A stretch of DNA of 64,000 nucleotides. It comes from Pontederia crassipes. Its lineage: Eukaryota > Streptophyta > Magnoliopsida > Commelinales > Pontederiaceae. Below are positions 1 through 64,000 of this stretch, piece after piece. Numbering within the stretch: the stretch's first letter is position 1; each line of letters starts with the position of its first letter. A program made the position numbers and the translations under genes. The notes beneath the pieces were generated by a model. That model saw only the letters and a list, made by a program, of their open reading frames with translations. It searched no databases and had not been told where the DNA came from. The stretch covers positions 56,572,547-56,636,546 of the forward strand of contig CM060194.1 of the NCBI GenBank assembly GCA_030549335.1, written 5' to 3'.

Positions 1-297
1 TATCATCCAATCAGTGGTAAAAATTAATGAGTCAATTTGGAGGCTTTATGATTTCATATGCTACACAAGAGATGATCTATAATCCATAGTAACATAATAA
101 ATGTTATAAGATTAAGAAGAACACCTCCAATTAGTAACATAGTCCATAGGAAGGAGTATGAGATCAGATAGGAAAAGATCAATTCGATTTTCATTCATAA
201 GAAGAACATAAGTATCATCTCTATATGAGTTTCAGACATCTGGTCCAAGGTTTGGATGCCGAATCTATTTGTTGTGAAGTGAACATCGTTTAGCAGT
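1..297. other. unassigned AT-rich sequence left of the first LTR element
   Basis: No open frame of note and no recognised repeat. It ends at the boundary of the LTR element starting at 298. The last five bases (293-297) match, at four of five positions, the five bases after the element's far end at 8671, so this is probably the original target DNA. Confidence 0.4.
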
Positions 298-2003
298 TGA
301 TGCAAAAATTGATAACAATATATGCTAACAAGTGCACAAGTTGCTCAAGTAATAAAGTATAAGAGTAAAGTGTCGAACCCACGATAAATTAACTTACTTA
401 ATTAAACTAATTTTAGAGACTAATAAGGGATGACATAAAATTTAGATAAAAGTGTGCAGAAAATAAAATAACATAAAAATAAAACTAAAATTAAAGTAAA
501 CTACTGATGTCCAGGGTCTTTAAGATGGGTGAAAATGATTAAGAACAAACTTGTTTAACTTCTGTAGTGATTGATTTAATTGAAAGAAAATTAGATTCAA
601 CTTTTAGATATATTAGGAACACTTAAAGTATAATCTTTCTAATCGGATAAGCCAACTATTCTTAATTCTAATAAGATGAGAATACTCCATCCGGCTCTAC
701 TCTCAATCCTACTCAGATTAGAATGCTATGTGTTGTGATTCCAAATCGCTCACCCTGTCAACTTGACAGACCACACAATCTAATAATCCATCCGGCTCTA
801 TTAGATTATGACATGAATTGCATAATAAAAATTATGAATTAAGAGATTGATCACACTGTCCAGTTAATATCAACTAATAATTCAATTAAAAATAATGAGT
901 AAACAAAACAATCATGTTCTTAAAAGTAAACAAATTATAATCAATACTAAAGAAAGGTCCACAAGTTTTCCTTAACAATAATTCTCTTCCAGAAATAAAA
1001 TTTAAATTGAAAACTAAAGTAAATTATCTGAATTATAAAGATTAAAAAGATTGAATTTTAAAACATAATATGATGCATCCCAACATGAAATAAAACTAGA
1101 AGTACTATCTGGAACGAACGATCAATCGCTGCACGATCCTCGCCCTAGATCATCACGCAAAAAACTTCTCGGTTGTTCTTTAAGATGCTCCCAAATTTCT
1201 ATCTTCAAAGCACAAGTTACAAGTCCTAGCATGCTCTCTTCAGGTGATAGAAAAACTATGTTTATAGGGGTCTAGTTTCCATGTGATTGGAGAAGAAACA
1301 AGAAGCTTTTCTATGTCAAAACAAGAAAATATCAAAGTTGATTTAATTCTAAAATTTTGACTTTGTCAAACTTTGAAATTTGATCCATAATATATTTCCA
1401 AATCATCCTAGAATAAGATAGTATGAGTAGGACTTGAAATTCTTCCAAAAATTCGTCCAAATCTCGAGTCTGCAATCTATCACGGGAGGTAATAGATGTT
1501 TAACGGCATAAACAATGTCTGAATCACATTGAAAATTAATTTTCATGGCCCATGAAAGGATTTTCATAGCCCTTACGGAGTCCAATTTGCATAAAAAAAT
1601 GTGGATTTCACACCCCGTGATGGGCTGATCATGACCGTGCCTCGGGCTGGTTTTTGGTATGGAAAAGTTCATTTTAACGTCCTGTTCAAGTGTTTCACGA
1701 CTTTGTTTCACGGCCCGTGAAGAGTCTTTCACGGTCCGTGATAGCACAATTTTAATTCTATGCAACTTTATTATTTTCACTTTTTGACTTCGTTTTAATT
1801 CCGATTTGAGCGTGATTTTCTTTAGTGACTTCGTAAATTAATTTTCTTGTTTCCTAGATAATAAAATACAACATTTTGGAAGAATTTTATTTTTATAAAG
1901 TTTATGTAAATAAGTTCATAAAATGATGCATGCTATTAGAAAATGATTTGAAATAGGATTAAATGTAATGCTAAATATATGTTGGATTTTGCATGCATTA
2001 AAC
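298..2003 (-). repeat. 3' LTR of the Tat-type fossil
   Basis: About 1.7 kb. It matches 6011-6922 over its first 0.9 kb and 7260-8671 over its last 1.4 kb. It begins TGATGCAAAAATTG and ends GCATGCATTA on the plus strand. It carries copies of the palindrome TCACGGCCCGTGA, for example around 1706-1720, in a stretch at 1470-1750 rich in variants of that word. Confidence 0.7.
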
Positions 2004-5000
2004 TCCTCCAGGCTTAGATATTTGCTTGTTCTCAAGCAATGTTCAAGGCAAAGCTCCAACCATTAAGGTTAATCATTGCTTCCACCCTGTTAGTCAACGA
2101 TTTTTCTTAGCACTAGATTTTATACATTGATCACCAAAGTATCTCTCCATCATTCCAATGACCCAACCTTGTAGAATTCCGAATATTAGACATATTTAAA
2201 CTCATTCAAGTTCAGCTCATACAAGAAAACATATAGTCTATCGAATAAGAGTTTCAATGTTGAAAACATAAGTGCATACAGAGTTATGTATTTTCACTTT
2301 AAAACTTTTAATATTTTCATTCACTTTTTTTTTCTTTTGTTGATTTGGCACTTATGTGATTCTTCATATTGCACAAGGTGGTCCATGTAACAGGCTTTTG
2401 ATTGACGGATCCAGAGTGGTTGCCCATAGGTCGTTAGGCAAAAATCTCCTACATATCTAATCACCCGGACACATCAAGGTTTCAGGTATCACTTTTGTAC
2501 TTATTTATTTTGTTTTGTTGGGGTTCAACTAACCCTACTTTATCTTTTTGCATGTTTTTACTTTTTACTATAAGCTCAATAAATACTTAAACGTTCAACA
2601 AGAAGCCAATTATTATCAAGACTAAAGGAAAAACAAGCATGAACAAAAATCTGTCGTCTAAATAGTCATAATTCTACTTAGTCATATTCACATTCCAAAT
2701 ACTCAACAATAAAGCGATAAAAGATAAATAATAGTGCTTCAAATTTTGTTAATTAGTAAGATGTTCTCGAATAGTATTTGAAAATATTAAGACATGAGAA
2801 AGGATGATATGTAATTTTTAATTTCTATAGATTTTTAAGATGATGCAAATCAAATATGCAAATAATAGATAACATATGATAAGTATGCATGTATTTTCAC
2901 TATAAAAAGATAGGCATCATGCATGAAAATGAAAACTCCCCCAAGCTTGAACTCAACACTGTCCTCAGAGTTGAAAATCAAATCCGGAAAAGGGAGTACA
3001 AAAAAAAATAAAGAAATCATAAAGAATTATATTCCAATGTGATGAATGTGGAAGTCGTAGAGAGAAGCTAATGTGTAGTTCGGATGTTAAATATATAGTG
3101 AAGTTGCCGACTTCGAATAGCCTTAATAATAGACTGTATCTGTTGCTAAATTCCAAAAGGTCAGGGCGTTGAAATCCTTCGGGCTTCGTAAATGGCCTTC
3201 ATTTGGAAATTTCAGTGACATAATAACTCCATGGTGACTGGCTCATGGGAGGGCCATCACTGCTACTCCGCGGGATGACTAATTTGAGATGGGAAGCCTT
3301 TTTCAACAGCTTATGACTCTTTAGTACTTCGGCGATGATGCATAGAGGCCTTAATGCGGGACAACATGGTGCAAGGTTGTAGGTCACAATCGTGAAAAAT
3401 GGATAACGACCCGTGAGAATCTCATCATGGGGCGTGATAGAAATGTAACGACCCTCGTGATGTGTTCTTCACGTCTCTTGTAGTGTGTATGGAAATTTGG
3501 CCAATTGTTGCCTTGGTCGTGAAAATGCAGTAATGGCCCATGAAACTTCGTCTCCTTCCTCGAGTCGATAGATCGACGAATTGTTGCAGAGAGAAGGAGA
3601 GTGATGTCGAGAGAGCTGCCCGCAAGGATGATCAGAGATAAGAAAGAGCGCTATGGAAGTCACCGACTAGAGTTCGTCACCGATTGTGGAGGTTCCTACT
3701 GGCTTGGAGGATGTCAACGGGGTCGATAGATGGAGTGTCAGGGTGATACCTTTGTGAATAGATTGCGGGCGATGGAGAAGAAGATCGAGGCGGCCCACCA
3801 ATGGCGGCTGTCGGCATCGAAGAGTTTGATGTGTGGAGGTTGTCGGGTTCCTTGCTGCTAGTGGGCGTCGGTGCCTAACGATCGGAGAGGAAGAACTACT
3901 AAATGATGGGGTGTGAAGGAGCGTGGTGATGTCGTGAATCATAGTTCACGAGCCTGCATAAATAAAAGAGGTGAGGATATGTTACAGGCGTGAACTCGTA
4001 ACGACCCATGAGGATAATGTAACGCCCCGTGATGGACATGATTTCCCATGTAAGTTTTGAAAGAGTCGTGAATCAGGCATAACTAGGCACATATGTGAGG
4101 ATCAACTGACTTACAAGCCGTGACAAAATGGTAACGACCCGTGAAACTAATAAACTACTCATTGTAAGAGCTGTGACTGACACCTAACGACTCATAAATA
4201 AAGATTATGTATTTGAGAATTGACTGGAAGACCCGTGATGAAGTGATAATGACCTGGGAAACTGGAATTATGACACGTGAACACTCTATAAGACCCTTGA
4301 ATGTCATGTAATGACCCGTGATAGATGTCTAAACCTATTGTAAGAACTGTGAGAAATCTCTAACGACTCGTGAAATCTAATGATGGGGCTGTGAAATAAG
4401 GATCACGGTCCGTGAGCTTGAGATTTAAAGTAATGCCCGTGAGATGTAAATAACGACCCATGACTTTTTTGGACTTGCAAAGGATGTTCGATAAAAATAA
4501 TCAAAATAAAAATAAAACAACTAAGACATTAAATTTAGAAAGAGAAAAAAATAATCTAATCAAATGAAAAATAAAATCCAAACTAAGAGATAAAAGTAGG
4601 AAAATAGTTCTAATTTAAACTCTTTAGCTTGATTTTGATATGGCCTATGCTGAGACTAAAATAAGATGATCAATCACTCAAATAAATAATTAAGGAATTA
4701 AGGAACAATCTCACCAGGATTATTTGATGTGATCATGGATTATTTGATGTGATCGTGAATGCTTGTCATGATGAGGCTCATCACGTATGGTAGTGGATGA
4801 TGCCCAAAATTTTCACCTTTTTGCCATCATCCAGTGATGGTGGTTCTTCAAGTGCAATAACATTCTTATATAGAAGTTGTGATTTGTGTTGTTTGATTAT
4901 CATGAATAAATGATTGATTCTTGGGTTGCCACTTGACTAATGCGGTTGGTGTTTTTGGCATCGGTGATGCGCTTTTTTATTTACCCTTGATTTGCCACTG

Positions 5001-6010
5001 TTGAGTAGTAGTCGAAGAGGTCTCTGTTGATGTCAGAGATATTATTTCTCCCCTTGGTGATGCTTGATTTTGTAAAGTTTTAGCCGCCGATGTTGATGGT
5101 GATGAATTCAGTGTTGGAGACAAAGTTTGAGTAGTGAGGACATCCGAAGGCGAGTTCCTCCTTTGAACTTGTCCCTCTTCTATGACATATGCATTTGTCT
5201 CCTTGATACGTCATTGTGTAGTTGTTGTCATTGCTGAAGACTTTGTTCTTGGGTGCTCTTTTCTTTGATAGTGGCAAGGGAATATGATGATGGTCGGGCT
5301 CTTGTCGAGTTGTTTTATAGATTCAACACTTAGAAAAGTCAATTGCGTAACTTGACTCTCTAATGCTCGCAGTTTTGCTTCCATTGCTTCAAACTTGAGC
5401 TCGATGTCGAAAATTTGAATTGTATCCCCCACTTCGATTTGCTTCTGAATTTGAGTTAATTGAGTTGTAACTTTCTTTCAATTGTTGTAATAAGTTGACC
5501 CATCATCCCTTCAAGGTCAACTTTTGGCTCAACAGAAAATTTCAATTTGAGAAGAGTTGTAACATGCTTCTGCGTCTCCTCAATTCAATGTCACAAATTT
5601 GAAAGTTGTCTCTCCATATTGTCGATTTGATAGTTTTGTGTGGAGAGTTGCTTCAGTAAATGACTCAATTTGCTTGTGACAATGATTTCTAGGTCCATGA
5701 AGAAGTCTTCATATGGAGTTTCTTGATCAATCTTTGTGTTGTTGTTACTTGATGAAGCTTCGGCGTGAACTTTATCATATTGGACAACAACTTGGTTTTT
5801 CTCAATGTGCTAATTGATAGTCATTTTCATCTTTGCCATCGAGAATGTGATGATATGCGTGTGATAATCAAGTTGTGCACAATAAATGTAACTTGAAAAC
5901 TTTACACAACTAAAAGAACAAGTGAAAGCAGCAAAAAAGTAAAGTCTCAAAGTAGCATAAAATAACAGTAGTAAGTAAAGAATAATTCTCCGATAACGTC
6001 GTCAAAAACT
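2004..6010 (-). mobile_element. interior of the Tat-type fossil, with palindromic-word array
   Basis: A polypurine-like tract lies at about 2004-2016 and a second CCCCCAAGCTTG-type tract near 2938-2950, both reading as purine-rich on the minus strand. From about 3400 to 4465 variants of AACGACCCGTGA recur every 20-60 bases. Between about 5210 and 5900 the minus strand shows short stretches of coiled-coil-like, gag-like composition with no recognisable zinc knuckle. Nothing here encodes a complete protein. The minus-strand primer site lies at 5988-6010, directly inside the LTR. Confidence 0.55.
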
Positions 6011-6922
6011 TGATGCGAATATTGATAGCAATATATGCTAGCAAGTGCACTAGTCACTCAAGTAATAAAGTGTAAGAGTAGAGTGTCAAACCGACGAGGA
6101 ATTAACTTACTTAACTAAACTAATTTCACGTACTAATAAGCGACGACATAAAGTTTGAGCATAAGTGTGCAAAAAAAAAAAAACTAAAGTAAACTACTGA
6201 TGTCTAGGTCTTATATGGGTTAAAATAATTAAGAACAAACCAATTTAACTTTTATAGTGATTGATTTAATCGAAAGAAAGTTATGTTCAACTTTTAGATG
6301 GATTAGAAACACCTAAAGAATGATCTCCCCAATCGGGTAAACTAACTATTCTTAATCCTAGTAAGATGAGAATATTCCTCCTGGTTTTACTCTCAATCAT
6401 ACTCAGATTCGAATGCTATTTGTTGTGATTCCTACGCTACCAAACTGTTCACCTGAGTCAACTTAGCAGACCACGCAATCTAATACTCCACGTGGCCTAT
6501 TAGATAACAACATGAATTGCATAATAACAATTGTGAATTAAAAGATTGATCACACTACCCAGTTAATAATCAACTATCAATTCAATTAAAAATTTCAATT
6601 AAAAATAATGAGTAAACAGAACAATCATGTTCTTAAAAGCTAAATAAATTATAATCAATACTAAATAAATATTCACAAGTTTTCCTTAATAATAATTCTC
6701 TTGCAGAAATAAAATTAAACTGAAAACTAAACTAAATCATCCGAATTACATATATTAAAAAAATTGAAATTTAAAGCATAATATGATACATCCCAACATG
6801 AAATAAAATTGGAAGTACTATCTAGAACGAACGATCAATCCCTGCCCGATCCTCGCTTGAGATCACTGCGAAGAAATCTTCTCGGTTGTTCTTCAAGATG
6901 CTCCCACGTTTCTATCTTTAAA
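6011..6922 (-). repeat. first part of the 5' LTR of the Tat-type fossil
   Basis: Collinear with 298-1215, including the phrase TCAAGTAATAAAGT and the block of shared words before the interruption at 6923. This part is closer to 298-1215 than the block at 7260-8671 is to its own counterpart. Confidence 0.7.
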
Positions 6923-7258
6923 CACTACAACATATATGATTTATAGCCACCAATTAATAATGACAATATGTTAGTTCATGGTAATAATCATATCTTATAG
7001 TCACGATTATTATTTTTGTAAGTATTGATGAGTTTGTAGCCACAAATAATTCATATCGTTTCAATAATGATTTAGCGATTGTTATAAAGATTTATTTTGT
7101 GAGAAATAATATAAGTGATTGTCACAATTTTTACTTTCATAATAAACTGTATTCTTTATCATCAATATTAGCCACAAAAAATTCATAACAAATTGTTGAA
7201 TGCAATATTATGTATTTGTTACATTTTTAAAATTTGCAACAAATGATATGTAAGATTA
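6923..7258 (+). mobile_element. CACTA-like fragment inserted in the LTR
   Basis: Begins CACTACAACATAT and contains repeated short words (TAGCCACAAATAATTCAT and TAGCCACAAAAAATTCAT) spaced like CACTA subterminal repeats. It interrupts the LTR at a point where 298-2003 is continuous. No inverted partner end is seen, so only one end survives, or it is a different small DNA element. Confidence 0.4.
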
Positions 7259-7259
7259 G

Positions 7260-8671
7260 TTTTTTGACGGATTGGGACACTGAAAAAATGATCTCCCTAA
7301 ACGGATAAATCAACTATCTTAAGATAATAATAATATGAAAGTATTTCACACGGATATACCCTCAGTTATATTGAGATCAAGATGCAATATGTTGTAATCC
7401 TTAAACTACATAGTCATCTGCATGGGTCAATTATGCGGACCACACAATCTAATATTCCACACGACTCTATTAGATTATGACATGTATTGCTTCAACATAA
7501 AAGTTAAGAATCAATTCGAACAGAAAATTATAAATTATGAATTGATTACACTACACAGTTAATAATCAACATAGAAATAAGTAAAATATGAAGAACAACA
7601 TTAAGCATAACAACTATGTTCATAAAAATTAAATTAATTATTATTTGATTAATAGAAAAATAAAAAAATATTCATACGCAAACCCTTGCGACTAAAATTA
7701 AATGATAAAACGAAAACTAATAATCCAGAGTGCTAAGATATAGACATAAAAGATGAAAATATAAAATATTATCCCAACAATATGTAGAACAAAGAGTACT
7801 CTTTAGAAATAACGATGAACCATTGTGCAATCCTGGCCCGAGTCACGCAGAAGTCTTCTTCTTTGTCCTTTGGAAGTTTTCCTTCGTTTTTGGCTTAAAA
7901 CCTTGGGTTACATGCCCTCGCATGATTATTTCTAGCTGCCGTCTCTTTTTATAGAGGCTCAAGTTTCCATGAGGTTTGAGAATAAACGGAAACCTTTTCT
8001 ACGTCAAAATAAGGAAAATTTGGATTTGATTTAGTTATGAAATTTTGGCCTTGCTAAACTCCGAAATTTGGTTCATAATATCTTTTCAAATCATCATAGA
8101 ATCATATAGTATGAATAGGAATCCTTATGCACTTGAAATCCCTTAAATTTTTTTTTCCAAAACTCAAATTTAGTCTTCGTCACGAGTTGTTATGACGAAT
8201 TAACGGTTTAAATAGTGTCTGAATCGGCACAGGAATGGATTCTCACGGCCCGTGACTACCTTTTGACGGCCCTTACAGTGTGTAAAACATGACTTTCACG
8301 CCCCATGATGGGCTTCTCACGATCGTGCCTCGAGCAAGTTTCTAGCACAGAAAAATATATTTTAGCAATCTGTTCAATGATTTAACGGCCCTGTTTTATG
8401 GCCCGTGAAGAGGCTTTCACGAGTCGTTACAGTGCAATTTTAGCCACTCCACTGTTTCTCACTTTTTGTTCCCGTTTTAACTCTAATTTGAGCGCGATTT
8501 TATTCGTTGGCTTCATAATTTAATTTTCTTGCTTCCTATACAATTTAGATATATTTTAGGTTTTATAAAACTAATGTAAATAAACTCATAAAATGACACA
8601 TGCTATTAGAAAAAAAATTCAAAATATGATTAAATGCATATCAAAATATATGTTATATTTTACATGCATCA
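7260..8671 (-). repeat. remaining, more diverged part of the 5' LTR
   Basis: Collinear with 596-2003, so it re-covers LTR sequence already present at 6300-6922. The double coverage means that two related LTRs have been joined or that the LTR was partly duplicated. It ends ACATGCATCA at 8671. It contains one TCACGGCCCGTGA palindrome (8242-8256). Confidence 0.6.
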
Positions 8672-9059
8672 ACAGTCTGACCTTTAGTCATCTGTTATAG
8701 AGAGCAATCAGAATTCCGAAAGTATGCCTTGACCACATGGGAATTTCGAATGTTGAGTTCGAGATTTTGTCTAAGTTCATTTTAGGTGGTGAACTCGTAT
8801 TGTAAACTCGATACATAAACACATAGAATTTAAATATAATATTAATTTGATAATTATTAACTAATATATAAAATAAAATAGCATGAATAATTGGCGAGTA
8901 AAAATTTGTGATATAAACTTGCAACAATTTCAAATGCAATCTATTTTCGGATTGTCAAGATCCAAAAATATTTAGATTTAGTTGAAGTCTCATAAATTCA
9001 TATAATGAAAGTAATAAATTTACTTTAAAATAAAAAAAATGTAAAAGTAAATTAGTATA
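8672..9059. other. AT-rich spacer
   Basis: No frame longer than about 80 codons and no recognised element. It leads into the tandem AT-rich satellite. Confidence 0.4.
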
Positions 9060-10140
9060 GTTTAATTTTTTGGTCAAAACTAATATTATTTTATTTTCAT
9101 ATTACCATAACTACTATATGATTTAATTTTCATTTAAATATTATGGTCCAAAGAATAGAATAATAAAAGAAATTCATTGGAATCACCTATAATAAATTAT
9201 ATATTTTATCCTTTTCACCCTGTCTTAATTTTACTTAGTACAATATTTTAAGTAAATTTTGTATGATTACAATATAGTGAAAAATAATAAATGGAAAAAA
9301 CTTGTTGTTGACTATTTTCATCATAATTTATTTTTATTTAAATATTATGGTCCAAGGAATAAAATAACAAACAAAATTAATTGAAATAACTTATAATAAA
9401 TTATATATTTTATCCACTTTTGTCCATCTTAATTATTTTCATTTATGATGATATTTTAAATAAATTTAGTATGATTACAACCTAATAGTCAAAAATAACA
9501 AATGGAAAAAACTTGTTGTTGGCTATTTTAATCATTTGATTTAATTTTTAATTAAAATATTATGAATCAAGAAATAAAATAATACATAAAATTTATTTAA
9601 ATCACTTATAATAAATCATATAAATTTTCCATTTTTCATATATATGTTTTCATTTATTATAATATTTTAAATAAATCTAGTATGATTACAATAATGTGAA
9701 AGATAAAAAATGGAAAAACCTTGTTGTTGGCTAGTTTAATAATATTATTTATTTTTAATTAAATATTATGGTACAAGGAATAAAATTTAAAATAAATTTA
9801 TTTTAATAAATTATAATATCTTGTATATTTTATCAATTTTCTCTATCTTAATTTTATTTTATTACAATATTTAAATAAATTTAGTGTGACTACAAAATAA
9901 TAGTGAAAAAATAACAAATGGAAAAAACTTGTTGTTGGAAATTTTCTTCCTATGATTTAACTTTTATTTAAATATTATTGCCCATGAAATAAGATAATAA
10001 AGAACATTAATTGAAATCACTTATAATATTTTATCCATTCTTTTGGATCTTAATTTTGATTGATTATAATATTTTATATAAATTTAGTATGATTACGATA
10101 TATGAAAAATAACAAATGAAAAAAATTTATTGTTGGTCGA
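9060..10140. repeat. AT-rich satellite, about 208 bp x 5
   Basis: The word ATTATGGTCCAA (or a close variant) recurs near 9141, 9345, 9560, 9766 and 9975. GGAAAAAACTTGTTGTTGG recurs near 9292, 9501, 9707, 9920 and 10118. Spacing is 204-215 bases. Copies differ from each other considerably, so it is an old tandem array. Confidence 0.8.
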
Positions 10141-11523
10141 TTCGCAACTTGGTAACCATATGGTATGAAGTAACAGCACCAACCAAATCAACATGGATTC
10201 TGCATGTGACTAGAGTTGGCGAATTCAATACTTAATCAGTTGAGTCAACATATTCATCAGTTTTCAGCGAATTAAAACACATTTAAGCCTGATTTTATCC
10301 CATTTGGAGATTTTAACATGACTTTAATAATTATTTGACCATTAGAAACGTAAATTCATAAATTTTTAAGTATTAAATTAGTTTTTAACAATCATATTTC
10401 CGAAGTCGGTCTAATTGTTGGTCGTCTGATTTGAAAAGGGTTTAAGATTCATTTGGATTATAATATCCTTGAAGTCAACCGATATAAGTAGCAGATGTCC
10501 AATTCGAAAAGGGACCAGAATGTTCAATATGACGATTGCAACGTTTTGTTGAGAGGTCGACCAATTCATAGCAGAGAGGATGTTCGCTCGGAGTTTTAGA
10601 AGTTCGGTCTGAATGTCATCTACTCTTGTCCGAAAACTTTCCAACGTCCACTCGAATAATCGATCGCCCGAAAATCTTGACTGACAGATGAGCAGGTCAT
10701 TGTGGTTCTTAAGTTTTCTATATGCAATCACTTTCAAACAAAATTAACAATTCATATTAACATATTGCGCATGATAAACAACACAATCCAAATGATCATA
10801 TCACCTCATTCATCCACAATTTCATAAATAAATTCATTCCACATTTCTTATTTATGATCATCAATTTGATCAATATAATAATCCATCATTCCATCCTAAT
10901 TGCAGCATATTCATCATGATCTCATAAAGGACTTAAGGCATAAAATCAAAGCTTCCGATATATCATTTATAGGCATTCTTATTTATATGAGGTCAAACCA
11001 TTCACTACAAAATCATAAATAATTTAAGAACTAATTGCAGAAACTTTGGAAAGTCCAAAACATAATAATTTAAGAACTAATTGCAGCAACTTTGGAAAGT
11101 CCAAAACATACTTCAGGATCATAAAACCATATCGAGAGGCATCTATAGTAATTGAGCATAATATATGAGACTTCTATGCATGAAACTAAGTTAAATCTAA
11201 TCTTTAGCCTAGTTTCACTCATCTTTCTCTTTCATCATAAAAGCAATTCATCATCAGTCAAAGGCCATCTTTTAAACGATCATAAACAGTTCTAGACATG
11301 CCTACGCTTTCAGAAAACACATTCCACGATATATTATACACATATTTTTTTTCGAAAAAATTATTTCTTTCTATTGTTCTTTCTTTTCATTATTCCTTCT
11401 TTTTCCTTCTTCTCCTTTACTTTGTACACATCCAAAATCCTCCATTTTGTCCTGTGGAATGTCCCACCGCAAGAGAGAGCACCAACACCAAAGGAGAAGA
11501 GAGCAAATGAGTGCAAGTTGTCA
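10141..11523. other. intergenic sequence without recognised gene
   Basis: A frame of about 108 codons on the minus strand (10411-10737) lacks an ATG at its start and matches nothing I know. A 46-bp exact-type tandem duplication lies at 11018-11109. CT-rich and T-rich low-complexity sequence follows from 11,340. Confidence 0.4.
11018..11109. repeat. 46-bp tandem duplication
   Basis: Two head-to-tail copies (11018-11063 and 11064-11109) containing AATTTAAGAACTAATTGCAG, differing by a single base. The near identity in old surroundings indicates a recent slippage or repair event. Confidence 0.85.
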
Positions 11524-12098
11524 ACTCTACAAGGAAATTGCGATTTTTTTTTACGAATAAGCATCCTTCGTAATTTTTGATAGCATTTGCGATAGAAAAA
11601 AAATTCTTTCGAAATAACGATGGTAAATTATGGATGGTCTCATCCGCCGGGATGGCCTCGTCCGCGAGAATTAATGAAAGATTTTCAATCTGTCGGCAAT
11701 TCCGATGGACCAGACCGTCAATAATTAGATTAATAATAAAATTATATATAATATAAACATATACTTGATATTTTATTATTAATATTTCTGACCCGTCAGA
11801 ACTACCCATAGATTTAAAATCCATCGATAATTTTGACGGACGGAACCATCGGTAATTAAATTAATAATGAAATTATATATAATATAATATAAACATACAT
11901 TTAATATTTTATTGTTAATATTTTTATGGTCTCATTCGTCAAAATATCGATGGATTTTCCCAGGACCTATAACAATTGCATAATGCCACTTCCACTAGAC
12001 TAACATTGCTTATTTGATATGTTTAGGGGGGCCAACATATATATAATATAACCATATAATATTAAAACATACATATAGTAGTCTAATCTCAAAATGTT

Positions 12099-12120
12099 GG
12101 GGGGGGGGGGGGGGGGGGGG
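12099..12120 (+). repeat. G22 homopolymer tract
   Basis: Twenty-two consecutive G, inside the left half of the CACTA fragment. It can form G-quadruplex structures and is an error-prone site for sequencing. Confidence 0.95.
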
Positions 12121-12343
12121 CGTAGTTCCGTCCCTGGATTTTCCATCAGTTGGTAATTCCGATGGACGCAGCCATCAATAATTCTAATCTCATTCCCGCC
12201 TCACTTTCCCACCCTCTCTCCCTATATCTCTCACTCTCCCCTCTCGATCTCACACTATCTTTCTCGCTCCCCTCTTTCTCTCACTCCCATGGCTCCGATG
12301 AGGGTCGTCTTTCTCCTTCTCTCGACTCCGATGACCTCCCACG

Positions 12344-13444
12344 TGCCACACCCCGTTTTCCTGCCACGTCTCAGGATTGGGTTGGGACACAGCAGCGTGC
12401 ATTCTGGGATGCAGGCGGCACCCACTTTGGCAGCGCAGGAATGTGCAGGCGACACATTCTCTGCCAACTTTGGTAGAACGCCCAGGTTGGCAGTAGCAGT
12501 AGGCACGATGTACACTTTGGCAGCAGAAGGGCGATTCCATCCCAAGACAAATCGGTCCATCCCAAAGTGCTTACAAGGATGGCAAGTTTAAGCAGGACAA
12601 CTGACCATGAGTGATCATTGGTGGTTACTGGACGAAGATGGCAACTAGAAGGATATGATGTGGGCGCATCATATCAGTCAAAAATCATGAGGATCCTTGG
12701 AAGATCTCGCCAGCCACTTAACTCCAGGAAATCAAGAGTGATCAGTGGATCATTCCAGCCAAGATCCTGAAGAGAAGGTCAGGGGAGATCTTGAGAAGAT
12801 TATGGATGACCAGGAGGATTATTCCATCCAAGATTCTAAAGAGAAGATCAGGGGAGATCTTGAGAAGATCATGGATTATCAAGAGGATCATTCTAGGTGG
12901 ATCCTGAAGAGATCAAGGAAGATTTTGAGGAAATCAAGAGAGGATCTTGAGGAGGATATCTTAACGCCAAAGAGGGAGTTTTGCTACAATCATGGAATTG
13001 AGGAGGATCCCACGATATTAGCCGGGGAATCAAGGATGAAGATCCCACGATATCAGCCAGGGAATCAAGGATGAAGATCCCATGATATCAGCTAGGAGAA
13101 TCAAGGAGAATCCCACGATATCAATTGGAGAATCAAGAGGATCCCAAGGAGATCGGCCAAATCAAGAAGGAAGTTAAGATTGTAACCATCCCATTCTTGT
13201 ATAAATAGACCCTATGGGTCGGCCATGTAAAGCATTCGAGTTAAGTCGAAGAACGTCTAATATACAATCTTCGCCCCCCACACACATCTGAGTACTTCCC
13301 TTGTGCATTGTCTCCTTTAAAATTTCCGCTGTGCAAGTGTGCGGTCGTCGAAAGGACATCCGATCAGGCTGCTTGGCGCCCTCAAGTAGGAAGGTTCCAA
13401 GGCCAGCACGACTAAGTTCTAGAGAAGAGCTTTAGTCCGGGACA
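12344..13444 (+). repeat. 5' LTR of the gag-protease gypsy fossil
   Basis: Begins TGCCACACCCC and ends GGGACA four bases before the primer site. The middle contains many GATCTTGAGAAGATCATGG-like words, themselves loosely tandem (12750-12960), and a CCCACGATATCAGCC-like word repeated three or four times (13005-13125). The matching copy is 16299-17362. Confidence 0.8.
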
Positions 13445-13448
13445 GTTG

Positions 13449-13460
13449 TGGTATCAGAGC
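13449..13460 (+). other. initiator-Met tRNA primer binding site
   Basis: TGGTATCAGAGC, the standard plant LTR-element primer site. A decayed duplicate follows the second LTR at 17367-17378, and a further TGGTATCAGAGC lies near 17400. Confidence 0.85.
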
Positions 13461-13849
13461 TAAGTGCTATGACTGCAGAGCTAAGTTCTTGAAACTTAGA
13501 TCGTGATATTCGAGTCAAGTTCGTGAGACAATTTTAGGAGAAGAGGGACTTTTGACAAGGAGCCATACTACGGAGGCCGGAGCGGCCACCGGTGAAAGCA
13601 GTCCGGGCGCGAGTATGGTGGCCACAGGAAGTGATGACAAATTGTAGGCAGACACAGCGAGGGAGGAAGGCGAACGTCTTGCAGGAGGTCCATTGAGCCG
13701 GCGGGCTCCCATGGAGAGGCAAGTCGAGACATTGGGGCAAAAGCCCCACGACATGGACGCGACAATCCTTGGCCTAGAGGCAATGGTAGGCCAGCATGGT
13801 CTTGCGCTGGAGGAGGGCGTGACCGTGTTGCAAGAGATGGAGGTATGAC

Positions 13850-15300
13850 TTCGAGCCATGGAGACGAAGGTGAAGGTGATGGAGGCCAAACTCCTATTGA
13901 TGAAGCGGCGGTTCCTAGATGCGGGCGGACTGCCGACGCGCTCGTCGATCCCCAAGTTTACGAGTCCAGAACCCCGTAAATATGATGGCATCCATGAGAC
14001 GATGGCCATCGACAACTTCCTCTGGTGCTTGGAGAAAGACTTCAAGACCAACAAGATCGTGGTCGAGAAGGACTATATCGATATGGCCGTTCGATACTTG
14101 GCAGACGACGCACTCCTCTGATGGTGGTGCATGGAGGAGGAGATAGTAACGGTCACAATCGTCATGGGCACATGGGCCGACTTCAAGAAAAAATTGAAGA
14201 AGCAGAAGCAGTTCTACCCTGACAACACCTAGGAGGTTTCCATGATGAAGTTGACGTCGCTATGTCAAACGGACTCGATGAAGGACTACATCGAGCGATT
14301 CCAGCCGATCATGTTGGAAATGCCAGGGACCATGGAGGAGTCCACCTGGCTATTCTTTTTTCTGAGAGGCCTCAAGCCTAGGGTGGCTCAAGAGGTGAAG
14401 AGGGAAAAAGTTACGACCATGAATGAAGCTCTAGTCGCGGCTGAAGCACTGGTGGAGTTCTCAGCCAACCGTGATCTCGACGTGGCGGCCAAGGACAAAA
14501 GTAAGGCGGACGAGAAAGGACACCCCACCGTAAAGAAGACTGACAAGAAAAGAGGTGATAAGAAGGTGGCGGCTTCGACTAAAGGAGACGTGAAGAAGAT
14601 CGTACGATGCTATGTCTGCGGAGGGCTGCACTACGCGAGAGAGTGCGACAAGAAGATGAGCCCGGCGGAGGGACCGCACACATGGGTTCCATTATGGTCT
14701 TATCGGCCATGGCGGCGACACTCCCCACCAGGGACACGAGGAAGGCTACAAAGGGCCTGGTGTTCACTAAGGTCATAGTGAGCGGCTACATTGTGACAGC
14801 CCTGATTGACACATGGGCGATACACAACTTCTTGGCGGCTCAAGAGGCGGCATGCCTAGACGTCTCATATGTCAAGGAGCCGGACTCATGAAGGCAGTTA
14901 ACACTGCATCCCAACCCATCCTCGACATGGCCAAGTATGTTTCAGTACGCATCAGAACTTGGGAAGGCACCCTTAACCTTACGATCGTCAAGTTGGGTGA
15001 CCACCGTCTCGTCCTAGGCATGGACTTCATCGACACCTTTGAGAAGGTACCGCTGACCCGAGAAGATATTTGGTTAGTGTTTCAGGGAGAAAGACATGAA
15101 GTACCGACGACTAAGGCCATACCCAAGTCATGTACATTGGCGACAATCTCAGTGGAGGAGAGTCTTGTGCAAGACTCAGCAGCCGAGTCGACCGAAGAGA
15201 AGGTTTCCCAAGAGTATCGAAAACATGAAATTACTCATTCGAGTGTTGAGACTCGAAGGATGGGTTCCAACCATTCGCTCTTGTGAAGCGAAGGAGCGTT
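13850..15300 (+). pseudogene. gag and protease remnants of the gypsy fossil
   Basis: Three blocks are recognisable. A gag core region (about 13858-14121) has the KFTSPEPRKYDG and NFLWCLEKDFK phrases of plant gypsy gag. A gag C-terminal block (about 14242-14680) contains a zinc knuckle, CYVCGGLHYARECDKK. A protease-like block (about 14780-15110) has the flap-side phrase LVLGMDFI. It is broken, with a handful of breaks. No polymerase follows: from 15300 to 16298 nothing typical of pol is seen. Confidence 0.7.
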
Positions 15301-15412
15301 TGCCATAGAAGTGGCACGGTCGCAGAAGAGAATCCATGGTTGGCTAGTGTTCATGGAGGAAGAGATGGTGCAGCAGTGCTCCTACATCGAGGAGAACATC
15401 TAGAAGAGTAAG

Positions 15413-15685
15413 TTGACATGGGACGAGCCTGATGCAAGCTTGACGACCTTGCATGACGTGAAAGTCAGTGCTTGGGATGGAAGAGGATGGAAGCGCTTGC
15501 GACAAGGTCTCAAGTGTTGGGCGTGTGGAGGTTCCCATCTCAAATGCGACTGCCTGAATGACCCAAGTGAGAGACCCGACTTTGGAGACTCAAGACGTTG
15601 GCCCAGTGACGAAGTGGCCAAGTTGAAGGGACTCCTCTGGTCGGACCCGGCTTGGGAGGATCCAGCAACGAATCCTTTCCCTTGA
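15413..15685 (+). other. second zinc-knuckle-like stretch in the gypsy interior
   Basis: The frame contains CWACGGSHLKCDC, the same C-X2-C-X3-H-X4-C spacing as the gag knuckle at 14600, but lies downstream of the protease-like block where pol would normally begin. It may be a duplicated gag tail or chance. It belongs to the fossil element and is not a host gene. Confidence 0.35.
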
Positions 15686-16298
15686 GGCCCCGACCATAGG
15701 CAAGGTGGACGAGGCCAGAAGCGGTTGCCCCGAGATTGGAGACATCAGCGGATGGTCTTCAACTGAAGTTGGCAGCAGGAAGCATGAAGGAACTTCCTAG
15801 CGGTCGAGAAGGACTGTCTCAACACAAGGAGCTTGGCCACATTGGCTCAGCCCGGACGAGGACGAGCAGGCCCTATTCTCGCAATGAGCGGACTGCGTAG
15901 AAAGTTTTGGGACAATGGCGAGAGACCACACCCCAAGGCATGTGGCGGAAGAAAAGTTTATGAGCCGAAGGACTCGTTCAAGTTGGAACGTGATCAAGCC
16001 TAGTCGAGTAGTGAGGTGGATGCAGTTCACTACTTGGCGCAGCCTGGAGGAGGCCGAGATGTCCGCCAAAATTCGAGCAGGAAGGCTCCGGGACATGATA
16101 CACAGATCTGTCCTAGGGCGTGAGCAAGGAGGCGATGCCCCACATGGTTCACAGAATGATGACCGATGGTGACAATGACTAGCATGACACCTTGGGATAG
16201 CAATATGACACGAAGAGGAGATATTCGAGTAGGGACAAGAGTGGTCAAAAGACGACCACACCAGAAGACCAGGATGGCAATGGCTTGGGTGGGGAGGG

Positions 16299-17362
16299 TG
16301 TCACACCCCATTTTCCTGCCACGTCCCACGACGGGATTGGGACATAGCGGCTTGCAGGCGGCGCCCACTTTGATAGAATGCCCACTTGGGTAGAATGCCC
16401 ACTTTGGCAGCGCAGGAATGTGCATGCGGCACATTCTCTGCCCACTTTCACAGAACGCCCAGGTTGGCAGCAATAGCAGGCGCGATGCACACTTTGACAG
16501 CAGAAGGGTGATTCCGTCCCAAGAGAAATCGGCCTGTCCCAAAGTGCTTACAAGGATGGCAAGTGTCAAGAAGGACAACTGGTCATGAGTGATTGTTGGT
16601 GGTTACTCACTGGACGAAGATGGCGGCTAGAAGGATATGATGTAGGTGCATCATATTAGCCAAAGATTATGGAGGATCCTTGGAAGATCTAGCCAGTCAC
16701 TTAGCTCCATGAAATTAGAAGTGATCAGGAGAATCATTCCAGCCAAGATCCTAAAGAGAAGGTCAGGGGAGATCTTGAGAAAATCATGGATGATCAAGAG
16801 GATCATCCCATCCAAGATCTTGAAGATCATGGGAAATCTTAAGAAGATCATGGATGATCAGGAGGATCATTCTAGGCGGATCCTGAAGAGAAGATCAAGG
16901 AAGATATTGAGGAAATCAGGAGAGGATCATGAGGAGGAGATCTTAACGCCAAAGAGGGGGGTTTTGCTACAATTATGGAGTCGAGAAGGATCCTATGATA
17001 TTGGAATCAAGGATGAAGATCCCACGATATTAGCCAGGAGAATCGAGAAGGAGGATTCCACGATATCAATTGGAGAATCAAGAGGATCCCAAGGAGATCG
17101 GCCAAATCAAGGAGGGAATCAAGATTGTAACCATCACATTCTCGTATAAATAGACCAGCCATGTAAAGCATTCGAGAGAAGTAAAAAAACGTCTAATATA
17201 CAAGCTTCCCCCCTCCGCCCACATCCGAGTACTTCCCTTGTGCATTGTTTCCTTTAAAATTTCCACTGTGCAAGTGTCCGATCAGGCTGTTTGGCACCCT
17301 CAAGTAGGAAGGTTCCAAGGCCGGCACGACTAAGTTCTAGAGAAGAGCTTTAGTCCGTGATA
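16299..17362 (+). repeat. second LTR of the gag-protease gypsy fossil
   Basis: Begins TGTCACACCCC. Collinear with 12344-13444, with scattered substitutions and a few small length differences. It is followed by primer-site and leader sequence instead of the flanking CACTA DNA. Confidence 0.8.
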
Positions 17363-17516
17363 GTTGTGATATCAGAGCCAAGTTCTTGAAGCTCTTATTG
17401 TGGTATCAGAGCTAAGTTCTCGAAACTTAAATCATGATATTCGAGCCAAGTTCATGAGACAAGTCTGGAGAAGGAGAGAGACCTTGGACAAGGAGCCGTA
17501 CCGCGGATGCGTTTGC

Positions 17517-17849
17517 CCGTGGCTAATCCGACAATAGGTGGGCCTAATTTTTTTATATTTTAAATAAATTTTTCGATGGATGAACCCATCGAAAAAGTTA
17601 GGGGTTTCGACGGGAGTCTTCCTGTCGGAGATTCTGATGGGTAGCTCCTGGCGAAACCTCCCATGGCCATTTCCCATCGGAAATATCAGTCGGAACTACC
17701 GACGATTATCACCGTCGAAAGTTCCGACAAATCAATATTTTTTGTCAAAAAATATCTAGGATGAGAAAATTTTTAGTGGTTTTTTCGATGAATTTTTTTG
17801 GAGTTTGCGACGGATTCAACCATAAAAAAATTGATTATTTCTTGTAGTG
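17517..17849 (+). mobile_element. right end of the CACTA transposon
   Basis: Carries paired subterminal words in both orientations (CGACGG, CCGTCG, TTCCGACAAATC) and ends TTTCTTGTAGTG at 17849. The nested gypsy element separates it from its left half. Confidence 0.7.
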
Positions 17850-20817
17850 CAAAGATAGAAGAAAAAAATAGAGGATATAATTTTATAAGGCCAAAATGAT
17901 GGAAATAGTGCGCTTTCACTACTAGAACATCCCTAGGCATCTATTTTCATATTCTATGTCCATTCATTTAAATTTGGGAGAGAAAATATTTGAATTCACA
18001 CTCTTTAAAGAAAATTTGTGAAACTGTTTGAATGCCACTCTATCCAACCCAACGGCCGTCTATCTCAATGTTCCAACACGACTCATCATTTTTTAAAAAA
18101 TTATGAAGTGTGTTACAATTATGCTATTGAAGGCGCGCAACTGACCTCGATATCTTTTTGTCGTTACGGATCGACATCATTGATCTCTTGTCCAATTCAT
18201 CAGGGGGCATATTAAAAAAGAAAGTTAGGTAATTTTAAGAAGAGGTTAATCAAAATTAGAATTCAAAACAGTGCTGTAAAAACTTAAAATTAGAATTCAA
18301 AGTAGGTCAAATGTTTTTTTAAAATTTTTTTAAATGGTCAAAACTTAAAATAGATGAATCCTAACATCTGATCCTCTCTGCTCGTGTCGTTTTGACTTCG
18401 ATATATCAACTACAATCCGATGGCTTCAACGGATTTTGACGGTGGGTGAAGGATTTGACGAAATGACAACATTTTGATGATGATCGAGGTCATAAGCTTT
18501 CAACATTTCAGCTTGCCTCCTAAATCGAAAGTCGAATTAATATGATCGGTCATATATCATAACTTCTTTGATTGTGTCATGTGATTAAAAGTGCATTATC
18601 ATTAATAATATAAAAATATATGTATGCTAATTTTATTTATATATTATATTTCGATTCGACCATTTAGTTCTACCCGTCCGATTGGACCCGTCCATCAAAC
18701 TGGGTTGATGTCCGATTCGAGTTTTGTAGCATTAATTCAAAGGCCTTTTTGTTCAAGTGAGCGGATGAGAATTGACAAATAATGCCCAGAAATTAGAAAC
18801 ATTTTTTTTCATGCTAGGAGTAATTTCCTTCATTACTGTGGCTAAAATGTGCAGTCCAGCATTTTACACTTGTTTGATACATTAATTAAGAATGTAAATT
18901 ATTATAGTAAATGGTAAAATAATTCATAAATATAGTTATGTTATAAGCAACTTCTTGAAATGGAAAAATAAGTCCACGCAACGTCAAACATTTGTGTATG
19001 TAGATTGTACTTAAGACCTAATTTAACGTTTTAATTCGCTAGGTTCAATTATTTGAATTTAGGTTAATTTTGTTAATCATAAGAATATGTATACCAAATA
19101 TTAAGGTTTATATTATTTTGATCTCGATGTCTGGAAAGTGATGTTGTCGGTCTAATTTGCGCGACTCTAACGTAGTGGTGTTTATTATACCAGAAAACCC
19201 GACCCATTTTTTTCCGTTGGCCGACCCCATATGATACCGGGTAAGTTCGTTTGCGATGGTCCAAATCCGTCCAATAAGTTATCGGGCTCGGACGGATAAT
19301 AGGTCAAACACTATATTTCAGCCGTTTGCTCAATATCCAATAGTCCACATCTGTCCAATATTCGTCGATTAAGTAATAAATCGTCCGATAGGCCGACCAT
19401 TAATTATTAATAATATTAGCTAATAAACTTGTTTAATAATATTTACCTAATAATATAATATAAGTTATTTATCCATTATTAATTTGATTTGTTCTATTAT
19501 TAATGAAAAATAAAATAAACAAATGAGTAAAAAGAGAAGAAAATAAAGAAAATTATGAGAAAATTGAAGGAAAAAATAATGATAATTTGTTTTTATTTTA
19601 TTTTATTAATGTATCAAGAAAAGAATATAAAAAGTATTAAAAAAATAAATGTCAATTTTAAAATAAATGAAAATAATAAATTATTTAAAAAAATAATGAA
19701 CTTGTCAGGTTCATCCACTAGTCGATCTGTTTGTTAAGGCCTATTAACGTTAAAGCCTATTAGACCTTAACGGGTCAGATAAAGTTTATTAGGTGATTCG
19801 ATAATAATCTGCTATTAGGTAGTTCGATAATAATATGTTAAATTAATGGCCTTATCCGGCCGACATCAAAACCTAATTGATAGAAATTGATCCATTAAAC
19901 ACCATTACAATTATGTCCACTGTTCATAAATTGAAGGTCGGTTCATTTGTCCAACTAATTTAGTAAGATCGTTCCGCACCACGTACCCTATTAATGTTTA
20001 TATTGAATAAATATATTAAATATTGGATGGACGTTAAGAGACCAGAGTCTGGTGAAGGAGACCAGCAGCTTGTAGTCACAATGTCAACTAATACCGAAGA
20101 TAACCCTACCTAACTCAAACGTTAATCTGTTCTTCCAGCTCGCCAGAGTCAGGTATGCATAGCACCATATGAACCAGCTAAAAAATCCAGCCATGGACAT
20201 GGATTTAGCATCTTGCCAAATTTCAATGAATGCTTAAGGATTGCTGAAACAAGTCATGTGAAGAGAAGCATGACCACAAGGCTGCTGATCTCTAAAAAAA
20301 AAAAAAATAATAATAATAATAATACACGTTTTGATCTAAACTTCACTGGCTTTATGGAAGCAATGTTCACCTGATGTCAAATCCTACGTGGATTTTTCTT
20401 TTTCATTTAGATATTCAGAAATCTAATTAGTTTTGATTAATTCAATTTGAGGTGGGAGCCAATGTCTCTTTCGGAGTTCGATTATACGATCTGAATTTGC
20501 CGGGTCCAAAACTACTTAAAATCAATCATTGATTTCTTGACATATTTGTATAAAAAGATGCAACTTAATTGGTTATGTGTAAAAAAAAACTGGAGAAAGC
20601 AAGTGGATCACGGGAAGTAGTAAGAAAAAAATTCAGAAAAATTCCGTATTCGTAAAGAAATTGAACGAGGGAAAACGAAGAAGAAACAACAATATTAAAA
20701 TATTACGTATGGCAGAGAGAAATGGTCCGTTCGTGACATAGTATATTTATTAATCATAATATAGCATACACGATATGTATGGATTAATAAATATATAAAA
20801 TATATTTATTTACATGC

Positions 20818-20856
<39 letters not shown>

Positions 20857-20862
20857 TTAATA
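17850..20862. other. AT-rich intergenic DNA with one possible hAT-like remnant
   Basis: No coding region recognised. Between about 19168 and 19908 the outer edges look inverted (GTAGTGGTGTTTATT on the left; GTAATGGTGTTTAAT on the minus strand of the right, each followed by a GGCCGAC/GTCGGCC word). This would fit an old hAT-like non-autonomous element without a clear target duplication. A short (TAA)n run lies at 20308-20322 and a (TA)11(GA)7 run at 20819-20855. Confidence 0.35.
20819..20855. repeat. (TA)n(GA)n compound microsatellite
   Basis: A TA run to 20840 followed directly by a GA run. It lies immediately left of the small GC-rich element at 20863. Confidence 0.9.
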
Positions 20863-21672
20863 GAGGTGTAACACCTAAAAACATTGTGTAATGCCTGATC
20901 TAATGGTTTAGATGAAATCGCCTGATCCGATCCAACCTTTGGGAACACCCTCTTCCCCACTCCTCCTCTTCTTCTGATCACATGTGCGCCGCCCACCAAT
21001 CGTTGACCTCCCCATCGGTGGCTGCCGATCCCTTGTGATCTTCCCCATCCGTCGACCATCGGTGACATTGTAACCTCCCATTAGGTTGCCGACGTTCGTA
21101 GGCCGGTGATTGCAAGATGTTGCTCGTAGGCTGGGACGATCTGAAAATTTCTCTCTCTCAATGATCGACTATTGACAGTAGGACGATGAACGTCGACGAC
21201 GTCATCTGGTGGGTGGCAATCATCTCTCGACCGATCGACAATCGGCGATGGGATTTGATTCGTTGAGGGTAGTGATCGCAGAGTTCGGGGGCAACGATCG
21301 GGGCAGTGATCACAGAGGTCAAGGGAAAGGATCGTCGGAGGGGGTTCATCAGATCGTCCGAGCACTCGCAAGGGCGTCGATCATTGGAGTGCTCGTAGAG
21401 GGGTCGGCGCTCGGCGCCCTAGCAGGGGTCGAGGGCGCCGACGACGATTGTAGGGCGCTGACGATCACAAGGGTCGGGGAGTCGACGATCGCAGGGTGCT
21501 GGCAATCGCAGGGTTCCGATCGGTGCTCGCAGGGTCAGGGGGATGTCGACGCTTGAGGTCAAGGAGGACACGGACGCTCAAGGTGGCAAACATTCGAGAA
21601 TCGGTCCATTGAATCGAACGGCTGAAATAGAAGTATTACACGGAGTTTCACCAAATGGGTGTTACACGCCCA
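20863..21672. mobile_element. 0.8-kb GC-rich element with imperfect terminal inverted repeats
   Basis: The left edge reads GAGGTGTAACACC and the right edge GGGTGTTACACGCC, which are imperfect inverted repeats, followed inside by related TGTGTAAT and ATTACACGG words. TTAA-like words flank both sides, and TA microsatellites lie just outside (20819-20840 and 21681-21698). The interior is rich in GATCG and CGACGA words and has no convincing gene. It is probably a non-autonomous DNA transposon of unknown family. Confidence 0.45.
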
Positions 21673-22924
21673 TTAAACTCATATATATATATATATATTG
21701 ATTGATTAACTAATCCTGGTAAATTAGCACCAGGAGGTAGCGGGGTCTCAGGATGACGCATTAGATTTCATTTCTCGGACTCTGGCCAGATGAACGGGTT
21801 GACGATAAATTTTATCAAATATTGTTCAACTTTGAGTATTTTCTAATGCTATTCTCAAATTTCACTTTATAACAAAATTATCTTTCATCTTTTAACTTAT
21901 TTCATAATTTTCTTTTTGACCTTTGATCGATGATTTTTTGGTCGTGTTGTTGATGTCACGATTGCGTGATGATTTTTTCTCTCCTTCACGCAATCGTCCG
22001 ACATGACAATATTAAAAAATAGTATTATAAAAATAAAAATGAAGCAATGCAGGAAAAGGAGGTCGCCTGCGCCGGTGAGCGCAATCATAGGTGGGGGAGG
22101 AGAGGGCGACCCCCGCTTTCTCTACGCCGACAATCTCGCCAAAAGGTCAGAGAAGAGGAGGGACCCCTTCTTCCCTTGCGAGGTCGCAGAGGAGACCCTC
22201 CCCTGCGCCGACGCAAAAATACATTGGACAAGGCTCCCGGAACGATAATAGAGTCGAGTCCCGGACTGCACCCCTTATAATATAATCAAGCTTCTTATTA
22301 CAATATGACATGGCTTGTTAATTAAAATAAGACGGGTCAACTAACGTCAAAGTAAACTAAACCTGGCCAAATCTGATTTATTGGGGTCTAAAATACGTCC
22401 TCGGAATATGAAAAATGGCGGTGAATACGATTCTATTTGACAAAGTTAGCAGTTGGATTAGAGTTAGAGTTTTGATTAGATGATAGTTATTTGATTAGAA
22501 TATAGTGGTTAGCTATTAGCGAATAGTGATTTATTTATAAAGTTAATAAAAAATATTTGCTAAACAATTGGTAGACATAGCGTTTAAAGCAGTGTTTTGT
22601 ATGAAAATGAAAAAAAATATACATAAGATATAATTTTGATTATTTTATACATATCATATCCATAATAATTAATTTATGATATTTTATTTTGAATAGTAAT
22701 ATTCTTAAAAATATTATTTTAATATAAAAATATTGATTATTTGAAAATAAAACTCTTATTGGGTTGTAAGTAAAGTTAAAGATTTGATATATTAAAATAA
22801 AAATATTATATGATGTTTAATAATTAAATATTTTTTTATTTTAAAAAATTAGGATATAATAAGAATATAATATGGAATGACTAACTCTATATTCTATATA
22901 ATAGTGGGTTCTCTCTCTAAACTT
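21673..22924. other. intergenic, with a hairpin and a short GC-rich block
   Basis: A hairpin lies at 21953-22004. A GC-rich stretch at 22050-22230 has short overlapping frames that match nothing. A 54-bp segment at 22288-22342 is about 83% identical, without gaps, to 48688-48742 in the tandem array. From 22,400 to 22,900 the sequence is very AT-rich. Confidence 0.4.
21953..22004. repeat. hairpin, inverted repeat of about 18 bp
   Basis: Arms ATGTCACGATTGCGTGA and TCACGCAATCGTCCGACAT pair with a small bulge around a loop of about 16 bases. It could be the remnant of a small inverted-repeat element. Confidence 0.7.
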
Positions 22925-23072
22925 TTTTGAGTGAGAAGCTCCGCTAGGGTTTCTTCGTGTGTGTCGGCGGCGCTCTCCTCCGGCTCCCTCTGTTCTCCAC
23001 AGTCTTCTTTTACTCTCCCGCCGCCTTCCCCCTCTCTCTCTTCCACTTTGCTAGCCATCATGGTCTAATCTG

Positions 23073-24840
23073 GTGGCCTTGTTCAGCGGCCAACTCTCAA
23101 TGGAGCCCCCTCCCTCCGTTGGAGGTGTCTCTGATCCTTTTCCTCCTCTCCCCTCCGTCGCGGCTCCTCCTCAGTCCCTCTCCAGCTCCGGCATCCTTCC
23201 TCTTCCTCCAACCTCTCAGCGGCTTCTCCGTCCTTGGAACTCTGTTGCCAAAGGATCTCGCCCTTCTCTACCGGCACGTATTTCTCCTCGACAGCTTCGG
23301 GAACTCAGTGCGGCGACCTCTGCGGAGGTGGTCATCCCGGCCGAGGATGTCTCACAGCTCTCCTCGCAGCTTAAGTCTTCACTCATCGGCCGTTTCATTG
23401 GCTCTGTGGCCGCCCTCTGGGAGGGCGTCCGGCCTCTCTAGGGCCCAGAGAACTCCTGTGTTATTTCCCCCCTTGGTAATTCTTTCTTTCTTTTCGCATT
23501 TGAATCTGACTCCTCTCGCTTGCAGGTCCTCACCGGTGGTCCCTGGCCACATGCTCCGGCTGGCTTCCATCTCTCCTTTCTTCCGTCTTGATGCAGCATC
23601 CTCCCTCGACTCACCTCTTTGGATACAACATCCGGGACTTCCTCTGGAGCTCCGAAACCTGCCTCGCTGAAGCGGATTGCGGCGGCCTTCGGTAATGTTC
23701 TCTGTGTTCAGGCACTCAGCTTTGTTGATTCACCTTGTGTTCGGGCATGCATTGAGGTAAATGTCTCCTCTCCCCTCCGTCAAGCTACTTGGATCTCTCT
23801 GCCTAATGGCGACAAGTTTCTCCAGTGTTTACGAGCATCTCCCCACATTTTGCTACCGGTGCGGTATTATTGGCACCGCCTGGAGGTCTGTCCCAAGGCG
23901 TCGGGGCGGGATTCGGTGGCGACATTGCTTTTCGGACTGTGGCTTCGGGCAGCGGAACCTTTCCGTCGCCAGCCTACGCGTCCAGTGCTGCCTGCCCCGG
24001 CCAGCCTTTCCATGGACCTCTTTCTCCCGGATGTTCCTCCTCTTTCGCCGGGTGCTCGCCACTTGGCTTGCAGCGTCTGACGGTCGGACGGGGCTCGCCT
24101 AACGGCTAGTAGCGCCGTTCCATCCGTTACACGGAGTCCAGTGCCCACGCCATATGCCACATCAGCAATCCGTGGGGTGTCCTCTGCTCAACCCTCGATG
24201 GTCGGATCAGATGGTCTGCCTCCGCAGGATCTTGCCACCTCAGCGATCCATGCTGTCTCCACCCCTGTGGATGGCCCGGATCCGCTTACGTTTTCCGCTA
24301 ACCTAGTTGTGTTTTCTCAAGATGTGTCAGGCCTTTCCATCGGTGATTGCCATCCTTCCGTGGATCGGCCTTACACGTTTCCTAAGCCGCTCTCCATATG
24401 GCCCGCCTCGGCTTAACATTTCCACTAACCACGATGTGCATGCTCGTTCTCCCCCGGACGATCCTAGCTGTACGCGTGTCCTAGGACTCCCCTCTCCTAC
24501 CCCTCCCCCTGGTTACTCCATCTCCCCTTGTATGCCCTAACCTTACCTATCTTCCTTCGCGTGCCCTCTCCGCCCCTCCGGTTTCTCTCCACCGCTGTCT
24601 CATCTCCCCCTTCTCTCTCGGATAACACTGCTATGCCTCACCTCCCCTCTGCTTCTCTCCCCCTAGATCCTGTCTGTCGGCTCCCCCACCGTCTCAGCTG
24701 GATGAGGACTTTTCTCTTGATGACCTGTAGGATCCTGATCTTGCCCCTCCCCCCAGATCGGAGCGAAAGAAGTCCAGAGTTCTCAAATCTTCCCCCCACC
24801 CCTCCTTGGCTCTCCGCCTTCGGCCCCGGCTAAGGGTAAA
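23073..24840 (+). pseudogene. LINE ORF1 (DUF4283 / zinc knuckle), broken
   Basis: The opening frame, about 23073-23441, ends with the phrase SSLIGRFIGSVA that begins DUF4283 domains of plant LINE ORF1. Further pieces in other frames follow: GHMLRLASISPFFRLDA and WIQHPGLPLELRN near 23540-23670, then LKRIAAAFGNVLCVQALS at 23650-23730, then YEHLPTFCYRCGIIG near 23825-23880, the first half of the CCHC knuckle. The changes of frame show at least three indels. The tail to 24840 is proline- and serine-rich, as is usual for the C-terminal part of this protein. ORF1 normally binds LINE RNA. Confidence 0.7.
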
Positions 24841-24923
24841 GGTAAGAAAAAGCCTTCAGTTCCTAGTACTAATATCTCTTCCGGTTCTCTTGTGCAGGGA
24901 GGGATGCTTAACCATGGTTACAT

Positions 24924-27900
24924 ATGAAGATCCTTGCGTGAAACTGCCGCGGTGCTTTCCGGGCTAAAGTTCGAGATAGACTTAGGAATTTAATTTCTAT
25001 TTTTGCGCTCGATTTTGTAATTCTTCTTCAAAGTCATGTTGGGTCTGTAAAAGCTAAACAGGTTATCCGTCGCCTCGGTCCTCCTGGTTCGGCTCCTTCT
25101 GTGAGGGCTCTGGCTCCTCAAAAGGTATTATCCTTGCTTGGCGTGGGCAGGATACATAGGTTACTCCTCTCCTCACCTCCGATTATCTCTTGCATGTGGT
25201 TATCTCTCATAATGGCTTTCATTTTCTGCTTTCTTGTGTTTATGCTAGTGTTCTGCCTGCGGATAGGAATCAACTATTTAATACGCTTAGTTTAATTAAT
25301 TCATTTGATTTTCCGTGGGCTCTCATCAAAGATTTTAATTGTATTATTTCTGTTGAGGACAAACGAGGGGGTATTCTGTTAAGAAGTACTAGGTCTTCAG
25401 TTCTTTTGCAAAATCTTATTGACTCCCAAGGTCTTTTTGACCTTAGGTCCTCTGACATTCCCTTTACCTGGTGTAATAATCGTGTGGGCTCTGCTCGCAT
25501 TCTTTGTAGACTCGACAGGATGTTTATTAACCACTTTTGGCTTCATGCTTTTCCTGGACTCGATTTGTCGACCCTCCCCCGTTGTGCGTCTGACCACACA
25601 CCAATCCTCTTTGAGTCTGACCTTAGGCTCCCTCGTTCTAAATTATTCAAATATGAACAATTTTGATTTCTTTATCCGGATGCTAAGGACATTGTTAGAC
25701 GTCACTGGTCTTCTCCCTCGAACTCCCAATCGATTCATAAAACTATGTTACACATCCGTAAGGACACTATCCGTTGGAACCATGAGGTTCTTGGGAAGCT
25801 TGAGATGCATGCTTAGGATGCTCTGGACCGCATCTCGTAACTCGAGAATTTGGACGTGTCTAGGGGTCTGTCACCCTCCGAGCTCCTCTCCCTTAAAGCT
25901 ACTTACCATCTCCATGCAGCTCTCCTTCATCAAATCTCCATTAAGTGGTGGAGTAAGTCTCGCACTGCGTGGCTTCGTCATGGCGACAGTAACACGAAGT
26001 TCTTCCACCTCCAAACCATTATCCGACAAAAATAGAACCTTATTTGTCAGATCCACTCGGATTCTGGCGAAGTCATCTCCTCCCCTCTTCTTATCGAAAA
26101 ATAATTTGTAGATCATTATGTCAATATCTAGAGTCCCTCTCCAGATCTGTCCATTCTCCCAGGCTTCTGGCCTGTAGTTCCCACTTGTGACCCTTGCTTT
26201 TTTCCATCCCTCACGAGTCCTATTTCTAGTCATGAAATCCGAAATGTTATCTGGTCAATACCGTCTGGCCGTGCGCCTGGCCCGGATGGCTTCACTATTG
26301 ATTTTTATCGTAACTACTGGGACATTGTCGGTCCCCGCGTCACCTTATTTATCCAGCAGGCTTTCGCTAACCTTCAGCTCCCTATGGAGTGGCGTAAGAC
26401 CTCCTTGATCTTTATCCCTAAAAAGGATTCGCCTCTCGCCATTAGGGATTATCGTCCTATTTCCCTCTGTCACACCTTGTATTGTGTCTTTGCTAAGATT
26501 CTTGCCAACCGCCTTAAACCCACTCTGGATAGCCTTATCTGTAAAGCTCAATCTGCATTTATCCTTGGTCGTAATATTCAGGATAACATCTTTCTCGCCC
26601 AGGAACTTGTCCATTCCCTCTCGGTTGGTCGGGTTAAACATATGCTAATAAAGCTTGATATGAAAAAAAGCCTTTGATCGAGTTTCTTGGGATGCAGTTA
26701 GCCACATCCTCACCCTGATGAACTTCCCTTCTCAGTTTATTAATTGGATCAATCTCTGTGTTAGGTCTCTTATCTTCTCCTATGTCATCAATAAACGGCC
26801 CTCACCTTATTTCACACCATATCGTGGCATCCTTCAGGGGAATTCTCTTTCCCCATATCTCTTTATCATTGTCTCGCAGGTGTTTACCTCTCTGCTTCAC
26901 CACCATATTGACCTTGGTTGCATCCGTCCTTTTAATTTTGGAACTTTCACTCTTAGTCATCTTTTGTTCGCTGACGATCTGCTGGTTTGCATCCGGGCTA
27001 ACCAGCCTAGTGCTCGACGGATTAAGGAGATCCTCTCTGTCTATGAATTGCTCACCGGGCAACGGGTTAATCCCTCTAAGTCTACTATTTATTTCCCCCG
27101 TCGTTTCCACCCCCGTCGGCGTCAAGCCCTTGTTCATTTCCTGGGTATCCCAACTAGTACTTTCCCTCTCACATATTTGGGGGTTCCCATTTCTGATAAG
27201 CACATCTCTGCCTGTGATCAAGGCTCTCTCGTCAAGCACTTCTCCATCAGATTATCTGGTTGGCGTCGTAAAATTCTTAGTCAGGTTGGTCGTACAACTT
27301 TAATAAAATCCTGCCTCTCCTCTCTTCCTACTTACTTCCTGAGCTCCATCTACCTCTCGGTGGGCACTATTGCCTCTCTAGAGCGTTTCCATATCCTTTC
27401 TTTGGGACTCTGGAACCGATCGTCGTAGCCTCCACTTACTCAATTGGTTCACGGTGCAGCTTCCTCAGTCTCAGGGAGGTCTTGGCGTTAGGAACTTCCA
27501 GTTTATTCGGACGTCTCTTCTTGCGCGTCGCGTTTTCGGTCTTCTCTCTGGTTCTCAATCCCCTTGGGCGTGCTTGGTCTGTGAGAAGTATGGTCCCTTC
27601 TCTCTCTGGAACCCTCGCCTACTGGTGGCGCTGCCTGTGCCTGGCGGCTTGTTCTAGAGTCCCTTCCTCAGCTTCGTTTAGGATTCCTCAAATCCATCGG
27701 CACAGGTCAGCATACTTCGGTCCTCTTCGACCCATGGATTTCTCTTATCCCTCTTAGCCACCTACCCACCTACCTTAACATGGATATAGACATTAGTACC
27801 TTAAAGGTCTCTAATCTTATCCAGGGGCACTCCTAGAATACCCTCCTTTTGTTTCAGATTTTTGGCGAATCGATTTGCCCTACAATTTGTGGTATTTTTA

Positions 27901-28790
27901 TTCCTCGTTCTGCCTGTGATGATGCGTGGGTTTGGGCGACTGACTTGCATGGACAGCCAAATGCTAGTTCAGTCTATAAATTCTTGACTCAGCAGGCTTG
28001 GCCGACATCCGTGGCTGAACGGCATCCTTGGTCTGCGTCTTGGAATGTCAGTGTTCCTCCTAAGATTCACTTCTTTCTTTGGAAGCAACTCCATCGGCGA
28101 CTGTCTACTTTGGGCTATATCCTCACTTTCAACCCCCACTTTAAACCCTATCTGCCCCATTTGTGGCTTGGCACCTGAAACTATTTCCCACCTCTTCTTC
28201 TCTTGCTCTCTTGCTCTTTAGCTTTGGGACCTCTTCCAACTCAATCTCCACTATTCCTTTCGTTACTTTCCTTCTTGGGGTTCAGGCTCCTGGCTCCTCG
28301 AGGGTAAAAGTCTTGACTCTTAATCCTGGAAGCGGCTTCTTTCCATCCTTGCCTTCTACTTTTGGTCTATTTGGAATCTTAAAAACGACAACCATTTTCG
28401 CTCCAAATATGCAACTGCCACGGTGCTCTAGGAAAAGCTCTTGCTGCGTTTCATGAATTTTCGACCAGCACCACCCACGCCCCTGAGGCAACTCTTCCCC
28501 GGGATCCTCCACGGATCCACTGGGAGCTCCCCAGCACGAATTGGGTCTCTCTCAATTCGGATGGCTCGTACATTCGGGCCAGTCGCGCGGGGGGATACGA
28601 CTTTTTGCTCAGCTCTTATTCTTAGTCTTTTATTTTTGCAGGTTCAGGTGTTGCTCATGTTAATTATGCCCTTCACTCGGAGGCCTGGGCGCTCCTATGT
28701 GGTGTTCGCATGACTTCTCCCATGTTTACGTTCGGCTGGATTATGAGGAGTTGTTGCATATAATTTTGCGGAGCCGCCCCTAGCCGTGGC
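24924..28790 (+). pseudogene. LINE ORF2 (endonuclease, reverse transcriptase, RNase H), broken
   Basis: ATG at 24924 begins the canonical MKILAWNCRG start, with the tryptophan codon now TGA. The endonuclease region (25190-25666) shows the DFN and SDHTPI motifs and RLDRMF. The reverse transcriptase (about 26150-27430) shows YRPISLCH, ILQGNSLSPYLF and the catalytic LLFADDLLV. The zinc-binding RT-associated domain (27849-28178) shows the phrase PPKIHFFLWK. An RNase H-like tail (about 28530-28790) begins NWVSLNSDGS. The pieces lie in more than one frame with several stops, so no active protein is made. Order and length match plant L1 elements. Confidence 0.85.
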
Positions 28791-29020
28791 GTCTGCGGTC
28801 TTTGCTTTCTGACATCATGGACTACCTCGAGCAGATTAAGCCTTATAAGTTACTTTTCGTCCCCGAATGTATAACTCTACAGCTCATCATTTAGCGTATT
28901 TTAGGCGCCAAAATGACGAGCATTTTTGGATGGATAGTCCTCCTCTTGTCCTCCATAGTTTTTTGTATCAGGACTCTATGTGCCTTACTTAAATTAATGC
29001 TAATATTTTTCAAAAAAAAA

Positions 29021-29274
29021 GAATTTTGTGTTCATACCTCTAAACACCATTGAAAAATATTTATTAAATAAAAACGTTTTGATTTTAACAATAACTATTA
29101 CATACATCACTTTTTACCGGTACTAAAACCAACACATCGTGTCTTGTTTTATTTATTTCAATAATGCCTGCTATTGCCCCCTTATTTGCAGGAATATAAA
29201 AGCACCAAAGTTTTGGGGTGCACAATTTCACGTCGACGTCCAGATCATGAGAAAGAATTGGTGCAAGTGCTTAA
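29021..29274. other. spacer between the LINE tail and the decarboxylase stop codon
   Basis: About 250 bp. On the minus strand this is the 3' untranslated and downstream region of the decarboxylase gene. No clear AATAAA signal was found close to the stop. Confidence 0.5.
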
Positions 29275-30750
29275 TTAATTAGTAATCTCGTCGGCCTTTT
29301 CTTGAATGAGCTTCCAAGTGGCCTCGACGTGCTTCATCTCCGTCAGGGTTGCACCAACGGCAAACCTGAGCACGAACATGCCGCCCACCACCCCGTGTGT
29401 CATGAAAGCGCGCCCGCTCGAGTTCACGGCGTCCAGCAGCTTGCGGTTGACGTCAATGGCGACGTCTCCGTCCCAACTCGGACGGAGACGGAAGCACACC
29501 AGAGCAAACCTCTGCGTCGCGACCACCTCGAACCTCTTGTCGCTTTTCACCAGTCTCTCGAACTGCTTCGCCATGGCGACGTCACTCCTGATGTGCTCCA
29601 CTAGGTTGACGACGCCGTACTTCCGGATGACTAACCAGAGCTTTAGAGCTCGGAAGCGACGGCTGAGCGCGATCTGCCAATCCTTGTAGTCCACCACTAG
29701 TTTCGCGTCAGAGGCGCTGTTCCTGAGGTACTCGGGGTCAGTTGACAGGGAGTCCACCAGTGCATTTGAGTCCTTGACCCATAGACAACAGCAGTCCGTG
29801 TTGGTGAGGAACCATTTATGCGTGTTCACGCTGATGGAGTCCGCTAGTTCGACGCCGTCAAAGTAGTGCCGGAACTCGGGGCATATGACCGCGCTTCCGG
29901 CGTAAGCAGAATCAACATGCAACCAAGCCCCGTACTCCTGAGCGACTTGGCCGAGTTCCAGTATCGGGTCCACGGCGCCCACTGTTGTGGTACCGACGGT
30001 TGCACACAGATAGAGCGGTACCAGTTCTCTATCGACGTCGGCTGCCATGGCCTCGCGAACGCTATCGCGAGTGAGAGCGTAGCCCGACGCAGCGGTCGTA
30101 GGGATCACGCGGAAGTTGGACGGCGGGATGCCGGTGATCTTAGACGCCTTCTGAACGGTTGAATGTGTGTGATCGGATACATAGACCACCAACTTAGTAA
30201 TGCCTTCATGGCCGATCTTGCAGAGCACCCTGTCACGAGCCGCAGCCAGGGTGCACACTACGGCCTCACACGTGGACCCATGCAAGACCCCGCCGCCACC
30301 TTGTCCGGAGGAGAAGAGAAAGGAGGGCGGGAGCTTAAGCATCTGGGCCATCCAATCCATGACCAAGTTCTCGAGCTCGGTGGCGGCGGGGGACGATATC
30401 CAGCTGAAGCCGACAACGCAGAAGCCCGAACAGAGCATCTCGCCGAGGAACCCTGCAGTGCTCGCGTTAGTTTGGAAGTAGGCAAAAAAGATTGGGCTCT
30501 GCCAATGGGTGAGCCCTGGGAGAACGTCCCTGCGGATGTCTTCGAGGACTGCGTCCAGCGGCTGGGGAAATAGTGGAGGCTGGTCGGGGAGAAGCTTGCG
30601 CAGGTATCCAGGCTCGACCTGGCTTCGGACCGGGTACTGCTCGACGTGGCGGTAGTAGTCGGCGATGAAGTCCACGACCACATGAGACTCCGCGGCAAAG
30701 TTGTCAAGGTTCAGGGGCTCGAAAGTGTCGAGTGGAAGAGTGCTCCCCAT
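29275..30750 (-). CDS. TYDC: tyrosine decarboxylase-like aromatic amino acid decarboxylase
   Basis: A single uninterrupted 491-residue frame, the usual length of plant group II PLP decarboxylases, which are typically intronless like this one. The first ATG is at 30748-30750 in a good context (GCCATGG). The open frame extends 13 codons upstream but begins without an ATG. Visible landmarks are SSPAATELE (about 120-127), the glycine-rich [13 protein letters not shown] (148-160), the cofactor-stacking His in DHTHS (about 196), HVDSAYAG with the ring-nitrogen Asp (280), and the PLP lysine in NTHKW (312). Tyr341 in DPEYL favours decarboxylation over aldehyde synthesis. Ser363 in ALSRRF, where tryptophan decarboxylases have Gly, favours phenolic substrates (tyrosine, DOPA). 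The product would be cytosolic tyramine or dopamine, feeding alkaloid or hydroxycinnamic-amide pathways. The substrate call is inferred from those two positions. GC-rich coding in AT-rich DNA. It is the only intact gene in the window. Confidence 0.93.
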
Positions 30751-30838
30751 GGCAGATTGGCAGGCAAGCAAGCACAAGGAGATATACAAGAGAAAGTAAT
30801 AAAGAGATGTTTAATCAAGTATTGCACCGCTGTTGTTG

Positions 30839-30845
30839 ATTTATA
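30839..30845 (-). promoter_or_regulatory. TATA box of the decarboxylase gene
   Basis: Minus strand TATAAAT, about 90 bases before the start codon. This places a transcription start near 30810 with a leader of about 60 nt, which supports the ATG at 30750. Inferred from spacing only. Confidence 0.6.
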
Positions 30846-31061
30846 AGAGCAGTTTGACTGTAATAATTTGACTCCTGAAGTAAAGCATGTTGTCCTCAAA
30901 ACGTTTCTACTGTGAGGGTAGGAACTACTTTAAGGCGGAGCAAGAATATTTTTCTTTCTATTTCTTTTATTGCTTGAATATTGTTCTTGTAATGATTACA
31001 CATGTCCCACACATTATTTAAAATAATGTTTGAATGAAGAACTAATTCTTGTTTTGACACT

Positions 31062-31396
31062 ATACCAAACAGTTAATAGTTCTTGGAGTCTATTTTGAAC
31101 TAGCGTAGGGGCAGGAGTACAAAACAGAAAAATGTTAGAAACCAGAGTTTAGGCGGAAGAAAGGTGGGAGACTCCTTTCTTTTTTCCTTCAGAGAAACAA
31201 AACGCAAAAGATACCAAACAGTTAACAATCTTGGAGTCTATTTTGAACTAGCGTAGAGGCAGGAGTACAAAAACATGTCAGAAACCAGGGTTTAGGCGGA
31301 AGAAAGGTAAGAGACTCCTTTCTTAATTACTTTTTTCCTTCAGACTTCAGAGAAACAAAGGCAAAAGATACCAAACAGTTAATAATTCTTGGAGCA
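31062..31396. repeat. tandem repeat of 149-157 bp, 2.2 copies, in the decarboxylase upstream region
   Basis: Copies start with ATACCAAACAGTTAA at 31062, 31211 and 31368. Each full copy contains GAACTAGCGTAG, GGTTTAGGCGGAAG and GAGACTCCTTTCTT. The third copy stops after about 28 bases, exactly at the left edge of the copia LTR (31397). It therefore existed before that insertion or was made with it. Confidence 0.9.
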
Positions 31397-31852
31397 TGTG
31401 AAACTTATATTAATATAATTTGAAGTATAACAATCGGTGAACACACTAATTAATTAAGAAGACTACTATCTCACCTATACTACATTCACAACTCACACCT
31501 CACACCTCACACCTCACGTACACCCTCAAGGAAAGAAACACTTACTGCTACACCTCACTGCACTCACCTGTTACACCTCACGTACTCACTACTTTTATTC
31601 ACAACACTTACTGCTACACCTCACTACACTCACTTACAACACCTTGCACTCTACCTCACAGCTAGCTACTTCACTTCTTATGGATGCAACAACATATATC
31701 TCATGGCTATTTATAGGCATTAAGGTACATGATTTTTAAGCTAAATCATTTTGGACCACCTGAAAAGTTCATGAAGATAAAAATGGTGGGCAGAATTTTA
31801 CACCTAGAGACTTCTAGAGATAATTAAGTTGGTGTTGCCTATCTTTTTAACA
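31397..31852 (-). repeat. 3' LTR of the copia fossil
   Basis: 456 bp. On the minus strand it begins TGTTAAAAAGATAG and ends GTTTCACA, directly after the polypurine tract. The U5 side contains direct repeats of CTCACACC and of TTACTGCTACACCTCAC (31540-31640). Confidence 0.8.
31707..31716 (-). promoter_or_regulatory. LTR TATA box pointing toward the decarboxylase gene
   Basis: Minus strand CTATAAATAG, a perfect plant TATA box inside the copia LTR. A transcript from it would run out of the element through the 150-bp repeats toward the gene starting at 30750. Confidence 0.6.
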
Positions 31853-32197
31853 CTCCCCTTTAGCACCGATTTAATTTTATTTTATAGGTACTCTTGATAT
31901 CATGCCGAATTGTTGTCGAAAGTCTTCAGACTTGATGTTACTTAGACCTTTAGTAAGTGCATTTGCAATTTACTCTTGTGTACGTATGTATGTTAATTTG
32001 ATATCTCCTTGTAACACCTTCTCTCAAAGAAAATAATAGTGGACTTCGATATGCTTTGTCTGTGCATGGAATATTAGATTTTCAGCTAAGCGAATTGCTG
32101 ACTGATTATCATAATATAACTCTACTACTGAATCAATTGGTTGATGTAAATCCTTTAGTAGTTGTAGTAACAATTTGCACTCTTGAGTTGCCATTGC

Positions 32198-33581
32198 TCA
32201 TGTTCTATATTCTGCTTCCGTACTTGATAAGGATACGGTAGTAGGTTGCCTCTTACTGCACCATGAAATAGCTCCCGATCCGAGGCTAAATATATAATCA
32301 GTAGTAGATCGTCGTATATCAATATCTCCAACATAATCTGCATCATAGAAGCCACTTAGGGTACATGCTATGTTCTTCTTGTAAAATATTTCATAGTCGA
32401 TTGTGCCTTTGATATATCTTAATATTCGTTGAGCTGCTTCAAGATGAGGTTTCCTTGGCTCCTGCATGAATCTGCTAACAACTCCAACAGCATGTGTGAT
32501 ATCCGGACGTGTGAGTGTGAGATATATTAGGCTTCCCATCAATTGCCTATAGATGGTTGCATCACTTAATTCGTTTCCTTTAATAGAACATAACTTTGCG
32601 TTTACCTCCGTCGTGTTGAGATAGGCTTGCAATCAAGCATTTCGAATTTCTCGAGTAGATCTTGAACATACTTCTGTTGACAAAGAATAATCCTTCTTTT
32701 GTTGCTTCTACTTCAAGACTCAATAAATGTTTCAACTCACCAAAATCCTTCATTTGGAAGCGTGTAGAGAGATTCTCTCGAATTTGATGGATCTCCTTGT
32801 CATCATCTCCTGTAATAATTAAGTCATCAACATAGACTAGCACGATTGCTAACTTGCCTTCTTGCGCTTTCACAAATAGACTAGAATCAGCTGGCGCCAT
32901 TGAGTAGCCACATTGCTTCAAGAATTCCGCGATCTTTCCAAACCATGCCCTTGGTGCTTGCTTGAGTCCATATAATATCTTCTTCAGCTTACATACATAA
33001 CTTGGATGACTAATGGATTTAAATCCTTGAGGTTGCTCCATATAGATATCATGATCTAACTCTCCATGCAAAAATGCATTCTTCATATCCATTTGCCATA
33101 ACTTTCATAATTTGCTTGCAGCTAAAGCCAATAAGACACGTACCGTGGTGATATTTGCTACTGGATTAAATGTCTCTTTATAGTCGAAGTCATACTTTTG
33201 AGAGAATCCTCGAACTAGTAAACGAGCTTTGTACCTTTCGACAGATCCATCGGGCCTTCTCTTTAGTTTGTAAACCCATGTGCAGGATATAAGTTGCACA
33301 TTGCTTGGCTTTGGAACTAGATCTCATGTCTCATTCTGATGTAGAGCTTAAATCTCTTCTTTCATTGCTGACATCCATTTTTGACACTTGGATGCTTCTT
33401 CGAATGTGTTAGGCTCCTTTTCTCTGACATCTTCGATTAATGCTATATTTGCATATTTTGGATTAGGCATTCGTTGTCTGCTTGATCTTCTTGACACTAG
33501 AGAGTCTTCTTCGATTACCGAATCTTCTATCTGACTTGGCCTTTCTTCTTTCGCGTTCACTCCCTGCAGCAACACCGTCAA
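32198..33581 (-). pseudogene. copia reverse transcriptase and RNase H remnants
   Basis: Recognisable phrases in order on the minus strand are [51 protein letters not shown] (catalytic YVDD), [16 protein letters not shown] and SLSSTEAEY (RNase H). They are typical of the plant copia polymerase. Broken in several places. Confidence 0.85.
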
Positions 33582-33700
33582 AGCGTTGCACTGTCACCTC
33601 CAGGAGCTGTCACCACGGCAGTCTGTGCCACTCCAGAGTCCCCGGAGCAGTGGAACCTTCTTCTAATAATGCAAGCCATATCACCAGCTCTATCATGGCG

Positions 33701-34342
33701 GGGGACCTTAATATATATTTTCGGTGTCGGTATGCTGGTACCGGTACACCGTACACGGATGGGTACGTTAACTTTTACAAGTATGGCGTACAGATACCTT
33801 AATATATATTAACTAATATTAAATATATAACATAAATAAAGTAAAATAACATAACTAATTGTGAAGGTGTGCAAAAACAAAAAAAAAACAATAAAGAAAA
33901 AAATATTTAAGACAGCAAACAAGAGGGGGTTCAAGTCAATGTTTCTAAAACTAAACCGGACGTTCAACTAACGTGACAATTGAGTCATAGTTTAATTAGT
34001 TTAACTGAGTTTAATCGGATTGAATCATATTTTTATTAAAATATTATTTTTTTATGATTTCAATTACATATTATGAATACGAGATACTATAAAAAGTATG
34101 AAACACGCCTTATAAAATAGTTTTTCTTAATATTCAACATTAATTTAAATATTTAATATTTCCTAAATAATATTTACATTAGATTTTTTGACTTATCCAA
34201 AATCTATTCCAATTTTATATAAGTTCAATGTGTTTGGATAGACTCATTTTATTAAAATAATATGAGAATATACATTATTAAAAAAATATGTCAATTTGGG
34301 GCTCCATATATATTATATTTCAAAGAGTTTAAAGCTGAACTA

Positions 34343-34415
<73 letters not shown>

Positions 34416-35705
34416 AAATAAATAAATTACTTAACGAAATAAATCTCGAGAACATTTAATTTCAAAATTTACCTTTATTCTTTTAGTTAAAAATATTTGT
34501 ATTCTTTTAGTTTTTTATTATTTTTATTTTTAGTTTAGTTATTCTTCTATTAATAACTTTCCTTTCATATCTTTATATTAAATAAATTTTCTTCCTTTTC
34601 CATTTAATTATTTTCATTTTTATTTTTTCTTTCACTTTCTCTTTTTCCTCCTAATATTTTTCCCTCGTTTCTCTCCATAAATTTCTCATCTAATTTATGC
34701 ATCCCTTCCTTATTTTCCTTTCCGAATTATTTGTTTCCGTTCCTTTTTATATGATTTTATCCTTCCAAATTTGTATCTTTTATTCAAAAATTTAAAACTC
34801 CATCCAACCAGTTCAAATGGTTGAGTTCGATTTTTAGCTATTTTTTATTTTGAAAAAAAAAATCGAACTAGACTGACGATCGTCACAGCCGTCCAGTCCA
34901 ATTTTCAGCTCTGCACTCCGGTAATAAAAATGTTCTCTTCTTTTCTTTTTTTTGTTATAAAGTTGTATTGTGCTCTCAAAAATTGTAGAGTTGTCTTGTC
35001 TAACCTGCCCGTTTGCATTTTGTCATGCAAAAGCAGCCCAATATATTGCTGCTGGTAGGGAAAAAACTTCGGATATAAAAAATAAGTTCTCTCTGTTTTC
35101 CTGGCAGCCCTGCAATATGCTTGAAGTCAAAGTATGGAGGTATCATCTTTGTTTGAGTGTTTTCTCCTGTATCATCCACCACTTAGTAACATTTCCCTTC
35201 TTTATGCCTGTTGTTTTCTTCATCACAGCCCAAGTTTTAAAAATAATTTTTTATTACTAGGTACATACTAAGGCGCACCCATAACTTACACTTATCATGT
35301 ACGTACCTGGTACAAGTACCTACTTCATTTTGGCATATCTATGCATGACAGCTCCTAATCGAATACTTCAACAAGGTCCTCGCTATCGTTAAAAAAAGGT
35401 GGCAATCCTATCAACACCCGCCATCTTTTTTAGAGAAATAGTGGATGCTTGTAGCCATTCGATCCTCGATTCACATTGAGGGACATACCATAAATGACAC
35501 GAACTCTACGAACGTCCGAGCCCAACTCTCTACGACCCAGGATGGTAAATAAAATTTTAAGAATCCTTAATGCTGAGTTTCTTATGCTAATGAAGTCATA
35601 TCACAATCTAATCCTGTTGGACACATTCATAGGTTCCAACATGAGAATCAAGAGACTTCCACATGAGAATCAAGATATCTTTTAGGTTCATGGCTGCTTA
35701 ACACA
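33701..35705. other. AT-rich intergenic DNA with a TTA microsatellite
   Basis: No gene recognised. It holds a palindrome-rich GGTACCGGTACACC patch at 33739-33770, a long TTA repeat at 34340-34414, T-rich low-complexity sequence (34450-34790) and unique-looking AT-rich DNA up to the CACTA end. Confidence 0.45.
34340..34414. repeat. (TTA)n microsatellite, about 24 repeats
   Basis: Uninterrupted trinucleotide run. It creates a run of tyrosines in one reading frame, which is not a protein. Confidence 0.95.
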
Positions 35706-36352
35706 CACTACAAGAAAAGTCGTATTTCCGACGGTTCATTTTCGATGGTCCGACATCCGTCTAAAATATCGACAGTTTTTTCGGCGGATCTTCCAAACCG
35801 TCGACATTTTCGTCGGATAATTTTCGACAGTTTTACCCATCTAAACTTTCGACGATTCTTAATTCGTCGAAAGGTTCCGTCGAAAATATTGACACTTCGA
35901 CGGTTATGACCGTCGATAATTTCGACAGTTTACCTAACCGTCGAAACTTCCAGCGGTCTGAACCGTCGCAATATTTCAACGTTGGTTCCGTACAATTATT
36001 GAACTTATCGACGATTTTGACCGTCGAAATTTGCGACGTTCGAAGCAATCGTCGATATTTCGGCGGTCATACCCGTCGAAATGTTATTAAATAAAATATT
36101 CTAGCTTAATTATTTTCGACGGTCTCAACCGTCGAAAATGGAAATTTATAATTTACACAAACTATAGATATGTTGATGTCTTGAAAATTTATTATTATGG
36201 GAATCGACGGCTAAAATCGTCGATATTTCGACGGTTTGAAGAACCGTCTAAACTATCGACAGTTTTGCCAGCGGATTTGAGCCGTCGAAATGCGAATTAA
36301 TATAATATTATATTTACCTATGTTGCGGCGGTTTTGACCGTCGAAAAGTGGT

Positions 36353-36362
36353 TATATAAATA
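36353..36362 (+). promoter_or_regulatory. CACTA promoter TATA box
   Basis: TATATAAATA follows the subterminal repeats and precedes the GC-rich leader at 36400. It is the expected position for the transposase promoter of a CACTA element. Confidence 0.5.
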
Positions 36363-36910
36363 CCCGACCCCGCTCTTACTTTTAACGTTTTGAACGTTCG
36401 TCCGCCGATACATCCGGCCGCCATTCGCGCGCGGCGGCCAGATCCGGCCGCCCTCCGCGCGCGGCGGCGGTCAGATCTGGCCGCCCTCCGCGCGGCGGCG
36501 GCCAGAAGAAACCATATCACGGCACACAGTTTTTTGCGAAGAAACGATCCAGCATCATCCATTGACATATGATTCTTTGAACATTTAACGTACTACAAAA
36601 CAATTAAGAAGCGTCAGCTATTTCAAGTCTGTTCATTTGTACAATGATGATCAATTGACGAAACTATGACACAAAGCTCATCATAAAAGAATGAAATTCG
36701 ACGGATCTATCTCGTTTCAAACCTCCAACCCAAGAGGTTCCATATCACAACTCAGTACTACATTCAGACACAAATTGAAAACGAAAAGAATGAATATATT
36801 GTTATGAATAAGAAAACATAAATGCCAAGGTACGACATCGTTCCGTGAAATCATAAGCACGGTTTCGTGGATTATATGTCCGCTATGTGTTGTAAGAAAA
36901 CAACTGATTG

Positions 36911-37340
36911 TTTATTATACAATGATAGATGTAAAAGAATTCCAACAAAGTAGTTCAAACTAAATTCATGCAATAACAAAGAAATTGGTGAATCTAACTT
37001 GCTCGGTTCCTCTGGATCTTATAACCCTCAGATTAACTCACGCAGCATGAAGAGTATTCCTCTGCTGCTCACTACTCATGCCGTGAAATGAGGACCAAGG
37101 ATTCTTCCATTTGCAATCTAAAAGACAGTGCAGCATCCGCTGATTGACTAGGTCCAATTCTTCTCCTAAATGTTTGGTCTCTCCCCAAATTATGTGAAGC
37201 TCTAGCTGCTATTGTGGTGCTATTTCTACTGTTGGTTCTGAGTGAACTATTTCTGTTGCTTGCTTCCACGGTGGTCGCGTGACGTGTTTCACTACTGTGT
37301 GAAACTGCAATTACAGCATCCTTCCTTGCCTCCACATCTT
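36911..37340 (-). pseudogene. probable captured 3' end of a host gene inside the CACTA element
   Basis: On the minus strand a frame of 87 codons (37335 down to 37072) ends with a normal stop. It is followed by AT-rich sequence with an AATAAA signal at 36911-36916, about 155 bases further on. The frame does not start with ATG and is preceded by GTTTCTGAAAG, which could be a splice acceptor, so it looks like a last exon. Its C-terminal phrase is SADAALSFRLQMEESLV, resembling short helical tails of some ubiquitin-pathway proteins, but I cannot name the gene. It lies antisense to the transposase. CACTA elements are known to pick up gene fragments. It could also be part of an unrecognised element. 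Confidence 0.45.
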
Positions 37341-37593
37341 TCAGAAACAGAAGTTGAATTGTGTTCCAAAAAGATAAAATTCAGATGACAACTGAAACAG
37401 CAAAGAGTCCATTGATTACATAGAGTAAATGTACATGTGTATATGTGTATGCTATCTCTATACCTAGCAGTATGATTAGTAAACATTAGCTAAACAATTT
37501 GTTCTTCTTCAGTTGTTTCATAGACTTTTTTTCTTTCCTTATACAATTTTGTATCACTGAAATTTTTGATGATTTGCAAATAATGTAGTCATT

Positions 37594-40500
37594 ATGTCAT
37601 ACTTGAACGATCGTCGATGGATGTACAAAAGAAATAATCCTGGTCGTAGAGGCTTGACACAAGAATTTATAAATGGCGTTGACTATTATGTTACTGTGGC
37701 TTGTCAATCTTTACAATATCAGCGGGAGGGAACAATTAGGTGTCCTTGTTTGAAATATGCTAGCACAAAGTTACAGACGATAGAGACTGTCAAAGTTCAT
37801 TTATATAGAAAAGGTTTCAAACCCAATTATTGTCAATGGGATGATTTAGGCGAAGGAGAGCCTTCGACAAGCGTCCCAAATCCAAGTCTTCATTTTGTGG
37901 ATCCTGAACCAACATTTGCTTCGCAATATGAACAGTTAGTTTATGACGCAGCTGCAACTGAGTATGACATATTAGATTTGAGCAGAATGAAGAGGGACCA
38001 AATCCAGAAGCAAGAGATTTTTATGACTTACTAAATGCATCGAGCCAACCTTTATGGCCTGGGTGTGAAATTCATTCGGAACTATCACTTGCTGTTAGAT
38101 TGTTGAATCTGAAAGCCGACCACAATATTTCACAAGCATATTTTGATATATTTCTAGATATTTTAAAAGAGGTCACACCAACTAGGGCTCGTATTCCTGA
38201 AAATTTTTATAGGACAAAAAGATTGGTCAGTAAACTTGGTCTTGGCTCAATTAAAATAGATTGTTGTCGTGATGGTTGTATGTTATATTACGGCGATGAT
38301 ATCAATCTAAATGAATGCAAGTTTTGTGGGGCCGAACGATATAGAGTGACTAACAAGTCTCAAGTCGCTGTGAAAAGAATGCATTATTTGCCTCTTATTC
38401 CAAGCCTTAAAAGACTATACTCGTCTATAGGGTCAGCGTCGCAAATGAAGTGGCATGCACAGCATAATACTTCTGAAGGTGTCATGCTTCACCCATCGGA
38501 TGGTGAAGCGTAGAAACATTTTGATCGTAAGCATCCTGATTTTGCTAGGGACCAAAGGAACATAAGGCTCGGATTATGTGCAGATGGTTTTACACCATAT
38601 GATCAGACTTCAGTTCCTTATTCATGTTGGCCGGTCTCAATAACACCTTATAATTTGCCACCTGGAATTTGTATGTCCGCGTCTTATATATTTTTGACAT
38701 GCATTATTTTTGGTCCTCAGAGTCCTAAACAGAGGATAGACGTGTATTTACAGCCTTTAATAGACGAGCTAAAAGAACTGTGGGATGGTGTCATCATTTA
38801 TAGTGTGTCGACCAAACAAAATTTCACATTGAGAGCTGCCTTATTGTGGACTGTTAATGACTTTCCAGCCTACATGATGTTGTCTGGTTGGATGACTGCA
38901 GGGAAATTAGCTTGTCCATCTTGCATGAAACACTCAGATGCGTTCACTATGAGAAATGAGGGTAAAAATAATTGGTTTGATTGCCATAGACGATTTCTTA
39001 CAGCTGATCATTCGTACAGAAATAACCGAAATGCATTTCGACGGAATAGGGTTGTAGAAAACATGCCTCCGGTCAGACGCTGAGGAGCTCAATTACGTCG
39101 CATTGTCAATGCTTTATGCAGAATTGTCGACGACCCAAATGTCACATACGATGAGTATGGTGTTTGTCATAATTGGACCAAACGAAGTATATCCTGAGAT
39201 TTACCTTATTGGTCTGATTGTTTGATACGTCATAACTTGGACGTCATGCACATTGAGAGAAATGTGTTTGAAAATGTATTCAACACCGTAATGGACATTA
39301 AGGGTAAAACAAAGGACAACCTCAAGGCGAGACTGGATTTGAAGGAGTACTGTCGAAGGCCAGAGTTGCACTTAGTGACTTTACCTAACGGAAGATTATC
39401 TAAACCAAAAGCAAGTTATGTTCTCACTAAGGAGCAGAAGACCCAAGTGTGTCGCTGGATCCAAGAGCTGAGAATGCCGGATGGTTATGCATCAAATCTG
39501 ACTCGATGTGTGGACATGAATAACTTGCGTTTGTTTGGCATGAAAAGTCACCACTGCCACATATTTATGAAAACTTTGCTTCATACTGCTTTTTCTTCAC
39601 TCCCGGATAAGATTTGGAAGCCGATAACGGAGTTGAGTCAATTCTTCAAAGAATTGTGTTCTACAACATTAACGGTGGAAAATATGATCCAATTGGAACG
39701 TAATATTCCGATAATATTATGTAAGTTGGAATGAATATTTCCACTAAGATTCTTTGATTCCATGGAGCACTTACTTATTCATCTGCCAAATGAGGCAAGG
39801 GTAGGTGGACCAGTACAATATAGGTGGATGTATCCTTTTGAAAGATATCTCAATCGAATAAAAAGGATGATTAAGAACAAAGCACGTGTTGAAGGATCCA
39901 TATGTGAAGCGTATATGATTCAGGAGATTTCGTACTTCTGTTCTTACTACTTCGAGTCACATGTTAAGTGTGCGAAGACCAGAGTCCATCGAAATGATGA
40001 AGTTCCAGAAGAACAGTCTGATGTGGCATCTTTGTCGCTCTTCAATCAGTTAGGACGATATTTTGGGAAGCCAAGGAGTAGATGGCTCAGTGATGCAGAA
40101 TTCAAGTCTGCCACGAATCATGTCCTTCTAAACACGCCGGAGGTGCAAGGCTACATTAAGTAAGTTTAATATCCATGCGTTCTTTTCTTTAATGTCTTCC
40201 CAAACACCATTTTGATTTAGCCATCACTTCGTATGTAGTGCTTTCTTGCAATACCACATTGTCCCTAAAGAACATGTACAAGATAGAATCGAGAATGACT
40301 TCGCACCGTGGTTTAAGGAACAGGTAATTCTCAAAATATTCTAAACAATTTGATGTCTTCAGCGTCTACTATACTCATTTATTTTCATATTAGGTTCTTA
40401 GTACCGGCACGGCGTCTGGTCTCCATAATTTGGCATGGGGACCGGCTCGAGAGGTGAAAAGTTGGCCGGTGTATTTTGTGAATGGTTATAAGTTTCACAC

Positions 40501-41107
40501 TGAAACTTGGTCGATCGGGAAGAAAACCGTGAACAGTGGAGTATGTGTCGTGGGATCCACGGACGGAGAAAATGAGCATGACTACTACGGTGTTCTCAAA
40601 GACATTATTCAGCTGCAATATACTGGAGGTAATAAAGTCACATTATTTGAGTATAATTGGTTTGATCCAAAGGAAAGGAGAGGAATGCAAGTTCACAAAG
40701 ATTTCAAAATAGTTGAAATACGTCACAATAGTTGTTATGATCGTTTTGATCCTTTCATTATTCCGTCTTCTACAAGACAAGTATATTATGTGCCATATCC
40801 GGAGAAGATCATGGACAAATCACAATGGTGGGTTGTAATAAAGACGAAGGCAAGAAGCAAGATAGAAGTTTATGGTGCATTGCAATGTGCCTTTCAAGAT
40901 GACTCGCAGACGTCTGTGGCCCCTATTGTCGACACCGAATTAGTCGACGATCTACAGGATTCGGAACACGTATTTGAAGACTTCGATAACGTCGAAAGAC
41001 AAAATGATGAAAAGGATTCGGACGAAGATGAATTTGAAACTACGATGACTTCTGATGATGATGATGATGACGGGTACCAGTCATGTGGAAATTCAGATGA
41101 TGAGTAA
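37594..41107 (+). pseudogene. CACTA transposase TNPD (Transposase_21), lightly damaged
   Basis: ATG at 37594. Domains run in the normal order: transposase-associated domain (37594-37880, with WMYKRN and the CPCLKY cysteines), Transposase_21 (about 38030-39720, with HNLDVMHIERNVFENV), DUF4218 (about 39740-40160, with FFDSMEHLLIHLP and YPFERYLNRIKR), and DUF4216 (40440-40900, with PVYFVNGYKFHT), then an acidic tail. Two introns keep GT-AG borders: 40160-40220 and 40324-40393. The frame changes once near 37980, and in-frame stops lie at 38511, 39081, 39195 and 39732. Two of these replace expected tryptophans. The enzyme would cut and rejoin CACTA ends. This copy is inactive as it stands. Confidence 0.85.
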
Positions 41108-42100
41108 AGGTGTCTTTACTTGTCGTCACGAATTATCAATTTTTTTTACCTTACGACTAGGATATTTTATTACGACTATTGTCATCTTATGGATTGTTCA
41201 TTTACGACTCATATTCATTTTGTTTGAGGCAATAGTTTGTTTGAGGCGTCAGCGATGCATGTGAACAAACAATCAGATCGACGGATGCTTGACGTGGACG
41301 ATGCATTCTTATATTCGCTACCATCTCGTGAGTGTTTGAAATAATGGTCAGAAGAATTTTTCGCAAAAGCTTATTCGAATTAATTTGTTTATTTTTTATA
41401 AGCGTCTCTGGATATTAGGAATTGGTTCTCGAGTTATACGTACAATTCCGTTCCTCAAGATGCAACACAAGACGTAGTCGAACATAGTCAGGTCGAGACG
41501 TTGTGACATTTGAATTTTTTGTCAATTGTGAATTTGACTTGGAATAAATTTTGTACTATGCAGATGTATCGATTTGTTAAAAGTAAAAATTTTGTACTAT
41601 GCAGGTGTACACCCACCTGGGGATGACAAAAATTTTCGAAAGTCATGAAGCCTTGTGTGTAATCCTCAATTGGGGCTTCGCTTGCGAGAATTTTTCTCTC
41701 CGCAGGGGCCAAAAATGGTCACTGAGTGACTTCGGAGATTAGAATGGAAATACATATCTTCACTCTGAGATACCTTGATCCTTGAAATTTTTATTATTTT
41801 TAAATTTTAATACTAGTTTAATAATTTTATTTTTTTAAAAAATATCATATGTGATTTTTAATACATGTATAATAAATTATTGTATTATTTTTAACTAGTT
41901 ATATTTCAATGATTTGGTATATTTTTATTATTTTTTATACTTATCTTATTATTTTTATACTTATTAATTATCTTATAAATAAAATAGTGGAAATTTTGGG
42001 GTGAGGATAAAACTAATCCCACCCCAAAAATCAAGGTCAGGGACAAAGGCAATAGTGGGGTGGCGGGTGACACCCGTACACCCACCCTTATTTTAATGGA
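41108..42100. other. region right of TNPD, AT-rich, with a possible small element
   Basis: The phrase MLDVDDAFLYSLPSR (41285-41330) followed by GTGAGTG looks like an exon end of a second CACTA gene. At 41545-41605 the word AATTTTGTACTATGCAG occurs twice, 41 bases apart. From about 41604 to 42085 the outer edges are faintly inverted (GTGTACACCCACC and GGGTGACACCCGTACACCC), possibly a small non-autonomous element. None is firm. Confidence 0.3.
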
Positions 42101-42150
42101 AATAATGGGTGTCCCTCTAACTGAAATGGGGGACACTCCACCCATATTAA

Positions 42151-42182
42151 GGCGCCCGTCCCATACGTATCGGATGGGCGCC
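42151..42182. repeat. hairpin at the left edge of the fold-back element
   Basis: GGCGCCCGTCC and GGATGGGCGCC pair with one mismatch around a 10-base loop. Confidence 0.8.
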
Positions 42183-42195
42183 GATGGAAAAGGCA

Positions 42196-42243
42196 TTTTT
42201 CCATGGTGAACCGGGCATCGGCAAGCGGTTCACCATGGAAAAA
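42196..42243. repeat. perfect 17-bp inverted repeat with a 14-base loop
   Basis: TTTTTCCATGGTGAACC (42196-42212) and GGTTCACCATGGAAAAA (42227-42243) are exact reverse complements. The loop is GGGCATCGGCAAGC. The perfect pairing in otherwise diverged DNA is notable. Confidence 0.95.
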
Positions 42244-42836
42244 TCTGATCGATGTCGTGTGAGCGGTTCAGCGGCAGGTGGCGGAGTACAAAAGGGCAGG
42301 ATAAAAATGTTTTTACCCCTTTTACTCGCGTCGTCTCTCTCGCTCTCTCGATCCGTCGCGAGCCCTCCCGATCCGTTGTGAGCCCTGCATCCGCCGCATC
42401 CGTCGAGAGCTCCACAAGTGAGACCGTGTCTGTCGAGATCCCCGCCGCCGACGAGATCTCCGTGAATGTGACCACGTCCGTCGAGCCCAGAGCTGCGCGA
42501 GAGCGACCGCCGGCGAGATGTCGACATCCATGACTGCGTCCAACCAGATCTGATGGCCGCCGGCGACATCTCCGCATCCACGACCGCCTGCAGCTGTCGA
42601 GCTCGCCCGCCCATTACCGAGCTCACGCATTACCACCGCGACAACCTCCTACGACCCCGCACCACCGCCGACCCGCACATTGAGTGCCGCCGCACGCCGC
42701 CACCCCCTCATGCCGCGAACACGATGCACGACGAGTGCCGCCGAGTTCGACCGCCCCGCCGCGACCCTACTGCACGCCATGACCTCGCCGCACCGCTGCC
42801 GCAGAGTTCGCGCACTGCACCGCCAACACCATTATG

Positions 42837-43385
42837 TGATAGTGTGATTAGTTACACTTTTGTAAATTTTTGTAAATTTTTTATCGATAATTTATGTTCT
42901 TATCGTGTAAAGCACCTTTAGAATTTCAAAGAATCAAAATGAGTCTATTTTCTGAGGTTGTTCTTATCGATAATTCATGCTTGGATTTCTTACAATTTTA
43001 ATCCATACTGTAAAATTCTCTTGCTTGTATGCTATAGACGACATCGCAGTGGTTCTTGCTTGCATGCGATTGACAACATCGCAGTAGTGTATTTTTTCGT
43101 CGTCATTTGTTTTCTCGTCGCCAACGTCAAATAGAGCTTCCTCACATATTCTCTCCACATTCTTCACTTTCGGACATTATCTATCTGGCCTTCCGCCGAG
43201 CTCCGCAAGCTCTTCCACACTTATTTAATTCTAACATAAAAGGTCAATGAAAAATCTCATGCTCATCGTTCTGAAAAAACAGCCTAATAAGAACATTTTG
43301 ATAAATCACAACTAATTTACAACATAAATTATCAATAAAAAATTAAAAAGTGTTACTAATTGCACTATTGCAGAATGGATTAATT
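42837..43385. repeat. inner inverted arms of the fold-back element
   Basis: About 65-bp arms (42837-42900 and 43321-43385) pair at most positions, including GTGATTAGTTACACTTTT against AAAAAGTGTTACTAATTGC. The 420-bp spacer holds a GACGACATCGCAGTGG / GACAACATCGCAGTAG direct repeat (43035-43090). Confidence 0.65.
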
Positions 43386-43984
43386 TACGGCACGAAGAAT
43401 TAACGAATTTCCAACATAGATTAACAACACATGGATTAACAGCAGCTTGGCGACGGCGGGGAAGGTGAGCTTAGCGGTGGCGGGGTGGGCGAGCTCGATG
43501 GCGGCAGTGGCGGTACATGAGCACGGCGGTGCGGAGCGGGCGAGCTCGATGGAGGTGGAGTTGCAGCGTGTGGGGTTAGCGGCGGGGCGGTCGAACTCGG
43601 CGGCGACCGGGCGGTGCTGGCGTGCTCACGGCGTGAGGGGTGGCGGCGCTCGGTGTGCGGGGATCGACAGCATCACGGTGGAGGTGATAGGAGGTCGACG
43701 GCGCTCGGCGGGATCGAGCTGGGGTGCTCGATGTTAGGACCGCGTGGATCTGACCGCCGACGGTTGGATCGGGCCCCTTCCCGTGTAGATCTAGTAGGCG
43801 GTCGGTGAAGGGCGAGATCCGATGCTCGAGGTCATCGCGGAGGTCGCCGCTGCGCAAGGGGCAACCGTTCGCCGCGCCACACCGCGTGAGGAGAGAACAG
43901 CCATCTCTGCATCCATCCGCCGTGCGCGGAGAGAGAGTAGAGGAGAGGAGAGCGAGGGAGAGGAGAGGAGAGCGTGGGTCGGCT

Positions 43985-44210
43985 GCGGGCAGATTTGCGG
44001 TGACGGGCGTCGAAGGAGGTCGCCATGCGGAGGTGAAACACGAGGGTCGGCGATAGGTTGATCTGTCATGAGGGGCGTCGAACGAGGTCGCCACGGAGGT
44101 GAAGCGCCATGGCGGAGGCTCAGCGGCGGAGAGATCTGTCGTGAGGGGCGTCGAACGAGGTTGCCGTGGAGGTGAAGCGCCGAGGCGGAGGCTCGTCGGT
44201 GTCAGGCAGC
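43985..44210 (-). repeat. 68/73-bp GC-rich minisatellite in the right arm
   Basis: GTCGAA(C/G)GAGGT starts copies at 44009, 44077 and 44150. A 73-base period is not a multiple of three, so the long frames crossing it on both strands are not conserved coding sequence. Confidence 0.8.
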
Positions 44211-44298
44211 CGCACTCGTAGAGGAGAGAGAGAGGAGGCAGCGCAGAGGAGAAACGAAGAGGAGAGAGAGAGGAAAGAAGAAAATGAAGGATTTTCGT

Positions 44299-44307
44299 CT
44301 TTTTATA
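44299..44307 (-). promoter_or_regulatory. TATA box of the right arm of the fold-back element
   Basis: Minus strand TATAAAAAG, followed by a CT-rich leader at 44290-44220. Same layout as the CACTA leader at 36353. Confidence 0.45.
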
Positions 44308-44392
44308 CCTCTTGAAATCGGTCCGTGCGAACCGCGGACCGAAACCCAAATCGAAAGTTTGTCCGGATCGGACCGCGCCAGATCTCACTGAT

Positions 44393-44432
44393 ATGCGCCA
44401 GCCGTCGGATGCGAATCCGATGGCTGGTGCAT
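44393..44432. repeat. hairpin at the right edge of the fold-back element
   Basis: ATGCGCCAGCCGTCGGAT and ATCCGATGGCTGGTGCAT pair at 16 of 18 positions around a 4-base loop. A third copy of the arm follows near 44454. Confidence 0.85.
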
Positions 44433-44487
44433 TATAGGGGGACAATCCCCCCGAATCCGACGGCTGGCGCATATAAGGGGGACAACT

Positions 44488-44540
44488 CCCCCCCCCCCCC
44501 CCCCCCCCCACCCACCCACCCACCCACCACCCCTCTCTTT
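44488..44540. repeat. C22 tract followed by (CCCA)n
   Basis: Twenty-two consecutive C at 44488-44509, then repeated CCCA. It is the counterpart in length to the G22 tract at 12099. Confidence 0.95.
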
Positions 44541-44560
44541 TAAGTTGGGGGGATATCCAT

Positions 44561-45406
44561 TATTCCCTATTTAACACCTGCTGCATTTCGAAGTGGTCAA
44601 GTGCCATAGCTTCTAGCTGAGTTTGGTCGCTTATCCAATCTCCAAACTGTGTTTTTAGACAGGACACCTAAATTCTCTCTTTTTTTTTGTCATTGCACAA
44701 GTGTAAGAGTATTTGGTATTCCAATCTCCAAACTTTACCTATAGGCATGATACCAATACATCTCTTCTTGGGTGAGTGTCATTTCCAGATCTGCACATAA
44801 TGAGTGCTCCAATTTGTATATGAAAGGATTGAATCTTCCCTGTAGGATTGTACCTTTCAAGCTTGCTAGGAGTTTCTTTTTCCTTGTTGGAATCTGACCA
44901 AAGGTGTTGTTCAAGTTTATGAGCTTGATTTGGAGATTCTTCAGGTTGTGCCCTGAAAGAACCACGTCTACAATTCATTGGAAGACTACCAACCAGAGGA
45001 GGTTTCTTTAAAAAAAATTGAAATTCTAATAAGCTTCATTTGAATATCATGTAGGATTCCTTTTATGGTCCAAGGGCAAGACCAGGAGATAAAATTGCTT
45101 TTACAAGAATGGCCAAGTCACAATGGTCGGCCATGTCAGTGATTCCACTATCAGCACAACTGTGAATGCCTACTAAAAGTGCACATGCCTCTAGCTCGAG
45201 GACAGATCTTGCAAAGAGCAGCAACACTTGCAAAAATAAATTGACCCGCATCAAATCTTAAGAGATATGTTGCACCTCCCACCTCGTCTAGGCTCACAAA
45301 GGAAGCATCGACATTGAGGCAAACTAGCATTGGGGTGCGAGGCTCCCAAGATGCTCTAATGGAGCCGTGGGGGAGGAGGGGAGATAGTGTGCCTTAGGTA
45401 CGTGTC
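44561..45406 (-). pseudogene. RNase H-like (RVT_3 type) fragment, decayed
   Basis: On the minus strand, phrases of the plant RNase H-like domain appear: VCLNVDASFVSLDEVGGATY near 45265-45330 and LELEACALLVGIHSCADSGI at 45140-45200. The latter corresponds to the helix that normally reads AEALALLEGL. Several stops follow. It is probably the 3' tail of a minus-strand LINE or an RNase H-domain gene. The rest of the region is unassigned. Confidence 0.5.
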
Positions 45407-45640
45407 ACTACAAGAAAAATGATCTTTAACGACTAACCGAGGCAAAAAAATGATCATTATAAATAGTCAATAATGTTCAAAAATAAATATGAACATTATT
45501 AAATACATCATTAGCAAAAGATAAAAATACTCATCTTAAAAAAAATATTCCGATCGTTAAAATTAATTATTAATGACCATTTAAATTTATCGTCATTAAT
45601 TATAGACTTAGCGGAATAAAACTGAAACCCTCGGACCGGA
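45406..45640 (+). mobile_element. CACTA-type left terminus in unit 1
   Basis: CACTACAAGAAAAATG followed by subterminal words TTAACGAC, AATGACCATTTAAATT and similar. It is a different CACTA family from 35706. No matching right terminus is present in the unit. Confidence 0.6.
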
Positions 45641-46680
45641 ACTCATTTTTCCTCTCCTATCTCTTTCCTCTTCGTTTTTCCTCTCCGCTATCCGACGGTG
45701 CTCCTCTTTCTTTTCCTCTTAGTTTCTCATCTCTTTTCTTCGTAACTCCTCTCTCTTTTCCTCTTTGTTTCTCTCTCTTTTCCACTTTGTTTTTCTCTCT
45801 CTCTCTCCTGTCCATTCGTTTCTCCTCTCCGCTGATCAATGGCGATGAGAATCCGTCGACTTCGCACCGACCTCGTCGACCTGCGGCGACTTCCTTCAAG
45901 ACCGTCCCCCACAGATCTAGCCACCGCCGACCCCCTGGCCAGATCTATGACCCCGCCGACCTCGCCGACCCGCGGAGACCTCCTACAAGCCCATCCGCCA
46001 CAGATCTGCCCGTCGCCGACCCCCACGACCCCCGGTCAGATCTGCGACCCCGCCGACCTTGCCGACCTGCGGCGACCTCCTCCATGCCCATCCTTCACAT
46101 ATCTGCTCGCCACCGACGCCCGCGACCTCCTGTCACCAACGAGCCTGCCTCCCTGACGCCGACACTGGATCTCGTCCCTCAAATCTATCTCCTCTCCTAT
46201 CAACGCCGACGATGGACCATATTCGTGCGACCTTTGGCCAGCATGCCGCGACCCCCCCTCCCCCCGCCGATCTCCATGTGCCGCCTCGCCACCACGATCT
46301 CGCGCACCATCGAGCTCGCCCACCCCACCACTGCCGACTCGTGCACATTCTCTGCGGAGCTCACGCACCGCTGCCGTCGAGTTTGCTCGCCGCGCTGCCG
46401 CTGAACTCGTGCACCGCCGCCGCCGAGCTCGCCCACCTCCGAGCTTCGCCGCCAACCTCGAGCACGCCACATCCCTCGCCGATCACCGTGTGTTGCCCCG
46501 CCATCGCCGATCTTCGTGTGTCGCCCTGCCACCACCGATCTCGCGCACGGCTGCCACCGAGCTCGCTCACCTGCCGCTACCGATCTCCCCGCCCCGCCCT
46601 TCCCCGCTGCCGCCGATCTCCGTGTCTCGCCCCGCCACTGCCGATCTCACGCACTGCCGCTGCCATGAATCTTCGTGCAA
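45640..46680 (+). other. CT-rich leader and GC-rich exon-like block of unit 1
   Basis: A CT-rich leader (45645-45830) leads to ATG at 45839 and about 0.85 kb of GC-rich sequence that opens long frames on both strands. Much of it is a 97-bp minisatellite (copies from about 45860, 45940 and 46037, marked by CAGATCT...CCCCGCCGACC). A period of 97 shifts frame at each copy, so these frames are composition effects. Repeated TCGAGCTCGCCCACC-type words follow. The same layout is seen in the fold-back element. Copies lie at 53322-54362 and 61010-62050. Confidence 0.6.
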
Positions 46681-47270
46681 ACAATGCTAGAGGTGAGATT
46701 AATTGATGCACCATCTTTGTCACTGCATGTTGGTGGCTACGGAAATGCAAATGTGCTTCCATCTTTGACAACTCCTTCACACTGCCACCCAACAAATTAC
46801 TACACAATCAGATTAGCCGAGGATTTGAACGAAGCTATACGATGCTCTGGAAGGCACGGACGGCAGGCTGGCAGAAATGCAATGAGGATGCATGCTTCCT
46901 TGGAGGGACTCCGATAACAGCACCTAATTAGAGATAGACACAAGCTCGTGGATCGTAGGTCTGGCAACCCGCATCCATTCAGTATCCTCTTTGGAGCCAG
47001 AGGTTCAAGTGATAAAATATGGAATTACACCAAGCTCACAACACGGCATGCCTTGCTCAATCGCCATTTAAGAGAAGGAGCTCGCAAAGGGGCCCAATAC
47101 CCTGCTCACCCACATTCTAAGAGAAGCCAATCGTTGTGGCGACTGGTTAGCGAACTTAGTGCTCTAAGTCGAAGCCACAACCCAGCTTTACACAGCCACC
47201 TCCAAGCATACTCCTGTTCGGCGACATCATGGGACTCCACGTACCCCATTTTTAATTTCTAGAAGTCCAC
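46681..47270 (+). other. unidentified exon-like block of unit 1
   Basis: Starts near an AGGTGAGA splice-donor-like word. One reading frame (46675-47262) is open except for a single TAA at about 46915, with ordinary-looking amino acid composition. I do not recognise the product. It may be a captured gene fragment or a remnant of a CACTA accessory gene. Copies lie at 54363-54952 and 62051-62640. Confidence 0.35.
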
Positions 47271-48061
47271 TTAGTCCTAAGGCTTTTGCCTCTCTCAATC
47301 ACCGAAAAAACTTATAATAGAGCAAAACATCGAGATAAGGAACTGCTAGTGCATGTTGAGTGTCTCAAATTTGATGTTCTAATTAATTTTTTAAAAAAGT
47401 TAAATTATTAGAAAGAGTAATATTATTTTATATTCTTAATACTTCTTTTTACACGTAGATTGTTGACAATTTTGATCTAACCCAGTTCATCACGTGAATA
47501 ATAAATGAAAAAAAATATTTTTTTAATAAAAACTTAACGAAGTTTGAACTCTCGGACACTATGATATTACGTTAAATTTGATGTGCTAACTGATTTTTCT
47601 AAAAGTTTAAATTATTAAGAAGAGAAACATTATTTATTTTATATTTTTAGCTCCAATTATCAATTATATGCTTTTCATAATAGAGACCCGAGTCCGAATG
47701 TTTAAAGTTATTTCTTTTTAGCGTGAAAAAAATAAGTTGAAAAAAATATATGTTTATATGTTAAAATTCATATATTTTTTAATTACACCACATCATAATT
47801 TGAATTTAAAAATGAATAAAAAAATTAAAAATTATACAATGTCATGTTGTCTTTTTTTTCGTAAAAATAGATTTGATCGCAATATGATTTGCATATAAAT
47901 AAATGTGTGCACATCTTACAATAGAAACAATTTAGAAAATGCTATCCTCATACTTCAATTAAATATTTGATTATATTTCCATTACATATAAGTTAAATAG
48001 GAGTATATAAGCTAAAAAACATTCTTTTTGCTTTCTAGATAATTACGCATTATGTCTCTCC

Positions 48062-48063
<2 letters not shown>
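47271..48063. other. AT-rich interior of unit 1
   Basis: Contains two diverged copies of an approximately 75-bp word (TTGATGT(T/G)CTAA then TTAAATTATTA) near 47370 and 47575, and no gene. It ends at the TAA microsatellite. Confidence 0.45.
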
Positions 48064-48109
<46 letters not shown>

Positions 48110-50184
48110 CTATAAATTTTTAAAATGATATATACATTTGATGTGCAGGCCGAACCCAACGGACTATGGCCGATCAGGCCACCTGCAGCAAATTTGGCTG
48201 CCCGCAAGCTAAATCAGCCGCCTACAAACCGAATCTATCATTCAGCGGCTGATCCTACCTCCGATGGGAGACATCCATTGGACCACCACCTCCGTTTGAG
48301 TCCCATCAAAACCTTCGATGGGATTTGGTTGTCGGAAGTTTTGAAGGAGGTCTCCTTCGAAACTTCGGATGATTGCTTTTCGAACTTCTGATGGGTGTTT
48401 CCGTCGAAATATCGACGGATTTGTACATCCGTCAAAAAATTATTACCGATGATGATTTTTCTGATGATTGTCTTTTTATCCAAAAAGTTAATCGGAAACT
48501 TAATTTTTTATGGTTTTTATAAGATTTATGATGGATTTGTATGTAAAAACAATTAAAAATGTTATAATGGTCCAATGGAAGTGGCTGGAAGAAAAGTTGA
48601 AAAAGAAACTTTCCAGATTCGAAAATAAATTGAACAAATCGAGACAAAGTAGTCGAAAATAATGCAAAAATATGGAAAAAAGGACACAAGCTTGTTATTA
48701 AAATATGACAAGACTGGTTAACTAAAATAAGCCGGTTCAATGAGACAAACGAATCACTACTAGAAAAATGCTGAATCAGCCCGAAAATCGTCGGTAACGC
48801 AATTACCGACGGTTTTTCAATCGGAATCGATCCGTCAGAAAAACGCTCGTCGCAAATCGATTTGCGACGATCGAAAAAAATTCGTCGGAAATATCTACGG
48901 TCAGAACCGTCGGAAATATCGACGGTTAGAACCGTCAGAAAAGTCCCGACGGTTCGAACCGTCGACAGTTTCCGACGGTTGCAACTGCCGGAAAAGGTCG
49001 GCGGTTTGAACCGTAGAAAGTTTCCGACGGTTGCAGTCGCCGAAAAAGGCCAGCAGTTCGAACCGTCGAAAGTTTTCGACGGTCACAACTGTCGAAACTT
49101 TCAATGGTCGTCGCAACCGTCAATCTTTCGATGGTCGCAACCGTCGCAAAGAATTTTTTAAATATAAAAAAATTAGCGGCCGGATTGGGCCGCGGCCAGC
49201 TCCGGCCGCGGCCAAATCCGGCCGCCCACGGCAGGACTAGCGTTCGGATCCGGATCCGGCCGCCAGCGACTGGATCCGGCTGTTGATCGGCCGCGCGGCT
49301 GGATCCGGCCGCTGGAGGCCGGATCAGGCCGCTGGGGGCGGATCTGGCCGCCAGCGGTTGGATCCGGTCGCCAACGGTCGGAGAGAAAGAGAGAGAAAGA
49401 GAAAGAGAGATGTCGGCGAAGAGAGAGACGCCGGCAGGAGAGGGTCGTCGGCGGTCGATGCTTCACGTCCGGCCAGAGGCTCACCGGCCAGGAGAGGGAG
49501 AGGGAGACGGTCGGGAGAGGGAGACGGCCGGGAGAGGGAGGGAGAGAGGAGAGGAGGGAGGGTGATATATATATATATATATATATATATGTGGAAAATG
49601 GGAGAAAGCGAGAAAACAAAAAGAGCGCGGAATAATGAAATTTTAATTACCGACGTCTCTGGCCATCGGAAAAGTAAATATTAATTATTTTTAAAGTTAC
49701 CGACGGTTGTGACCGTCGAAAATATATTTAGTTATATATAATATTTTTTTACCGACGGTTTGGACCGTCGGTAATTGTGACGATTTGGACCGTCGCTAAT
49801 TATATTAATAAAATATTCCTCATATAATATTATTATATATTTACCGACGGTTACGACCATCGAAAACTACGGCAAATTTTGCGACGGATGGATATCCGTC
49901 GAAAATATCGACGTCCCTGATCGTCAAAAAAAAATAAATAATAATATAAAAAATTACATAATTTAATATTTTCTATCGTAACCGTCGAAAAATCCGTCGA
50001 AAAAATTAAATAATAATATAACAAATCACATAATTTATTTTTTTATTTCCGACGGTTGTAACCGTCGAAAAAGCCGTCGAAAAAAATTAAATAATAATAT
50101 AATAAATTACATAATTTATTTTTTAATTTCTGACGGTTCTGATAGGAACAATTATTTATTTGATAGAAACATAATTTATTTTTT
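47920..50184 (+). repeat. block A of unit 1 (long internal copy)
   Basis: Begins AATAGAAACAATTTAG. It holds the TAA microsatellite, a CACTA-type subterminal region (48125-48560), a spacer and a CACTA-type terminus at 48755 (CACTACTAGAAAAATG). Then come dense CGACGGT/ACCGTCG words (48780-49150), a CCGGCCGC-rich stretch (49170-49370), a GA-rich stretch with an AT microsatellite (49565-49590) and further subterminal words to about 50145. Block B repeats its first 1.3-1.5 kb. Unit 2 counterpart is 55602-57863. Unit 3 starts at 63290. Confidence 0.85.
48064..48109. repeat. (TAA)n microsatellite in block A of unit 1
   Basis: Counterparts of slightly different length lie at 55745-55788 and 63433-63476 (block A of units 2 and 3) and at 50329-50361 and 58007-58050 (block B). 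Confidence 0.95.
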
Positions 50185-50326
50185 AATAGAAACAATTTAG
50201 AAAATGCTATCCTCATACTTCAATTAAATATTTGATTATATTTCCATTACATATAAGTTAAATAGGAGTATATAACCTCAAAAACATTCTTTTTGCTTTC
50301 TAGATAATTACCTATTATGTCTCTCC

Positions 50327-50362
<36 letters not shown>

Positions 50363-51458
50363 GATCTATAAAATTTTAAAATAATATATACATTTGATGT
50401 GCAGGCCGAACCGAACGAACTATGGCCGATCAGGCCACCTGCAGCAAATTCGGCTGCCCGCAAGCTAAATCGGCCGCATGCAAACCGAATCTATCGTCAG
50501 CGGCTGATCCTACCTCGGATGGGAGACATCCATTGGACCACCACCTCCGTTTGAGTCCCATCAAAATCGTCGATGGGAAGCGATTGTTGGAAGTTTTGAA
50601 GGAGGTCTCTTTCGAAACTTCGGATGATTGCTTTTGGAACTTCTGACGGGTGTTTCCGTCAAAATATCGACGGATTTGTACATCCGTCAAAAAATTATTA
50701 CCGATGATGATTTTTCTGACGATTGTCTTTTTGTCCAAAAAGTTAATCGGAAACTTATTTTTTTATGGATTTTATAAGATTTATGACGGATTTGTATGTA
50801 AAAACAATTAAAAATGTTGTAATGGAAGTGGCCGGAAGAAAAGTTGAAAAAGAAACTTTCCAGATTCGAAAATAAATTGAACAAATCGAGACAAAGTAGT
50901 AAAAAATAATGTAAAAATATGGAAAAAGACACAAGATTGTTATTAAAATATGACAAGACTGGTTAACTAAAATAAGCCGGTTCAACGAGACAAACGAATC
51001 ACTACTAAAAAAATACTGATTACCGACCGTCAGCCCGAAAACCGTCGGTAACGCAATTACCGACGGTTTTTCAGTCGGAATCGATCCGTCGGAAAAACGC
51101 TCGTCGCAAATCGATTTGCGACGGTCGAAAAAAAATTCGTCAAAAATATCGACGGTCAGAACAAAAGTTTCCGCCGGTTGCAACCGTCGACAGTTTCCGA
51201 CAGTTTCGACAGTTTCCGACGGTTCGAACCGTCAAAAATTTTCGACGGTCGCAACTGTCGAAACTTTCGACGGTCGTCATGGCCGTCGATCTTTCGGCGG
51301 TCGCAACCGTCACAAAGAATTTTTTAAATATAAAAAAATTAGCGGCCGGATCGGGCCACGGCCAGCTCCGGCCGCGGCCAAATCCGGCCATCCGTGGCAG
51401 GACTGGCGTTCGGATCCGGATCCGACGGCTGATTGGCCGCCAGGCGGCCGGAGAGAAA
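50185..51458 (+). repeat. block B of unit 1 (shortened internal copy)
   Basis: Collinear with block A from its first base, with diverged sequence and several internal deletions, including part of the CGACGGT region. It contains its own CACTA-type terminus at 51000 (CACTACTAAAAAAATAC). It departs from A after GGAGAGAAAGAG, where the 40-bp decarboxylase fragment begins. Unit 2 counterpart is 57864-59146. Confidence 0.85.
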
Positions 51459-51498
51459 GAGCTTCCAAGTGGCCTCGACGTGCTTCATCTCCGTCAGG
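51459..51498 (+). pseudogene. 40-bp fragment of the decarboxylase gene in array unit 1
   Basis: Identical over 40 of 40 bases to 29308-29347, which encodes residues 468-481 of the decarboxylase on the minus strand. The fragment lies in the same chromosomal orientation as the gene, so the array's plus strand is antisense to the mRNA. It sits exactly between block B and the LTR-like piece, with a few bases of shared AGAG sequence at the left junction. Confidence 0.95.
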
Positions 51499-53089
51499 AT
51501 TTAATAAAATCTCGATACTTTCAAGTAGCAAAATGAAAAGTGAAGGCATAAGTGACATTATACAATGTATCTTTGATCACCCACAAGGATTATAAAATCG
51601 ATATTACATATTATGTCAATCCTTAATTGGCAACATTCACATATTAATTTGATCACAATCATCATTATTGTGTGATTATTTATACCTTTGAATAAAAATA
51701 TTGAAACACAAGTTGAACATGTTAACTCATGTCAAGTTAAAATTTTAACCTTCTTTAGTTCATGCTTTATATGAAAATCTTGAAACATATGTTATATGGA
51801 AATACATGAAAAATAATATATGTCAATATTTTTAAAAGTGAGATTAAGCTTGCATAATTGAATAATTATATACGCATATATGAATTTATTTCTATTAGGA
51901 CAATTGCTTGAATCCATTGAGACATAAAGTAATGCACAAAATACTAGCAAAAGTACAAGGTCGAATTAAATAATCAAAAGTGATAGTGTTAAACTCACGA
52001 GAAGTAGTTTTATCTTATATTTTATCTTAAATTACCTAGAAATGAATAAGATATGTTTTAAAGAAGAAAAAAGGATTTAAAAATGAAGGTTTAATCCAAT
52101 CAAAAGTCAAAGTAAATCAATAAAAGTTTCTCCACATAAGATAAGGATAGGGTGTAACTTAGCACCCCCATCAATTGGAATATATAAAACAAATCCAAAT
52201 TACAAGGGAAAGGATGATTGAAGATAAATGACTCAACTTAGGGCTTAACTATTTGATCTAAGTATTAGAGAGCATTTGTTCAACCGAATCAATTTCTAAC
52301 TAATATTACCTAAGATTTATTAATGATGCAATTCTATCTCAAAAACATCTCAATCAATTGAGTTAATAATCCCACACATATCAAAATCTCAATCAAGTAT
52401 GTAGAGATAGGATATCAAAACTTTATTTCATAAACAAAAAGTTATCTAGGAGTCCAACGAATCCAATTCGATAGTATCAATTTATTAAAATTAAGATAAA
52501 ATCGAGAACACAGCTCGAAAGATCACATAAAATCATTTAAATTCTAATAAATTCAAAATAATAGTATATTAAAGATCTAGCAGGGTTCAACAAAGTTAAT
52601 TCTGAGACGTGGGAAAATAAGAGAAACAAAAAAAATAACTCCTGGACTTCTAAACACTTCTGGACAAATATCCATCGAGTAGATAGCCATAGATTCTCTT
52701 GTAGTTTTTGCAATGAAGCTCTGAACTCATTGCTTGGATGATTGGAAAGTGAATTATGGCCCTATTTAAAAGAGAACCCAGATCCATGAATGTTTTATTA
52801 CACAGGCAATGCATTTCGATATGCCACTAATTAAATATCATTCATTGAGAGTGAATCTTGATTTTTGTGAGACACACATACCATTTTGTGAAGGATATGA
52901 CCTATTTTGCATGGCGATGCAACTTCTTATTCAGTCTGATATTTGACGTATCCATCAAACACAATTCATTTTTGTGATCCCCAATTATTCTAAGATTTAA
53001 ACAAATAATTTTTAATTAGTCTATTTTGGACATTATGAGGTAATAATAATATGTAATTAGTTAACTTTGATAAAGATTAATTGGGAATT
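51499..53089 (-). mobile_element. LTR-like fragment closing unit 1
   Basis: From about 51930 the order of words (AATGCACAAAATACTAGC, AAGTACAAGG, GTGTTAAACTCACGAG) follows the Tat-type LTR at 298-2003 in the same orientation. It is clearly a different family and lacks a recognisable far end. 51499-51929 is unassigned AT-rich DNA. It is a fossil fragment with no coding content. Unit 2 counterpart is 59187-60777. Confidence 0.45.
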
Positions 53090-55743
53090 ACTACAAGAAA
53101 AATGATCTTTAACGACTAACCGAGGCAAAAAAATGATCATTATAAATAGTCAATAATGTTCAAAAATAAATATGAACATTATTAAATACATCATTAGCAA
53201 AAGATAAAAATACTCATCTTAAAAAAATATTCCGATCGTTAAAATTAATTATTAATGACCATTTAAATTTATAGTCATTAATTATAGACTTAGCGGAATA
53301 AAACTGAAACCCTCGGACCGGAACTCATTTTTCCTCTCCTATCTCTTTCCTCTTCGTTTTTCCTCTCCGCTATCCGACGGTGCTCCTCTTTCTTTTCCTC
53401 TTAGTTTCTCATCTCTTTTCTTCGTAACTCCTCTCTCTTTTCCTCTTTGTTTCTCTCTCTTTTCCACTTTGTTTTTCTCTCTCTCTCTCCTGTCCATTCG
53501 TTTCTCCTCTCCGCTGATCAATGGCGATGAGAATCCGTCGACTTCGCACCGACCTCGTCGACCTGCGGCGACTTCCTTCAAGACCGTCCCCCACAGATCT
53601 AGCCACCGCCGACCCCCTGGCCAGATCTATGACCCCGCCGACCTCGCCGACCCGCGGAGACCTCCTACAAGCCCATCCGCCACAGATCTGCCCGTCGCCG
53701 ACCCCCACGACCCCCGGTCAGATCTGCGACCCCGCCGACCTTGCCGACCTGCGGCGACCTCCTCCATGCCCATCCTTCACATATCTGCTCGCCACCGACG
53801 CCCGCGACCTCCTGTCACCAACGAGCCTGCCTCCCTGACGCCGACACTGGATCTCGTCCCTCAAATCTATCTCCTCTCCTATCAACGCCGACGATGGACC
53901 ATATTCGTGCGACCTTTGGCCAGCATGCCGCGACCCCCCCTCCCCCCGCCGATCTCCATGTGCCGCCTCGCCACCACGATCTCGCGCACCATCGAGCTCG
54001 CCCACCCCACCACTGCCGACTCGTGCACATTCTCTGCGGAGCTCACGCACCGCTGCCGTCGAGTTTGCTCGCCGCGCTGCCGCTGAACTCGTGCACCGCC
54101 GCCGCCGAGCTCGCCCACCTCCGAGCTTCGCCGCCAACCTCGAGCACGCCACATCCCTCGCCGATCACCGTGTGTTGCCCCGCCATCGCCGATCTTCGTG
54201 TGTCGCCCTGCCACCACCGATCTCGCGCACGGCTGCCACCGAGCTCGCTCACCTGCCGCTACCGATCTCCCCGCCCCGCCCTTCCCCGCTGCCGCCGATC
54301 TCCGTGTCTCGCCCCGCCACTGCCGATCTCACGCACTGCCGCTGCCATGAATCTTCGTGCAAACAATGCTAGAGGTGAGATTAATTGATGCACCATCTTT
54401 GTCACTGCATGTTGGTGGCTACGGAAATGCAAATGTGCTTCCATCTTTGACAACTCCTTCACACTGCCACCCAACAAATTACTACACAATCAGATTAGCC
54501 GAGGATTTGAACGAAGCTATACGATGCTCTGGAAGGCACGGACGGCAGGCTGGCAGAAATGCAATGAGGATGCATGCTTCCTTGGAGGGACTCCGATAAC
54601 AGCACCTAATTAGAGATAGACACAAGCTCGTGGATCGTAGGTCTGGCAACCCGCATCCATTCAGTATCCTCTTTGGAGCCAGAGGTTCAAGTGATAAAAT
54701 ATGGAATTACACCAAGCTCACAACACGGCATGCCTTGCTCAATCGCCATTTAAGAGAAGGAGCTCGCAAAGGGGCCCAATACCCTGCTCACCCACATTCT
54801 AAGAGAAGCCAATCGTTGTGGCGACTGGTTAGCGAACTTAGTGCTCTAAGTCGAAGCCACAACCCAGCTTTACACAGCCACCTCCAAGCATACTCCTGTT
54901 CGGCGACATCATGGGACTCCACGTACCCCATTTTTAATTTCTAGAAGTCCACTTAGTCCTAAGGCTTTTGCCTCTCTCAATCACCGAAAAAACTTATAAT
55001 AGAGCAAAACATCGAGATAAGGAACTGCTAGTGCATGTTGAGTGTCTCAAATTTGATGTTCTAATTAATTTTTTAAAAAAGTTAAATTATTAGAAAGAGT
55101 AATATTATTTTATATTCTTAATACTTCTTTTTACACGTAGATTGTTGACAATTTTGATCTAACCCAGTTCATCACGTGAATAATAAATGAAAAAAAATAT
55201 TTTTTTAATAAAAACTTAACGAAGTTTGAACTCTCGGACACTATGATATTACGTTAAACTTGATGTACTAACTGATTTTTCTAAAAGTTTAAATTATTAA
55301 GAAGAGAAACATTATTTATTTTATATTTTTAGCTCCAATTATCAATTATATGCTTTTCATAATAGAGACCCGAGTCCGAATGTTTAAAGTTATTTCTTTT
55401 TAGCGTGAAAAAAATAAGTTGAAAAAAATATATGTTTATATGTTAAAATTCATATATTTTTTAATTACACCACATCATAATTTGAATTTAAAAATGAATA
55501 AAAAAATTAAAAATTATACAATGTCATGTTGTCTTTTTTTTCGTAAAAATAGATTTGATCGCAATATGATTTGCATATAAATAAATGTGTGCACATCTTA
55601 CAATAGAAACAATTTAGAAAATGCTATCCTCATACTTCAATTAAATATTTGATTATATTTCCATTACATATAAGTTAAATAGGAGTATATAAGCTAAAAA
55701 ACATTCTTTTTGCTTTCTAGATAATTACGCATTATGTCTCTCC

Positions 55744-55788
<45 letters not shown>

Positions 55789-58005
55789 CTATAAATTTTT
55801 AAAATGATATATACATTTGATGTGCAGGCCGAACCCAACGGACTATGGCCGATCAGGCCACCTGCAGCAAATTTGGCTGCCCGCAAGCTAAATCAGCCGC
55901 CTACAAACCGAATCTATCATTCAGCGGCTGATCCTACCTCCGATGGGAGACATCCATTGGACCACCACCTCCGTTTGAGTCCCATCAAAACCTTCGATGG
56001 GATTTGGTTGTCGGAAGTTTTGAAGGAGGTCTCCTTCGAAACTTCGGATGATTGCTTTTCGAACTTCTGATGGGTGTTTCCGTCGAAATATCGACGGATT
56101 TGTACATCCGTCAAAAAATTATTACCGATGATGATTTTTCTGATGATTGTCTTTTTATCCAAAAAGTTAATCGGAAACTTAATTTTTTATGGTTTTTATA
56201 AGATTTATGATGGATTTGTATGTAAAAACAATTAAAAATGTTATAATGGTCCAATGGAAGTGGCTGGAAGAAAAGTTGAAAAAGAAACTTTCCAGATTCG
56301 AAAATAAATTGAACAAATCGAGACAAAGTAGTCGAAAATAATGCAAAAATATGGAAAAAAGGACACAAGCTTGTTATTAAAATATGACAAGACTGGTTAA
56401 CTAAAATAAGCCGGTTCAATGAGACAAACGAATCACTACTAGAAAAATGCTGAATCAGCCCGAAAATCGTCGGTAACGCAATTACCGACGGTTTTTCAAT
56501 CGGAATCGATCCGTCAGAAAAACGCTCGTCGCAAATCGATTTGCGACGATCGAAAAAAATTCGTCGGAAATATCTACGGTCAGAACCGTCGGAAATATCG
56601 ACGGTTAGAACCGTCAGAAAAGTCCCGACGGTTCGAACCGTCGACAGTTTCCGACGGTTGCAACTGCCGGAAAAGGTCGGCGGTTTGAACCGTAGAAAGT
56701 TTCCGACGGTTGCAGTCGCCGAAAAAGGCCAGCAGTTCGAACCGTCGAAAGTTTTCGACGGTCACAACTGTCGAAACTTTCAATGGTCGTCGCAACCGTC
56801 AATCTTTCGATGGTCGCAACCGTCGCAAAGAATTTTTTAAATATAAAAAAATTAGCGGCCGGATTGGGCCGCGGCCAGCTCCGGCCGCGGCCAAATCCGG
56901 CCGCCCACGGCAGGACTAGCGTTCGGATCCGGATCCGGCCGCCAGCGACTGGATCCGGCTGTTGATCGGCCGCGCGGCTGGATCCGGCCGCTGGGGGCCG
57001 GATCAGGCCGCTGGGGGCCGGATCTGGCCGCCAGCGGTTGGATCCGGTCGCCAACGGTCGGAGAGAAAGAGAGAGAAAGAGAAAGAGAGAGATGTCGGCG
57101 AAGAGAGAGACGCCGGCAGGAGAGGGTCGTCGGCGGTCGATGCTTCACGTCCGGCCAGAGGCTCACCGGCCAGGAGAGGGAGAGGGAGACGGTCGGGAGA
57201 GGGAGACGGCCGGGAGAGGGAGGGAGAGAGGAGAGGAGGGAGGGTGATATATATATATATATATATATGTGGAAAATGGGAGAAAGCGAGAAAACAAAAA
57301 GAGCGCGGAATAACGAAATTTTAATTACCGACGTCTCTGGCCATCGGAAAAGTAAATATTAATTATTTTTAAAGTTACCGACGGTTGTGACCGTCGAAAA
57401 TATATTTAGTTATATATAATATTTTTTTACCGACGGTTTGGACCGTCGGTAATTGTGACGATTTGGACCGTCGCTAATTATATTAATAAAATATTCCTCA
57501 TATAATATTATTATATATTTACCGACGGTTACGACCATCGGAAACTACGGCAAATTTTGCGACGGATGGATATCCGTCGAAAATATCGACGTCCCTGATC
57601 GTCAAAAAAAAAATAAATAATAATATAAAAAATTACATAATTTAATATTTTCTATCGTAACCGTCGAAAAATCCGTCGAAAAAATTAAATAATAATATAA
57701 CAAATCACATAATTTATTTTTTTATTTCCGACGGTTGTAACCGTCGAAAAAGCCGTCGAAAAAAATTAAATAATAATATAATAAATTACATAATTTATTT
57801 TTTAATTTCTGACGGTTCTGATAGGAACAATTATTTATTTGATAGAAACATAATTTATTTTTTAATAGAAACAATTTAGAAAATGCTATCCTCGTACTTC
57901 AATTAAATATTTGATTATATTTCCATTACATATAAGTTAAATAGGAGTATATAACCTCAAAAACATTCTTTTTGCTTTCTAGATAATTACCTATTATGTC
58001 TCTCC

Positions 58006-58050
<45 letters not shown>

Positions 58051-60777
58051 GATCTATAAAATTTTAAAATAATATATACATTTGATGTGCAGGCCGAACC
58101 GAACGAACTATGGCCGATCAGGCCACCTGCAGCAAATTCGGCTGCCCGCAAGCTAAATCGGCCGCATGCAAACCGAATCTATCGTCAGCGGCTGATCCTA
58201 CCTCGGATGGGAGACATCCATTGGACCACCACCTCCGTTTGAGTCCCATCAAAATCGTCGATGGGAAGCGATTGTTGGAAGTTTTGAAGGAGGTCTCTTT
58301 CGAAACTTCGGATGATTGCTTTTGGAACTTCTGACGGGTGTTTCCGTCAAAATATCGACGGATTTGTACATCCGTCAAAAAATTATTACCGATGATGATT
58401 TTTCTGACGATTGTCTTTTTGTCCAAAAAGTTAATCGGAAACTTAATTTTTTATGGATTTTATAAGATTTATGACGGATTTGTATGTAAAAACAATTAAA
58501 AATGTTGTAATGGAAGTGGCCGGAAGAAAAGTTGAAAAAGAAACTTTCCAGATTCGAAAATAAATTGAACAAATCGAGACAAAGTAGTAAAAAATAATGT
58601 AAAAATATGGAAAAAGACACAAGATTGTTATTAAAATATGACAAGACTGGTTAACTAAAATAAGCCGGTTCAACGAGACAAACGAATCACTACTAAAAAA
58701 ATACTGATTACCGACCGTCAGCCCGAAAACCGTCGGTAACGCAATTACCGACGGTTTTTCAGTCGGAATCGATCCGTCGGAAAAACGCTCGTCGCAAATC
58801 GATTTGCGACGGTCGAAAAAAAATTCGTCAAAAATATCGACGGTCAGAACAAAAGTTTCCGCCGGTTGCAACCGTCGACAGTTTCCGACAGTTTCGACAG
58901 TTTCCGACGGTTCGAACCGTCAAAAATTTTCGACGGTCGCAACTGTCGAAACTTTCGACGGTCGTCATGGCCGTCGATCTTTCGGCGGTCGCAACCGTCA
59001 CAAAGAATTTTTTAAATATAAAAAAATTAGCGGCCGGATCGGGCCACGGCCAGCTCCGGCCGCGGCCAAATCCGGCCATCCGTGGCAGGACTGGCGTTCG
59101 GATCCGGATCCGACGGCTGATTGGCCGCCAGGCGGCCGGAGAGAAAGAGCTTCCAAGTGGCCTCGACGTGCTTCATCTCCGTCAGGATTTAATAAAATCT
59201 CGATACTTTCAAGTAGCAAAATGAAAAGTGAAGGCATAAGTGACATTATACAATGTATCTTTGATCACCCACAAGGATTATAAAATCGATATTACATATT
59301 ATGTCAATCCTTAATTGGCAACATTCACATATTAATTTGATCACAATCATCATTATTGTGTGATTATTTATACCTTTGAATAAAAATATTGAAACACAAG
59401 TTGAACATGTTAACTCATGTCAAGTTAAAATTTTAACCTTCTTTAGTTCATGCTTTATATGAAAATCTTGAAACATATGTTATATGGAAATACATGAAAA
59501 ATAATATATGTCAATATTTTTAAAAGTGAGATTAAGCTTGCATAATTGAATAATTATATACGCATATATGAATTTATTTCTATTAGGACAATTGCTTGAA
59601 TCCATTGAGACATAAAGTAATGCACAAAATACTAGCAAAAGTACAAGGTCGAATTAAATAATCAAAAGTGATAGTGTTAAACTCACGAGAAGTAGTTTTA
59701 TCTTATATTTTATCTTAAATTACCTAGAAATGAATAAGATATGTTTTAAAGAAGAAAAAAGGATTTAAAAATGAAGGTTTAATCCAATCAAAAGTCAAAG
59801 TAAATCAATAAAAGTTTCTCCACATAAGATAAGGATAGGGTGTAACTTAGCACCCCCATCAATTGGAATATATAAAACAAATCCAAATTACAAGGGAAAG
59901 GATGATTGAAGATAAATGACTCAACTTAGGGCTTAACTATTTGATCTAAGTATTAGAGAGCATTTGTTCAACCGAATCAATTTCTAACTAATATTACCTA
60001 AGATTTATTAATGATGCAATTCTATCTCAAAAACATCTCAATCAATTGAGTTAATAATCCCACACATATCAAAATCTCAATCAAGTATGTAGAGATAGGA
60101 TATCAAAACTTTATTTCATAAACAAAAAGTTATCTAGGAGTCCAACGAATCCAATTCGATAGTATCAATTTATTAAAATTAAGATAAAATCGAGAACACA
60201 GCTCGAAAGATCACATAAAATCATTTAAATTCTAATAAATTCAAAATAATAGTATATTAAAGATCTAGCAGGGTTCAACAAAGTTAATTCTGAGACGTGG
60301 GAAAATAAGAGAAACAAAAAAAATAACTCCTGGACTTCTAAACACTTCTGGACAAATATCCATCGAGTAGATAGCCATAGATTCTCTTGTAGTTTTTGCA
60401 ATGAAGCTCTGAACTCATTGCTTGGATGATTGGAAAGTGAATTATGGCCCTATTTAAAAGAGAACCCAGATCCATGAATGTTTTATTACACAGGCAATGC
60501 ATTTCGATATGCCACTAATTAAATATCATTCATTGAGAGTGAATCTTGATTTTTGTGAGACACACATACCATTTTGTGAAGGATATGACCTATTTTGCAT
60601 GGCGATGCAACTTCTTATTCAGTCTGATATTTGACGTATCCATCAAACACAATTCATTTTTGTGATCCCCAATTATTCTAAGATTTAAACAAATAATTTT
60701 TAATTAGTCTATTTTGGACATTATGAGGTAATAATAATATGTAATTAGTTAACTTTGATAAAGATTAATTGGGAATT
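53090..60777 (+). repeat. array unit 2 (7,688 bp)
   Basis: Same order as unit 1: leader and GC-rich block 53322-54362, exon-like block 54363-54952, TAA microsatellite 55745-55788, block A 55602-57863 with a CACTA-type terminus at 56434, block B 57864-59146 with a terminus at 58688, decarboxylase fragment 59147-59186, LTR-like piece 59187-60777. It shares with unit 3 the base changes at 53272 (TATAGTCATT for TATCGTCATT) and near 55258 (AAACTTG for AAATTTG). Confidence 0.9.
59147..59186 (+). pseudogene. 40-bp fragment of the decarboxylase gene in array unit 2
   Basis: The same 40 bases as 51459-51498, again identical to 29308-29347, with identical junctions. It was copied as part of the unit. 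Confidence 0.95.
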
Positions 60778-63431
60778 ACTACAAGAAAAATGATCTTTAA
60801 CGACTAACCGAGGCAAAAAAATGATCATTATAAATAGTCAATAATGTTCAAAAATAAATATGAACATTATTAAATACATCATTAGCAAAAGATAAAAATA
60901 CTCATCTTAAAAAAATATTCCGATCGTTAAAATTAATTATTAATGACCATTTAAATTTATAGTCATTAATTATAGACTTAGCGGAATAAAACTGAAACCC
61001 TCGGACCGGAACTCATTTTTCCTCTCCTATCTCTTTCCTCTTCGTTTTTCCTCTCCGCTATCCGACGGTGCTCCTCTTTCTTTTCCTCTTAGTTTCTCAT
61101 CTCTTTTCTTCGTAACTCCTCTCTCTTTTCCTCTTTGTTTCTCTCTCTTTTCCACTTTGTTTTTCTCTCTCTCTCTCCTGTCCATTCGTTTCTCCTCTCC
61201 GCTGATCAATGGCGATGAGAATCCGTCGACTTCGCACCGACCTCGTCGACCTGCGGCGACTTCCTTCAAGACCGTCCCCCACAGATCTAGCCACCGCCGA
61301 CCCCCTGGCCAGATCTATGACCCCGCCGACCTCGCCGACCCGCGGAGACCTCCTACAAGCCCATCCGCCACAGATCTGCCCGTCGCCGACCCCCACGACC
61401 CCCGGTCAGATCTGCGACCCCGCCGACCTTGCCGACCTGCGGCGACCTCCTCCATGCCCATCCTTCACATATCTGCTCGCCACCGACGCCCGCGACCTCC
61501 TGTCACCAACGAGCCTGCCTCCCTGACGCCGACACTGGATCTCGTCCCTCAAATCTATCTCCTCTCCTATCAACGCCGACGATGGACCATATTCGTGCGA
61601 CCTTTGGCCAGCATGCCGCGACCCCCCCTCCCCCCGCCGATCTCCATGTGCCGCCTCGCCACCACGATCTCGCGCACCATCGAGCTCGCCCACCCCACCA
61701 CTGCCGACTCGTGCACATTCTCTGCGGAGCTCACGCACCGCTGCCGTCGAGTTTGCTCGCCGCGCTGCCGCTGAACTCGTGCACCGCCGCCGCCGAGCTC
61801 GCCCACCTCCGAGCTTCGCCGCCAACCTCGAGCACGCCACATCCCTCGCCGATCACCGTGTGTTGCCCCGCCATCGCCGATCTTCGTGTGTCGCCCTGCC
61901 ACCACCGATCTCGCGCACGGCTGCCACCGAGCTCGCTCACCTGCCGCTACCGATCTCCCCGCCCCGCCCTTCCCCGCTGCCGCCGATCTCCGTGTCTCGC
62001 CCCGCCACTGCCGATCTCACGCACTGCCGCTGCCATGAATCTTCGTGCAAACAATGCTAGAGGTGAGATTAATTGATGCACCATCTTTGTCACTGCATGT
62101 TGGTGGCTACGGAAATGCAAATGTGCTTCCATCTTTGACAACTCCTTCACACTGCCACCCAACAAATTACTACACAATCAGATTAGCCGAGGATTTGAAC
62201 GAAGCTATACGATGCTCTGGAAGGCACGGACGGCAGGCTGGCAGAAATGCAATGAGGATGCATGCTTCCTTGGAGGGACTCCGATAACAGCACCTAATTA
62301 GAGATAGACACAAGCTCGTGGATCGTAGGTCTGGCAACCCGCATCCATTCAGTATCCTCTTTGGAGCCAGAGGTTCAAGTGATAAAATATGGAATTACAC
62401 CAAGCTCACAACACGGCATGCCTTGCTCAATCGCCATTTAAGAGAAGGAGCTCGCAAAGGGGCCCAATACCCTGCTCACCCACATTCTAAGAGAAGCCAA
62501 TCGTTGTGGCGACTGGTTAGCGAACTTAGTGCTCTAAGTCGAAGCCACAACCCAGCTTTACACAGCCACCTCCAAGCATACTCCTGTTCGGCGACATCAT
62601 GGGACTCCACGTACCCCATTTTTAATTTCTAGAAGTCCACTTAGTCCTAAGGCTTTTGCCTCTCTCAATCACCGAAAAAACTTATAATAGAGCAAAACAT
62701 CGAGATAAGGAACTGCTAGTGCATGTTGAGTGTCTCAAATTTGATGTTCTAATTAATTTTTTAAAAAAGTTAAATTATTAGAAAGAGTAATATTATTTTA
62801 TATTCTTAATACTTCTTTTTACACGTAGATTGTTGACAATTTTGATCTAACCCAGTTCATCACGTGAATAATAAATGAAAAAAAATATTTTTTTAATAAA
62901 AACTTAACGAAGTTTGAACTCTCGGACACTATGATATTACGTTAAACTTGATGTGCTAACTGATTTTTCTAAAAGTTTAAATTATTAAGAAGAGAAACAT
63001 TATTTATTTTATATTTTTAGCTCCAATTATCAATTATATGCTTTTCATAATAGAGACCCGAGTCCGAATGTTTAAAGTTATTTCTTTTTAGCGTGAAAAA
63101 AATAAGTTGAAAAAAATATATGTTTATATGTTAAAATTCATATATTTTTTAATTACACCACATCATAATTTGAATTTAAAAATGAATAAAAAAATTAAAA
63201 ATTATACAATGTCATGTTGTCTTTTTTTTCGTAAAAATAGATTTGATCGCAATATGATTTGCATATAAATAAATGTGTGCACATCTTACAATAGAAACAA
63301 TTTAGAAAATGCTATCCTCATACTTCAATTAAATATTTGATTATATTTCCATTACATATAAGTTAAATAGGAGTATATAAGCTAAAAAACATTCTTTTTG
63401 CTTTCTAGATAATTACGCATTATGTCTCTCC

Positions 63432-63476
<45 letters not shown>

Positions 63477-64000
63477 CTATAAATTTTTAAAATGATATAT
63501 ACATTTGATGTGCAGGCCGAACCCAACGGACTATGGCCGATCAGGCCACCTGCAGCAAATTTGGCTGCCCGCAAGCTAAATCAGCCGCCTACAAACCGAA
63601 TCTATCATTCAGCGGCTGATCCTACCTCCGATGGGAGACATCCATTGGACCACCACCTCCGTTTGAGTCCCATCAAAACCTTCGATGGGATTTGGTTGTC
63701 GGAAGTTTTGAAGGAGGTCTCCTTCGAAACTTCGGATGATTGCTTTTCGAACTTCTGATGGGTGTTTCCGTCGAAATATCGACGGATTTGTACATCCGTC
63801 AAAAAATTATTACCGATGATGATTTTTCTGATGATTGTCTTTTTATCCAAAAAGTTAATCGGAAACTTAATTTTTTATGGTTTTTATAAGATTTATGATG
63901 GATTTGTATGTAAAAACAATTAAAAATGTTATAATGGTCCAATGGAAGTGGCTGGAAGAAAAGTTGAAAAAGAAACTTTCCAGATTCGAAAATAAATTGA
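60778..64000 (+). repeat. array unit 3, cut by the window end
   Basis: Covers the CACTA-type left end, leader and GC-rich block (61010-62050), exon-like block (62051-62640), AT-rich interior, TAA microsatellite (63433-63476) and the first 0.7 kb of block A (from 63290). Confidence 0.9.

Follow-up and report, generated by a model that had tools for sequence, protein, structure and literature searches.

A 40-bp exact piece of a tyrosine decarboxylase-type gene, probably templated filler DNA, at a truncated CACTA element in a tandem array of Pontederia crassipes

RESULTS

Organization of the locus

The window analyzed here is a stretch of 64,000 nucleotides of Pontederia crassipes DNA (C12:56572547-56636546) from an assembly of 1.13 Gb in 43 contigs. 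It harbors a tyrosine decarboxylase-type gene and tandem units in which CACTA transposon sequence is followed by an exact 40-bp piece of the gene, the first such piece being ca. 22 kb from its source (Table 1). The encoded protein belongs to the Pfam family Pyridoxal_deC (PF00282; E 2e-111) and its best match of solved structure is tyrosine/dopa decarboxylase 6eem (E 1.5e-204). The 40-bp piece encodes 13 residues near the C-terminus of the decarboxylase.

Table 1. Features in and next to the window, numbered from its first nucleotide; a slash marks an edge or junction
Feature	Position	Strand	Remarks
Tyrosine decarboxylase-type gene, source of the piece	29275..30750	-	open 491-aa frame, one terminal stop
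Template stretch for the 40-bp piece	29308..29347	+	flanks AAT/GAG and AGG/GTT
Tandem unit 1, 7,683 bp	45407..53089	+	starts one base inside CACTACAAG end at 45406
Copy A, flank upstream of the CACTA insertion, also on C11	47920..48754	+	C11 alignment
Copy A, non-autonomous CACTA (CACTACTAGAAAAA...), without 3' end	48755..50142	+	relative L035 complete
Insert at the joint of A and A', 42 bp	50143..50184	+	
Copy A', second copy of flank and CACTA 5' part	50185..51461	+	cut off at ...GAGAAAGAG
Probable 40-bp decarboxylase filler	51459..51498	+	edges GAG and AGG common to neighbors; exact match
Ancestral local sequence after the fragment	51496..53089	+	collinear with C11:33806067-33804486
Tandem unit 2, 7,688 bp	53090..60777	+	junction GGGAATTACTA/CAAG, 4-bp microhomology ACTA
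Same 40-bp filler (probable), unit 2	59147..59186	+	exact match
Tandem unit 3	60778..64000, on past the window to ~68478	+	common ACTA (68479-68482) comes next

A self-comparison of 154 kb showed that the array consists of three head-to-tail units, of which the third lies partly outside the window. The element ending at 45406, where the first unit starts, is called CACTA-like on its end sequence alone. The parents of the tandem joint read GGGAATTACTA/GATAAAG at the end of unit 3 and GTGTCACTA/CAAG at the start of unit 1, with ACTA common to both. The three units differ at 11 SNPs, of which 4 are found in unit 1 only, 4 in unit 2 only and 3 in unit 3 only. They also differ in length at 10 places; several of these are simple repeats, and one reflects the chosen cut of unit 3. 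Each pair of units differs by 7-8 base changes per ~7.7 kb, or 0.1%. With a plant substitution rate near 6.5e-9 per site per year, this would place the tripling at an age of the order of 0.1 million years. An origin of the array as a rolled-out CACTA element was rejected, for at its right end the unit consists of local DNA whose continuation is found on C11, and the joint has nothing but ACTA in common with the CACTA end.

Elsewhere in the window, a very AT-rich tandem repeat with a period of ~208 or 419 bp occupies positions 9116-10136. Just downstream of the decarboxylase gene a segment of ~6 kb (22900-29020) is absent from C11; it contains two open frames with matches to reverse transcriptase (RVT_1) and appears to be a LINE insertion. 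On C11, the gene corresponding to the decarboxylase gene of the window (C11:33848150-33852390) is interrupted by ~2.8 kb. At 35706-41700 a CACTA end (CACTACAAG) precedes open frames with matches to Transposase_21 (E 3.4e-66) and DUF4216, and the element is thus of the autonomous type. The first 720 bp of this element are 94% identical, in inverted orientation, to the end of another CACTA at 71455-72176 beyond the window. A single large CACTA running from 35705 to 72176 was rejected because C11 is collinear inside this span and because 69427-72175 (window numbering, beyond the window on C12) is a separate CACTA insertion, with a TTT target-site duplication and an empty site on C11.

The 40-bp piece and its source

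The sequences 51459-51498 and 59147-59186 are identical to 29308-29347 in 40 of 40 bases, all on the plus strand, and the identity with the gene extends 0 bases beyond either edge. The same 40 bases occur in unit 3, beyond the window at C12:56639394-56639433. The identity noticed in an earlier note on this DNA was thus reproduced, as was the presence of the piece in every unit of the array. The outermost 3 bases on either side are present in the neighboring blocks as well, which leaves 34 bases that come from the gene alone.

A pattern search of the assembly with the 40-mer, allowing up to 3 mismatches, gave six places. Four are exact, namely the gene in the window and the three array units, and the other two are decarboxylase paralogues on C11 with 2 mismatches each. 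The reversed pattern, used as a control at the same mismatch limit, gave 0 matches in the assembly. The match is therefore non-random and not due to chance, as the earlier note had argued. In a local scan of 154 kb for exact matches of at least 22 bp, 105 remained after removal of low-complexity matches, matches with both ends inside the array and partners less than 1 kb apart. Thirty of these link the array to sequence outside it; three are the decarboxylase piece, and the outside partners of the remaining 27 all fall within 76.0-78.8 kb of the window numbering, a region with CACTA ends at 75959 and 78359.

The assembly was also searched with the full gene. This search returned 12 rows: eight for seven close decarboxylase copies, one weaker match on C7 and three fragments. 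In such DNA searches only the top candidates are scored and very frequent words are passed over, so that an absence weighs less in them than in the pattern search. The seven close copies are distributed over C12 (two), C11 (three, one of them split by an insertion), C7 (one) and C8 (one). Within the 40 bases the three C11 copies have 2, 2 and 5 mismatches, and the C7 and C8 copies did not turn up within 3 mismatches when the assembly was searched with the 40-mer. At 73297, outside the window, lies the other C12 copy, 6.4 kb past the unit 3 fragment and nearer to it than the gene in the window; its version of the 40 bases has 5 mismatches. Among the seven close family members the exact 40 bases are found in the window's gene only. 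Because the nearer copy and the other paralogues are inexact, the window's gene is the best source, and a different paralogue as donor, including the copy at 73297, was rejected. The proposal in the earlier note that the neighboring gene was the template withstood this search for a nearer or longer-matching paralogue, and the genome search that it had suggested revealed no further gene with the exact 40 bases among the close copies.

The CACTA element and its internal duplication

Within each unit, the stretch 47920-49391 (copy A) is repeated as 50185-51461 (copy A'). The two copies differ by 4.8% in the flank part and by 9.9% in the CACTA part. L035, the one CACTA relative that was examined end to end, reads CACTACTAG...CTTGTAGTG over 1,789 bp with TTA on both sides, and thus has the terminal repeats and the 3-bp target-site duplication of a CACTA element.

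The joint of A and A' is occupied by a 42-bp insert. Positions 50169-50187, which reach three bases into A', equal 50109-50127, a 19-bp match located 60 bp upstream. Sixteen bases of the match fall inside the insert; in 1000 random resamples that kept the neighbor frequencies of the insert the mean was 9.8 and the maximum 15, and 0 of 1000 reached 16, which is a thin margin. The insert was probably also templated, from local sequence. With the 42-bp insert at the start of A' and the decarboxylase fragment at its end, the duplicated stretch is bordered by an insertion on either side.

Positions 51030-51110 of A' have 81 exact bases in common with the CACTA at 76005 beyond the window, more than expected from the overall divergence; this identity possibly arose by gene conversion. 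A derivation of A' from the CACTA at 75959, suggested by the same 81 bases, is not favored because A' and A have the insertion flank GAGACAAACGAAT in common, although local gene conversion may have taken place.

Comparison with the C11 site

A block on C11 (~33.77-33.88 Mb, reversed) is collinear with the array's two flanks and also with portions of the unit. It contains the sequence that follows the fragment, but neither the CACTA element nor the 40-bp fragment. The post-fragment sequence is 89% identical on C11; over 51499-53085 there are 62 mismatches in 1,518 aligned bases (4.1%) and 126 gap columns. C11 also has ~270 bp, located between the point of CACTA insertion and the sequence after the fragment, that are missing at the C12 site, where the 3' part of the CACTA element is absent as well. 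Since C11 retains a collinear site with the same order of flanks and without element or fragment, the unit was assembled in place. All three units have the same junctions, in agreement with the earlier view that the unit was built near the gene before it was amplified.

The flank copies in A and A' (including 47920-48754) deviate from C11 in 129 and 123 of 704 positions (18%), with 162 and 143 gap columns. This divergence is far above the 4.1% found after the fragment. The excess may stem from poor alignment, gene conversion or uneven decay.

The block directly after the fragment had been described as an LTR-like piece. This description did not hold: the block is the C11-collinear segment and thus old local DNA, and an LTR at the fragment junction was rejected. 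An old dispersed repeat of ~70% identity is present in every unit but begins only 440 bp past the start of the block (51939-52419). It was found in at least 36 other places among the best 40 of 267 candidates scored, some of these matches being partial.

Microhomology at the junctions

At the left edge copy A reads GAGAAAGAG/AGAG, the unit GAGAAAGAG/CTTCC and the gene AATGAG/CTTCC, so that GAG is common to the element and the gene. The CACTA relatives L035 and L036, on C7 and C12, also read GAGAAAGAG/AGAG. At the right edge the gene has GTCAGG/GTT, the unit GTCAGG/ATTTAATAAAATC (ATTT...) and C11 GAGAGG/ATTTAATAAAATC, and AGG is thereby common to the gene and the local DNA, where the C12 parental sequence is taken from C11. 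Microhomology thus amounts to 3 bp at each fragment edge and to 4 bp (ACTA) at the tandem junction. Random joins of the same parents gave at least 3 bp in 4.9% and 4.2% of cases and at least 4 bp in 1.6%, with a joint frequency of 3e-5 in a simulation that was done after the junctions had been seen and that treats them as independent. Alignments obtained independently end at the same edges. When the fragment is query 61-100, two upstream matches stop at query 63 and the C11 match starts at 98.

DISCUSSION

The observations are best explained if the 40 bases are templated filler DNA, very probably left by a template-switching repair that made use of microhomology at the CACTA element, after which the whole unit was tripled. 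An exact nuclear copy with one exact source, microhomology at the switch points and loss of flanking DNA relative to C11 are all present. The scenario would start with insertion of a CACTA element next to the decarboxylase gene cluster. We infer that a double-strand break or a collapsed replication fork then occurred at the element. Repair may have proceeded by polymerase-theta end joining, microhomology-mediated break-induced replication or synthesis-dependent strand annealing. At GAG, synthesis would have jumped to the gene, 22 kb away, and taken a copy of 40 bases from it; a return to local DNA at AGG would have been accompanied by loss of the 3' part of the element and ~270 bp of flank. 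The same or an earlier event would have produced the second copy of 1.3 kb of flank and element, with the 42-bp insert at its start. Much later, the 7.7-kb stretch would have been tandemly duplicated across the 4-bp ACTA and then brought to three copies. Template switching had been proposed in the earlier note from the position of the fragment between two unrelated blocks, and the 3-bp microhomology at both edges, the linked duplication and deletion and the second templated-looking insert speak for it. The distance to the template and the existence of a nearer, ill-fitting decarboxylase copy count against this explanation.

Whether the duplication and the filler arose together is less clear. 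In a variant compatible with templated filler, the A/A' duplication is older and a younger break brought the deletion and the 40-bp insertion; we consider this a serious possibility that falls somewhat short of an even chance. The divergence between A and A' next to an unchanged fragment favors two events and counts against one. If the filler were as old as the duplication, the chance of zero changes in 40 bases would be roughly 0.02-0.4. Inserts at both ends of the duplicated stretch, on the other hand, are what a single event explains, and the numbers do not decide.

Other origins of the fragment fit less well. It might be the remnant of a longer decarboxylase gene, duplicated or retroposed and mostly lost since, in a region that is rich in such genes, with two decarboxylase copies on C12 and three on C11. 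The gene search, however, aligned only 47 bases per unit, the C11 counterpart site has no decarboxylase sequence, and microhomology at two edges together with a perfect match suits a short insertion better; we regard a remnant as very improbable. Capture of the fragment inside a mobile Pack-CACTA, with which it would have arrived, is suggested by the CACTA sequence that it adjoins and by the two CACTA copies lying close together in the same orientation, an arrangement needed by the model proposed for such elements (PMC13317346, PMC8903248). Yet the unit has CACTA 5' ends only and no exact 3' end. The nearest 3'-end motif, at 52694 with 2 mismatches, belongs to the C11-collinear segment, 1.2 kb beyond the fragment; a second one, at 47594, has 3 mismatches. 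What follows the fragment is old local DNA, and no pair of CACTA ends with a 3-bp target-site duplication encloses the fragment in the unit. Nor does the 40-mer occur in the assembly, within 3 mismatches, beyond the gene, the units and the two C11 genes, so that apart from decarboxylase genes its copies are confined to the three tandem units. Without an exact 3' end in the unit and without other copies, Pack-CACTA capture was rejected as highly improbable. Finally, tandem repeats are prone to misassembly and our evidence is the assembly itself; the units nevertheless bear private differences, with the fragment in each of them, and an assembly artefact is a most improbable explanation.

Templated filler of this kind is known from plants. 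Among 94 transposon excisions in rice, 58 had filler, which measured 1-123 bp with a mean of 13; CACTA elements account for only 2 entries in the table of excisions (PMC4423477). In tobacco and Arabidopsis, the filler at induced breaks was 1-36 bp long and mostly came from sequence close by, and one insertion in Arabidopsis consisted of a tandem duplication together with filler (PMC3289645). For templated insertions in Arabidopsis polymerase theta was suggested, and many match sequence within 100 bp of the break (PMC5217109). The locus described here resembles the filler at excision and break sites in having a short exact nuclear copy at a join, flank deletion, microhomology and a nearby tandem duplication (PMC4423477, PMC3289645). 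The 40 bp exceed the rice mean of 13 and lie just beyond the 1-36 bp range, but inside the 1-123 bp range of rice (PMC4423477, PMC3289645). Unlike in those examples, the template is 22 kb off and in coding sequence, and the scar was tripled later (PMC4423477, PMC3289645). The element, moreover, is truncated rather than cleanly excised as in the rice cases (PMC4423477). With the insertions ascribed to polymerase theta the locus shares a templated insertion with microhomology, here apparently from more than one template, whereas the 22-kb distance sets it apart; the likeness is one of sequence (PMC5217109). Pack-CACTA and transduplication likewise place CACTA sequence beside a gene piece, but the present fragment is neither enclosed in a complete element nor found at another locus (PMC8903248, PMC13317346). 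No paper matched a literature query that combined filler DNA, template switching and microhomology with transposons and plant genomes.

Since the gene is encoded on the minus strand, RNA made from the plus strand of the array would be complementary to the decarboxylase mRNA over the 40 bases; as to strand, the antisense orientation pointed out earlier is correct. None of the features described above indicates a function of the fragment. That the tripled fragment is actually transcribed from the plus strand to yield antisense or small RNAs perfectly matching the decarboxylase mRNA appears extremely improbable. If it were true, a repair scar would have turned into a regulator of an amine pathway gene, inside repeat-rich CACTA sequence.

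The event itself is of a known and ordinary kind, documented here with unusual completeness, and the 22-kb distance to the template is its one unusual feature. The locus offers a natural repair scar that can be read in one genome, with its best source, a scar-free site, the homologies at the switch points and a later amplification. It may therefore serve as a test case for how far plant repair reaches for templates, 22 kb in this instance, and for how breaks at transposons move pieces of coding sequence into non-coding DNA.
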